Positions 1-64,000 of a stretch of 64,000 nucleotides of DNA are shown piece after piece; the stretch's first letter is position 1; the number at the start of each line of letters is the position of its first letter. Source of the stretch: Hevea brasiliensis (Eukaryota > Streptophyta > Magnoliopsida > Malpighiales > Euphorbiaceae); contig NC_079510.1 of NCBI RefSeq assembly GCF_030052815.1, forward strand, positions 37,172,358 to 37,236,357, in the 5' to 3' direction. The position numbers and the translations under genes were made by a program. Below the pieces are notes generated by a model. It saw only the letters and a program-made list of their open reading frames with translations, ran no database searches and was not told where the DNA came from.

Positions 1-1053
1 ATCATTTGACTACCTTATATCCAATAACTCTCTCTAAACACTCCAATCTCTAAAGGACTAGTTGGGTGACTTTTTGGCTAAGAAGATATAGGCAAGGGAT
101 AAACACTTCAAAACTTTGCACCTCTTAAGAAACTTTCAATCCACAAACCCAACTAAAGGTAAGTCAAATCACTCTCATAGGCAACTTTTCAATACTCAAG
201 GGATTTGGCAAAAGATTTTAATGCATGATTCCTAAAAATGAGCAATGCATTAACTAAATGGAGGAAATCTATTTGTGTGCAATGTGTACAATTTCTAAGT
301 AATGTATAATGTGTGTGTAAATGTGTTATGTATATGTATGTATGGATGTATATGTAAAATATTTACAATATATATGTAAATGGAATGGGATGAGATGTTC
401 CTATACTCAAAATGTGAAAAATGTAGCAAAAATCAAAATGCACACCCCCAAACTCAAAATTAGACATTGTCCTTAATGTCTAAAGCAGTGCAGCATCAAA
501 ACTCAAAGCAAAGGGGAATAACTAGGAATAGTTAAATTTAAGAGCAAAAAGAAAGAGTTACCTGGTATAGAGCAGTGTTTTAGCATCTAAAATGTGAATT
601 CAAGAGATTATGGTGATGCATAAGAAAGCTGCACAAGTTATGCAGAAAAAATGCTGTACAGAACAGGTGCATAAGGACAGTGCATAAGCTGTGCAGTATG
701 GCATGAGTTGCATAAGGGACTGCACAGGCTATGCAGAACATTTGCATAAGGAGTTTCACAGCCTGTGCAGTATATTGAAAAGCTGTAGCATAATGATATA
801 TCAAGGAAAAATGTGCAAACACCAGCGTAAATATATACAGTGTATTGACAAGTATGCACAAAAGGGCAGTAAAGGCAATGAGAAGCAATGAAGAACTAAT
901 GGAATAGCCATCCAATAGAACTTCAAGAAAACATAATTCAAGACAAACCAAAATTGTTTCAGCACATTTAAAAAGAAAAACTCCTAGAAGTTGAACAAAA
1001 GCAAAATAAAAACTAATCTAATTCTATAGTTTTGCCCTTGTCCAAAGGTGCTG
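1..1053 (-). other. 3' non-coding region of the Athila element
   Basis: No gene is seen. Minus-strand positions 443-430 hold a purine-rich stretch (GTTTGGGGGTGTG) that resembles the polypurine-like block of such elements, but no LTR start follows it. Positions 600-790 carry further GCATAA/TTATGC words related to the 73-bp array. TA/TG-rich low-complexity DNA fills 300-390. Confidence 0.55.
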
Positions 1054-2494
1054 CTAAAGGACTGGATGGGCTGGCTGCTGCTGAAGGGGTGGTTCTGGAG
1101 GAGGTGATGGAGGTGGAGGTGGCATTCCCAGAAAAGCCATGAGCTGCTTCATCATCTCTTTTAACTCTTTCTGCTTATCTCTGGTTTCCATAACACGATC
1201 AAAGAGTTGATCATGACGATCCTTGAGGGTATCAAGACCAGATTCAAGCTTCCTATCCACAAAATATACATCATCACTAAGCCTCTCAAGATAGGTGAAT
1301 AAGGCTTTAGTGTTGAAGGGAGGAGGCTCTGTGGATGAAGAGGGTCCAGCTACAGATGGTGTTGGCTGTGCAGATTCTACTGGGGTATCCTATGCAGACT
1401 GAGTAGGTGGTGCAGGTTCAGTAGAATGGTGTTGGACTGGTGGTACAGATTGTGCCTTTGGTTGTGCAGTGGGTCCTGTATCTGCTACTGGTTGTGCAGT
1501 GTCAGATGGTGGCAAACTGAATCCAGTTTTGGATAAGCGAGTAGCATTAAAATATAGTGTCTAAAAGTGCTGTTAGAGGATGCTCTTCCGGATCAAAACG
1601 AAAATGCTTAGCTATAACAGTTATAAGCCCACCCATGACTATATCACCTACAAATTCGGTAGCAATATGTAACACATGCTCACAGAAGAAGTAACCAGGA
1701 GATATTTTGACTTTGTGAAAAGCACACCATAGCATGAACAAGTCAGATTTTCCAACAGCACCAGAACTAGTCCCTCGGCCTAAGATAGTGCTAGTAATAA
1801 GCTTATGGATAAATCTAAGTGCTGGGTCTATTATTCGGGAGGTCTTGGATCTACCAACATAAAAACTCTGAGATTGGTTTGTAATACTACTCCAAAACTA
1901 AACAGCATTCCAAACACTTTTATTTCCTACCTCTATGCCTGTATATGGTACCCTAAACAATCCATCGATTGCAAACCCAAAAATACTATGAAATTGGTCT
2001 AATGATAGCTCTCTATTTTGCCCCAAGCACCTATATTTCATAGTTGGCTTGTAATCTATCTCATGCAATTTCAGAGTAGCAGAAAATGAGGAAACAAATT
2101 CCAAAACTAGAGCTGGATAAACTAGTTCTTGTTTATGCACAAATTCCATTCAACCTAGACCATCAAGGTAAGCAACAACATTATCAAATAAACCAACTGA
2201 TTAGAGGGCATCTGCAGAAATATATCTAGTGGGTTGCACTTTTCTGTCCTTTAACCTGTTAAAAGTTGCCTTATGGGTTGCATCAGGAAGGGGCCAAGTT
2301 AGTTTGGATACCTGTGATGCCACTACTGAATGTTGCTTCTTGCTAGAGGAGGGTGATTTGGCTTGTGGGGTAGAGGTAGAAACGCCAACCCCCTGTCGTG
2401 TGGAAGCTGAAGTTTTGGGGTTTTTGGGTGTTGGCTCTGAAAGTGGAGTAGCAGGTGGGTCTTTGCGTTTTGTGAGAGGTGGTGCAGAGGCCAT
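1054..2494 (-). pseudogene. Extra ORF after pol (env position), plant-transposon-type protein
   Basis: Coding-like sequence runs from a Met at 2494 to about 1054 but changes frame and is interrupted by stops. The N-terminal part is Pro/Ser/Thr/Lys rich. It is followed by a folded-looking region with FVHKQELVYPALVLEFVSSF and LDQFHSIFGFAIDGLFRVP. Next comes a helical block (1741-1547), then a long Pro/Gln/Ser/Thr linker. It ends with a charged coiled-coil-like helix (LKDRHDQLFDRVMETRDKQK) and a proline tail. The central part resembles what databases call a putative plant transposon protein domain, found in Athila-like elements. I see no signal peptide or clear fusion peptide, so calling it an envelope would not be justified. 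Confidence 0.65.
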
Positions 2495-2865
2495 GGGTTG
2501 GGTTGATTTCGACCGGATTCTCCTCTTATAGGTGGATGTAGGAGGAGGTGGAGGGGTTTGTCATGGAGGAGAATCGGGATTGGGGGCTTGCATTGCTAGG
2601 GGTATGACTTGGAGAGGAGAGCCTTGAGGGGAAGGGGGAGGTGTTTCCATGGTGGTTGTCGTCGATGGTGGGAATGGAGGAGGGAAGAAGAAAGTGAAAG
2701 AGGTAAAGGGAAGTTAGGGCATCGATCTGTGAAAAGAGGTGTGGGGAGAAGGATTAATGCCGAGAAAAATGAACAGGAGGGAGGTTGTGAACAGGAAGGA
2801 CGGGAAATGGGAGGTGGGAAAGTGGGGTGCCGAAAATTTTGATTTGCACAGGACATGTGATTTTC

Positions 2866-3512
2866 TACATAAGGGGAGAATGGGTGTGTATAAGTTATGC
2901 ACTCTTTTATGCAGGTTTCGGCAGAAAAATGGGAGTGTGAAAAGTTGGTCGTGCAAAAGTGCATGACTTATGCACTCCCTTATGCAAGTTTTGGCAGAAA
3001 ATAAGGGGTCTGAAAAATTGGTTATGCAAAAGTCCATAACTTATGCACTTAGTCATGCAGAATTCGGCAGAAAATGGGAGTGTGAAAAGTTGGTCATGCA
3101 AAAGTGCATGACTTATGCACTCTCTTATGCAAGTTTCGGCAGAAAATGGAATCCCAGAAAATTTGGTTATGCAAAAGTGCATAAGCTGTGCACTCCCTTA
3201 TGCAAGTTTGGGCAGAAAATGGAATCCCAGAAAATTTGGTTATGCAAAAGTGCATAACTTATGCACTTGGTCATGCAGATTTCGGCAGAAATGAAAATGC
3301 AGGATTTGAAGTTATGCAAGAGTGCATAAGTTATGCACACACTTATGCAAGTTTCGGCAGAAATGAAAATTGGCAAAAATATAGCAGTGCAGAATTGCAT
3401 AGGTTATGCACACCCTTATGCAGATTTTGGTAAGAAATGAAATAGCAAAAATTTGGTTATGCAGGATTGCATAAGTTATGCAAAGGCTTATGTAGGTTTC
3501 AGCAGAAAAGAA
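2866..3512. repeat. 73-bp tandem array with embedded palindrome (about nine copies)
   Basis: The word GGCAGAAA recurs at about 2920, 2993, 3066, 3138, 3211, 3284, 3356 and 3501, with a degenerate copy at 3429, giving a unit of 72-73 bp. Each unit contains an inverted repeat of the form TGCATAA-C-TTATGCA and a second half-copy, so every unit can form a small hairpin. Copies differ by point changes and small indels. The array lies in the spacer between integrase and the extra ORF. Confidence 0.92.
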
Positions 3513-4274
3513 AAAATGGCAAAAATGAGACCTGAAAGCTGCATCAAGTTTCAAAAATATACTAAAATTAAGAAATATAATCCTATGAAGCATAAATCAT
3601 GAGAAATTATCATAAAAAACACATCAATATATACAGAACCATCACAATTGCACCATACAAGCTTGTAGAAGTAAGTTTTGCATAAGAGACATTTGTGAAT
3701 TATGCCATTTCAACTCAAACTCTGCAAATTAACATTTAACACATTAAGGCTCAATAAAAATCTGCACAAAGTTGCATTTATCCACAAAAGAAAATGGACT
3801 CTCCAAGTTATGCCAAGAAAATACAGCATGTGCACATTGAATCACACAACCCAAATAAGCTCAAAACTACTAAAATGACCCACTTACCATCATATTAACA
3901 TGATAAGCACAAATACTTAAAAGTTACACACCCAACCTCAACAAAGAAGCAAATACCATATGCTGCAGACCCCTTTTTGCTGAAATTTTTATTTCTCTGC
4001 ATAAGCCAAGAAGGGGTCCTGCACAGGTCATGCAATGAAAATAAACCAATCTTGGGAGAGTTAATGGATAAAATATCAGATTAAGAGTTACTCCCCAGCA
4101 GTGCAACAACCTTCATCCATTGAAATACATCTACAAAGGACAAGATTCAACAATATCAAAAATTGAATTTGGGGAGATTTAAGATAAAAACAAAAGTAAT
4201 GCAAATAAAAGTAAATCAATAAAAGCAAAATAAAAGAACTTGGGGTGCCTCCCAAGAGTGCTAATTTATAGTCT
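3513..4274 (-). other. Non-coding spacer after pol of the Athila element
   Basis: No coding sequence is seen. The stretch contains isolated copies of the TTATGCA-type words (for example near 3700, 3810 and 4005-4035) but no ordered array. Confidence 0.6.
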
Positions 4275-5480
4275 TTAGCTGGACTCTTCATGCATTTCAC
4301 TAAAAAGAGGTGAGGGATCAGAGAGCTTGTAACAACTTGCTCCTTTTATTGGGTCTCCAGTTATATAATGTTTCAATCTATGCCCATTGACCTTAAAATT
4401 CCCAGATTTTTCACTCCGAATTTCAATTGCTCCATAAGGGAAAACCTTAGAAACTCTACATGGACCAGTCCACCTTGATTTAAGTTTTCCAGGGAACAAT
4501 TTCAATCTTGAGTTGAACAACAAAACTGAATCACCTTCTTTAAATTCCTTTTTCCTAAGATGCTTATCATGCCAAACTTTAGTTCTTTCTTTATAAATAC
4601 TGGCACTTTCATAGGCATCCATCCTCAATTCTTCAAGCTCATTAAGTTGCAATAGCCTCTTCTCACCAGCTTGCTTGAGATCAAAATTCAAGGTCTGAAT
4701 GGCCCAATATGCTCTATGTTCTAGCTCTACAGGGAAATGACAAGACTTACCATATACCAACCTAAAGGGAATAGTTCCTATAGGGGTTTTGTAAGCAGTC
4801 CTATATGCCCATAAAGCATCATCTAGTTTGACAGACCAGTCTTTCCGAGAATTGCTCACTGTTTTCTCCAAGATATGTTTGAGTTCTCTATTAGAAATTT
4901 CAACTTGTCCTGAAGTTTGACGATGGTGTTGGGTAGCTATCTTGTGCACTACACCATATTTCCTCATTAAGCTCTCAAATTGCTTATTACAAAAATGTGA
5001 ACCCTTATCACTAATTACAGCCCTTGGAGCTCCAAATCTACTCAAAACAAATTTCTTTAAGAATTTCACTACCACCTTAGCATCATTAGTTGGAGTTGCA
5101 ATAGCTTCTACCCACTTTGACACATAGCCAACTCCAACTAAAATGTATTTATTACCATATGAAGGAGGAAATGGACCCATAAAATCTATTCCCCATATAT
5201 CGAATAATTCCACTTCAAGAATATCATTTAGGGGCATTTGATCTCTTTTTGACAGATTTCCACTCCTTTGACATTTATCGCATTCTAACACAAATTTCCT
5301 CACATCTTTAAAAAGATTTGATCAAAAGAAACCAGCCTGCAGAATTTTACTAGATGTTTTAGAGATTCCAAAATGTCCTCTATAATCAGAAGCATGGCAA
5401 TGATGCATAACATTCTGTGTCTCCTCATCAGGAATACATCTTCTTATTAAACCATCACAACATCTCCTAAAGAGTAAAGG
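4275..5480 (-). pseudogene. Athila-type integrase
   Basis: The N-terminal zinc-binding motif is visible as H-x-H ... CDKCQ, interrupted by an in-frame stop near 5320. The DDE core has the first Asp in IDFMGPF, the second in ISDKGSHF, and the Glu in [10 protein letters not shown]. The C-terminal part has the WTGP and VNGHRLKHY segments usual for Athila/Tat integrases. The main open piece is 342 codons (5303-4275). The enzyme would insert cDNA into the genome. The frame ends at 4275, beside the short motif CTTGGGAGGCACCCC that I recall from many plant gypsy elements at this place. Confidence 0.9.
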
Positions 5481-5639
5481 ATCATCCCATCTATAAAATT
5501 TTGCCTCATGCAAAAACTTTTTCTTTTGTTGCCATGTCATTCCTAGAGGTAAAACTCCACAAGATAGATAATTCACCAAGTCTGCATACCAAGGTAGTTT
5601 AGCAACAAGAGAGAAAAGTTGTTCATCCAAGAAAAACTC

Positions 5640-6012
5640 ATCAATAGGGACTTCATCCAATTTCAACCTACTAAGATTATCCGCAACTACATTTTCAGCT
5701 CCCTTCTTATCTCTAATCTCCAAATCAAACTCTTGTAGCATCAGAATCCACCTAATGAGCCTAGGTTTAGCCTCCTTTTTACGGAGTAAATACCTGATAG
5801 CAGCATGATCTGAAAATATAACCACCTTTGAGTCAATAATGTAAGGTCTGAACTTTTCCAATGCAAAGACAATTGCTAAGAATTCCTTTTCAGTTGTTGC
5901 ATAATTTTTTTGAGCCTTATCTAGTGTTCTACTAGCATAAAAAATAGCATAAGCCCTTTTGTATTTTCTTTGACCAAGAACAGCTCCATTTGCATAGTTG
6001 CTAGCATCACAA
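5640..6012 (-). pseudogene. Athila-type RNase H
   Basis: After the second frameshift the frame reads [14 protein letters not shown], then the [15 protein letters not shown] block and [11 protein letters not shown]. These carry the conserved Asp and Glu residues of the retroelement RNase H fold. It ends in the connection segment [10 protein letters not shown] that is typical before Ty3/gypsy integrases. It would degrade the RNA strand during reverse transcription. Confidence 0.85.
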
Positions 6013-7070
6013 TTTCAAAAGGTAGGCTCCAATCGGGCGGTTGCATGATTGGTGCAGTGATAAGAGCTTGCTTCAACCTACAAAAGGCATCCAAACACTT
6101 TTGGTCAAATACAAATGGTATGTCATGACTTAACAAATTAGACAAAGGTTTGGCTATTTTAGAAAAATCCTTGATAAAGCGTCTGTAGAACCCGGTATGC
6201 CCTAGAAAACTTTGAATTCCTTTGACATTGGTAGGAGGAGCCATCTTCTCTATCACTTCAACCTTGGCTTTATCAACCTCTATTCCTCTGTTAGACACCA
6301 AATGTCCAAGCACTATCCCTTCTTGAACCATGAAATGACACTTTTCCCAGTTTAACACAAGGTCAGTATCTGCACATCGCTGCAAAATTTTAGAAAGGTT
6401 AGCCAAGCATATGTCAAATGAAGATCCATAAACAGAAAAGTCATCCATAAAAACCTCCATTATATCTTCAATGAAATTTGAGAAGATTGCCATCATGCAC
6501 CTTTGAAAAGTGGCTGGTGCATTACACAACCCAAATGGCATCCTCCTATAAGCAAAGGTTCCATATGGACAAGTAAAAGTGGTTTTCTCTTGATCATTTG
6601 GATGCATAGGGATTTGAAAAAAATCCTGAATACCCATCTAAATAGCAAAAATAAGAATGCCTAGCCAGTCTTTCTAACATTTAATCAATTAAGCGAAGTG
6701 GCAAATGATATTTTCTAGTGGCAATATTTAATTTTCTGTAATCTATGCACATTCGCCAACTAGTCACTGTTCTGGTGGGAATTAATTTGTTATTTTCATT
6801 TTTGACCATTGTCATTCCACCCTTTTTTGGGACAACATGTACTGGACTCACCCAAGTACTGTCTGAGATAGGATATATGATCCCTGCATTAAGCAACTTC
6901 AAAATTTCCTTTTTAACAACTTCTTTCATATTTGGGCTCAACCTCTTCTGATGTTCAATAGATGGCTTACAATTTTCTTCCAAAATAATTCTGTGCATGC
7001 AAAAGTGTGGACTTATTCCCTTAATGTCATCTATGGTATATCCTAAAACTTTCCTAAATTGCCTCAACAC
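6013..7070 (-). pseudogene. Athila-type reverse transcriptase, frameshifted
   Basis: Two blocks encode the RT. The first (7070-6681) has the N-terminal fingers, with the WVSPVHVVPKKGG motif and MCIDYRKLN. The second, in another frame from 6637, has the palm, with FGLCNAPATFQRCM and the catalytic box FMDD, followed by the thumb (FLGHTGFYRRFIKDFSKIAK). The frame changes near 6640-6680 and returns to the original frame near 6013, so two indels bracket the palm. RT copies element RNA into cDNA from the tRNA-Asp primer. The element cannot make an intact enzyme from this copy. Confidence 0.88.
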
Positions 7071-7226
7071 TCTTAACTACTTATCAACCTTTAAACTACT
7101 CAAGTTTGCATTTACAATTACTGGATAAGTGTTATTGGTGCCAAGAAATTCATACCTGAGCTGAGAAAGAAGTTGCTTAAGTTCTACCTTAGGTGCATCT
7201 TCTTCCTTGAATGATGGTTGCTTAGA

Positions 7227-8450
7227 TTAGACTATTTCCTTCTGTGTGAGTTGAAAAACTAGAGCAGAAATGAATGGTGGACTACCCTCTAAATGTTGAG
7301 CATATGCAGCCACATGAGGGTTGTCATAGTCTATGCTTCCTCCATGAACCAAGCAATTTTTAAGTGGATCTTCCGGATATCTCTTTCTGAAGTGTTCTTC
7401 AACCAGCTCATCAATGATATCAATTCTCAAACAAGTATCAGCTTCAGAATGATGCTTCTCCATAGTGTTATTAATATTGAAAACCAATTGATCTTCACCA
7501 ACTCTAAGAGTCAATTTTTCTCCCTTAACATCAATTAATGCTCCTGCTGTAGCTAGAAAGGGTCTTCCCAAGATAATTGGGATATTAGAATCCTCTTCCA
7601 TGTCCAAGATGACAAAGTCAACAGGTATATAAAACTTTCCAACCTTCAAAGGCACATTCTCTAAAATCCCTTCAGGATACTTAATTGATCTGTCAGCTAG
7701 CTGAAGAGAAATGTGGGCTGGCTTAAGATCTCTCATATTGAGCTTCTCACAAATGGAGAGGGGCATAAGGCTAACACTAGCCCCTAAATCACATAAAGCT
7801 TTTATAGAACATGATTCCCCAATGTGGCATGGAATTGAAAAACTCCCTAGGTCCTTGAGCTTTGGAGGAAGTTTCCTTTGAAGGATAGCACTGCATTCTT
7901 CTATCAAAGCTACAGTTTCATGGTCTTCAAGTTTCCTCTTGTTTGAGAGAATTTCTTTTAAGAATTTTGTATAAGAGGGCATTTGTGAAAGAGCATCAAT
8001 GAAAGGCACATTTATGTATAGCTTCTTCAAAACCTCTAAGAACTTTCCAAATTGCTTATCAAGCTTGGTCTTTTGAAATCTTTGTGGAAAGGGAAGTTGT
8101 GGTTTGTAAGGCTCTGGAGGTATATACTTCTCTTCCTTCTCTTCAATTTTTTCTTTACCTTTTTCTGCACTTTCTTTCTCACTTTTTTGTTTTTCACTCT
8201 CATCAATTTCTTTCTCATTTTCTCTCTTCTCACTATTTTCACTTTTCTCATTTTTTTCACTCTTTTCATTATTTACAACCTTCCCACTTCTTAAAGTAAT
8301 AGCTTGACACTGCTCTCTTGGGTTTTCCGGTTGACTTGGAAGTTTTCCAAAAGACTTGGTACCAGTGTAAGATGCTTGTTGTGCAATCTGATTTTCCAAC
8401 ATTCTGTTATGTGTTTGCATCTGTTCTAGCCTTGCTTTCATCTCTCTCAT
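7227..8450 (-). pseudogene. pro: Athila-type gag-pol junction and aspartic protease
   Basis: A 407-codon frame in phase with gag. It starts with a coiled-coil-like Glu/Met/Gln stretch, followed by a Lys-Glu-Ser low-complexity linker (roughly residues 75-120). It then enters a retroviral-type aspartic protease. The active-site motif reads CDLGASVSLMPLS, where the canonical DTGA or DSGA has become DLGA. The flap and ILGRPFLAT segment follow about 90 residues later. The protease processes the gag-pol polyprotein. The frame closes at a stop at 7227, before RT. Confidence 0.87.
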
Positions 8451-8498
8451 CTCTTCATCATGCTTAGTTTAGTTAGCAAGAATCTGTTGTAATAAAGC

Positions 8499-9836
8499 TT
8501 ATGTGGTAGAACTTTGTTCTTGCTGTTTTGGTGGAGGATTCGTATTTCTCTGCTGCAAATTAGGCAATGGTTGCATATTTTGCTGATATGGAATTTCTTG
8601 TTGCTGTTGTGGCTGAAGATTCTGATTTGGGACTTGACTTTGCTGATTTCCCCATGAAAAGTTGGGATGATTCCTCCAAGTTGGATTATAAGTTTGAGAG
8701 TAAGGATTCCCCATTTGTTTGTTTCCATAATTACCAACATATGCAGCTTGCTCTTCATAGTCTACTCCACAGCTGATAGTTCCTTCTACATAAGCAACTT
8801 GTCGTGAACTTCCAGATGATGATGATGAACTAACCAACATACTTAAATATTTCATCTTCTTAGCAAAAACATTTGTAAGTGCATCAAACTTTGCATTAAT
8901 AATGTTGAATGGATCAAGGTCATACATTCCAGCAGCTTGCGTCTTTTGAGTTGGAGCTGGTCCTCTTGGACTACTCCAAAGATGAGTATTCTTTGCAATT
9001 TTCTCCAATAGCTCATAAGCTTCATCTTCATGCTTCATAATAAATTCTCCTCCTGTTTGAGCATCAATTATCCCTCTAATTACAGGAGTAACATTGGTAT
9101 AAAAATTCTGGTTTATCATCCATTTTGGAATGGCATGATGTGGGCATTGTCTCTCTAATTCCTTCCATCTCATCCATGATTCATAGAGAGTTTCATCTTC
9201 TCTTGGTCTAAAAGCTGTCATTTGATTCCTCAATTCTTGAGTTTTTTTAGGTGGAAAATATTGTGTAAGAAATGCATCAGTGAGTTGCTCCCAATTTGTA
9301 ATGGAGTTGTGAGGTAAAGAATTAAGCCAATCCAATGCTCTATCCTTCAAAGAGAATGGGAATAGCTTCAATCTTGCTGCATCATCAGATACTCCAGGTT
9401 GTTTTTGCATATCACAAATCATAGCAAACTTTTTTAGATGTGTGTGTGGATTTTCAGAAGGATGTCCCCTAAATTGGGAATTTTGAATCATTTGAAGAAC
9501 CCCAAAATCCATCTTGTAGCTATTTGCATCAATTCTTGGTCTTACTATACTCTCTCTCAAGTCATCAAAACGAGGAAAAGCATGATCCATCATACTTCCC
9601 CTAGGCACATTAGCATTTACAACCTCTTCACCTTGAGCTGCATGTTCATTGTTTCGATCATTTCCAGCATTACCACCACCAATTCTAATTCTTTCATCAG
9701 CCATGTCTGCTTCAATTTCAGTTTCTCTCAAGGCTTCTTTCCTTTTTCTGGTTTCTTTCTTGTTGGCTCTACAAAATTTCTCAATTTTAGGATTAAACAA
9801 TAAGGATGTGTCACTTGTGCTGCTAGCTCTTCTCAT
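8499..9836 (-). pseudogene. gag: Athila-type gag (capsid) region
   Basis: An open frame of 445 codons starting at 9836. The N-terminal part is basic and mixed. The middle holds the plant retrotransposon gag domain, with the hallmark segment around LKLFPFSLKDRALDWL and the downstream W-E-L and YFP motifs. The C-terminal third is rich in Gln, Asn and Pro, ending at a stop at 8499. The same frame continues into the protease region, so the stop is probably a lesion in an originally continuous gag-pol ORF. Gag forms the virus-like particle in the cytoplasm. Confidence 0.88.
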
Positions 9837-9948
9837 AAAAGATTAAGAGTACCTAAAAAAAGAACAAACAAACACAAAATGAAAAGATAACAAAGATAAA
9901 ACTACAAACAACTAAAATAATCAAGAATTCAATCTTAAATAAACAACT

Positions 9949-9965
9949 CCCCAGCAACGGCGCCA
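9949..9965 (-). other. Primer binding site for tRNA-Asp
   Basis: Read on the minus strand the site is TGGCGCCGTTGCTGGGG. It is complementary to the 3' end (with CCA) of plant tRNA-Asp(GTC) with one mismatch. The matching tRNA gene is present in this window at 61407-61478. Its position just inside the LTR fixes the direction of the element as minus. Confidence 0.9.
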
Positions 9966-9971
9966 AAAACT

Positions 9972-11596
9972 TGATGAGGCCCAACCACAAGTGCATGGGT
10001 CGTACAAGTAATATAGAAAAGATATCGTTCCTATGAGGAGTTGAGTTAATGATTGAATTTTTGATATAAAAATTCTAATTAAATTGAACTATTTTTGAAA
10101 TTAAAGTAATAAATTGATAGTTATTGAAGTGTGAATTCTATATGTGTAAAATTATAATCTATTCAACAATGTAATAATTTAACTAAATTTGCATCAAATT
10201 AAAATAAGCAAATTGAAATATGGCAAGATTTAAAATGGCAAGTAATTAAATTCAATTAGAAATTAACAATGATAAAAAGGGCGATTCCGGAGTTCATATT
10301 CAAGCTATTTTGGGATTTTTAAATTGGTTATCCAATCTTGTGGAACTTATGGATTTTAAGGAGATTAATTCTTAAATCCTTTGAATACCCTGTCGAGTGG
10401 GACAAAGAGTGCCTTAATCAATCTAATCCTACTTTCGTGGAGTTAAAATTAATCAAGACCCATTAAGTTCCTTAATTAATCTGTAAATCCTCTTAATCCT
10501 TAGTCTATTTTTATATCTAAGTTAATTAAGTCCAATTTCTTGATTATCTATCACAAGGCTTTCTCCTTTCGGTGCTTCAACCATGGATTAAGAACAACAC
10601 TTAATGGGATCCTACACTAAGCATGTCATTGAGCACACAAGAAATGAATAAAACTCATTAAAATCACAAAATATGGATTACCCAATCAAATCCACAAAAT
10701 ATCTCAAATATTACATCCCAACTCCAGAATCTAATGAAAACTACTCGCTATCCATAATATTTACAAGAAATTCTAAGTTAACATGGAAATAAATCTTTAA
10801 TATAGCTAAGAACTAAGAAACTCAATACAAGAAGGGTAGGAAATATGCAAGAAATGAAAGAAAACTCCAAATCTATCTAGAAAATGGAGAGGTGACGTTT
10901 TTGCTCCCCTATTTGACTCTTCTGCTGCTGCTCCTTTTCTTTTTGTTTTTCCTCCCCTTTCTAAAATGGGATAAGGGCTTATTTATATCTTTTTCTCTGA
11001 CAAGTAGCCCTAAAATAGTGTGTTTGAGGTGTGTTTTTATGAGGGAATCTTCTGCCAGCTCATTATGAAGACTTTATGGAACTTCATAAGTGGACTGCAT
11101 AAGTTATGCAGTTCCTTATGCAGTTTTCGGCTAGTTCCTGGGCTCTCTGTACGAAGCTGCATGAGCAGGGTGCAAGACTGCATAAGTTATGCAGTTTTCC
11201 GTGAGGTTGCATAAGCAAGGCGTGAATTTGCATAAGTTATGCAGTAACTTATGCAGATTTCGGTAGGAAATGGAATATTGTTTCTTCTCCCTGTGCAGAA
11301 CTGCACAACTTATACGGCAAATTGTGCGCAATTTGTTCAATGCATACTTCAACTTTGAAACTTGTTTTTGACATCTTTGGCAGTAAAAATCACTCCTCAA
11401 TGGCAAAATTTCTTTTTAGTCCCTCAAAAACACCATATTTCCTACAAAATAAAGTAAAATTACAAATTAATCCACAAATTGGTAATTATGAAAAACTATC
11501 TAAATAACTAATGAAATTAGCTAAAAGTGACTAACAATCAAATAAAATGGTCATGAAATTAAACCTAAATGACTATGCAAAATGTATGTATCATCA
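9972..11596 (-). repeat. 5' LTR of the Athila-type element
   Basis: About 1625 bp bounded by TGATGAGG on the left and TATCATCA on the right, a short inverted terminal repeat in the TG...CA form. The inner edge lies seven bases from the primer site. The outer edge abuts a copia gag reading frame at 11597. The LTR carries several TGCATAAGTTATGCA palindromes between about 11090 and 11265, the same motif that fills the tandem array near the 3' end. The target duplication cannot be checked because the other end is outside; the candidate on this side is aactt (11597-11601). Confidence 0.85.
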
Positions 11597-11916
11597 AACT
11601 TTTTAAACTTTTCAGCAACAGCCTGCAGAAATTTCTTAGCAGTCTCCTTATCAGGAATATCTTGTCTTATGGACTTATCTATAGTATACTTCATCATCAT
11701 TAAGCAGACCCTATTAGAATTTTGTCACTTTTCATGATAAGCTTTCTCAGCAATAGTGGATTCATCAATAAGTTCAGCAGGTGCATCAACCCATAAGGCT
11801 AAATCCAATTGGGCTATTGCTAGGTACATGCTTAGAGACTCTTTCCAGTCATCAAAATTAGAGCCATTCAGAGTTTTCACAATAGATAATTGCATAGAAA
11901 CAGCAACTAGAATCAA
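11597..11916 (-). pseudogene. Ty1/copia gag fragment, split by the Athila insertion
   Basis: The minus strand reads a copia-type gag N-terminal region: LNGSNFDDWKESLSMYLAI, then ALWVDAPAELIDESTIAEKA. After a stop at about 11725 (a Trp-type position turned to TGA) come NRVCLMMMKYTIDKSI and TAKKFLQAVAEKF. The frame stops abruptly at 11597, where the Athila LTR begins. The remainder of this older element should therefore lie to the left of the Athila element, outside the window. Confidence 0.8.
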
Positions 11917-12507
11917 ACAATAGAGGAAACATGAATTATGTATATAACATAATCACAAAACTAAAGTTTCCTTTTAGATCTAGCTAAGAAAGCAGTTATG
12001 AACAAAACTGTTATTTATTATAATCCCACCTAAGGGTCTCGGATTACAATAAAATCAAGAAAACGCATTGAACTCATCAAATATATATATGTATATATAT
12101 ATATATATATAAACCAACATCTTTAACAGTTTTATACCGATAGGGTATTAAAAAATATTAAAGATAATTAAAAAATAATATTACAATCAACAATAACATA
12201 TTATATTAATAATATTATACCGATAGGTATATCCACTATTAATATAATCCAAATAGCTCTTGAAGTCTAAGGGATAAATTTTTAAACAAACTAACAAAAC
12301 AATTTTATGACTAGTCCCATGATAAGTGAGTTTATAATCATAAAAGTGTTTAACATAATCAGAATTTTCATGAACACTATATTATGAGCATAGTAATAAT
12401 GTTACTACTAACGAATAAGTTTTCAATATACCTGAATATAATTAGTTCAATAAAACTAATAATTATTAGTAAACACATAATATTACCATAATTAATGAAC
12501 ACATAAC
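11917..12507. other. AT-rich stretch, probably copia leader or LTR remnant
   Basis: No gene is seen. The stretch lies upstream of the copia gag start and has a TA run (12081-12111). It has two copies of the word TATACCGATAGG (near 12135 and 12216). I could not delimit an LTR. Confidence 0.4.
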
Positions 12508-14820
12508 TGTAACACCCCAAAATTTTAAATTTTATGAGTATTTTTGGTATTTTAATTTTATTTAAATTTTAGGAATTTTTTTGAGATTTTTCGGATTTTA
12601 AAAATCGGGTTCGATTTTCTGAAAATATAAACTTTGATGAATTTTAAAAATTAATTTAAAGACCACGTGGCAAAACTAAAAATATATTTGGAGTCTACGT
12701 ATTTTTCTGAGTTTTCTGAAATTTTTTTTGAAATTTTTGGACCTCGTTTTCGGTCCCGAGGCAGAGTAAAAATTCAAAAAATTTGTATTTCGAATCGAAC
12801 TGGTCGAATCAAACCGGACCGGATCAGACCTGTGGAATCGGACCGGCTCCCTTTCCTTTTTTCTTCCCCTCGCGCGTCGTTCCCTCTCCCCTTCTCTCTC
12901 TCTTTTCTCTCTCCTCCCTCCCCTGTCGCCGGCCAGCCACCTCCCCCTGCCACACCCAGTAGGCCAGCGCGCCACCTGCCACCCGGTACGCGCGCCGAGC
13001 AGTCGGGAACCGCGCGAATTCCCTCCCTCGCTCGCGCGGTGTTTCGGCTTCTCCGGCCAAAATCAGACCGATCCGGCCACCAATTGGACCGGGTCTTGTG
13101 TCTAAAATCATCTACTCGGCGAGAGCTTTCCATAGACACCAAGAACGCCGAAATCCATCGAGCGGTTTGTCCGATTTTTGCTCGGGAAGATTTTAGCCCA
13201 TTTTTACTTTTGGGCTAGATTTCTCGAAAATCGTGAATCCCACGAGAAAACCAAGGGTACCAGCACGCTCCACTCGTCGAGAGCTTCGCGGCAACATAAA
13301 TTTCAAATTTTTCCGACACCGTTTTTCGGTGGGTCCCATGGAACTTCGCAGTGTTTTTTCGAGCATTTAATGAGCTTAGAAAATTCTGAAAATTTTATGT
13401 ACTAACCCCCGTGTTATGGGCTTCGTGTAGGTATCCTCAATTCGCGGAAATTCGACAGTTGACCGGGTCTGCGAAATTCCGGCCAGACAGACCCGTTACC
13501 GGAAAAGTCTCCGAATTGGACCGAGGTTTTGGCTAGCCCCCCATTGTCAGATGTCCCGAGCGCGTTCCCAAAGTCGGAATCGGCAAAGGTAAACCCGAAC
13601 CTTGCTTTTTCATAATTTTCTAGTGCTTAAATAGGATTAAAAATCCATAAAATATTCGTGGTAGCTTAGAAAATTATGATTCTTTTTGCAATAGCTTAGT
13701 AATATTGCTAAGGACCGCGGGGCAAAGTTTTAGAACTTTTAGAGCTTATTTGGGCAGTTTTTGCAAAAATAGTCTATTATAAGGACTAAATTGAAATATT
13801 ACATACTGTGATGGATGATTGATTTGATGGGCTCAGGAGGGGCTGTGTGATATGATTGAGCTGTGGATATATGCATTGTAAATATAGAAGTGTGTTTTGA
13901 GCCATTTTGCAGGTTGGGTAGGTCCTAGGTATAGGGGAGACTCTGCCGGATTTTCGGCACGACTTAGGACGTATTGGTCTTTTTCTTTGTTTGTATTGAG
14001 TCAAATTTATTAAATGATTGTAATAAAATTGTCAGGTGAGCCGGGACAGCCTTCTTCCTCCGCCTAGCTGCCACAGTGATTATCGTCAAGTCTGTGAGTA
14101 AAATATTAATTTTAATTGTAATTTCGATATTATTATATGTTCAGCCTGTCCATGCATCACTTATATGCATATATTTATGTAGTTAAACTCTAGGCACGAT
14201 TTATGATGCATTGATAACTGTTAAAGTGCCATGATGTTGTTGCGGTAATTTGGAGCAGTGTGCGTGCGTTGGCGTGCGTGTGATGTGGTGTGGACTATGG
14301 ATAGGACGGGTAGTCACGGCTTGAGTTCTTCGCTGAGACCCGATCCTTCGAGGGGTAGTCACGGCTTGAGTTCTTCGCTGGGACCCTCGATTTGGTTTAT
14401 TAAGCGAAAGTCCGACTTGAGTTCTTCGCTGGCACCAGGTTGGATTTAAGAGAGCTGTATAGGGGATCAGCTCCCATATGTTATGATTGATGCTACAGGG
14501 TGCGTGAGTGCTCCAAATTACCTTTTTGATGTTATGATGTGAAAATGATGTTGATGTTGCATTTCACTTTACAGGGTGCATTAGTTTTAGATAGTTATAG
14601 AGATTATGGTTAAAATTGATATTTTACTCTCTGAGTCGAACGCTCACTCCTGTTCAATATTTTTTTTCAAGCTACAGGAGGATTTTATTTTGGTTAACCT
14701 GCTTTTCTCCTTCGCAGGTTGTTTATCAATATTTGTGTAATTTTATTTACTCCTAAAATTTCCGCATGTGTAACCATTCAAATTGTAACTCTTTCAATAT
14801 TTTAGTTGGATAAGTAAAAA
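12508..14820 (+). mobile_element. Plus-strand LTR of a Tekay/Del-like family, right end unclear
   Basis: It starts TGTAACACCCC and is similar over most of its length, in opposite orientation, to the two LTRs at 21585-24309 and 31346-34055. Shared landmarks are the CGTGGCAAAACTAAAAATA block, a CCGGACCGGATC block, the GTGAGCCG..CAGCCTTC..CCTCCGC block near 14037, and a TGCGTGAGTGCTCCAAAT block near 14500. The middle (12800-13600) is unusually GC-rich. The last roughly 0.5 kb present in the other two LTRs is not found, and the similarity fades near 14770. This is a truncated solo LTR or LTR fragment. No internal coding region and no target duplication were found. Confidence 0.75.
14308..14437 (+). 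repeat. Threefold internal repeat in the LTR
   Basis: The word CTTGAGTTCTTCGCTG occurs three times (about 14319, 14364 and 14416). The first two are part of a longer 45-bp unit with GGGTAGTCACGG. The homologous place in the minus-strand LTRs has only diverged relatives of this unit. Confidence 0.8.
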
Positions 14821-15844
14821 AATAGAAAAAAAATAAAAAAAAAATTTAATTTTTTCATCTTTTCTATTTGTTTTCTGAAAAACAAACGGCAATAATCTCT
14901 CCAGAAAGGAAAAAATTACAAATCAAGCAATCAAAAGGTTAAGAAATTCAATTCAAATTGAAATTTTCCATGACCAAAAGACAATATATATATATATATA
15001 TATATATAAAAACCAAGAAGAGCTGTTTTCAATTGAAATTGAATCTTAAGTTGGGACTGCTCCTCCACCTGACTATCCCCCAATCCCACTCAAGCACGGC
15101 AGCTTATAGATTCTAGAGAAAGTTCGGAACCAACAAAGTAGGGGTGAGTATTTGGTTAATTGAACTGAATTTTAACTTATTAAATTATTAATAACTCTAA
15201 AAATATTAATTAAATAGAATCAAAATTATTCAAAATTGAAAATATTTGATTGATTACCATTTATAACTGAATTAATCTAAAAAAAAATAAAACATGTATT
15301 TATATTATTAGTTTTTTTTTAGTCGATAGATAAAATACACACAATCAAGTTAATGACAGAAATAAATTATCGTTAAAATCATGATAATTTTTACAGAGTC
15401 ATTGTTCCTATATAATCACATACACGCACACTTCACATCCGATGTGGAATCCCGAAGGACGAGCCCCTAGATACACCCGACTCACTTGTAAACCTCAACC
15501 AGGACCACACCGAGACACTCAACTCTCCTTTATTTTCACTCAAGTATGTTTCATTTTTTTTTTTATTGATAGATAGATTTATATTATTAATTAATTAATT
15601 AAAATATATTTATAATCTTTTTTATTTATAAAAAATTATAATTATGATTTAATATTAATAAGAGAATAATTATAAGTTAAATATTATTATAAAATCATAA
15701 AAGTAATAATTATGAATAATATATTATTAATAAAATTATAATTAATATTAGGCTCTTTTAGCTCCACTACCCATGAGAAATTTATTACCTACATCTGGTA
15801 TATAAATTAATTTATACATTCAACCAATCAAAAATTAGAATCTC
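14821..15844. other. AT-rich intergenic DNA
   Basis: No gene is seen. There is a TA run at 14981-15008 and several stretches of mixed A/T. A less AT-rich piece around 15420-15535 (CATCCGATGTGGAATC) looks like a repeat remnant that I cannot assign. Confidence 0.45.
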
Positions 15845-16375
15845 AGGTCCTACCATACTTTTAGACAAGTCCATCGTAATTTTAAATTACATGTCAATTT
15901 TTTATTAAATGAGTGCATAAACCCTAGTGTATATAAGAACTCGCATGGATGATTGTTTCTTTTGCTTTCTCTACCAACTCGTGGCCGCTGTTCTGCCAAC
16001 TGGATGTCTTCTGCAGAGACAAAGCAAACGCCAATATCTAGCTCTTCAATGCACTTCTTGGAGAGCAATCCGATCTAATCATCCATGTAACAGGCCAATT
16101 TTTGTTGATAACATAGTAGAATTAAGTAGAATGTTCTGATTTTTGCTATCTAGCCTCGGAGTCTTAGCAACGAATTTAATGAGCTTATCCATTAGGTTGA
16201 TAGCTTCAGAATCTTTTCTTCTGGAGAAAATAATTGTTTTACAGAGTAGTTGAATCAGAAATTCTTTGTTGGGAGGGAATTCCAAAAACCCTGACAAGTC
16301 CTGAATAAAATAGAGGTGCGAGCTGCATCTTCCATCTAACAACAACGACACCCAAATTCATAGAGAAAAGGAAGC
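15845..16375 (-). pseudogene. Unidentified coding-like remnant
   Basis: The minus strand has a 90-codon frame (16351-16079) with protein-like composition, for example FLIQLLCKTIIFSRRKDSEA and MDKLIKFVAKTPRLDSK. It is followed after a stop and a frame change by a second 70-codon piece (16068-15850). Base composition is higher in GC than the surroundings. I do not recognise the family. It may be a gene fragment caught in repeats or chance coding potential. Confidence 0.3.
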
Positions 16376-16898
16376 TCAACCCAAAAGTCCTGCTTCTTCA
16401 AAGAAGCCAAACTCATTCTGTGATTACATAATTATACACATTTGAAATGAATGAAATTAAGAATTATTACTATTATTATTATTATTATTATTAAACTGAT
16501 ACTGTTGTATAAGTGCATATGCAAGCAAGATTATCTGGGGGTCATCATTTCTGATGCTTAATGAAAAGCTCTATACTTGAGCGTAATTTTCTTGTTTTAC
16601 TTGCTCCTTACGTTAGTTGATATAGTTCAGCCCAAGTTTCAATCTCGGTGGGTCGAATCTACCGGATTTGGACCGAATAATATGAATCTTATCATCAGAT
16701 TAGGTGATTATTTTATGAACGATTAAGAGATTAATTGTGAGATCGATGCTACAGATATAAGCTTGGAATAATGTGGCTATTGGACAAATGCCATTATATA
16801 AGTACATTTAGGATGATTCACTTTGAGAATCGTACGGTAAGTAAAGAGGAATCCTGAAGGTCATGTCAGATTGTCTCTTAATACCATACAACTCAACT

Positions 16899-16965
<67 letters not shown>

Positions 16966-17570
16966 CCATTTCATCATTTTTTTAAAGACGCTTATTGACT
17001 TGAACCAAAGATCACCAAACTCACTCTTTTGTTTTCCGGCAATTTGAAAATCCATTATCAATCATCCAGTGACCTAGAAATTCATGGCCACATCACTAGT
17101 ATATATTTTCAGGAGTTTTATTTTTCAATCATCAATTATAGAATTTCATCTTAGCTTATGATTTTTCAATCATCAAAATCATCAACTAATCGGCGTCCTC
17201 TAAATTAATTTTTGTTCCCAAAATTATGGAGAATATAAAGCTCAGAATAAGCCCGACGATCAGTCATTCTTCTATTGAATGCGTATGAAATTTGTTATCA
17301 CTAGAACAAAAAATAAATAAAAAAAAAACCGAAACCCATCTAAGAGCTCGTCTAATCATATAGCAGAACGATTTATATGAAAAAAAAAAAATCAGAGCAG
17401 GTTAGCAAATCGAGAAACATTTTATATGGCAGAACCAGTGAATCATATAAAAATCAACAAAAACTGGCTTTTATACATGAAATTAAGGTGGAGGGAAATC
17501 CACGATGTGTAGCTAGCCCACAAACATTTGGCCTTTCCTTATTAGTTAACTAAAAGTTAGCTTTATATAT
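16376..17570. other. Intergenic DNA downstream of the P450
   Basis: No gene is seen. It holds an ATT run (about 16464-16493) and a long TA run (16902-16962). Two blocks (about 16520-16616 and 17095-17275) recur at 35060-35350. The roughly 480 bp between these two blocks is absent from the second copy and looks like an insertion. Confidence 0.6.
16902..16962. repeat. (TA)n microsatellite, about 30 units
   Basis: An uninterrupted alternating TA run of about 60 bp. Confidence 0.95.
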
Positions 17571-17621
17571 GAATTTTTGTCACTGGTTTACATGCAAGCT
17601 GATAGATTCTGAAGAAAATTG

Positions 17622-19214
17622 TCACATGAGATTTCCATCATTTTCTCCATTTGAAGACCCAAATCTTTCAAAAACCTTAACCTTCAAACCCTTTTCAATA
17701 AAAAGTAACAAAGAAACACTTGGACCAATAGGATGGTTTTCAACCACTTGAAGAGAGAAATTCCATAAAACGGTAGAAGCAACCGTTTTCATTTGCAGAA
17801 ACGTCAAGTCCTTACCTAAACAAGTCCTGGGTCCTGCATTGAATGTTATGAACTTGTAAGACGGTACATGCTTGATTTCACCACTCTCTGATATCCATCT
17901 CTCTGGCTTGAATTCTAAGAAATCTTTACCCCATATATCTTCCATCCTTCCCATTGAATATAAACAATATATGATCTTCATATTTCCAGGGATTTGATGG
18001 CCGCTAGGAAGGATGTCTGGTCCAACAGAAGCTTTGTGCTCAAAAGGTACAGGTGGATACAGTCGGAGTGTCTCGCATATAACAGCATGGAGATAAACTA
18101 GTTTGCTTACCTCTTCGATACTGAAAATCTTCCACTTACCACCAGTTCCTTCTCTTAAATTTGCTTCCATCTCTTCCAAAATCTTTTTCTCTACAAATGG
18201 GTGTGTTGCAACTAGCCAGAAAAACCAAGCAAGTCCAGCAGCTACGGTGTCTCTTCCAGCCGCCAAGAGATTAAAGGCAGTGTCTCTTAGAAATTTGTTT
18301 GATTTAGTACAAATGGCATCTTCTCCTCTTTGATGATCTTTACTATTATCATCTCTCACCAAAAAGTATGTTAATAAGTCGAAATCCCCTAGTTCCTCCT
18401 GATTTCTGCTGCTTTGGCCTAATTGCTGTCGCTTTCTTGTAATGCATTGCTCTGCAAAATCATCAAAGATGTCCAAGGCTTTCCTAATCTTCTTCTCTTT
18501 CCCAATCTGCAGCCACCTTTGCAACTTCCAAATGCTTCCTGGCAAGGTGTGCCTGTAAATTGCAGCCTCCGACATGTCATCATAGGCCTTCGCACAAGGA
18601 ATATGAGGGAATTCTGGAGAAAGGGAATTCGGATCCAAACCTAAAACCAGTAAGCATATATTATCAAACATGAATCGCTTAAGCACATCTTGTATATCTA
18701 CCTCACTTGCTAGCATGGAAGCATTCTTTAGAATCGGGAATAGGCCATTCAAGATCTTCTGCTCCATAGTATTCTTTGCAGCAAGCTCGAACCTCCTGCT
18801 TTTAAGTACAGAATGAAATATTCTCCTTAGATTTCTCCAATTATCGGAGTCAGAAATGAAAATTCCATCTCCCATAGGTTCAAAAATCTCCCTGAAATCC
18901 TCGCCCTTGTGGTAGTTGGCAAAATTCTTGCTCAGGATGTGATGGATGTTCATAGGATCGCTAGTGAACACAAAATCCTTGTCGCCAAACCAATGTCCTT
19001 TGAATAGAAATGTGCCTTGACTTTGCTGGAGTATACAAGTGAAAAAATCATGGAGACGATATGAGTTCCAAGAAAGTTGTGGAATCATCCCTACTACAGG
19101 CCAGTTGATAAGTAGAGAGTTCCCATTCCACCACCAAAGCCAAAGGGTAAGTGTAACAATAAAGAGAAATGCTAGAATTGCTACTAGCATCTCTGAATAC
19201 CCAAGCATAGCCAT
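17622..19214 (-). CDS. Cytochrome P450, CYP96A-like (alkane hydroxylase type), intact and intronless
   Basis: One open frame of 530 codons. An N-terminal hydrophobic membrane anchor (about residues 8-29) is followed by NWPVVGMIPQL, the usual start of the CYP86-clan fold. The I-helix oxygen-activation motif AGRDT is at residues 319-323, the ExxR motif (ETLR) at 381-384, and FKPERW follows. The heme loop FNAGPRTCLGK starts at residue 458, with the axial cysteine at 465. The R-T-C-L-G form and lack of introns fit CYP96. In Arabidopsis CYP96A15 (MAH1) hydroxylates mid-chain alkanes in cuticular wax; CYP86 relatives oxidise fatty acids. Predicted site is the ER membrane, using a P450 reductase. 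The C-terminus is slightly long, ending in a Ser/Asn/Gly tail. Nothing is broken. Substrate is inferred only, and an expressed copy is likely. Confidence 0.93.
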   Translation of the reverse strand: MAMLGYSEMLVAILAFLFIVTLTLWLWWWNGNSLLINWPVVGMIPQLSWNSYRLHDFFTCILQQSQGTFLFKGHWFGDKDFVFTSDPMNIHHILSKNFANYHKGEDFREIFEPMGDGIFISDSDNWRNLRRIFHSVLKSRRFELAAKNTMEQKILNGLFPILKNASMLASEVDIQDVLKRFMFDNICLLVLGLDPNSLSPEFPHIPCAKAYDDMSEAAIYRHTLPGSIWKLQRWLQIGKEKKIRKALDIFDDFAEQCITRKRQQLGQSSRNQEELGDFDLLTYFLVRDDNSKDHQRGEDAICTKSNKFLRDTAFNLLAAGRDTVAAGLAWFFWLVATHPFVEKKILEEMEANLREGTGGKWKIFSIEEVSKLVYLHAVICETLRLYPPVPFEHKASVGPDILPSGHQIPGNMKIIYCLYSMGRMEDIWGKDFLEFKPERWISESGEIKHVPSYKFITFNAGPRTCLGKDLTFLQMKTVASTVLWNFSLQVVENHPIGPSVSLLLFIEKGLKVKVFERFGSSNGENDGNLM

Positions 19215-19290
19215 TTCTATGTCTCAAGTTGCACTCTATATTTTGTATATGCAACTCTTGGTATATGTTACAACATGCTTTTAAAACATA

Positions 19291-19298
19291 TATTTATA
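19291..19298 (-). promoter_or_regulatory. Putative TATA box of the P450 gene
   Basis: The minus strand reads TATAAATA about 77 bp before the ATG at 19214, a normal distance for a plant gene with a short leader. Confidence 0.55.
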
Positions 19299-19491
19299 GA
19301 CCATTTGTATTATTTTTAATCCCATTTTATTCATGATTTTACTTTGACTCATTTTTATGATTTTAATTCATAAAATCATATTAGTCAATTCAATTTTAAC
19401 TAGTACAGTGCTTGCCCTTCGGGACAGCCGTGTATACTCTCCTTTTTGGTGCGAGAATTAAAAAAAAATTGCCGTAATTGTTGATAACTTC

Positions 19492-19564
19492 GCTCATATT
19501 CTGGCACATATGTTGCATGAGCCAAATTATCTTGCTCATATTCTGGCACATATGTTGCATGAGC
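19492..19564. repeat. 42-bp tandem duplication upstream of the P450
   Basis: GCTCATATTCTGGCACATAT begins at 19492 and again at 19534. Each copy ends in TTGCATGAGC, so the copy is also an imperfect inverted repeat (GCTCAT...ATGAGC). It lies about 280-350 bp upstream of the P450 start. Confidence 0.9.
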
Positions 19565-19739
19565 AAAATCATGAACAGTTACGTCAAGTATTATTCAGTG
19601 AAATCAGTTCTGTTTCTCATGCCAGAAAATTGGTTAAGAAATATTTCACCTTTTCTTTTCTGAAAGTGGAAGGTGTTGTGCTAATCTTAAATTGCCTCCG
19701 ATTTAGTAATTATTAGTGCGATTTATATTTTAACTAGAA

Positions 19740-19904
19740 AATTGCTCTTAGCACGTTACTATTAAGAATTTTAATATATATATATATATTAATTATTTTT
19801 ATTATAAAATTTTTATTAAAAAATTTTAGAGATAAAAGTAATAAAAATAAAATTTAAAATAATTAATAAAAATTTAGAACATTACATTATTTTTATATAT
19901 CGAA

Positions 19905-19953
<49 letters not shown>

Positions 19954-20560
19954 ATGTATCTACAAATATATGTAATTAATATAAGTTATCTTATAATCAT
20001 AGCTACTTATTATAATATTAACATGATAGCTATTAAATAATTTATAACTTACAAATAATAAATAATATTACGTGGCAATAATATGAAAGAGAATGTCACG
20101 TATTAGTCACATAGCAATACTATAAAAGAAAATGCCACATATGAGACGGAAATTACCTGTGCTAATGCTTGTGTCTATTAATAATTTTAATTTTAATATA
20201 TAAAAAAATGTAATGCTTTAAATTTTTTGTTAATTATTTTAAATTTTATTTTTATTACTTTATCTTTTAAAAACTTTTTAATAAAGATTTCATCATAGAA
20301 ATAATCAAAATCTATCTATATATAATATAGATATATATAAGTATATGTAATTAGTATATGTTAATATGTTGTAAATTTCCTTATAATAATGGTTATTTAT
20401 TGTAGTATTAATAGGATAATTATTAAATAGTTTATAACTTATATATAATAGAAAATATTACGTAATAATACAGAATGTCAAGCGTTAGTCAGGTGCTAAT
20501 ACTATAAAAAAGAATACAGAAGTACCTCTATACTTTAGATGTAGATACAGATATAGACAT
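19740..20560. repeat. AT-rich block with inverted and direct internal repeats
   Basis: About 100 bp around 19800-19890 is repeated in inverse orientation at about 20205-20300 (shared word TAATTATTTTAAATTTTATT). In addition, 19965-20140 resembles 20345-20520 in direct orientation, with ATTAAATAATTTATAACTTA versus ATTAAATAGTTTATAACTTA. The layout suggests a small inverted-repeat element with a partial duplication. A TA run fills 19909-19950. Confidence 0.65.
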
Positions 20561-21194
20561 AGACATAGATGTCTCTCCCCTAAAAAGACAAAGGGGTTTC
20601 TTGTCTCTTTTCCATACTCACATTCCTTAATAGATCTCCTCAAAATTTCTTTCTACAAATAACAAACGTCTTTAAAGTTTATTTGGTTGCTGAGAAAACA
20701 TCATCTATGAACATTTGATTTTAATGACACTCCGGTTTCTTTTTGACAGTTTTTGATAATAACCATGCAATACAGATGATTTAGCTCTTCCCACAGACGA
20801 CACCAGTGATTCTAAGTGGCAAGGTAACAATTACAGCAGGCAACCAATTACTCCACCGAAATGATACTACAAGCTTATCTTCTTCACCCCCCCCCCCCCC
20901 CCCCACCGAAAGATTTTTCTTGTTGGAATGAGGATAGCTTTATATAATGGTAAAGTTATTTCATTTATAATTTGGAGATCATGAATTTGAGTCACAAATA
21001 ATTTCTCTACAAAATATAGGTAAAAGGTAAAATTGCGTACATTTACGCTCCTAACATTAATAAATGTGAGATTTTTTTGTGCATTGGTACTAATGCCCTT
21101 TAATGCTAATTGTTGGGACTATGGCTTTTAAATGATGGGTTCATTTGTTTTTCTTTTTCACCGTTTCGGCCTTTATTTCTTAGCTTTCTACACT
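20561..21194. other. Intergenic DNA with an 18-base C run
   Basis: No gene is seen. Positions 20887-20904 are 18 consecutive C, rare in this AT-rich context. Confidence 0.6.
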
Positions 21195-21584
21195 ATTAAA
21201 TAGGGATAAGTGTCAAAAAAAACTGTGCTTTTGAAAATTTTATAATTCTACCCCATAATATAAAAATTATCAATTAAATCCTAAACTTTTTAATTTTTGT
21301 CAATTTTATCCAACTATTAAGAAAACTGTTATTCTATTAATAAAGAGGCTACGTAAGATGCCATGTAAGTATAACCTAGTTGTAGTTAACATATAAGAGA
21401 AACACATATCTTTAAATAAAAATATATATATATTTTTTTAATTCAATATAAGTACTTTGTATTAATATGTATTTGATAAGTTGAACTTAATTTTTTCTTT
21501 GTTGTTGACAAACGAAACAAAAATTTGGGATTAGGATATTTGAAAAGACTGAGCACATGTATTTTTGGGTAGGAACATATTATT
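21195..21584 (+). mobile_element. Left part of a terminal-inverted-repeat element (MITE-like), split by the gypsy insertion
   Basis: The sequence from AATAGGGATAAGTGTC through GAAAACTGTTATTCTATTAA is matched in inverse orientation by 34130-34292 on the far side of the retrotransposon. Together with 34056-34292 it makes an element of about 0.6 kb with arms of about 170 bp. No coding capacity is seen. Confidence 0.75.
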
Positions 21585-24309
21585 TGTCATGACCCAAAAT
21601 ATGGACCGGATCGACACTACGACTTGGGTAAGTATAAGACCCCCAAAACCCGTAGTAAGCCTAAACTATTCCTTAGCCCAACTTAAAAGCCCATATTCGA
21701 GCACATTTCAAGAAACCAACCAGACAAAATCCGGCCATAACCTAGACCATCTAACGGGGAGTTATTAACTCACCCAACTTGTAATCTCAATAAAAATATA
21801 TTTGGGAAGTTCAACTCACCCATACAATCATCCACAAATTAAAATAAAATCAAGTGGAAGCTCAGCACCCTCATCCAAACCACAAGCCTAACCCATTCAA
21901 CCATACATGCATCATATGAAGTTTACAATTTCCAAATACGTAATCTTTACAATCCCAAATCAAATTAAATATTTTCTAACATATACAGAGTTCTAGATTT
22001 CAACTGACAATATAAATTACAAAAATAGACATAAGAGGACCTGCAAGGAAGAAAACAGGTCAATTACATGTAAAGCTCTCTTATAATCTGGGAAAAATGG
22101 GCAAATAGGAGTAAGCATTTGACTCATAGAATAGTATATTGATTTTAAATACAATTTCTATAATCAATTTCTATAACTATCTAGTACTAATGCATCCCTA
22201 TGAATAAAATGCAACATAGATCAATAAAGTCATTCAATTCAAATAACATTTGCACAAAAAATTATTTGGAGCACTCACGCACCCGTGTGTTACATCAATC
22301 AATATACATATATGAGAGCTGATATGCTATATAGCTCTCTTAATCTAATGTCTGCCAGTGAGATCAACTCGAGCCAGACTTTCTCTTAATAATCCAAATG
22401 CAGGAATCAGCGAGATTAATACAAAGCCATACTCACCCTGACTTATCACAAAAAGGACCGGGCCCCAAGCGAGACTAGCTCAAGCCGATCTACCAGTCCT
22501 ATCCATATCTATCACATCGCATACAGGCACACACACTGCTCCAAATCATTCTAAGGCGACTTCCACATCCATTATACAAACAAGAAAATGCAACATAAAT
22601 GGTGCCTAGCAATTAGCTGCATACATATATTTATATGTTATACATGAGCATGCCTTGAATATATAATAATAATATTGAAATTATAAATAAAATCAATATC
22701 TATTCACAACTTAACCAAAAGTCATTGCGGTGGCTGAGCGGAGGAGGAAGGCTGGCTCGGCTCACCTAAACATTATATCAAAAATTTTATCAATATTTAT
22801 TCAAACAAAACTTTAAAAAGTCAAAGGACAAATTCTAAATTTTGCCAAAAATCCAGCAGAGTTTCCCCTATACCTAGGACCTACCCAACTTGCAAAATGA
22901 TCCAAATAACACTTCTAATACACAAACCCCACATCCACATCTCATCATCATCATATGGCTCCTCTTGGGCCCTCCAAAATAGTTAATACTCACAATTTTG
23001 AAAAATTATATTTTAATCCCTATAACTATCATTTTATCATAAATCATTCAAACGAGCTCTAAAATTTCTAAAATTTTTCTCTGTGGTCGTTAACAATATT
23101 ATGAAGCTAATGTAAAAGAATTTATAATTTTCTAGCCACCCACGAATATTTTATAGATTTTTATTCTAAATTCGACACTAGGAAATTGAAGAAACTTTGA
23201 GTTTAGATTTATCTATGCCAATTTTGATGCTTGAAACATGTTCGTGACGTCTGAAAATGGCGGGATAGACTATAATTTTGACTCAATTCTGAAGTTGTTT
23301 CCGTAGCCCGTCTGTCTGATCGGAAATTACAGACCCAAGTAACGGTCGAATTTCCGCAAAACGAAAGTACCTACACAAAGCTCACAATACCAGAGGTTAG
23401 AATAAAATTGTTACAAAATTAAATGAACTCATTTGGAGCTCGAAAATACATTGCGAAGTTCGAGAGACCCATTGAAATTTTAGTGTCAAAAAATTTTAAA
23501 ATTTATATGGTTGCGAAGCTCTCGTTGAGTAGAGCACGCCAGTACTCTCAGAATTTTTGTGGAGTTTCCAGTTTGAGAGAAATTTAGACCAAAAGTCAAA
23601 ATTGGCTAAAATTTTTCGGGTAAAAATTGGACAATCTACTCAATGAAAATTTGTGATCTTAGTGTCTATAAAAAGCTCTTAAGGAGTAGAAGGTGTTTGG
23701 GATAAGACCCGGTCCGATTGGTGGCCAGATCAACTGCATTTTGGTCAAGAAGTTGAAAAGGTGCGCGCACATGAGGGAGGTTTCAAGCTCAATTTTTTGG
23801 CCACTGGAGCGGCAGTCGGCAGCCAGGAGGGGTGCTGGAGGTGCACCGGTGAGTTGGAGAGGGAAGGGCAGTGGTTGGCGAGCGAGGGGAGGAGACAGGA
23901 GAGAGAAAATGAGAGAGGGAGAGGGAATGTCGGGCGAGCGCGAGGAGGAAGAAAGAAGAAGGAAAAATGGGCCCGTTCGATTCAATCGGTCTGATCCAGT
24001 TTGGTTTAATTTTACCGATTAGATTTAGAATACCCAAAATTGAATTTTTACTCGATCCTGAGATAAAAAATGAAACCCAAAAATTCCAAAAAAGTTTCAG
24101 AAAACTCAGAAAAATTTTTGGAGTCCAAATATATTTTTATTTTTGCCATGTGATCTTAATTTTTATAAATCAATTAAATTTATTAGTTTAAGAAAATCGA
24201 ACCTGATTTTTAAAATTCAGAAAAAATCCAAATAATTTTCATAATTTTAATGCAATAAAATATTGATATTTACATATAAAATGATTATTTAAAAATTAGA
24301 GGTATTACA
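21585..24309 (-). repeat. 3' LTR of the chromovirus
   Basis: On the minus strand it starts TGTAATACC at 24309 and ends GGTCATGACA at 21585. It is colinear with 31346-34055 throughout. Its GC-rich segment is 23680-24000. Confidence 0.92.
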
Positions 24310-24322
24310 TCATTCTCCCCTT
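24310..24322 (-). other. Polypurine tract
   Basis: The minus strand reads AAGGGGAGAATGA directly before the 3' LTR. This is the plus-strand DNA priming site and confirms the element direction. Confidence 0.8.
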
Positions 24323-24369
24323 ATAAAAAATTCGTTCTCGAATTTTGCATAAGGCAGAATAAAATTACA

Positions 24370-25560
24370 AGACTACATATTGAATAGATACAAGTATATG
24401 CTGCGCATATCCCGTTCTGACTCCCAAGTATACTCTTCCACCGATTGGCTCCTCCACAAAACCTTAACCATAGAAATCTGTTTTAACCTTAACTATCTCA
24501 TCTGATAGTCCACTATGGTACTGGTTGCTCCTCGAAAGTTAAGTTTTCATTTAACTCCACAGTATCAAGTTGCAGCACATGGGAAGGATTAGGTATGTAC
24601 TTCCTAAGCATAGAAATGTGAAATACAGGGTGGATATGAGAAAGGCTTAGGGGTAGCTCCAGTCGATAGCAACCACTCCGACTTTATCAATAACCTTAAA
24701 TGGCCCTATGTATCGGGGTGCTAGTTTGCCTTTCTTCCAAAATCCCATAACTCCATTCATAGGGGAGGCCTTCAGAAATATATAGTCATCTACCGCAAAC
24801 TCTACATCCTTCTGCCTAGGGTCTACATAACTTTTCTGCCTATTGAAAGCTATTTTCAAACATTCTCTGATCAAAGGAATCATTTCTGAGGTATACTGCA
24901 CCAGGTCTACATCATGTACCTTTGCCTTTCCAACTTCTATCCAACATAAAGGGGACCTACACTTCCTGTCATATAAGGCCTCATAAGGTGCCATCCCAAT
25001 GCTGGAATGATAGCTGTTATTGTAGGCAAACTCTATAAAGGGCAGGTGATCATCCCATTGTCCCCCAAAGTCCAGGACACATATACGAAGCATATCTTCG
25101 AGTGTCTGAATTATCCTCTCTGACTGTCCATCTGTCTGAGGGTGAAAGGCTATACCAAATTTTAGCTGTGTACCAAGTGCCTCCTGTAGCTTTCTCCAAA
25201 AGCGAGAAGTGAACTGGGCTCCCTATCAGATATTATGAAAGCAGAAACTCTATGTAATCTGACTATCTCACGAATATAGAGCCTAGCATATTGATCAATA
25301 GAGTAGGTGGTCCGTACAGGTAAGAAATGAGTTGACTTGGTCAAGCGATCCACTATCACCCATATTGAGTCATATCCACATGTAGTATGAGGCAACCTAG
25401 TCATGAAATCTATAGTAATCATTTCCCACTTACATATGGGATAGGGATCTCTTACAACTTCCCTGACAATCTTTGATGCTCAAACTTTACCTTCTAACAA
25501 GTCAAGCACTTAGACACAGAATCTGCTATATCTCTCTTCATGCCATTCCACCAATACCTA
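24370..25560 (-). pseudogene. Chromovirus integrase and chromodomain-like tail
   Basis: The core begins with IDFMTRLPHT and the DRLTKSTHFLPV block. The second catalytic Asp is in IISDREP. After a frameshift near 25160 the frame resumes with a GQSER-type Glu region just before 25093, then FIEFAYNNSYHSSIGMAPYE and GPFKVIDKVG. Beyond a further stop, the minus strand to about 24370 retains the pattern VLWR...VEE.TWE.E..MR of a chromodomain. Chromodomains are thought to direct such elements to particular chromatin. Multiple stops show that it is inactive. Confidence 0.8.
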
Positions 25561-25564
25561 TCTT

Positions 25565-26397
25565 TCACATTATGGTATATCTTGGTGGAACTTTGGTAAC
25601 ATTATAAGGTGTGTAGTGCGCCTCTTGCATGATCTCAACTCTAAGGTTGCCCTCATATGGCATACATATCCTAGAACCTTGCATAAGAGCACCATCTGCA
25701 ATAAATCCAAATTTACAATCTTCCCCTTGTTGTACCCTTTCTACAATTCTCATTAGTTATGGATCTCTGTGCTGTGATACTCTGCTTCTGTCTCACAGGT
25801 CTGGCCTCACCCTAAAGTGGGCTAGCAATGCACCCTCATTTGAAATATCTAGAATCAGATCTTAGTCCATCAGCTCCTGTATCTCTCGAATCAATGGTCT
25901 CTTTTCCACTGATATATGGGCTAAATTGCTAGAAGACTTTCTGCTCAAGGCATCTGCCACTACATTCACCTTCCTAGGATGGTACTAAATAGTACAGTCA
26001 TAATCCTTTAGAAGTTCCATCCATTTCCTCTGCCTCAGATTCAAGTCCCTTTATTGAAAAATGTACTTTAGGTTTTTGTGGTCAGTATATATCTCACATA
26101 CTTCACCATACAGATAGTGCCTCCAGATCTTTAATGCAAAGATCACAGCTGCCATCTCTAAATCATGGGTGGGGTAGTTCTGCTCATGCCTCTTTAGTTG
26201 CCTTGAAGCATAAGCCACTACCTTTCCATGCTGCATTAAGACACATCCCAACCTAACCCTAGAGGCATCACAATACACCGTATATCCTTCACCACTTACA
26301 GGCAATGTCAACACAGGGGCTATAGTTAGACATTCTTTAAGCTTCTGGAAGCTTTCCTCATACTTGTCTGACCAGTGGAATGGGGCATTCTTTCGAG
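25565..26397 (-). pseudogene. Chromovirus RT thumb remnant, RNase H and connection
   Basis: It begins with [12 protein letters not shown], the end of the RT thumb. RNase H follows (26314-26051) with [24 protein letters not shown] and [13 protein letters not shown]. Then, across stops, comes the connection ADALSRKSSS and the region leading to the integrase zinc finger. The preceding RT fingers and palm are absent. Confidence 0.82.
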
Positions 26398-26640
26398 TTA
26401 GCTTGGGAGGATCTTTCCATTCACTACCACTAGGCTACCTGGAAAAACCATGTTTGCATCTATATTGTCACTAAGAGGGGTACCTACAGATAATAGGCAT
26501 TCTAAAGGTGTGGGGTTCCTACCCAACCTCAGGGTAAAAACAAGGAAAACAAATGAGTGCGTGGCATATGGGTCTATTAAAACATGTGCCTCATAGGAAC
26601 AGGCTGGAAGAATACTTGCCACAATTACATTTAAAGCTTA
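26398..26640 (-). pseudogene. Chromovirus aspartic protease, N-terminal part
   Basis: The frame contains HVLIDPYATHSFV, in which the family motif D-x-G-A-(T/S)-H-S-F has Tyr instead of the conserved Gly. It breaks off after VVVNGKILP and continues directly with RT thumb sequence, marking a deletion of the rest of the protease and most of RT. Confidence 0.78.
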
Positions 26641-26679
26641 GGCATCCTAATGAGTTAAGGTGAAAACTCGGGCTTGACT

Positions 26680-29600
26680 TGTGACACTCCTTACCCGTCT
26701 ATAGTGTAACCGAATAAGATATATCACACAGTGCAACGGAACACCATATTTTATTTCAATTATTTTTATCCTTTCTTATTTATTTTTTTCATAGTTATGG
26801 AGTACAATTTGTGAAGTATAATTCATTTAAGTCATTTATTGAAATCATAAATTTATTTGAGGTTCCGCAAATTTTATAGAAAATCCGGCAAAGTACTGGC
26901 TAAAAATGGAGAAAATAGTTCTTCGGAACCTGTGAAAAACACTTCCAATATGTTTTCAATCATTCCCAAACTCTATTTCATCAATACAGTCTCAATATTT
27001 TTCAACAACATTTTTATTTCTCATTCATAAACACAATTTTCACTATTTACATTAATACCAAAATACATTACATAAGTCTCAATTACACATGAGAAAATAA
27101 AAGTTAATTACAAAATACCAAAATGAAACCTAGTGTCCTACCAATGCACTGAAGATTGTGAGGTGACACGAATACTATGCAGAGCTGCAGATGGTCTCAC
27201 CCAGTCTGTGGTCTACTGGACTCTCTATCGATCTCTCCAGAACCTACGCGTGGCAAAAAGCAACACGCTGAGCAATAATGCTTAACGGTGCTAATAATAG
27301 AATAAAAAGAAATAACATAAAATAAATATGCAGTGAATGTTCTGATGTCTTATGCAAAAAAAATTTCGATAATTATTTGTAGTCTTCTTTGTTCTGTACT
27401 TGTTATATTTATTATTTCATTAAATTTATCCACTTTCATTTTTGGTTGCCCAAGTAACCTATACTGGATGACTGGACTGGATAAACGGGTAAACTGGCAC
27501 TGGGTATCAAGTACCTCGGGCCGTCATACCATCGGTCATATATGTATCTTCTGGTGTGCAACAGAATAGCTAATAAGCTGTAATAACATTAGGCACAAGG
27601 CTAAGTATCAACACAATGTCAGAATGGCTAAAAGCTATGAAATCACATAATGCATAATGCCATGTGCAGTACTGCTAACTGAATCCTATTGGCATACCAA
27701 CCTATCCAAACCAATCTTGCTAGGTGTACGAGGGCATGTTACACTTTTAAATTTTATAATTCTTGAAATTTAAGTTTAGGTGTTACTGTTCATTTTATTA
27801 GTCAACTAAAATGTTGACTTTTGCATAGACAATAGGTACATTGGTTCTAATACTCCCAACATACCACATTTTGCATTCTAAAGTTATTGGTATTGGTTGC
27901 CAATACCATTTCTAACCTGGTGTTAGTCATTCAAAATTTTCAGATTTCAAGCATTATGTTTACTGTTCCATTGGTTATTTGTACAGTAGGAATTTGGCAA
28001 AGTTGTCTTCATGAAAGTTGTTTTTTATTGTGTCTAGTTACATTTATTTTTTTGAATCACTCCATTTGGAGTTTTGTAGCTCAATTTATGGCCTAAACAC
28101 CATAACTGGCCGGATTGCAAACTTTCTAGATTTTCTGGACAGAACCAATTCTACAGTGTTATTCACTGAGTGCAGATCAATTTTTAAACATGTTATGATC
28201 ATAATTTGGATTTGATTTCTTCATGAAAGTTGTAGGTCTATGTCTCAGCTTTTTGCTGGTAAAATTTTAGGTCAATTGGACCTTTCTACACTGAGTTATA
28301 ACTAAATGAATAAATACTATTCATTTGATCATTTTGCCCAGGCAGAATGCAAGTCACCCAGATTAGGGTAATTTTTAGGTCAACTGGGTTTGATTTTCTG
28401 GGCAGGGTTTCTTCACCAAAGTTGTGACATTATGTGTCTAGTTTCATTTCCAATTGGCCTTGCACCAATTGAACCTCTACAACTCCATTTATAGTTGCCC
28501 AAACCTGCTGGACTCACACCCAACCCTGCAGGTCACCAAGGGCAGCACACCTCATTTCAACTCCAACACCCTTACTCACGTCAATTCCTTCTTACACACA
28601 TTCAAATGGTCACTAATTGACCATTACGAGGTTAACATACCATTGCATCAGCAAACCCTAATGGTGTTCAAATGTCCAATTTTTCATGTTCATAAATGCA
28701 TAATCTTTGCATTTCACTTACACAACTATGTTCAATCACTTATTTAATACCAAGTGCTGCTCATAACCACTTTGCTATCAAGAAAAATCACCAAACCCTA
28801 ACCAACCCTAGCTACTGAAATTTGTAGGGTGCACACACACATATGTTTATTTTATTTTCTTATAATTCTTACACAATTCATGCCATTAAACATGAACTAA
28901 ACCAAAAATGGTAAGAGTTGGACACTAACCTTGATTTAATCACTTTCCAATACTTCAAAACTCCACTTTCTTCCTTTCTTTTTGCTGTCCAAAGCTTGCT
29001 CTAGGTGTGAGGATGAGTTTTTGTGAAGGGAAGCTAGGGTTTTGAAGTGGTTTTGGGGGTAGAACATAAGCTTGAAAGGGTGCTTCAATGGTGGTTTCTC
29101 TCCTCTCTCTCTCTCTCTATAAATTCGGTTGCCCAAGGTTGATGGTGGCTGCTGAAGTTTTCTTTTTGTTTTTATCTTATTTTGTGTCCCTTTTATCTCT
29201 TAAGTCATTTTGTTAAGTGGTGATTGGGTGAAATTTCTTAATTACATAAGCATGACATCATAATTCCCAATTTAACTTCTTTTTCTTTCTTTTCTTTTAT
29301 ACCAAATTTCAATTTAATTTTTAGCAATATTTATTCACATTTTATTTCATAATAATTATTTACTTAACTGGACAAGTCGGTCAAAAATCATCTCCGAAGA
29401 CGAAATCACCAAAATGCCCTCCGTTTGGCTTATTGAGCCAAAAATCATCTGTACCAATCGAAAAAAATTTCTAAGCCTTTTATTGGCATTCTAATGCTAT
29501 AGAAACCTCAATAACTCTTCTCTTGAGTCCTAAAAATTATTTTATAAATTTTCGCCCAGGTTTAGGGCTCTTAACTGCGAGGACTGCAACTTCCCACTAA

Positions 29601-29805
29601 GTTACCCATCGCTAAGGCACCGGCTCATTTAACTTGGTTGTATTTTATTTCTAAAATTTTTTCCTAAATTTTTCTTATTAATATTATAGTTAATTATGAT
29701 TCCTCACTTTAGTTTAGATATTTTTCCAGACGTTCTAGCTATCCGAACAGACACCAGTCACCGGAACAGTAGAATGTACGGAATTACTACAGTGAGGGTG
29801 TTACA
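26680..29805 (-). mobile_element. Solo LTR (3126 bp) inserted in the chromovirus gag
   Basis: On the minus strand it starts TGTAACACCCTC at 29805 and ends GGAGTGTCACA at 26680. Flanking 5-mers are TGACT (26675-26679) and TGACC (29806-29810), a near-perfect target duplication. Removing it rejoins the host gag frame (ARVFTLTH across the junction). No polymerase coding sequence lies inside, so this is a solo LTR left by LTR-LTR recombination. It includes a CT run (29101-29118). Several weak ORFs inside are not genes. Confidence 0.82.
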
Positions 29806-31116
29806 TGACCCGTGCCTTACGCTGCAGAACCATGAAGTTGACTCCTACCTCCCGACCTGCCTCCAAATCCATGTCCTCCTTGTCCACGGCCTTGTTGGTC
29901 ACTGTACTGACTACCTATCATGCTGGATGTGCCAGGATGCATCTAACATGGCACATTACCAACAGAACCTTTTGACCCCATTACGTGCTCATTGAACATG
30001 GGACATTCCCTGGCAAAGTGGCCTTATTGGCCACACTTGAAGCATCTACCAGAGCTCATCAAACAAGGCCCTGCATGAATTCTACCACATTGTGTGCATG
30101 GCGCCAAGGAAGAACTTGAACCAGACCCAGAACTACTGTAGCCTGAACTCTAACCACTGCTTAAGCTATACCCTGGCCTGAATCCTCTAGCTCTATGTCT
30201 TAGGCCTGCCTTCTTACTGCCTTTGGCCTTTCCACTAGGGTGGCTTTAGCTTCCACCCATGGTGTGCATCTGTGGGAGACTAGATGACCCTTCAACACGA
30301 TTCTTCTTCACTCTGCTTCACTCATCTCTCATGTAGCTAATTTCAATTTGTTTGGCTCTATCCACCACTACATCAAATGGCTGATCAGATAACATGGTCA
30401 GGTTTGCATACTTTCTGTCTAGCTCCTTTAGGAATCTCTTTACCTTCATACTTTCCATAGCCACGGCCATAGGGGCATACCTGCTCAGGTTTAAGAATTT
30501 TGAAGCATACTCATTTACCGATCTCCCATTTTATCTCAAGGCCTCAAAGGTCCACTGCTTTTGGTCCTTGAAGCTTTCTGGCACGAATCTATTAATGACA
30601 AATTCCATAAACTGCGTCCAAGATAACCCTTCAATGCAAGGAAGCACATAGTTGGACATTTACTGTCTAGGCACGGGTCCCAATACATGTTACACACATT
30701 CAATTAACCTCCTATCAATTAACTGCAACTCCATCCCTGCCTATCTGCATGAGTCTAAAAATCAGTAGGCATCATCAATCACATCATAGGTACCAGGCAC
30801 TAACTTTTTAAAATTAATGATTTGCTTATAGGGTTCTACTCTTGGTTTTATGGGCTGCTGTTGTGATGGAGGGTAGGCCATGTACTGTGCCATCATATCA
30901 ATGGTCCTCTGCAGACCAGCTAAAGTAGCTGCCATTAGATCCATCGGACCCTGGGCCATGAAAAGACTGTTCCTGAACTGGTGGCTACTGCTCTTCTACT
31001 TGAGCAGCTCTAGGTCTCCTGCCCTGCCTCCTTTGGGCAGCCACTCCATCCTGTGCCAAAACCTCATCCAGCACTTCCTATTTTGGCATTGTGGCAGCTC
31101 TCCTACTTCTACACAT
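29806..31116 (-). pseudogene. Chromovirus gag with CCHC zinc knuckles
   Basis: It starts MCRSRRA at 31116. The recognisable parts include LMAATLAGLQRTIDMMAQYM, IINFKKLVPGTYD and the capsid region down to about 30350. A Ser/Gly-rich linker and a zinc-knuckle region follow near 30000-30100 (CTQCGRIHAGPC and CFKCGQ-stop-GHFAREC). Several frames are interrupted by stops. It continues past the solo LTR at 26679. Confidence 0.82.
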
Positions 31117-31329
31117 TTTCCTGAAATTCAGCAACTTTAGCCCATAAAATCCAAAATATCATGCTACACAGCTCTACAAACTCATAATCACATATAGGTA
31201 TATAAGGCAGAAACTAGATGCAAGGATGATATTGCAAAGATGAACATGGACCCTATACTCCACATGTGACTCCTAACTAGACTCTTATTAAGGCCTTAGA
31301 CATGTATTTCCCATGAATCTGAAGCCTAA

Positions 31330-31345
31330 GCTCTGATAAAATTAT
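31330..31345 (-). other. Degraded primer binding site (tRNA-Met type)
   Basis: The minus strand just inside the LTR reads AATAATTTTATCAGAGC. The TATCAGAGC core matches the complement of the initiator tRNA-Met 3' end used by chromoviruses. The first bases (TGG) have mutated. Confidence 0.6.
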
Positions 31346-34055
31346 TATCACGACCCAAATTATGGGCTGGACCGGTACTAGAACTTGGGTCAGCATAAGA
31401 CTGCAAAAGCGCGTAGTAAGCCTAAACTATTCCTTACCCCAACCTAAAAGCCCATATTCAAGCCCATTTCAAGAAAACAACTGGACAGAGTCTGGCTATA
31501 ACCTGGACCATCCAACGGGGAGTTATTAACTCACCCGACCTATAATCGCAATAAAAATACATTTGGGGATCTCAACTCACCCATACAATCATCCATAAAT
31601 TAAAATAAAATCAAGTGGAAGCTCAGCTCCCTCTTCCAAACCATAAGCCCAATCCATTCAACCATACATGCATCATATGAAGTTAACAATTTCCAAATAT
31701 ATAATCTTTACAATTCCAAATCAAATTAAATATTTTCTGTGGAGTTCTAGATTTTAATTGATAATATAAATTACAAGAATAGGCATAAAAGGACCTGCAA
31801 GGAAGAGAACAGGTCAATTACATGTAAAGCTCTCCTGTAACCTGGGAAAAATGAGCAAACAAGAGTAAGCATTTGACTCATAAAGTAGTATATTGATTTT
31901 AAATACAATTTCTATAACTATCTAGCACTACTGCATCCCTATGGATGAAATGCAACATAGATCAACAAATTCATCCAATTCAAACAATATTCGCATAAAG
32001 AATAATTTGGAGTACTCATACACCCACATGTCACATCAATAAATATACATATATGGGAACTGATCCCCTATACAACTCTCTTAATCCAATGTCTGCCAGC
32101 GAGATCAACTCGAGCTAGACTTTCTCTTAATAATCCAAATGGGGGGGCTCAGCGAGATCAACTCAAAGCCGTACTCACCCTAACTTATCACAAAAAGGAC
32201 CGGGCCTCAAGCGAGACTAGCTAAAGCCCATCTGCCTATCCTATCCATATCCATCACATTGCATACACACGCACATACACATTGCTCCAAATCATCCTAA
32301 GGCGACATCCACATCCATTATACAAATAAGAAAATGCAACATAGATGGTGCCTAGCAATTAGCTACATACATATATTTATATATGATGCATGAACATGCC
32401 TTGAATATATAATAATAATACTGAAATTATAGATAAAATCAATATCTACTCACAATTTAACCAAAGGTCACTACGGTGGCTGGCCGAAGGAGAAAGGCTG
32501 GCTCGGCTCACCTAAACATTATATCAAAAATTTTATTAATATTTATTCAAACAAAACTTCAAAAAGTTAAAGGATAAATCCTAAGTTTTGCCTAAAATCC
32601 AGTAGAGTTTCCCCTATACCTAGAACCTACCCAACCTGTAAAATTATCCAAATAATACTTTTAATGCACAAATCTCATTTCCACATCTCATCATCATATG
32701 GCCCCTTCTGGGCCCTCCAAAATAATTAATACTCACAATTTTTAAAAATTACATTTTAGTCCCTATAATTATCATTTTATCATAAATCATTCAAACAAAC
32801 TCTAAAATTTCTAAAATTTTACCCTGCGGTCCTTAACAATATTATGAAACATTATGCAAAAGGATTTATAATTTTTTAGCTACCCATGAATATTTTATAG
32901 ATTTTTATTCTAAATTCGGTACTAGGAAATTGAAGAAACTTAGGGTTTGGATTTACCTATGCCAATTCTGATGCTTGGAACACGTCCGGAATCTCTAAAA
33001 ATGGTAGGGTAGACTATAATTTTGACCCGATTTTGAAGTTGTTTCCGTAGCCCGTCTGTCCGGCCGAAAATTATAGATTCAAGTGACGGTTGAATTTCCA
33101 CAAAATGAAAGTACCTACGTAAAGCTCACAACACAAGGGGTTAGAAGAAAATTATTACAAAATTAAATAAGCTCATTTGGAGCTCGAAAAAAACACTGCG
33201 AAATTCGAGAGACCCATCGAAGTTTTGGTATCGAAAAATTTTGAAATTTATATGGTTGTAAAGCTCTCATTGAGTAGAGTACGCCGGTACTCTCAGAATT
33301 TTCGTGGGGTTTCCAGTTTAGGAGAAATTTAGCCCAAACGTAAAAATCAGCTAAACTTTCCGAGCAAAAATTGGACAATCTACCTGATGAAAATTTCTGA
33401 TATTGGTGTCCATGGAAAGCTCTTGAGGAGTAGAAGGTGTTTGGGACAAGACCCAGTCCGATTGGTGGCTGGATCTGCCGAATTTTGGTCGGGAAGTAGA
33501 AAAGGCGCGCACGCGTGAGGGAGATTTCAAGCTCGATTTTCCAACTACTGGAGCGCTGCCGACGGTGGGGAGTGGTGCTGGAGGTGTGCCTATGAGCTAG
33601 GGAGGGAGGGGCGGTGGTTGGCCGGTGAGAGGAGGAGAGAGGAGAGAGAAAATGAGAAAGGGAGAGGGAATGTTGAGCGTGCGAGGAGGAAGAAAGAAGA
33701 AGGAAAATGGGCCGGTTCGATTTAATCGGTCCAATCCAGTCCGGTTTGATTCAGCTGGTTCAATTTAGGATACTCGAAATTAAATTTTTACTCTGCCCTG
33801 AGACCAAAAACGAAGCCCAAAAATTTTGAAAAATTTTTAAAAAACTCAGAAAAACTTTTGGAGTTCAAATATATTTATATTTTTGCCACGTGATCTTTAA
33901 ATTAATTTTTATAAATCAATGAAATTTATTAGTTTAAGAATATGGAACCCGATTTTTAAAATTTAGAAAAATTCCAAATAATTTTCATAATTTTAATACA
34001 ACAAAATATTAATATTTACATATAAAATAATTATTTAAAAATTAGGGGTGTTACA
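31346..34055 (-). repeat. 5' LTR of the chromovirus
   Basis: On the minus strand it starts TGTAACACCCC at 34055 and ends GGTCGTGATA at 31346. The expected terminal CA has become TA. It is colinear with the 3' LTR, with scattered substitutions and small indels. Confidence 0.92.
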
Positions 34056-34292
34056 TTATTTCAGTATGCTAATATGAAAAGTATTGTATATTATTTAAGT
34101 TGTATCCTTATGCAGCGCTTATATGCCGTCTCTGTTAGCGAAATAACAGTTTTCTTAACGGTTGTGGTAAATTTGGTAAGAGTCAAATGTTTAAGATTTA
34201 ATTTGTAATTTTCATAGTATAGGATAAAATTATAAAAATTTGAAAAATATAGAGTTTATTGCCAGTTATCCCTATTAATTTTGGACTACACT
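34056..34292 (+). mobile_element. Right part of the same terminal-inverted-repeat element
   Basis: Contains AATAACAGTTTTCTTAA (about 34144) and ends near GCCAGTTATCCCTATTAA. These are the inverse complement of the left arm at 21195-21370, with mismatches. The first five bases (TTATT) are the gypsy target duplication. Confidence 0.75.
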
Positions 34293-35059
34293 ACATTCAT
34301 GAAAGAAAGAGTAAAAGAGGAAGCAGAGCATGGAGTGTCCTTACCCCAGACTCTGTTTAATTTAAGGTCCTTCTGCGTTGTTCGTCCCTCCTAAATAAAT
34401 AGAGCAGTGGTCTGTCTCCCCACCGCAATCCATATCCATCTACCATCACTTGCAATTCAAGACCTAATCACCAGTTAACCTTCTCCCACTGCAATCCATC
34501 TACCTCTTGCTCAATCTCACACCTTTAACAACAAACCCATGTTGTTTGAGGCTTGGCTTTGCAACCATCCTCTCATCAACACGTATATACACCTTGAACT
34601 TCAAACGTTCACACACCCAACTTCTAGCTTTGATTTTTTTTTTATTAAATAACTAAAAAAATGAGATTGTTAAGATTTAAATCTTTAATTTCCTGTGTTA
34701 TGATACGTGAACTCAATTACTTAATAATTTGAATTATTTAATCCTTAAAATTGGGTTTATGTTTCCTTGTGAATCTGGGATAAAATTTTGGTAATAATAT
34801 ACCTATCGTAGGGACATTATCTGATATACCTATCAAATGGACATTACTTCCAAAGGGTGGAATGAGCCTCCATTAAACACAGAGGGAAAACACTAGTAAA
34901 ATAAATGCGAAGGAATCATATCTCCTGGGATTATGCAAGTCTCCACAATCATTCTCTTCTTCTAAATAATATTGAAAATTAAGGAACATATCCTTAATTC
35001 AAAGGTTTAAATTCAGTGAGGAGGAAGAAGGCGGCAAGCTGTGAAGGAAGAAGAAGGAA
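34293..35059. other. Intergenic DNA
   Basis: No gene is seen. Positions 34380-34600 are less AT-rich (repeated CCATCTACC-like words) and might be an old leader or promoter remnant. Near 34797-34850 a short word ATACCTATC occurs twice. Confidence 0.4.
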
Positions 35060-35350
35060 AGCTATGCAGATACAAGCAAGGTTATCAGGGGTTCATTTCC
35101 GGATGCTTAATGGAAAGCTCTATTCTTGGGCATAATTTTCTCGTTTTATTTGCTCCTTTTGCCAGTATTTTCAGGAATTTTATTTTTTCAATCATCAATT
35201 ATATATAGGATTTCATCTCAGCCAATTGGGATTTCTCTAAATTGTTTTTATATCCCCAAATTCATGGAGGATATAATGCTCAGAACTTATCATTCTTCTT
35301 TATGATTATGTGTCAATATTCTCTAGTAATAAGACTTGATGGGTTCAATT
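35060..35350 (+). repeat. Second copy of the P450 downstream flank
   Basis: GATGCTTAATGGAAAGCTCT matches about 16551 with one change. TTCAATCATCAATTAT and the following CAAATTCATGGAGGATATAA block match about 17127-17240. The order and orientation are the same as at 16520-17275, with one roughly 480-bp stretch absent here. No P450 coding sequence was found in the following 700 bp. Confidence 0.75.
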
Positions 35351-36313
35351 TGCTTAGACTGATGAATGCTGGGTCCAAATGTACCTCAATTTCCCATTAT
35401 TTGACTTTAATTTACTTACTTGGCCAGTGTCATACAGGATACCAAGAACAAAGGTCACATGGGGCTGAGCAGCCACTAAATGTAATCATTCAATATCATC
35501 TCACCATCTAAGAAACTCTTCTCAAATTTCCACTCCTCTCTTTACTCTTCTCTTAAGGCACTCGCCTCTGCTCTTATCGAGCAACAATCTCTTCTGCCCC
35601 ATCGAGAGAGGAGAGGACTTCATCTTCTATCCCTGAAATAGGTAGAAGTGGGTTATGCCCGCTCCACCTTCAAGCGGGATTTGTGCATAAATAATATTGT
35701 CTTCACATTTTATGGTAGATCAGGTGCCAATTTGAGAGGGTTGTCTATTGATCTACCTTGATTGGTGTAGTTTACATGTAGGTACGACTTTGTCCAGGGG
35801 CAAAGCCATACTTTAGGGAAGTGGGTAATTGACTCCCTTATTTCAAAAAAAAAAAAAAAAAAACACTACTATTAAAACATAAACAATATTGATAATTTAT
35901 ATGATAATTTTATTAATATTAATGATTAAGTAATTTGTTGTAATTATTATAGGTCCTTGAAATTGTTAAAAGTCATATTATTAAAATAATGTTATTGTGA
36001 ATTTTATATATATTTTTATCGCTATTGGTTAAATAATTATTATTATTATATTTAATTTCTAAAATTATTAAAAATAATGATATTGTAATGGTTATAGGTT
36101 ATATTTTTTCAGTTGGATTTTTTCTTAGTATACTAATAAGAATTACTTGGTTATAATTTCATCCTACCTCTGTTAATCAATTTCAATTTTAATTTGACTG
36201 TCAAATAATTTCATAAATATATTGTTGTCTCAAAGCTCCAATTTAACAGTTGAATAATTTAACAAAAAAAAAACACATTATTATTTTGCTAGTTAGAGTA
36301 TTTTAGGAAGTAA
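35351..36313. other. Intergenic DNA
   Basis: No gene is supported. A run of 18 or so A at about 35847-35865 and GC-richer sequence before it (35560-35830) may mark the tail of an old retroposon, but no family is recognised. Confidence 0.4.
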
Positions 36314-36905
36314 GAGTACAACTCAACTCAACTCAACTAAGCATTTATCCTAAAAATTTGGGGTCGGCTATATGGATTCTGTTTCTCCACTCTAAACGAT
36401 TTTTGGTTAAATTCTTGAAAATGTGTAATACTTCTAGGTCATGTTATACTACTCTCCTCCTCCTAGGTCTACTCCTTCTTTTCTTTTTATCCTCTACCCT
36501 AATGTGCTCTACTTTTTTAACTGGAGTTTCTGTATGTCTACGCTTCACATGACCAAACCACCTCAATCTCCCTTCTCTCAACTTATCCTCAATTGGTACC
36601 ACTCCTACCTTTTCTCTAATACTCTTATTATGGACTTTATCTAGTCTAGTATGGTCACTCATCCACCTTAACATTCTCATCTCCGCAACTCTTATCTTAG
36701 ACACATACGACTCCTTCAGTGCCCAACACTCACTACCATATAACATGGCCGGTCGTATGGCTATACGGTGAAATTTTCCTTTTAATTTATTGGAAATCTT
36801 GCGATCACATAAAACTCTTATAGCACGTCTCCACTTTAACCATCTGGCTTTAATCCTATGACTAACATCCTCCTCACATCCCCCATCTACTTGAAAGGAC
36901 TGAGC
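36314..36905 (-). pseudogene. LINE 3' fragment, C-terminus of reverse transcriptase ORF2
   Basis: The minus strand encodes the familiar end of plant L1-like ORF2: AIRPAMLYGSECWALKE, then MRMLRWMSDHTRLDKV, GHVKRR, and a basic tail (open part 36746-36444). The 3' untranslated end includes the widespread CCAAATTTTTAGGATAAATG block and finishes in TTGAG repeats at about 36317-36340, a simple 3' tail. The 5' side is truncated at about 36905, as usual for LINE copies. Confidence 0.85.
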
Positions 36906-37589
36906 CGAAATATTTAAAGTGATTACGGTAAATGAATTTTAATTATAAAATTATACCAAACATAAATTATATAGAATTTAATTGAATTTCATATTTTTAA
37001 TATTAATTTCTATTGTTGGATGTCTCAAAGGAAATCAAATATCAATCTCTTATTGAATTAAACTAAAAAAATATCATTCTAATTTCGAATCTAAAATTTA
37101 AACCGACTAGACCCTTTATACAATTTTTTTCTGGGAAAGTTTGGCCCCTAGTCTCATATTCTAGCTTCACCTTTAGCTTTGTCCTAGTGTTCCATGGTTG
37201 GAGGTTCTATGTCAATAAGGATTCTTGGGTTGGGCTATGGAGGGCAAGTATGATCCTTTTAGTTGTGATCAGTACCCCTAGGTCATGTAACTATCCGACT
37301 GGTCTTTCCACTTATAAAGCAACTGGAGTCCATGCTTAACGCAATAAATGTTAAGAGCTCTGTCGCGCACTACCTCTTCAAAGATTGTTGTCACTCTCAC
37401 TAGTTCAAGGGTTATAGGCCTTAGTTTCTTAGTATTAGGCGTATAATCCTTGTCTAATCCAATGAATTTCTATCTTTTCAAATATATATATATACACATA
37501 ATCATTCAATAAATGATCTTGCTTTTACAAGCGCTGCTAAGATGAAAGGTGAAATGATCTTGTTGTGACGTTATATTAGATGAAAAATT
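36906..37589. other. Intergenic DNA
   Basis: No gene is seen. Mixed-composition repeat remnants without identifiable ends. Confidence 0.4.
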
Positions 37590-39200
37590 CTTATACGCAC
37601 CCAGGGGGGAAAATTAGCCAGAGGGTGTAATCAGATAAAAAAAATTATCAAAGAGTTACCTTAGACTTATTTACCAAAAAGGTTGGAAAGTGCTGAGTTG
37701 GCGAAGAGATATAGGTAAACTCTAGTATGAGTAGCGACTTGGTGGTAAAAAAGACGAAAAAATTTTATGAGGACTAAAATAAAAAAAATAATAAAAAATA
37801 AAGTCGTCAATTGATCTCTACTTATAGTAACGACTATCTACCACTCTGACACAAGAATATTCTATTATTAACTTATTTGCAAAATGTAAAAAAAAAAAAA
37901 AAGGGTGACGGAGCTGGTAGCTAGGTGCTACCATGCTACCCCATGGTAGCATGGTAGCACCCAGCTAACACGGTCCATTAGCTGGGCACTATCCATGGTA
38001 GCACCTAGCTGCTAGTATGGCAAATGGGTGCTACCAATGGTCGATCTCATCAGCTGGTTGCCCTTATCCTCTGCTTTTAGCCCCTATAAATATGTTTTCT
38101 CCCTTTCTCTTTCAGTATTCTCTCATTATTTCTTAAAAAATATGTAACATATTGTCCATAAATTTACAAATTAGTTTTACCAAAAAATATGTTACACAAT
38201 AAAAATAAAATTATCTCTATATTTTTTCCCACTTATTATAGTTTTAATATATATTCATTATTTATAACTAAAAAATTTCATTTCATATTACTTTTTCTCT
38301 CAAAAAATTTATCAATACATATTAAAATTAATAATAATATTTTTTCTATTTTTAAATATTTTATTTCCTTCTTTATACATAATATCATATTTTATAACTA
38401 ATAATTTTTTTAATTTAAATTTCACAACAAAATATTTAATTCTTACTAATAGTATTTTTTCATTTTTATTGATTCAAATTCTTAACCACACTATTTCAAC
38501 TATAATATAATATTTTATTTCACTATTAAACTTTAAAAATATTTTACTACTACAAATATTATTTTTTAACATTAAATTTATCACTTAATATAACTACAAA
38601 AAAAAAAATACCTTCAACAACGGAGAGAGAACGTTGAGGAGAGGGAGAGAACACTAAAAGGGAAAGGTAAAGAACATTGAAAGAGAGAAGGAGAGAACAT
38701 ATTCATAAAGGATTAGGAGAGCAAGACAATGGCAGCTAGCTACTACCTAAGGTAACACCCAGCTAATAGGACCCATTAGCTAGGTGCTACCATAGCTGCC
38801 ACACTAGCTGCTTGGTGCTATCACAGGTAGCGCCCAGCTGGGTGTTAGCGGGTAGCACTTAGCCACCAACCTCGTCACTTTTTTTTTTTTTTTACATTTT
38901 ACAAATAAGTCAATAATAGAATATTCATGTGTCAGAGTGGCAGATAGTCGTTACTATAAGTAGAGACCAACTGACAACTTTATTTTTTATTTTTTTTTTT
39001 TTCATTTCAGTCCTCATAAAATTTTTTCGTCTTTTTTACCTCTAAGTCGCTACTCATACTAAAGTCTACATGTCTCTCTCTGCCAACTCAGCACTTCCCA
39101 CCCCCTTTTGGTAAATAAGTCTAAGGTAACCCCTTTTTAGTATTTTTTTTTTTGTGATTACACCATCTAGGTAATTTCCCTGCACCTCAGTGTAGGTACA
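37590..39200. mobile_element. Fold-back element with arms of about 450 bp
   Basis: The left arm (37590-38055) and right arm (38730-39200) are inverse complements with moderate divergence. Matching blocks are GTTACCTTAGACTTATTTACC, AAAGACGAAAAAATTTTATG, CTTATAGTAACGACTATCT and the TAGCACC-rich inner parts. The centre (38090-38640) is AT-rich and non-coding. The arms are rich in CTAGCTG and GGTAGCACC words. No transposase is present, so it is a non-autonomous DNA element; the family (Mutator-like or other) is not resolved and no target duplication was identified. Confidence 0.8.
37928..37957. repeat. Perfect 13-bp hairpin in the fold-back arm
   Basis: CTACCATGCTACC, a 4-base loop CCAT, then GGTAGCATGGTAG. 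Confidence 0.9.
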
Positions 39201-39813
39201 TCCAACCAATAGAAAGTTAATAAACTCTAAATCTAAGTAGGTCCTATCATGATTTTATACAATGTGGTATGTGCGGATTGGTTGGGTGTATGTACCCAGA
39301 TATAGATAAGACTTGCTCATATTCTACACCTTGCAGAACCTTGGTTATGCAATTATTGCACGTGTAAAATTAGATTAGAGGATTATTACGGTAATATTTT
39401 GATGAATTATCTTTTACCTATTGTGTTAGTATCTTTTACCTATTGCTCTTTTCTTATCATAATTTAACTTTTGATCTTATCTTATATACGTAGATTTATG
39501 TATATTTTGTATATTTCTTTTTTCCTCTTGTATGTCTTAGATTTGCTTACATTTTTAATACTAACATTATATATATGAAAAAAAAAGTACTTCAGAGAAT
39601 GATTGAATTTTATATGTTATAATAGTACAATTTAACTAAGATTTATAAAGTTTTCCCCTAAACCATATAGGAATAAATTAAAATTATGAAGATTAAATTT
39701 CTAATCATTTATTTTATCTATTTTTATTTTTTTATTATATTCAAATAATATCATGAATTAAATTCATTCTTTAACCTGATAAAAAAAATATTCATATTAA
39801 AATTAAGAGATTT

Positions 39814-39861
<48 letters not shown>

Positions 39862-40119
39862 CAAGCATATTTTTTTGGGTGTTGCCACATGGTATATTTT
39901 TTCCTAATATTATCACATAACACTTTCTATAAAAGATTAATTTGTTTATTAATGAAGAGATTAATGTGCTAATTAATAATTAATTCTTATTAAATGATAA
40001 TTCTTTTTATACAATTATTATTGGCTTGCAAACATTATTAATATCATTTTTATATTAATTTTCATTTTTTAATAATTATTTCCATACTTGATATTTAATA
40101 ATTTATTTTAAACAAGTAA
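39201..40119. other. AT-rich intergenic DNA
   Basis: No gene is seen. A TA run fills 39818-39861. Confidence 0.5.
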
Positions 40120-41970
40120 CAATACTTTTAAACTCTAAATTCTATTTAACACATTGTACTACTCCTACCATATATAAATTTCATCTCAAAAATTTAGAGG
40201 ACATACAACTTAAAGTTTCATGAGAAATTCTTACAAAAATGGTCTCATGAGAAATTAGCAGATCAAATTTTAAGGTTCTATATATTGAAAATACCTTAAT
40301 TAAAACCATCAAAACTAAAATATTGACACAATTATTAATATCTTTTGCTATTTAAATCAAAGTTATCAAAATGTAGGCATCACATTTACTTATTTTATTA
40401 TTTAAAATTAATTTTTTAATAAAATTATTAAATGTTTCATCAATATTTATTTTAATTTTAAATTTCTTTAAGTTTCCTTTTTATTTTTTAATTTTTAATA
40501 TTTATTCTATTTATATATAATATATTGTAAAATTATTTAAAAATTTAAAATTATATTACACAAATTATAAATAAATTATTCAATATATAAAGTATGCATG
40601 TTTTCCCATAATGTTGCCTTATGGGATTACAGATTTATGCCAAAAAGTATAATTTATTTGTGCCACATAGACCACATAGAATTATAATTATAATGCATTT
40701 AACACTTCTTTTTATAATTATAAGGAATAATAATAATTAATTATTATATCATGAAAACAAATTTCTTCATTATTACTTACAATTCTGAATAAAAATAATA
40801 ATGTAGGAGCTAAATATAAATAATTAATTATATATATATAATTATTTATTTATTTATTTAAAATAAAAAAATTTTATTTTATTATTTTAGTTGCATTTAT
40901 TCAGTAAAAGTATATAAATTCTAATTATTATGATAGAAATAATTATAGCTATAATGGTAGCTAATTAACTTAGCTTTTGGCTTTAATAATATAACTAACA
41001 CATATTAACATATATTTCATACCTAAAACTTTTATATAGTACAAATATATATTTTATTTTTATTTTTTATTATCATTATAATTTTTATATTATTAATTTC
41101 TTTTTTAAAAAAATATTAATAACACTAATAAAGATAATATTTAAATATTTTTTAATATATTAAGAGGTTATATATAAAAAAAAAATTAATATTTTAAAAT
41201 ATGAAAATATCATATGATTTAACCAATATCAAATTATTTCATATTTTTTATTATTTTTATTAAATTTTTTTATAATATTATGAAATTTTCATTTAAAAAA
41301 TTGTGAGATTAAAATTTTGATCGACATAATGTTAATAAAAATAAAATAATTAACTATAAATTAACATATTTATTTTCATATATTAAAATTAAAAATTATT
41401 TATATATTATTTATATATGAAAATTATTAATTGCTAGGTATAAAGTATGGCCAATTACAAATAGTTTTATAAGTTCTAACTAGCAATGTCCATTGAATAT
41501 AATCCATTAACACATACTTCATCAAAGCGACACAAGAACACAGTAATTTAGTTGATGGTGATCGCATTAACGACCAAGAACACAATTAATCACCTTGATA
41601 AGCATCGATGCTTATTTCAAAGGGATCCATAGTTAAGTTTCTGTCCCTTCATCTTCAGTATTTTAAAATCAAACCTTTAATTAAACAAAAAAATTAATTT
41701 TTAATTTTCAGACTCTTAAATTCTACATATAAATTTTAAATATTTAATAAATTATATATTTGGAATAATTTTTTAAAAAGTTAATGTTAATAATTATAAT
41801 CATAAAGCTAAAAATTGAGATTTTTGTATTATTAAATTTTAGTCGTTTAATTATTAATAAACACGAAGAGCTAGTGATATTGAATTACTGATGACCAATT
41901 ATAATTTATTAAATCAAATATACATTAGAAAAAAATTAACCTTCTTGTTATGAAACACATATATAGTGAG
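40120..41970 (+). repeat. Direct repeat, left copy (about 1.85 kb, AT-rich)
   Basis: Colinear with 53000-54775 in the same orientation. Examples of near-identical blocks are CATCACATTTACTTATTT, TAATCCATTAACACATACTTC and TTTCAAAGGGATCCATAGTT. No coding sequence was seen. Confidence 0.88.
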
Positions 41971-42389
41971 GATTTTCTTTGTCTAAATTCAGTCTAATAT
42001 GGATCAAGATACAAGATATATGGTAGGACTTACTTATTAAAACATAGACCCCACATATTTATGTATTAAATTTATAGGGAACTGAATTTAGGTAAGAATT
42101 TCCCATATATTCAAATCAATGAATTGACCCCAAGTTCCTTTAGAGAGAGATAGTCCCTATCTTTCAATCTTCTTGGTTTACTCTCGGATTGCCAAACTTT
42201 TTGGGTTCAGTTGACTCCTTTGCCCTTTAAGCAAGGTAAGGTGCCTTTGCCCTCTAAGGAGGGGAAGGTGGAGTTTTTTTTGCCGACTTTGGGTTTCCCT
42301 CATTCTCACATGTCATAATGCAAGAGGTCAAAATTCAAACTCTCACACCTCATTCTCTTAAAAATTTTCAAAATATATGGATTTGACTA
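41971..42389. other. Intergenic DNA left of the Mutator-like element
   Basis: No gene is seen; the sequence is moderately AT-rich. Confidence 0.4.
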
Positions 42390-42894
42390 GGTGTACAAAA
42401 AAACGTTTACAAAAATTGTACAAATAAGATAAAATGTCCTTTTTGCCCTTAAACCATTTAGGCTCCAAATTTATTTATTTTTCCTCTAAAATCCAACCAA
42501 TTATTGTCTTTCTTTCTTTTTATCAATCAGCTTTCATCAATGTTTCAACCAATCAGATTGCATCAAAACTTCGATTAATCACATTGCACCAAACCTTTAA
42601 CCAATCAATAGCTTTCACCAATCTCTCAACCAATAATATTCCATCAAAAATTCAACCAATCATGACTAATCCTTCCAAAAATTCAACCAATCATAGTCTT
42701 TTTCATATTTTTCCATCCAAATCATATTTTCATCTCTTAGAAAAAAAATATATTTCCTTCATCCATGGTTTAGGGTAGAATGAAAATTATTCCTAAAAGA
42801 AAATTATCAATCTTCTTCCACTCTAATAAACATACCAATACCGTCCAAGATTTTTTGTTATAGTGGGTGAATCTTATAGTATCGATTAAGGGTA

Positions 42895-44058
42895 ATGATG
42901 GTTGAAAATGAGAGAAGACGGAGAGAGCTGTACGATACATTAGGGATTAGAGATGATGATAGCTTGTTCGATAAAAAATCTCTTAGCGATGAACCTTCCA
43001 ATGGCGCCAATGGCACACCTTAATCAACCTCCATTACCCTTAATCAAATTAATACCCTTAAGCGCCAAGAGCAGATTAAGCGCTTATTGTACTATGATGT
43101 GAATCCACCAAATGAGGATGAAGAGAGCAATGAGCATGGCACGGAGATATACAATATACTGGAGAGGTGCATAATCAATGATTGGTACCAAAAGGAGTTT
43201 GTCTACAGGGTTGAGCCCAGAGAAAATTGGCAATATTTCAGCTGCAATTGCAAAAAATTCGATTCAAACGGAATACTTTGTTGACACATCTTGAAAGTGA
43301 TAGTTACAAAAGGCATCGAGGTAATAAACGAAAGATATTTATTTAGGAGGTGGAGAAAAGATGTGCACCATGCATATATTAAAAAGTTTTTTGCTGCAGG
43401 CTATCCAATGATGACAGAGGAATACAAGAAATACCATGAACTTGAGGGAGATTTTGCACAAATAACTAACATTGTTATTGGCAATACGCAGAAGATGGAG
43501 TATGTTAAGAGGCAACTTCGAGCTTTGCAAGTGAATTTATCAAAATGGAATGATGGATTATTAGCTTCTGCAGCAGGCTCAGAAAATGTTGGCATTGCAA
43601 ATTCAGATAGTTCAATTGCTATTTTGAATCCAAATGAGGCTCATAGCCGTAGAAGGCCACGAAGTAATTGATTTTGATCAAAACATGAATTGAATGGAGG
43701 AAGCAACCATAGCAGAACTAGAGGTAGGAGAGGTCGATGTGAATGCGGCAAGCGTGTAGCTGGTGAAGGGTGAACCACAAACTTCGTCATACAAAATAAT
43801 ATAGATCAGGTTATAATAATATAATTTCGCTGGTAATTATAATTGGATAGGTAATTAGTAGTTTTTTTTTTTATAGGCAGTTCATCAATAAAAAAAAATT
43901 TAATTTTTCACATTTTGTTTGTTTGACAGGAAAATGCACGTGATCATCATGGTACCTCAATAAATAATAGTGGAGATGGAATCCTAATTAGCCAACATCA
44001 AAGTGTTGCGCACATTGACAGTGATTTTAGTTTTGAAAATCTGAATTTGACCTTATAG
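42895..44058 (+). pseudogene. FAR1/FRS-like (MULE) transposase, C-terminal SWIM part
   Basis: A short N-terminal piece (ATG at 42895) is followed by a SWIM zinc finger. Its C-x-C...C-x-H pattern reads FSCNCKKFDSNGILC-stop-HILK, with a TGA at 43282-43284 just before the His. Next come LFRRWRKDVHHAYIK and a predicted helical region to about 43600, then a basic RRRPRSN segment. A donor at 43810 and an acceptor at 43929 frame a last exon ending TAG at 44056. FAR1/FRS transcription factors and MULE transposases share this layout. The FAR1 DNA-binding domain and the DDE core that should precede the SWIM finger are absent, so this copy has no catalytic part. It has several stops. Confidence 0.78.
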
Positions 44059-44460
44059 TGCTGATGATTCTTTGAGTAATTTTGGTCATTTCATATCACT
44101 TTGTGAATATATACTGAGTGTTATTCTTATTTACTCTAGTATTATTTTTTTGGTATGGGCTTCCTTAAATTTGGATTTTTGTTGTTAATGGATTCTTTGA
44201 TGGGATTAAGTTAAGCATGTGGTAATTCATTCTGCATGTTTATTTTGAATCTTTAGTTTCTTCATTGTTAATTTGGTTAGCAGGATTTTTCAAGTGTAAA
44301 TTTTGACCATTAGTATGTGTAATTATTCTATTATACTTTCCTTTTTCCCTCTTTAATTTGCTCAAGTTAGTGAACTTCTCAAATTGTGCTTCTCATTGAA
44401 CAAGAGGACTGTTAGTTGTTGTGGGAATATTTTGTTTATCATTATTAGTACAAAGGAAGA

Positions 44461-45407
44461 ATGGCAGCTGTAAATGATAACAAAGACTCGTTAGTGATAG
44501 AGGTTACTGATGATCGCCTCTCTAACTAGGTAATATTCTATGATATAACAATGTCTCTTTTTTTTTTATTAACAGATACTTCCCATATATATTCCATTTG
44601 ATAATTTTTTTCTAACCACGTCTCTTTTAATGTTATGTTAATACAGGAGCTACCAAATGATGTTCTTCAATATCTGAATGTGGTTTTGTTAGATACGATA
44701 GTGCTATATGTAGGAAGACTATAGCCACACCAGTGGACTATTGGAATTGAAAAGGAGGAAAATGGAAGCAACATACGATTCAAAGAGGGTGATTTAGTGG
44801 ATGTAATTAACCATTAAAGTCCACTGACCACTTCTCCTATTGATGCTGCTTATTTCAACATCAAATCTGATTCAATGAGCATGTTCCTATTCAACAGTGA
44901 TGGAGTGGAGATTTGTTACGGACCTCATCTAGGTGAAGACTTTGTTTATGTCTCGTCAGATGACGAGTATGAAGGTAATCTGAATAGACTGATGTTCACT
45001 GCGCAAATGAATACTTGCGACTGGAAGTACAAGTTGGTAAGTTATTAAATTTTTTTCTTCCTTTGATAATCATGTAATTTGATTTAAATATAATTTTAAT
45101 TTTACTTGGCAAATGTAATTTGAAAATAACATTTGCGTAGAATATTCCACTATCCTTCGCAAAGGATAATTTAGGTACTGAACCAAAGGAAGTTGATCTT
45201 CAATGCCCAGCGAGCGGGACAAATTTCAAGGTGAAATACGTGCCTAGGTTGGACAACAAAGGTTGCTTATATAAGGACAAATTTGAAAAGGGTTGGGGGC
45301 AATTCCTTGGCCATAATGAAGTGAAGAGAGGGGAAAAGGTTTCTTTTCAACTAGCTGACACTTCTGCTAATGAGATTGTGTTTACTACAACCATTATAAG
45401 GCAATAG
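44461..45407 (+). pseudogene. Three-exon gene with C-terminal B3-like domain, inside the Mutator-like element
   Basis: Exon 1 is 44461-44529, exon 2 44647-45036, exon 3 45141-45407. All introns have GT-AG ends and the three exons join in phase (23 + 130 + 88 codons). In-frame stops occur at the end of exon 1 (TAG), in exon 2 (TAG and TAA), so this copy is dead. Exon 3 reads IPLSFAKDNLG, then ASGTNFKVKYVP, then KFEKGWGQFLGHNEVKRGEK and FQL. This is the pattern of a plant B3 DNA-binding domain, where a GW..F...N.L..GD..F segment is diagnostic. The exon 2 part (QWTIGIEKEENGSNIRFKEG) may be a weak first B3-like unit. The assignment rests on pattern recognition. It may be a captured host gene or an accessory gene of the element. 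Confidence 0.55.
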
Positions 45408-46859
45408 ATGATGATATCTCCATTGCCTTATATGGTTGATTATGCTTTTTTTTTTTTGGTATATTGTGAACTTGTATTTGACTATTGGGTTTGAATTGTG
45501 AACTTATCTTTAGGTGGCGGCTAAAATCCTAGCACTATATTATCATATTATTATTAAGTTATGGATATTATTATATGTGCATGATATTTCAAACTCTTAC
45601 AATGAATTGCTTCTTTATAATTAGTGTCAATATTATACAAGATAATTATATTTGCTTATATGTACAATACCAAATTTGGCTATGATAATGCTATATAGCT
45701 TGCTTAAATTTTGTAAATATTACAATTTTATTTGCTTTGCACTTAATTTATGCTTAAAATTATCAAGCAATGTCCAATACTGCTAGGGTTGGAATATCTG
45801 CTTTTACTTCTTGTATTATTCCTTTGCTGTCCAAGCCCTACATCACTTGTGTTGCTGTAATATCCATGAGGGGTGGGGGGTCAAATTTACATTATACATG
45901 AAATTTGCATGTGCTGGTCATCATGTAAAATGGACATGAACTGCACCCCTACGTTTTACTACGATTTGCACTTAGTTTTTACTTGAAAATGCCAAACAAT
46001 GACCAATACCATTAAGGCTAGTAATTTGTACATTTTTCATATGCTGTGTTGGGCATGAAATATAAAATTGAATTGTTACTTTGTTCGTAACTCTTTGAAT
46101 GATTTTCATCTAATTTCCATCCATTTATAGGCTTAATTAGTGGCAAATAAATCAAAGGAAATGGAAGAGAATATTTACTATTTCAATAATAAAAATTAAA
46201 TACAAGGCTTAATAAAATTATAATATAAAACTATGGATTCTTTCTCTACAATAAAATTACCAATAATCCCATATTTTCCTCGAATTTAGATTAATTAAAA
46301 CCAATCAAATTCACATGATATTATACATAATTCATGAAAAAAAAAATGCCTGTCAAAGTGAACCATTGGATTTAGATATTAGTAGTCCTACTAAAACTCC
46401 AGCGAGGAAATAGATCTGAGCATTCTTATTTGTCCCTTCGTATTCTTGTATGTCGATTTCTTCAACATTAAGCACTCAAGATGTGCCTTTACCTATCTTT
46501 TTATCGTTACAATATTGATCATAAGCATAAAGAGCTTCATCATAACTATTAAAATACTTGTAAACACTTCCACTTACACCTAAAATAGCCGATGCACAAT
46601 CTTACCATGAAAAAAATACTCTGCTAGTTCTACCTTCGAAGACAATATAATATTTTCTATTTTTCTTCCCTCTTATAAAAATCAAATCACCTCCCATTGT
46701 TGCAAAGCTTGGAGTGTGTATGACATGGAAAATATAAATTTGATTCGAAAATAACCAAAAAAAAAAGATTAAACCGAAAATAGATACATGAAAAAAATTA
46801 AACCGAAAATGCTTAAGGTTGGATTGTGGAGTCTCTTGCTTGAGAAGGGTTATGGAGTT
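45408..46859. other. Non-coding part of the Mutator-like element
   Basis: No gene is supported. AT-rich with weak internal repetition (TTTGCACTTAATTTATGC near 45740 against TTTGCACTTAGTTTTTAC near 45966). Confidence 0.4.
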
Positions 46860-46890
46860 AGAGGTTGAGATAGGTAATTATTTGGTTAAT

Positions 46891-47060
46891 GGGATGGTGG
46901 GCTCTGATAGGTTATAGTAATGGTGAGCTCTAATAGGCTAAAAGGATGGTGGGTTCTGATAGGTTATAGTAATGGTGGGCTCTAATAGGCTAAAAGAATG
47001 GTAGGTTCTGATAGGTTAATGGAATGGTAGGCTCTGATAGGTTAAATGGATGGTGAGATG
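46891..47060. repeat. Subterminal 26-27 bp tandem array
   Basis: Six units of the type GGTGGGCTCTGATAGGTTA, alternating with CTAATAGGCTAAAA versions, at the right end of the Mutator-like element. The left end has related, less regular CAACCAATC repeats in inverse orientation. Confidence 0.85.
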
Positions 47061-47309
47061 GTCTCTAATTGGTTGAAAATTTGGTGAAAAATGATAGGTT
47101 AGAAAGTTGATGATATTTGATTGGGTGACCAATAATAGAAAAGAGAGAAGTTACAAATTTTGAAATTCAAATCTGAAAAATCCATAAAGGGTTAAATAGA
47201 CATTGTACATCTAAAAAGTGTTATGAATTTACTGAATTACCCCTTTTTGTACGTTTTTGTACACCAAATTTTGTACACCAAGCATTTTCCTAAAAAAAAA
47301 TGAAGATTT

Positions 47310-47548
47310 TGTTATAAAACCATCTTTATGATGGATGTTCATTTAGTTTCCTAATAAGTCTATTTAACTTCTACATGAATTTTATTTAATATTGTGACTT
47401 TTGGTATGTCATTTATATACTATAAATAAGGGGTTTCCTTAACCCAATGGATATACACTCTAAGACTTATCTTATGTTTTTATAATAATATTCTCTCTAA
47501 ATTCTCTCTACATTTCCTATCTTGATCTATACTATTATTTTTATAATA
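47310..47548 (+). repeat. 5' LTR of the copia element
   Basis: Starts TGTTATAAAA and ends TTTTTATAATA. It contains a TATAAATAAG promoter-like word near 47421. It is 35 bp longer than the 3' LTR because of a CT-rich insert (or a deletion in the other copy) near 47495-47535. The CGTTATCAGCACGAG that follows (47549) is the likely primer site, of a type I recall from other plant copia elements but cannot assign to a tRNA. Confidence 0.88.
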
Positions 47549-47589
47549 CGTTATCAGCACGAGTCTCTAGCCTTAACCATATATAGGTT

Positions 47590-48482
47590 TCATATTTTCT
47601 TCTTTATGATTTCAAAAGTGCCAAGGCTGGATAATTGGACAACTTGTGATTTTCGACAACCCAACTGAAAGGAAATATTGTTATCCAAATCAAGAAATTA
47701 TTAAAAGTTCTTTGAGGTAATTTTGTTATTAATCTTTTATCAATAATAATTATTTCTTTATTTCTAACGTTGAATTCTTAATGACAATACATCAGATTTG
47801 TCAAAATTTGAATATGTGACTTTTGATACTATGTGGAGAAACTATTACTGATGAAGATATGTTAAAAAAAACATTCTTCACCTTTCATGCCCCGAATATG
47901 CTCCTGCAACAGCAATATCGATAAAAGGGTTTTTAGAAATATTATGAATTGATTTCATGCCTTCTTGTGGTTGAACAAAATAATGAATTATTGATGAAAA
48001 TTCATGAAAATCAACCAATTGGTTCTACTCCATTCCCTAAAGTGAATGAGCCTTCTATTTACTATTCTAAACGTGGAAGAGGTTGTGGCCTCAGTCGTGG
48101 CCGTGGCTATGGTCGTGGTTGAGGAAGAAATATGTATTACAATCATGGTGGTCCTAATTCATCAAATTATAAGAATACATCTCACCACTTGAAGTGGAAA
48201 AAGAAGGATGAGAAACAAGAAACAGAATAATATAAAAATTCAGAAGAACTATACTATCGGTGTGGTGTGAAAGGACACTGGTCGCGTACCTGTCATACGC
48301 CAAAACATCTTATTGTTCTTTATCAAGCATTACTAAAAAAGAAAGATCAAAATGCAGAAAAAAATTTTATTTTATAAAGTGATGATACTGATGTTAATAT
48401 CACACACCTCAATTTAGCAGATTTCTTTGCATATCCTGAAGGAAAAATTAATCATTTGATTGGTGATGAAAATGTTCGTTAA
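47590..48482 (+). pseudogene. gag: Copia gag, with C-terminal RGRG region and zinc knuckle
   Basis: The start near 47610 is broken. The readable part has an Arg-Gly region (SKRGRGCGLSRGRGYGRG) and a CCHC-type knuckle reading YYRCGVKGHWSRTC, in which the first Cys has become Tyr. It ends with a conserved acidic tail (LNLADFFAYPEGKINHLIGD). Several in-frame stops are present. Confidence 0.8.
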
Positions 48483-48639
48483 AATCACTTTAATGTTTTT
48501 GTTCTTTTATTTTAGTTAATATTGTCATGTTATTTTTCGCATTTTACTTTAGGTATTTTGTGTCATGTTTTGTTTTAATGATGATATTTTTAATCTATTT
48601 CTTATATTGTATTTCTTTTTTCTTTCTTTTAAAGATAAT

Positions 48640-50500
48640 ATGAATATGAATATTCCAAAATTTTTGTTTGGATCAAAGACCAATGATGAAGATATGTGTT
48701 TAATTGACAGTGTAACTATACATACCATATTTAAACATCAAAAATATTTTTCTCATTTGCTTAATTGAAAAGCAAATGTTAACACAATATTTGGTAGTAC
48801 AAATTTAATTAAAGGCTCCGAAAGAGCCATTGTATTTCTACTTGAAAGAATAAAACTCATTATAAACAATGCATTATTTTCTTCAAAGTCTCGAAGAAAT
48901 TTATTAAGTTTTAAAGATATCAGCCGAAATGGATACCATATTGAGATCATAAATGAAATGAATGTTGAATATCTTTGTATTACCGATAATATCTCAAGTA
49001 TGAAATGTGTATTAGAAAAAATACCTACTTTGTCTTCTAGCTTATACTATACCAAGATTAGTACAATTGAAATGCATTCTATTGTAAACCAGAAATTTAC
49101 TAATCCAAACATCTTTATACTTTGGCATGATCAATTGGGTCATCCTAAATCTATAATGATGAGAAGAATAATTGAAAATTCATATGGCCATCCTTTAAAG
49201 AACTAAAAGATTCTTGCAACTAACGAATTTTCTTGTGTTGCTTGTTATCAAGGCAAATTGATTATTAGACTATCACCAATAAAGGTTGGGATTGAATCCC
49301 CTGTATTTTTAGAATGTATCCATAGGGATATATGTGGACCTACACATCCACCTAGTGGATATTTTATGGTCCTAATAGATGCATCTTCAAGATGGTCACA
49401 TTTATGTCTATTATCAACTCACAACCTGATATTTGCGATATTGCTTGCACAGATAATCCAATTAAGGGCACAATTTCCAAATTATCCAATTAAATCTATT
49501 CGTCTTGATAATGTTGCAGAGTTCTCATCCCATGCATTTAATGAATACTGTTTAACATTGGAATAACTGTTGAACATCCCATAGCATATGTTCATACACA
49601 AAATAGCCTAGCAGAGTCATTTATTAAACGTCTTTAGTTAATTGCACGACCACTACTTATCAGAACAAAATTATCCATTTGTGTTTTGGGTCATGCTATT
49701 CTTAATGTAGCAGCACTTGTTCGTCTTAGGCCAACAAACTATCATAAATTCTCCCCATTACAATTAGCTTTGGGTCATGAACCAAATATTTTTAATTTAA
49801 GAATTTTTGGATGTGTTGTATGTGCCATAGCACCAACACAATGCACTAAAATGGGCCTTTAGAGAATGTTAGGAATATATGTTGGGTGTGAATCACCCTC
49901 CATTATTTGCTATCTTGAACCATTAACAGGAGATTTATTTACAGCTCACTTTGCTGATTGTCAATTTGATAAAACAATTGTTCTAGAATTAGGGGGAGAG
50001 AAAAAGGAAATCAAAAGAGAAATTGAGTGGAAGGTTTCATTACATCATCTTGATCCTCGTGTAACTATATGTGAACACGGAGATCCTCGTGCATCTATAT
50101 GTGAACAAGAAGTTCAAAAGATTATTTATTTGCAAAGAATAGCAAATCAAATACTTGATGAATTTATTGATTCAAAAAGAATAACAAAATCACATATACT
50201 AGCTACAAATGCTCTAGTTCGAATTGATGTCCCCGCAGGACCATCTATTAGTGCTATTACTAATGAATTTAAAGTACGCGTGAAGCATGATAGACCATTG
50301 GATTTTAAAGATAAAAATCCTAGAAGGAAGAAAACAGTAAATAATCAAAGTAGCACTATTGAAGAATCAAATAAAAATGATCAAGACATCATTAATCATG
50401 AAATTCCTATAGAAATAATTCCTAAAGAAATTCATACACCTGAACCTCAAGGACATGAGGAAAAATTAATAGATTTTGTTAGTGCAAAAAAAAAATAAAT
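48640..50500 (+). pseudogene. Copia protease remnant and integrase
   Basis: From 48643 the frame has the region where the protease DSG motif should be; it reads CLIDSVTIHT, so Gly is lost. The gag-pre-integrase block follows, with WHDQLGHP (49123). The integrase core has the first Asp in CIHRDICGP and the second in IRLDNVAEF; the Glu comes after a frameshift at about 49563 (NSLAESFIKR). The C-terminal region and linker (49866-50498) include a short duplicated phrase, DPRVTICE and DPRASICE. Stops and frameshifts interrupt it at least four times. Confidence 0.83.
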
Positions 50501-50503
50501 CAA

Positions 50504-51420
50504 ATGGCAACAGTCATTGATGATGTTTTTGCCTATACCATTGCACTTGATATTATGAAGGATAATGAGGATCTTGAACCTCAATATGTTGAAGAATGTC
50601 GAAAAAGATGTGATTGGCCAAAATGGAACGATGCAATTCAATCAGAATTGAATTCACTTGGGAAACGTGAAGTTTTTGGACCTATAGTCCAAACACCAAA
50701 AGGTGTAAAATCGATAGGATATAAATGGATTTTTGTGCAAAAACGGAATAAGCATAATAAAATTATAAGATATAAAGTACGCCTTATGGCACAAGATTTT
50801 TCACAACGACCTGGCATTAATTATGAAGAAATATATTCTCCGGTTTGGGATACAACAACATTTTGATATCTCATCTGTATGGTGGTACATTAAAGCTTTG
50901 AAATGCATTTGATGGATGTAGTTACAGCATATCTATATGGTTCACTTGATAGTGACATCTATATGAAAATCCTCAAAGGATTTCAATTGCCTGAAGCATA
51001 TAAGTCAAATTCTCGGGAAATACATTCAATTAAATTACAAAGATCTTTGTATGGTTTGAAGCAATATGGGCGCATGTGGTACAATCGCTTCAGTACATAT
51101 TTAGTGAAAGAAGGCTATATAAATGACCCAATTTGTCCTTGTGTTCTTATAAAGAAATCAGTATCTGAGTTTGTTAGCATTCTTGTATATGTTGATGATA
51201 TAAATCTCATTGGAACTCCAGCAAAGCTCCAAAAGGTAGTGAATTATTTGAAAAAAGAATTTGAGATGAAAGATCTTGGAAAGACAAAATTTTGTCTCGA
51301 TCTGCAAATTAAACATTTACAGCAAGGAATTTTTGCTCATCAATCTACCTATACAGATAAGATCTTGAAACGGTTTTATATGGATAAAGCACATCCATTG
51401 AGTACTCCAATGGTTGTTTA
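50504..51420 (+). pseudogene. Copia reverse transcriptase
   Basis: It starts with WNDAIQSELNSL and YKWIFVQKRN. A break near 50866-50903 removes part of the conserved fingers. The palm follows with MDVVTAYLYGSLDSDIYM, SLYGLKQYGRMWYNRF, and the catalytic YVDD (LVYVDDINLIGT). Family consensus has NAFL rather than TAYL, and KQSGR rather than KQYGR. Confidence 0.86.
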
Positions 51421-51489
51421 ATCACTTGATATGAATATAAAGTCCCATTTTGGCCTCAAGAAGATGATGAAGAAATTCTTAGTCCTGAA

Positions 51490-52200
51490 GTACCATATCT
51501 CAATGCAATAGTTGCACTTGTGTACCTTGCAACTACTATAAGACTAGATATAGCATTTTCTGTTAATACACTTGCAAGATATAGTTCTACTCCTACTCGG
51601 AGACATTGGAATGGAATGAAGCATATATTGCAATATTTAAAAGGAACAATTGATATGGGTTTATTTTATTCTAATAAATGTAGGCCAGATATAATTGGTT
51701 ATGCAAATGCAGGGTACTTATCTGATGCACACAAAGTAAAAACTCAAACAGGCTATTTATTCACTTTTGGTGGCACAGCTCTATCATGGCGATCTACAAA
51801 ACAATCTATAGTTACTACTTCTTCAAATCATGTAGAAATAATAGCAATTCATGAAGAGAGTCGAGAATGTGTTTGGCTCAGATTCATGACTCATTTTATT
51901 CAAGAAAAGTGTAGTTTATCTTGCAATAAAATGCCCATAGTATTATATGATGATAATGCAGCATGTATAGCCCAGTTGAATGGAAGATTCATTAAGGGAG
52001 ATAGAACAAAACATATTTCATCAAAAGTTTTTTTCACACATGATCTTCAGAAGAATGGTGGTATTGATGTGCAACAAATTCGTTCAAGTGATAATCCAGT
52101 AGATTTGTTCACCAAGTTTTTTCCATCTGCAACATTTGAGAAAATTGTGTATAAGATTGGAATGCGTTGGCTTAAGATTTTAAAAGCAGAGTTTCATTAG
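51490..52200 (+). pseudogene. Copia RNase H and C-terminal domain
   Basis: It reads YLATTIRLDIAFSVN, then the RNase H core with YANAGYLSD (consensus Asp-Ala changed to Asn-Ala), SWRSTKQSIVTTSSNHVE (consensus Ser-x-AE) and a DDNAACIAQ block. It ends with HISSKVFFTHDLQ and VDLFTKFFPS, typical of copia pol C-termini, with stop TAG at 52198. A frameshift near 51420-51490 separates it from RT. Confidence 0.86.
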
Positions 52201-52337
52201 GGGGAGTAAAATTTTTAGGCACAAAGAATATTGTACTCTTTTTTCTTCACTAGGATTTTTTTTTTTTCCTACTAAGTTTTTTCCTAGTAAAGTTTTAACA
52301 AAGCATATTCTTTACGCAATAGACATTCAAGGGGGAG

Positions 52338-52541
52338 TGTTATAAAACAATCTTTATGATGAATGTCCATTTAGTTTCTCAATTAGTCTATTAAACTTCT
52401 CCATGAATTTTATTTAATATTATGATTTTTGGTATGTCATTTGTATGCTATAAATAAGAGGTTTCCTTAACCCTATGGATATACACTCTTATACTATCTT
52501 CTGTTCTTATAATAATATTTTATATTATTATTTTTATAATA
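52338..52541 (+). repeat. 3' LTR of the copia element
   Basis: Starts TGTTATAAAA at 52338 and ends TTTTTATAATA at 52541. It is colinear with the 5' LTR, with scattered differences and one 35-bp gap. Confidence 0.9.
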
Positions 52542-52546
52542 GATTT

Positions 52547-52999
52547 GATCTAGCTTTCATTTTTGTAAATAGTAATAATTAATAACATTCACTAATTGGG
52601 ACTTTCATTACTATAATATAATTTATAATTAACAAGAAAAGTATTTAAAGGAAAAAAAAATGATATTAAGTGAATCATATATGAGATCAATTAGCTAGGA
52701 ACTATAGCATGTCCTTGAAAATTAAAACCTATGAACGTCATAGCAAAAATAGGGTTCAGCCTCAGAGCAAGCCAAAATAATAATAATAATAATGGAGAAT
52801 GCCTACCTCCACAACTTAATTTATCAGCATCACAACTAATTTAATAAAAAAGATTAAAATTACCCTCAAGTAAATTTTTTTATAAATAAAAAATATTTGA
52901 ATTCAATTTAAAATAACTCCCATATTCATGCCTATATTATCTCTTATTTCTATTTTTAAATAAAAAATAATAATTTTCTCCTTTATTTATATTTTTACA
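52547..52999. other. AT-rich intergenic DNA
   Basis: No gene is seen; a short ATA/AAT run lies near 52770-52790. Confidence 0.45.
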
Positions 53000-54775
53000 A
53001 AAATCTACACATTGTACTAATCCTACCCTATATAAATTTCATTTCAAAAGTTTAGAGAACATATGACTTAAAGTCTCATGAAAAATTCTTACAAAAGAAG
53101 TCTCATGAGAAATTATCATATCAAAATTTAAGGTTTTATATATTAAAACTACCTCTACTAAAATCATCAAAATTAAAATATTGACACAAATTATCAATAC
53201 CTTTTGCTATTTAAATTAGAGTTATCAAAATGTTGGCATCACATTTACTTATTTCAATATTTAAAAATTAATTTTTTTAATGACATTATTAAATATTTCA
53301 TTAATATTTATTTTAATTTTAAATTTCTTGAAGTTTCCTTTTTAATTTTTTTAATATTTATTATAGTATGTATAATATATTATAAAATTATTTAAAATTA
53401 TATTATAAAAATTATAAATAAATTGTGCAACGTATAAAGTAGGCACTTTTCCATTATACTGCCATGTCGGATTACAAATTTTTGACAATTGATAATTTTT
53501 TTTAAAAATTATAATTTGTTTATGCCACGTAGCATTATAATATATTTAACACTTTTCTTATTATATCATGAAAATTTTTATAAACTTTTTATCACTTACA
53601 ATTTTGAATAAAAATAACGATATAGAGCTAAATATAAATAATTAATTTAATATATATAATTAATTGTCTATATTTGAAATAAAAAAAATTATTTTATTTA
53701 TTTTAGTTGCATTTATTTGATAAAAGTATATAAATTCTAATTATTATGATAGAAATAATCATAACTAATGTAGCCAATTAACTTAACTTTAATAATATTA
53801 ATGCTTATTAATACATAGTACAAACGTATATTTTTTTTATTTTTTATTTTTTATTATCATTGTACTTTTCATATTATTAATATCTTTTTTAGAAAAATAT
53901 TAATAACACTAATAAAGATAATTTTTAATTATTTTTAATATATTAAGAGGATGTAAAAAAATTCATATTTTAAAATTATAAAAATAATCGTATGATTTAA
54001 TCAATCTCAAATTATTCTATATATTTAATATTTTTTTTCTTAAAAATATTTTTATAATATTATTATGAAAAAAATTGTGGAATAAAAAGTTTAATATGCA
54101 TAAAAATTAATAAAAATAAATGAATACATAATAATTAACTATAAGTTTAAGATAATATTTTATTTTTTATATATTAAAATTAAAAATTATTTATATATTA
54201 AAATTATTAGTAGCTGTGTAGGTGTAGGTGTATAGTATTGCCAATTCTATAGTATTAGTAATGTCCATTAAATATAATCCATTAACACATACTTCATTAA
54301 AGGGACACAAGAACATCGTAATTTAATTGATGGTGATCGCATTAAAGACCAAGAACACAACTAAACCCCTTGATGAGCATCAATGCTTATTTCAAAGGGA
54401 TCCATAGTTAAGTTTCTGTCCCCTTCATCTTTATTATTTTAAAATTAAACTTTTAATTAAAGAAATAAAATTAATTTTTAATTTTCAGACTCTTAAATTC
54501 TACTTATTAATTTTAACTATTTAAAAAATTATATATTTGGAATAATTTTTAAAAAATTAATGTTAATAATTATAATCATAACGCTAAAATTGAGATAAAT
54601 TTTATTATTAAATTTTAGTCATTTAATTATTAATAAACACGAAAAGCTAGTCATATTGAATTATTGATCTCAACTGCATGCCGATGACCAATTATAATTA
54701 TTAAATCAAATATACATAAAAAAAAATAATAATAAGTTAACCTTCCTATCATACAACACATATATTTGATTCCAG
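53000..54775 (+). repeat. Direct repeat, right copy
   Basis: Colinear with 40120-41970. It differs by point changes, small gaps, and an extra piece of about 17 bp (CTCAACTGCATGCCGAT) near 54669. Confidence 0.88.
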
Positions 54776-55140
54776 AATAACAGAGTAGCCGCCATTATCA
54801 AAAGCAGCTTAAGAGCTCAAAACAGATGGCCATACCTTCAGTAACATCAACTGAAAGGGAGCTTGGAATATACGAGCTGAGACTATAACTTGGCAAAATG
54901 AGTTGCGAAATGCAGCTCCAAGATTGGTGGAGCAACTCTCAGCTAAAACGGATGCATCGACATTGACCTTTAGGACATTACCTGGTGAAGGAAGTCAGGT
55001 AACGGGGTGCAAAGTACATGAAGCATCAGTCGAAATCTCCATGGCGTGCATGCTTGAGTGGAGATCACAAGCACAGAATTGCAGGCCACCTGCGAAGGCT
55101 TGGATCCATGCCCAAAAATGATACGATTTATGTCGAGCTA
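54776..55140 (+). pseudogene. Coding-like fragment, family not recognised
   Basis: This GC-richer stretch follows the repeat abruptly. One frame (54903-55121) is open for 72 codons. Another frame ends AGHLRRLGSMPKNDTIYV..., with a stop at 55145, in the style of a protein C-terminus and faintly like the end of a pentatricopeptide protein. Stops cut it upstream. It may be a broken gene end or a TE-captured fragment. Confidence 0.3.
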
Positions 55141-55580
55141 AGTAGACTATAAACTTGCCCATAATGTTGTAAAATCAATTTCAATAGCTGAGATTCTTAT
55201 TTTGTGGCTTTAACGAAGGGAATGCTATCATTTAAAAATAAAAAAAATAAAAAAAAAAATAACAGTGGACTAGACCAGCCCACCTTCATCCATTGAATTT
55301 CTTTTTTAAAAACAAATAAATATTAATTAAAGTAAAAAAATTCTAATTATTTTGATTTGGTGAAATACATTCTAATAAAATTTGAGACTTATAAGTTGAG
55401 AGAGATTAATTTTTTATTTTAATTTTTATAAATTAATTTAATAAAATATTTTATCATGGCATTCTTCTTTAATTTTTAAATTTCATCCCATATTGTACTT
55501 AATATTTTTTTAATTATTTTAATAAATGTATATATATTTCCTTTCTTTCCATTTGTTGTTTTATTTCCTTTTTGTAATAA

Positions 55581-55584
<4 letters not shown>
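55141..55584. other. AT-rich intergenic DNA upstream of the kinase
   Basis: No gene is seen. Confidence 0.5.

Positions 55585-55651
<67 letters not shown>
55585..55651. repeat. (TA)n microsatellite, about 33 units
   Basis: An uninterrupted run, lying just upstream of the probable transcribed leader of the kinase gene. Confidence 0.95.
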
Positions 55652-55653
<2 letters not shown>

Positions 55654-55654
55654 C

Positions 55655-56260
55655 CCCCTACTGTTGTCTGACGCAGACTTATATCCTGCCGCGGCTTTAT
55701 CTGTAGATCGAAGAAACAGAGCACTTCTCCATACGCGGATGGAGAGAGAGCTTGGACTAATCTATCAAACCCAAATCACAGCAAATCCTCACCTGGGTTC
55801 TATATTTTTTGTTAACCCTCTACTATAATCCTCCATTGATATTTTCTTCGTATCTTCTGCCACTTTCTTCACTACCCTATAAACTTTCATCGGCTACTCT
55901 GTTTTGCTGGCAGAGCTTGTTGTTGGGTAAGGGGTGGGGAGGCTTTCTTCTTTGTTTTAATAATTCCCATTTTTTTATTTTTTGTTCTGTTGGTGACCCT
56001 CTCTAAAACATGTGAGGTTATATTCTTTGCCTCCTAAACCAAGGCAAATATTAATCTTTCTGGATCTGCAAGCGTGATTTTGGGGTACAATATGGGGCAT
56101 ATCTATTTATAGTTTTTATCTCCTTTCCCATTTCTTCAGCTTGACTGAGCTTTCTAGTTTACATCAAATTCTACACGCTTTGTACACAAGAGCATTTCTT
56201 TGGTTTTTTCAAGTCAATAGATGGTACTTCATTAGGTGATAATACAGTTTAGAGTGGGAA
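55655..56260 (+). promoter_or_regulatory. Probable 5' leader of the kinase gene with a leader intron
   Basis: Composition changes sharply at about 55655 from AT-rich repeat to mixed, CT-rich sequence typical of plant leaders. A good donor (GGTAAGG, GT at 55927) and acceptors before the ATG (CAG at 56245-56247 or TAG at 56250-56252) suggest an intron of about 320 bp in the untranslated leader. Transcript data would be needed to fix the ends. Confidence 0.45.
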
Positions 56261-59200
56261 ATGGGATCTAATAATGCGTTTTATTCTGGTGATTTCAATT
56301 TGGATGCTAAGTGGCTGATTGATCCTAAGCTTCTTTTTGTTGGGCCCAAGATTGGAGAAGGTGCTCATGCCAAAGTTTATGAGGGAAAGTAAGTCAAACT
56401 TTTGGGGTTCTTTGTTTTCCTTTCTGTTTATTCTTGGGCTTTGATTTACTTTATAACTGGATTTTCTCAGATTTATAGACTGAAACCCAGTTTGGTTTCT
56501 GGACATTTTCTCCTTTTCCTGCTCAATTGAGAAGACCCATTGCTTAAATTTCAATCTTTTTTCCTCTGAAGACAAATATGCCTACTAGTCAAATCATTTG
56601 ACAGAACTTTGTGGTTCTATTCTAAAGAATAGATTAAGCTCACCAGATAAATGTTAGCTTAGTTTGTTCATTTATCTCTTCCAGTAATTTACAGTTTCCC
56701 TTCTTTTTTCCCTTTCAATAGGTATAAGAATCAAAATGTTGCTATTAAAATCGTTCACAAAGGAAAAACCCCAGAAGAGATTGCCAAGAGAGAAGCACGG
56801 TTTTCGAGAGAGGTTGCAATGTTATCAAGAGTTCAACACAAAAATCTAGTGAAGGTTATTTTACTAACATACAAGTTTTAATTTTTCAATTACTAACATT
56901 TATAATGATTTTTCATGGTACCTGATATTGAGTGTAGTTTTTTTTTTCAATGTACTTATTTGAATCATGCATCCTAGCGTTATTGTTGAAGTGATCATAT
57001 ACACAATAATGGGGGTTGCTGTTTGTTACCAGTTTATTGGTGCCTGCAAGGAACCTATCATGGTGATAGTAACCGAGCTCCTTTTGGGTGGGACTTTGCG
57101 TAAATACCTGTTGAACATGCAACCGAGATGCTTGGACATGCATGTGGCAATTGGTTTTGCCCTGGATATTGCTCGTGCAATGGAATGCCTACACTCACAT
57201 GGAATAATTCATCGTGACCTAAAACCTGGTATGATGAAATTACAATGTATGTTAAGTTCAATAAGTAGCATTTGGTTAGAAGTTTGTAGCCAACTTAATA
57301 GTCCAACTACAGTTCGATGGACATTGGCTTTATTTAGACTTGAAGTCTCTAGGTTTTGTGCCTTTACTTCTAATGTTGGACTGACTTGAAGAATAGAAGA
57401 ATTGGTTATCACCTCAGCAAAGGCTTATTAGAGCCTGTATTCAATCATTTGTCCTTTTATAGATTGTGATTGTGCACGTGTCTTATATACTTTTGTCCTA
57501 TACAGTACTTAGTTTTTGAAAAATTGTAGTGAATCTTATCCTTCCCAAGTAACTGATATTCACAATGTTACATCTTATTATGTTCTAGTTTCATGTATTA
57601 TTTTGTGTCTCAACATTTTTGAACCAAAAATATTTTCAGTGATTAGGGATATGCTGCCACAATAATTTTTATTAACTGTTTCTCTTGGTAGTATTGAACA
57701 TTTTTATATGTTTTTGCATGCAGAAGACAACAAACCAACCTGCTCAAAGTTCAAATTTAGAATTTAGTTAAAATGCACTATTTATAAGATCTCTTCATGT
57801 AAACAATCCTCAAATCTCCATTCAACAAGAATTCCAAGATTCAGGCTTTAAGTATCCCTGTGAACTTGAAAGCTCAAATTATCACAATTTTGAATGAAAC
57901 CTGTGAATTTTGTTCTGGCTGTCTATTTCTAAGTTGTTTCTTCTATGACCATTTCCCTTTCCTGTGCACAAGTAAAATTTGATATTTGCTTTATTTTTGA
58001 CTGTTCATCAATGACAGAAGGGAAAGTATGCTCCTTCATATTATGTACATAATTTTGTGCTACTGCATGAAAAATCTGTTAGACAAATTTAATCGTGTAC
58101 CTTATGCTTACATGTCAATTTCACTCCTGCTGGATAGAGTTGGTGATGTTTTGGGGAAGTGGTTGATATTGCATAATAGGTCTTATACTGTGTTATTGCA
58201 ACTTTAGTTGTTTGATTAGCTTTGGAAGGCACTCGGGAATTAGACATTGTGGAAATTTTCCAATGTGTAGTGGAATTAGGCAGAAGCATCCAATGGATTT
58301 CTTTGCATCCTTCTAGTTCTTATTTGGCTGTTTCTGGAAATCTTTCTTAAGATATCGTGTGAAAACTTCATAAGGCTTCTTATTGCTGTGATGAAATGAA
58401 TGGGTAACCTTAGGAAACATTCAGCCAAAGAGAAAAGGTAATAATAATAAGAGCTCAATGCCCACATACTGACGCTGGTTTTAAGCTGATATTGACCGTC
58501 TGAAATTAGATATTTTTGTATGCATCCTAAACCAGGTGGATGGAGGAATAGGATCCATATAGCGACCTCAACTAGTTCGGAGTTAAGTTTGTTTGAGGTT
58601 GAAGATTGACTGCTAAAAATTCAATTTTGCATGTTCTCTTCACGTCATTTATGATATGAATCATATTGGATTGGTATATATAATCATGAAGGATTCTCAT
58701 ATTACAAATGACTATAACTTGTGTGAAGATTTCTTTTTCTAGGCAATGGGGATATGATTTTGGGAGATTTTGATACTTAATCTAAAAATTCTAAATCAAA
58801 TTTTGGCTTAAAAACTTTTAGGCAGTAACCCTGAGATCCAGAGAAAAACGTGTGGCTACTTTTTTTTTTTTTTGGAATTAAGCAGTAGGCATGAATCCTT
58901 ACGGAGTCATTTCATGTCCTTTTACAGAGAACTTAATCTTGACTGCCGACCATAAAACAGTTAAACTTGCAGATTTTGGTTTGGCCAGAGAAGAGTCATT
59001 AACAGAGATGATGACTGCTGAAACTGGGACATATCGTTGGATGGCTCCAGAGGTATTATATGTGATCTTTGAGAAGCTTTAGAATTTTTTTTTTTTTTCC
59101 CTGTCGAGTGGGTGTTCCATCTTTAAACACTGTTTGTTAACCCTCATATTTTATGGCAGCTTTACAGCACTGTCACATTAAGGCATGGAGAGAAAAAGCA

Positions 59201-60347
59201 TTACAATCACAAAGTAGACGCTTATAGCTTTGCCATTGTCTTGTGGGAACTCATTCACAATAAATTGCCATTTGAAGGCATGTCAAATTTACAGGCAGCA
59301 TATGCAGCAGCTTTTAAGGTGAGCCATGTTGTTTTCACCATATGTTGAAGTTGAAATTATTTCCTGAGAGTTTGCTATGCTCATGGGATTAATCAAACAT
59401 ATAATTATGTCGACTCTGGTAGTGCCTTTGTAAGATTACATAGAAATCACCTGTTACAAGGGCTGGAAATTGACATTTCAAATTTATAATCATGCATTAT
59501 GGAATTTGGATTCTCTTGAGCCATGAGGGTAGTAAGTTCTATCGAAGACTGATTTCTACAGAGAAGTTCTCTTGTGGAATGGATTACTTACTAGACAAAT
59601 GCAGTAGAATTTGGAGGTTGCCGACTTCGTGGAGGTGTTTATGCTCCTGTGAAATTAAACTAATAGGGGGAAGTTACACTGTGGAGAACTTTCATAAAAG
59701 AGGTTGGACATGTTGAACACCACCTAGACAAAACAGCCTCAAGCCATTGGTTAGTGGGTCTTCCTAGGTTTGTGGCCCACATTTGGTCACTACTTGTCAA
59801 TATGGATTCCTTCTGAGACATGTATAACAAACAATGATAGATTTGGAATATGGAATTTTTGGAAAAATCTCCCATCTAACATTCATTAGGATTAAGGATT
59901 AGTAGGAGTTCCATTTATGTTTGATATGAAATAAGAGGAATGATCACATTTTAGTCTTTTCAAATTTCAAAAATCAATCATGTAGCATAATTGTGTTTTG
60001 GACATCATGATTCAAGTTTTGACATGTTTCAGAATGCAAGACCTAGTGCGGAGAACCTCCCAGAGGATTTAGCAATGATTGTGACCTCATGTTGGCAAGA
60101 GGATCCAAATGCTCGACCCAATTTCAGTCAGATTATACAGATGCTCCTGCACTATTTTTCTACCATTTCACCGCCAGTACCTGTAAACCCTGCTCAGATA
60201 TTTACTTCTGAGAATGCGGTACTGCCACCAGAGTCTCCTGGCACAAGTTCTTTAATGGCTGTTAGAGATGACTCAGGGGAAACCACAAAGGCCCAGATGG
60301 AAGACAAACCAAGAGGTTTCTTTTTCTGCTTTAACCAGTGTTACTGA
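56261..60347 (+). CDS. Raf-like Ser/Thr protein kinase, ATN1-like, six coding exons
   Basis: Coding exons: 56261-56388, 56722-56854, 57033-57228, 58928-59052, 59160-59318, 60033-60347. All have GT-AG introns and join in phase to 351 residues plus TGA. The kinase domain runs from about residue 26 to 300. The glycine loop is [11 protein letters not shown] (32-42), the ATP lysine Lys52 in VAIK, the helix-C Glu about 73, the catalytic loop HRDLKPEN (147-154, Asp149), DFG 168-170, and MAPE ends at 194. All key residues are present. The short C-terminus ends [10 protein letters not shown], with two Cys that could be lipidated. The sequence closely fits the group C Raf-like MAPKKKs of plants (Arabidopsis ATN1 family), cytosolic or membrane-linked kinases of poorly known substrate. 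Intron 3 is the largest (1.7 kb). No lesion is seen, so the gene is probably functional. Confidence 0.93.
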
Positions 60348-61387
60348 TCCCTCTAAAGGCACAAATTCGTCTATGGAGGTACTTTAGGCAAGCTTAATAA
60401 ACAATAGTCTGAAATATTAGGAAATACATCTTGATAAGAAAATGTCAATCTAGTTAGTTCAGTTGCAATAGGAAGCTACCTAGTATCTGATGTCTCCATT
60501 AACTTTCCATACTCCATTGCATGAAAATCAGTTTGTTCTGACCAAATTCACCTGGAGTTGGGATTTTGCTGTGACGTATATCATCATTATTGTAAAATAA
60601 GGTCCATCCAAAGGCCTTTACTCCTGTTGATAATCATGAATCTAAATGAGTTTTGTTAGAATCACCATCACTATTCATTTCTGGGAAATGTTTGCATTCA
60701 CATATGTGTTTCTACAGAACTTTTGGTGGTAGGTATCTCAAAGTCTTGAGTTCGAGTTAATCGAGTTCCCCCCTAACTTTTGAGGGGGAAAAATGCATCG
60801 TATTCTTTTATAAAAATGGTTTATGATTCAAGAAGCAAAGTTTATTTAATTTATGATTTGAGAATGTTTATGTAAAAATGTTCAAGCTGATTTATTGAGT
60901 GAATTTCATCAACTCACATTAAATTAACTATTAAATACCATTTATAACTGTTTAAGATGTCCATAATGAAGGGTTCAATGGTTAAGGATTTATCTCTTAA
61001 TGTATCATTTGGAGTTTGATTTCAATTTATTGTTGTTAAAATTTCTTGTGGGTGGACAATTTGTCAGTTCTACTGTAATCTCCAATGATATGTAGACTCT
61101 CTTTACTTCTATTTTTTTTTATTAAATAAAAATAAATCAATTAAAGTATTTTCTCTCGTTATAAAATAATTTTTTTAAAAATGTGTGCTGTATTTTATTT
61201 TAGTTTTTACCCCTAAAAACATAAATATATTTAAAAAAAATTTAATATGATTATCATGTTAATATTTTGTAGGCTTTAATGAGAATTTTGATTTCATTAT
61301 TTTTTTGAGAAAATAATTTATTATATTCCCTCTGAGAATTTAATAAGATCTATAGATTTAGAAACTTATGACCAAAATCCTCCGTTC
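60348..61387. other. Kinase 3' end and intergenic DNA
   Basis: The first few hundred bases are probably the 3' untranslated region of the kinase. No further gene is seen. AT-rich from about 61090. Confidence 0.5.
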
Positions 61388-61393
61388 AAAAAA
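61388..61393 (-). terminator. Pol III terminator of the tRNA gene
   Basis: On the minus strand, six T begin 13 bases after the end of the tRNA, the expected stop signal for RNA polymerase III. Confidence 0.8.
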
Positions 61394-61406
61394 GCTAATG
61401 AACATA

Positions 61407-61478
61407 CGCCGTTGCCGGGGATCGAACCCGGGTCACCCGCGTGACAGGCGGGAATACTCACCACTATACTACAACGAC
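61407..61478 (-). tRNA. tRNA-Asp (anticodon GTC)
   Basis: A 72-nt gene without intron. The acceptor stem pairs GTCGTTG with CAACGGC (one G-U pair), followed by discriminator G. The D arm contains TAGTATAGTGGTGAGTA, which includes the A box. The anticodon stem is CCCGC/GCGGG with loop CTGTCAC, and the anticodon complement lies at 61443-61445. The T arm has GGTTCGATCC (B box). All four stems are intact. The CCA end is added after transcription. The 3' end of this tRNA is the primer for the Athila-type element in this window. Confidence 0.97.
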
Positions 61479-62804
61479 TTCGGGTGAGCTGTGGCCCTTT
61501 AGAAGATTTATCTAACTAAACTCAGAAAAATTTTAAAAAAAATTGCATTATAAATGAAAATCCCTAAAATCTCCTTGGAAGTCAAAATTGTATAATTAAA
61601 TATTGGAATTTTCGAAAAGCAAAAATATATATATATATATATATATATAAAATCAAAATTCATATAATTTTTTTTTAAGTTCACGAAATTAATTTCATTA
61701 AATTGTAATTGAATTTTATATTTTTATTTTAAAAAATCATAACCTTTTATTAAAAAAAATCATTTGATTAATAAAACCAAAATATTTCTTCAAATTTCAT
61801 ATATTGAACTAAATTATCTAATTAAATTATATATATTTATAATTCTTAACAAATAAAAAAACTTAACTAATTAATAAAATAATATTATAAAAATCAAACT
61901 TAAGCATATTATAATCTATCAACTAATAAAGCGGAATCAAATTTTAATTAAAATTTTCAATAACATTGAAATCATGTCAATCTATTTTATATAGTTAGAT
62001 TCTATTTGTTTCACGAAAAATAATTTATGTATGAAAAATGTTTTATTAAAAAAAATTTTCTCTGAAAATATTTTTTGTTATTTAGTCCAAATACTAAATT
62101 AATAATATATATGATAAAATTATTAAAATTTAGAGAATAAAAAATAATTTTATCTTTAAAAAAAATCTTTTTCCTTAAAAATGACTTTTAAAAATAATTT
62201 AATTTTTCTTTAATAAAAAAATATTTTTTGTTGATTAATTTTTTTAAATGCCTAAAATGTTAAAAAATATAAAATATTTTTTAAACAAATATTTTATGTG
62301 AAACAAATAGAGTTTTATTATTAAAAATTAATGCAATAAATATAACATCATGAAAATTAGAAAAAAATACATAAAAAAAATCCATTTAGTTTAATTGTGG
62401 TTTGAAGGCTAAGAAAATACTTTTTTGATAAAGAACTATTTTAAATATAATGAAAAATTATTTAAACCAAGATACATTATATTTTTATTTTAATTAATTT
62501 TTAATATCCTCTAATTAATAAATTTAAAAGGTTATTTTTTAATAATAATTTAATTAAAATAAAATTTAAAAAATAGTGTTGGACAAATAGAATTATTTAT
62601 TAATTAACTTAATTAAAATTTATAAAAATAAAAATAAACAATAGATATAAATTAATAAATAATATTATTAATCCATTGATTAAATAATAATTTTATTAAT
62701 AAATAATTATTAATTAGTTTTACTATAAAAAATTAAAAATGTTAAAAAATAGAAAAAAAATAAAATGATTATTTTCTTTTTGTTAAAGATGGATAAAATA
62801 GTAA

Positions 62805-62847
<43 letters not shown>

Positions 62848-62950
62848 ATAATAGATTAAAGTATTTTTTTTTATAAAATTAAAAGCAAATAATTTTATTT
62901 TAATAAATTAAAATTAATTAATTAATTAAAATGATACAATTATTTAAAAA
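61479..62950. other. Very AT-rich intergenic DNA
   Basis: No gene is seen. TA run at 61625-61649 and TTA run at 62807-62850. Several short, similar AT blocks recur (for example ATAAATAATTATTAATTA-like words). Confidence 0.55.
62807..62850. repeat. (TTA)n microsatellite
   Basis: About 14 units of a trinucleotide TTA/ATT run. Confidence 0.93.
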
Positions 62951-63394
62951 TTGAGGTGCAGTTCGTGCAATTAACCCTTCCCAATTTCTAAATTGATTTG
63001 CAAACATCTCACCGCGTAAGGAAAAGGAAACACCACTTTCAAATCCCAGGAGGAGTTTCCATCTATAGCTTGCGACCCAAGTCAATTTTCCCTTTATTTA
63101 CAATTATGACACTCCAACAGCGTCCAGACCGCTTATGAGCCATCAACAATTTTCGACAGGGCTCAGGTTCGTGTCCTAACCTACAGCCTCGGGTTGACTT
63201 TCAGTCTACCTTGGACCCACAGCATTCCTACGTGGCTGACCTTGTTAACGAAGATGCTTGACCCCGAACGTAGAGGTTGGATCCGAACCTCCACAGCTTC
63301 CACGAAGCTAAAATTTCCCGCTCTGCAGAGACAGGACAAGACAACGTTCTCTCCCCTAAGTTCACTTAGCATAGTGGAGAAAGGGAAGAGAGTT

Positions 63395-63401
63395 TTATAA
63401 A
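63395..63401 (+). promoter_or_regulatory. Putative TATA box of the right-edge gene
   Basis: TATAAAG lies 34-40 bases before the ATG at 63435. A GC-richer region upstream (63010-63390) contains an ACGTGGC word (63230) and a TTGAC word (63194) that resemble known plant promoter boxes, but such short words occur by chance. The short distance leaves only a very short leader unless transcription starts elsewhere. Confidence 0.4.
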
Positions 63402-63434
63402 GCTTAAGACACACACTTCTTTCTCTGTTTAGAC

Positions 63435-63442
63435 ATGGCAAG
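63435..63442 (+). CDS. First coding exon of a gene running off the right edge
   Basis: ATGGCAAG is followed at once by a consensus donor GTAAGC. The protein would start Met-Ala-Arg (or Ser). A TATA box, a C/T-rich leader and a long AT-to-GC composition change all point to a real start. Plant ribosomal protein genes often have such tiny first exons, and proteins such as L35 or S4 begin MAR. The rest lies outside, so identity is open. Confidence 0.45.
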
Positions 63443-64000
63443 GTAAGCTTATGACGAATTGGAAACAAATTTGTGATTTTTAATCCTAATAATTATCTCT
63501 TTTTTGAAGAAAATTCATCGTTGCGTTGATTCCCTTTAATCATTCAGACACTGGGTGCTGAGAAATTGAAATTTACAGGACCTCTGGAACTTTTCTTTCA
63601 TCTTGGTTAATGGGTTCATTTGGTTTTTGCTTTTTCTTACCCTGGTTTTGATGGGTCTGATTGAATAATTTTTTTTATCCCCTTTCGACTTTTTTTCTCT
63701 CCCCAAATTGGTTCGTTGTAAATGGTAATGGTATCTGATGTTCATGGGTGGTATGGCTCCTTCTAATTCAGTGTTTTCAAGTATTGTTGGCTGTGTAACA
63801 TAGCAGCTTAGTTTTGGTTAATGGGGTTCTTCTGGTATTGCTTTTGGATGCCCACTTTTGATGAACTTTCAAATTTTCCCCAAATTGGTTCCCTTTTAAT
63901 GGAAATGGTATATGATGATCAAGGGTGCTCTGGTTTCTATACGTTCACTCTTTTCAAGTAGTATTGGCTCAGTACTATCTATCGTAATAGCTTCTGTGTG
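63443..64000 (+). other. Probable first intron of the right-edge gene
   Basis: T-rich sequence without a supported coding exon. Two near copies of a segment occur: 63631-63790 and 63815-63975 share ATGG-TTC...TTTGCTTTT and CCCCAAATTGGTTC, suggesting a duplication of about 180 bp. Confidence 0.4.

Follow-up and report, generated by a model that had tools for sequence, protein, structure and literature searches.

The locus at positions 42390-47279 of the window (the whole 64,000-nucleotide stretch of Hevea brasiliensis DNA that was analyzed) raises the question of why a Mutator-like element (MULE) holding remains of a transposase also holds a gene with a B3-like domain. An earlier reading made from the DNA letters alone (the sequence-only reading) had left two answers side by side: that the gene was captured from the host, or that it encodes an accessory protein that reads the subterminal repeats of the element itself. 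Judged by its sequence, the locus is an internally deleted, stop-ridden MULE remnant. The reading that we prefer, with a probability of roughly 0.6, is that it represents a dead copy, with an internal deletion, of a two-gene Hevea MULE family in which the B3 protein would serve as an accessory that binds a ladder of subterminal motifs. The features of the locus are given below, with P numbers denoting related predicted proteins.

42390 to 42400, plus strand: core of the left terminal inverted repeat, GGTGTACAAAA, exact match
42497 to 42693, plus strand: left subterminal array of five CCWATYA motifs, with spacings of 52, 52, 55, and 31
42895 to 43020, plus strand: N-terminal piece of a FAR1-type transposase, identical to P0010 at 35 of 38 residues and to P0009 at 35 of 40
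43021 to 43065, plus strand: deletion junction with filler; positions 43024-43045 repeat 42884-42905 in inverted orientation
43066 to 43821, plus strand: C-terminal part of the transposase, including the SWIM finger and the arginine-rich tail, identical to P0004 at 212 of 253 residues
43930 to 44058, plus strand: 3' exon of the transposase gene, identical to P0011 at 24 of 38 residues, with its stop at 44056-44058
44461 to 44529, plus strand: exon 1 of the B3 gene, 69 nt, with a start codon and one stop at the exon end; P0002 starts at the same place
44647 to 45036, plus strand: exon 2 of the B3 gene, 390 nt or 130 codons, with two internal stops and no recognized domain
45141 to 45407, plus strand: exon 3 of the B3 gene, 267 nt, open to its own stop, with the B3 DNA-binding domain (PF02362)
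46905 to 47124, minus strand: right subterminal array of nine CCWATYA motifs, with spacings of 26, 26, 31, 26, 26, 26, 26, and 26
47255 to 47279, minus strand: right terminal inverted repeat, with the core present twice (47255-47265 and 47269-47279), exact matches

The inverted ends with subterminal arrays that had been described from the letters were borne out, with exact GGTGTACAAAA cores at both ends and mirrored CCWATYA arrays inside them. Terminal inverted repeats, by which FAR1-type MULEs are recognized, are present with GGTGTACAAAA at each end, and the arms at 42387-42415 and 47254-47282 are 79% complementary over 29 nt. Within the full window, exact GGTGTACAAAA was found at three sites only, once on the plus strand at 42390-42400 and twice on the minus strand at 47255-47265 and 47269-47279. 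When one mismatch was allowed, at least three matches were obtained in 22 of 100 shuffles, so the number three is unremarkable, and the weight of this evidence comes from the placement and exactness of the sites and not from their count. The CACTA terminal repeats that define En/Spm elements were not present at the ends, which read GGTGTACAAAA. A target-site duplication of 8 to 9 bp with at most one mismatch was not found around either end (8 to 11 bp is the length expected for FAR1-type MULEs); the duplication may have been lost to decay, and the position of the right border is uncertain, its core being doubled.

The CCWATYA motif was found five times on the plus strand in the left 500 bp of the element (starting at 42497, 42549, 42601, 42656, and 42687) and nine times on the minus strand in the right 479 bp (starting from 47124 down to 46911), with no occurrence in the opposite sense in either end. 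As a background, 4559 overlapping 500-bp segments placed at random in the rest of the window were scored, and none had more than two CCWATYA motifs per strand. The longer form AACCWATCA occurs 12 times in the window, with nine copies in the two element ends and one further inside the element. The arrays at the two ends mirror each other, with the motifs of each array in the same orientation and mostly at a 26-bp spacing.

We then considered what is left of the transposase. A FAR1-like SWIM segment without a catalytic core had been reported by the sequence-only reading, and the profile comparisons agreed: the SWIM finger at about 43240-43308 matched PF04434 with E = 7.8e-6 (one stop being read as X), and neither PF10551 nor PF03101 matched in the SWIM-bearing segment of the window. 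The description as an element with no catalytic core holds for the copy in the window and fails as a trait of the family, for P0010 has a core. An N-terminal piece and a 3' exon of the transposase, which the sequence-only reading did not note, are present in the window in addition to the SWIM segment. P0010, which is labeled partial by its source, matched PF03101, PF10551, and PF04434, corresponding to FAR1, MULE core, and SWIM, the combination by which a FAR1-type transposase is recognized; of these features the window copy retains the SWIM end alone, together with the N-terminal piece of such a protein. The first approximately 40 residues of the transposase are kept and about 357 residues that include the FAR1 domain and the catalytic core are then missing. 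Residues 39-395 of P0010, which contain its FAR1 match (89-167) and its MULE core match (263-297), are absent from the window, P0010 matches the window at both sides of the deletion, and the relatives that hold the core align to the window solely on the two flanks of the core. Taken together with the junction, P0010 and these flanking matches indicate that the absence of the core is a deletion in the window copy. The filler is 91% complementary to 42884-42905 over 22 nt, including 14 exact bases. Interrupted gap repair leaves filler copied from nearby, and such an event would account for the loss of the stretch of about 357 residues and for the short, nearby-copied filler in its place. Internal stops are also present in the C-terminal part of the transposase, at 43066-43821.

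The B3 gene starts 402 bp past the transposase stop in the same orientation. The earlier description of a separate three-exon gene about 400 bp downstream, with exons that join in phase despite three stops, proved accurate: the exons of 69, 390, and 267 nt are all in phase, are flanked by GT donors and AG acceptors, and contain three internal stops in total. When the exons within 44461-45407 were compared with the B3 profile, exon 3 matched PF02362 with E = 1e-6 over profile positions 18-95 of 101, at a score of 29.0 bits that is just below the curated cut-off of 30.1, so the proposed B3 domain was recovered at a sub-cut-off score. The relative P0001 gave a weak, truncated match to the B3 profile (E = 0.038). 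Exon 2 was compared with Pfam in four members, namely the window and three relatives, with no match; PDB gave no match either, and part of exon 2 alone gave chance-level Pfam matches only. A second B3 domain in exon 2 was considered and was not supported, given the absence of Pfam matches, of PDB matches, and of profile similarity to exon 3. Neither DUF1985 nor DUF287 matched in the whole read-through protein of the B3 gene (E <= 10) or in exon 2. Sequence comparison with solved structures gave chance-level matches only, such as the VRN1 B3 domain at E = 1.4 and citrate synthase, and two AlphaFold2 models had low confidence, with mean pLDDT values of 35.3 and 46.1.

The stops of the B3 gene in the window sit where its relatives have Trp, Gln, and Tyr, and those of the transposase stand where the relatives have Cys and Arg. 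Both genes of the window copy are therefore dead. In a neutral simulation of the 161 open window codons at five divergences, a mean of 1.9 to 2.9 stops was obtained and 4.8 to 13.1% of runs were free of stops; at 67 to 73% identity the stop-free fraction was 6 to 10%, a figure to be read with the fact that annotated proteins favor open frames anyway.

Relatives were collected in three protein searches with thresholds of E <= 1, 0.01, and 10, in which a relative must share exact 5-residue words with the query and fall within a length band, and they were compared as predicted proteins (gene models) and not as genomic DNA. Fourteen distinct proteins were obtained, 13 of which are named as Hevea brasiliensis, with P0014 listed without an organism; none was assigned to another species at any of the three thresholds of these word- and length-limited searches. 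Parts of the B3 gene were present in seven (P0001, P0002, P0003, P0009, P0012, P0013, and P0014) and the transposase only in the other seven (P0004 to P0008, P0010, and P0011). For 107 of its 114 residues P0012 (GH714_009701) is identical to the window, beyond which it leaves the frame; this identity makes the window almost certainly Hevea, with P0012 standing for this locus or a near-identical copy.

Besides P0012, two of the six proteins with parts of the B3 gene also contain transposase, P0009 its start and P0013 its tail. In P0009, an ankyrin-TPR protein leads into the transposase start (matching 42901-43020), which is followed by 12 residues and then by exon 2 of the B3 gene; the 12-residue stretch matches 44366-44401, immediately before the B3 gene, at 11 of 12 residues. 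In P0013, the transposase tail (matching 43408-43731) comes first, then 23 residues for which no convincing match was found in the window, and then exon 2 (matching 44749-45021). The gene order and orientation in both are as in the window. The sequence-only reading had stated that it would fall if this locus and an unrelated host gene were the sole places with the B3-like exons; in these two predicted proteins the exons instead stand with the transposase elsewhere, in the same order and orientation.

The two genes also share a subfamily history. The transposase tail of P0013 is nearest to P0007 (75/84) and P0006 (73/87), compared with 69/87 for the window, and its B3-gene part is nearest to P0001 (85/91), compared with 61/89 for the window. 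Conversely, the transposase tail of the window is nearest to P0008 (39/45) and to P0004 and P0005 (75/87 each), and its B3 gene is nearest to P0009 (105/118) and P0014 (66/74). The same two subfamilies are thus seen in both genes, so the pairing is probably older than the subfamily split. In each subfamily a single sequence links one gene to the other, the window in the first case and P0013 in the second. Between the subfamilies the B3 gene is 64 to 71% identical and the transposase tail 74 to 80%, so the B3 gene is the more diverged. P0002 forms a third branch of the B3 gene, at 62 to 71% to the others.

These comparisons bear on whether the two genes are neighbors by chance, the B3 gene being an independent repetitive gene or that of another element and P0009 and P0013 being annotation merges. 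No transposase was seen in P0001 (which starts with 68 residues that have no convincing match in the window), P0002, P0003, and P0014, four of the six other B3-gene proteins, and the ambiguous right border with its doubled core and the lack of a target-site duplication fit such an arrangement as well. The two fused models may indeed be annotation merges, but merging still requires that the parts lie close together, and the identical order and orientation in the window, P0009, and P0013, the subfamily split common to both genes, and the matching ends and mirrored arrays that enclose both genes in the window all argue against coincidence, which we regard as very unlikely. It is unlikely, to a lesser degree, that a host B3 gene was captured by a MULE and spread with the element as cargo that does nothing for it. 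Host gene pieces are common in MULEs, the window copy has decayed, and P0002 and P0003 continue from the B3 gene into host-like ankyrin exons with no transposase visible. However, the gene is whole and not a fragment, having a start, introns, and a stop of its own; it occurs in both subfamilies; and no host B3 donor gene was found at E <= 1, <= 0.01, or <= 10 in searches confined to proteins that share 5-residue words with the query and lie within a length band. Like a Pack-MULE, the locus is a nonautonomous MULE with a gene of a host-type family, but in a Pack-MULE host fragments replace any transposase, whereas here transposase pieces remain and a whole B3 gene is common to two subfamilies.

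Of the two answers left standing by the sequence-only reading, the accessory gene is therefore favored over a recent host capture, on the grounds of a complete gene, the same place and orientation, a shared subfamily split, and the lack of a donor among the matches. The sequence data suggest that the B3 gene belongs to the transposon family. In this explanation, the transposase encoded by fuller relatives is of FAR1 type, with the FAR1 domain, the MULE core, the SWIM finger, and an arginine-rich tail, and a small B3-domain gene comes after it in the same orientation. The B3 protein would be an element-encoded DNA-binding accessory that would mark the ends of the element by binding to its subterminal CCWATYA ladder. 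Binding to the ladder could lead to assembly of the transposase at the ends, as with TNPA in En/Spm, or could prevent silencing, as with VANC in VANDAL. What counts against this explanation is that four of the six other B3-gene proteins have no visible transposase, that the fused models may be annotation merges, with 23 unmatched residues between the two parts of P0013, that there is no target-site duplication, that the B3 score lies just below the cut-off, with a weak match in P0001, and that the two structure models have low confidence. More tentatively, the B3 protein may be dedicated to its own ends, coevolving with the 26-bp ladders, controlling end recognition or escape from silencing, and diverging faster.

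Known systems were compared on the basis of the available portions of the cited papers. In a 2019 survey of 1631 autonomous MULEs, the plant Jittery group is given as having one ORF, with FAR1 at the N terminus and SWIM or CCHC at the C terminus, and the plant Hop sub-group likewise has an ORF number of 1 (PMC6446971). The Hevea family resembles these FAR1-type (Jittery-like or Hop-like) MULEs of flowering plants in that its relative P0010 has FAR1, MULE core, and SWIM in one transposase, and differs from their single ORF (PMC6446971) in that a B3-domain gene follows the transposase here. Some grapevine Jittery-like families are described as having ULP sequences downstream of the transposase (PMC2528002), so a second downstream sequence in such MULEs is already known.

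VANC21 of VANDAL21 binds a nine-base motif that is densely arrayed in a single orientation within noncoding regions, methylation is lost through the action of VANC proteins, and VANC carries DUF1985 and DUF287, according to the portion available (PMC5735166). The present locus shares with that system (PMC5735166) a second gene and motif arrays that are dense, lie in noncoding DNA, and keep one orientation, but here the domain is B3 and not DUF1985 or DUF287, the transposase of the relatives is FAR1 type, and the arrays are mirrored at two inverted ends. In En/Spm, TNPA recognizes subterminal repeats, and transposition requires both TNPA and TNPD, again as given in the available text (PMC2613891). 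Those CACTA elements have subterminal motif arrays at both ends (PMC2613891), as does the Hevea element, but they belong to another superfamily; here there are MULE transposase pieces and GGTGTACAAAA ends in place of CACTA, and TNPA-like binding is putative. By analogy, the mirrored placement of the arrays at the ends would fit TNPA slightly better, while density, tandem repetition, and divergence would fit VANC as well.

No MULE with a B3 gene was found among the titles and abstract openings listed in the literature searched, which excluded most subscription journals and all bioRxiv preprints outside PMC. A B3 domain is mentioned for LTR-retrotransposon consensuses of Aegilops tauschii in the accessible part of one paper (PMC9289625), and the term B3 domain is absent from the accessible part of a 2026 review of gene capture (PMC13317346). 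Within that literature, the putative B3 accessory gene in a FAR1-type MULE is new and the downstream second sequence is not.

In the portions of the literature consulted, the role of a sequence-specific anti-silencing protein encoded by a MULE is exemplified by VANC, and that of a binder of subterminal repeats, in CACTA elements, by TNPA. If the more tentative reading of a B3 protein dedicated to its own ends is true, the B3 lineage would be a further solution beside these two. A MULE lineage with B3 would indicate that transposons recruit different DNA-binding folds for the jobs of end binding or anti-silencing. A specific protein is named here together with a specific DNA ladder, a pair that can be tested jointly, and B3, a fold of plant transcription factors, would gain a role within a DNA transposon.

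At the right end of the Mutator-like element (MULE), a perfect 14-bp tandem repeat of 1.9 copies (positions 47255 to 47281) doubles the core of the right terminal repeat, which makes the true right border of the element ambiguous. A Ty1/copia-like element (47310 to 52519) starts some 30 bp beyond this end and is bounded by a pair of repeats, 47310 to 47492 and 52338 to 52519, that are 90% identical. On either side of these two elements is one copy of an AT-rich direct repeat (40149 to 41936 and 53007 to 54727; 81% over approximately 1.7 kb), and the MULE and its copia-like neighbor are arranged as though they were nested within an older duplicated unit.

Elsewhere in the window, a 2.7-kb direct repeat pair (21579 to 24314 and 31341 to 34060; 86%) surrounds retroelement-like coding pieces, and a third copy, inverted and diverged further (72%), is found at 12548 to 14747. 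An Rfam match to snoR71 (9130 to 9236, 51 bits) runs antisense to a gag-like reading frame at 8502 to 9842; this may be either a snoRNA within a retroelement or a match of the family model to the element itself. On the minus strand, a 533-residue open reading frame at 17625 to 19223 matches cytochrome P450 (PF00067, E = 2.9e-64).
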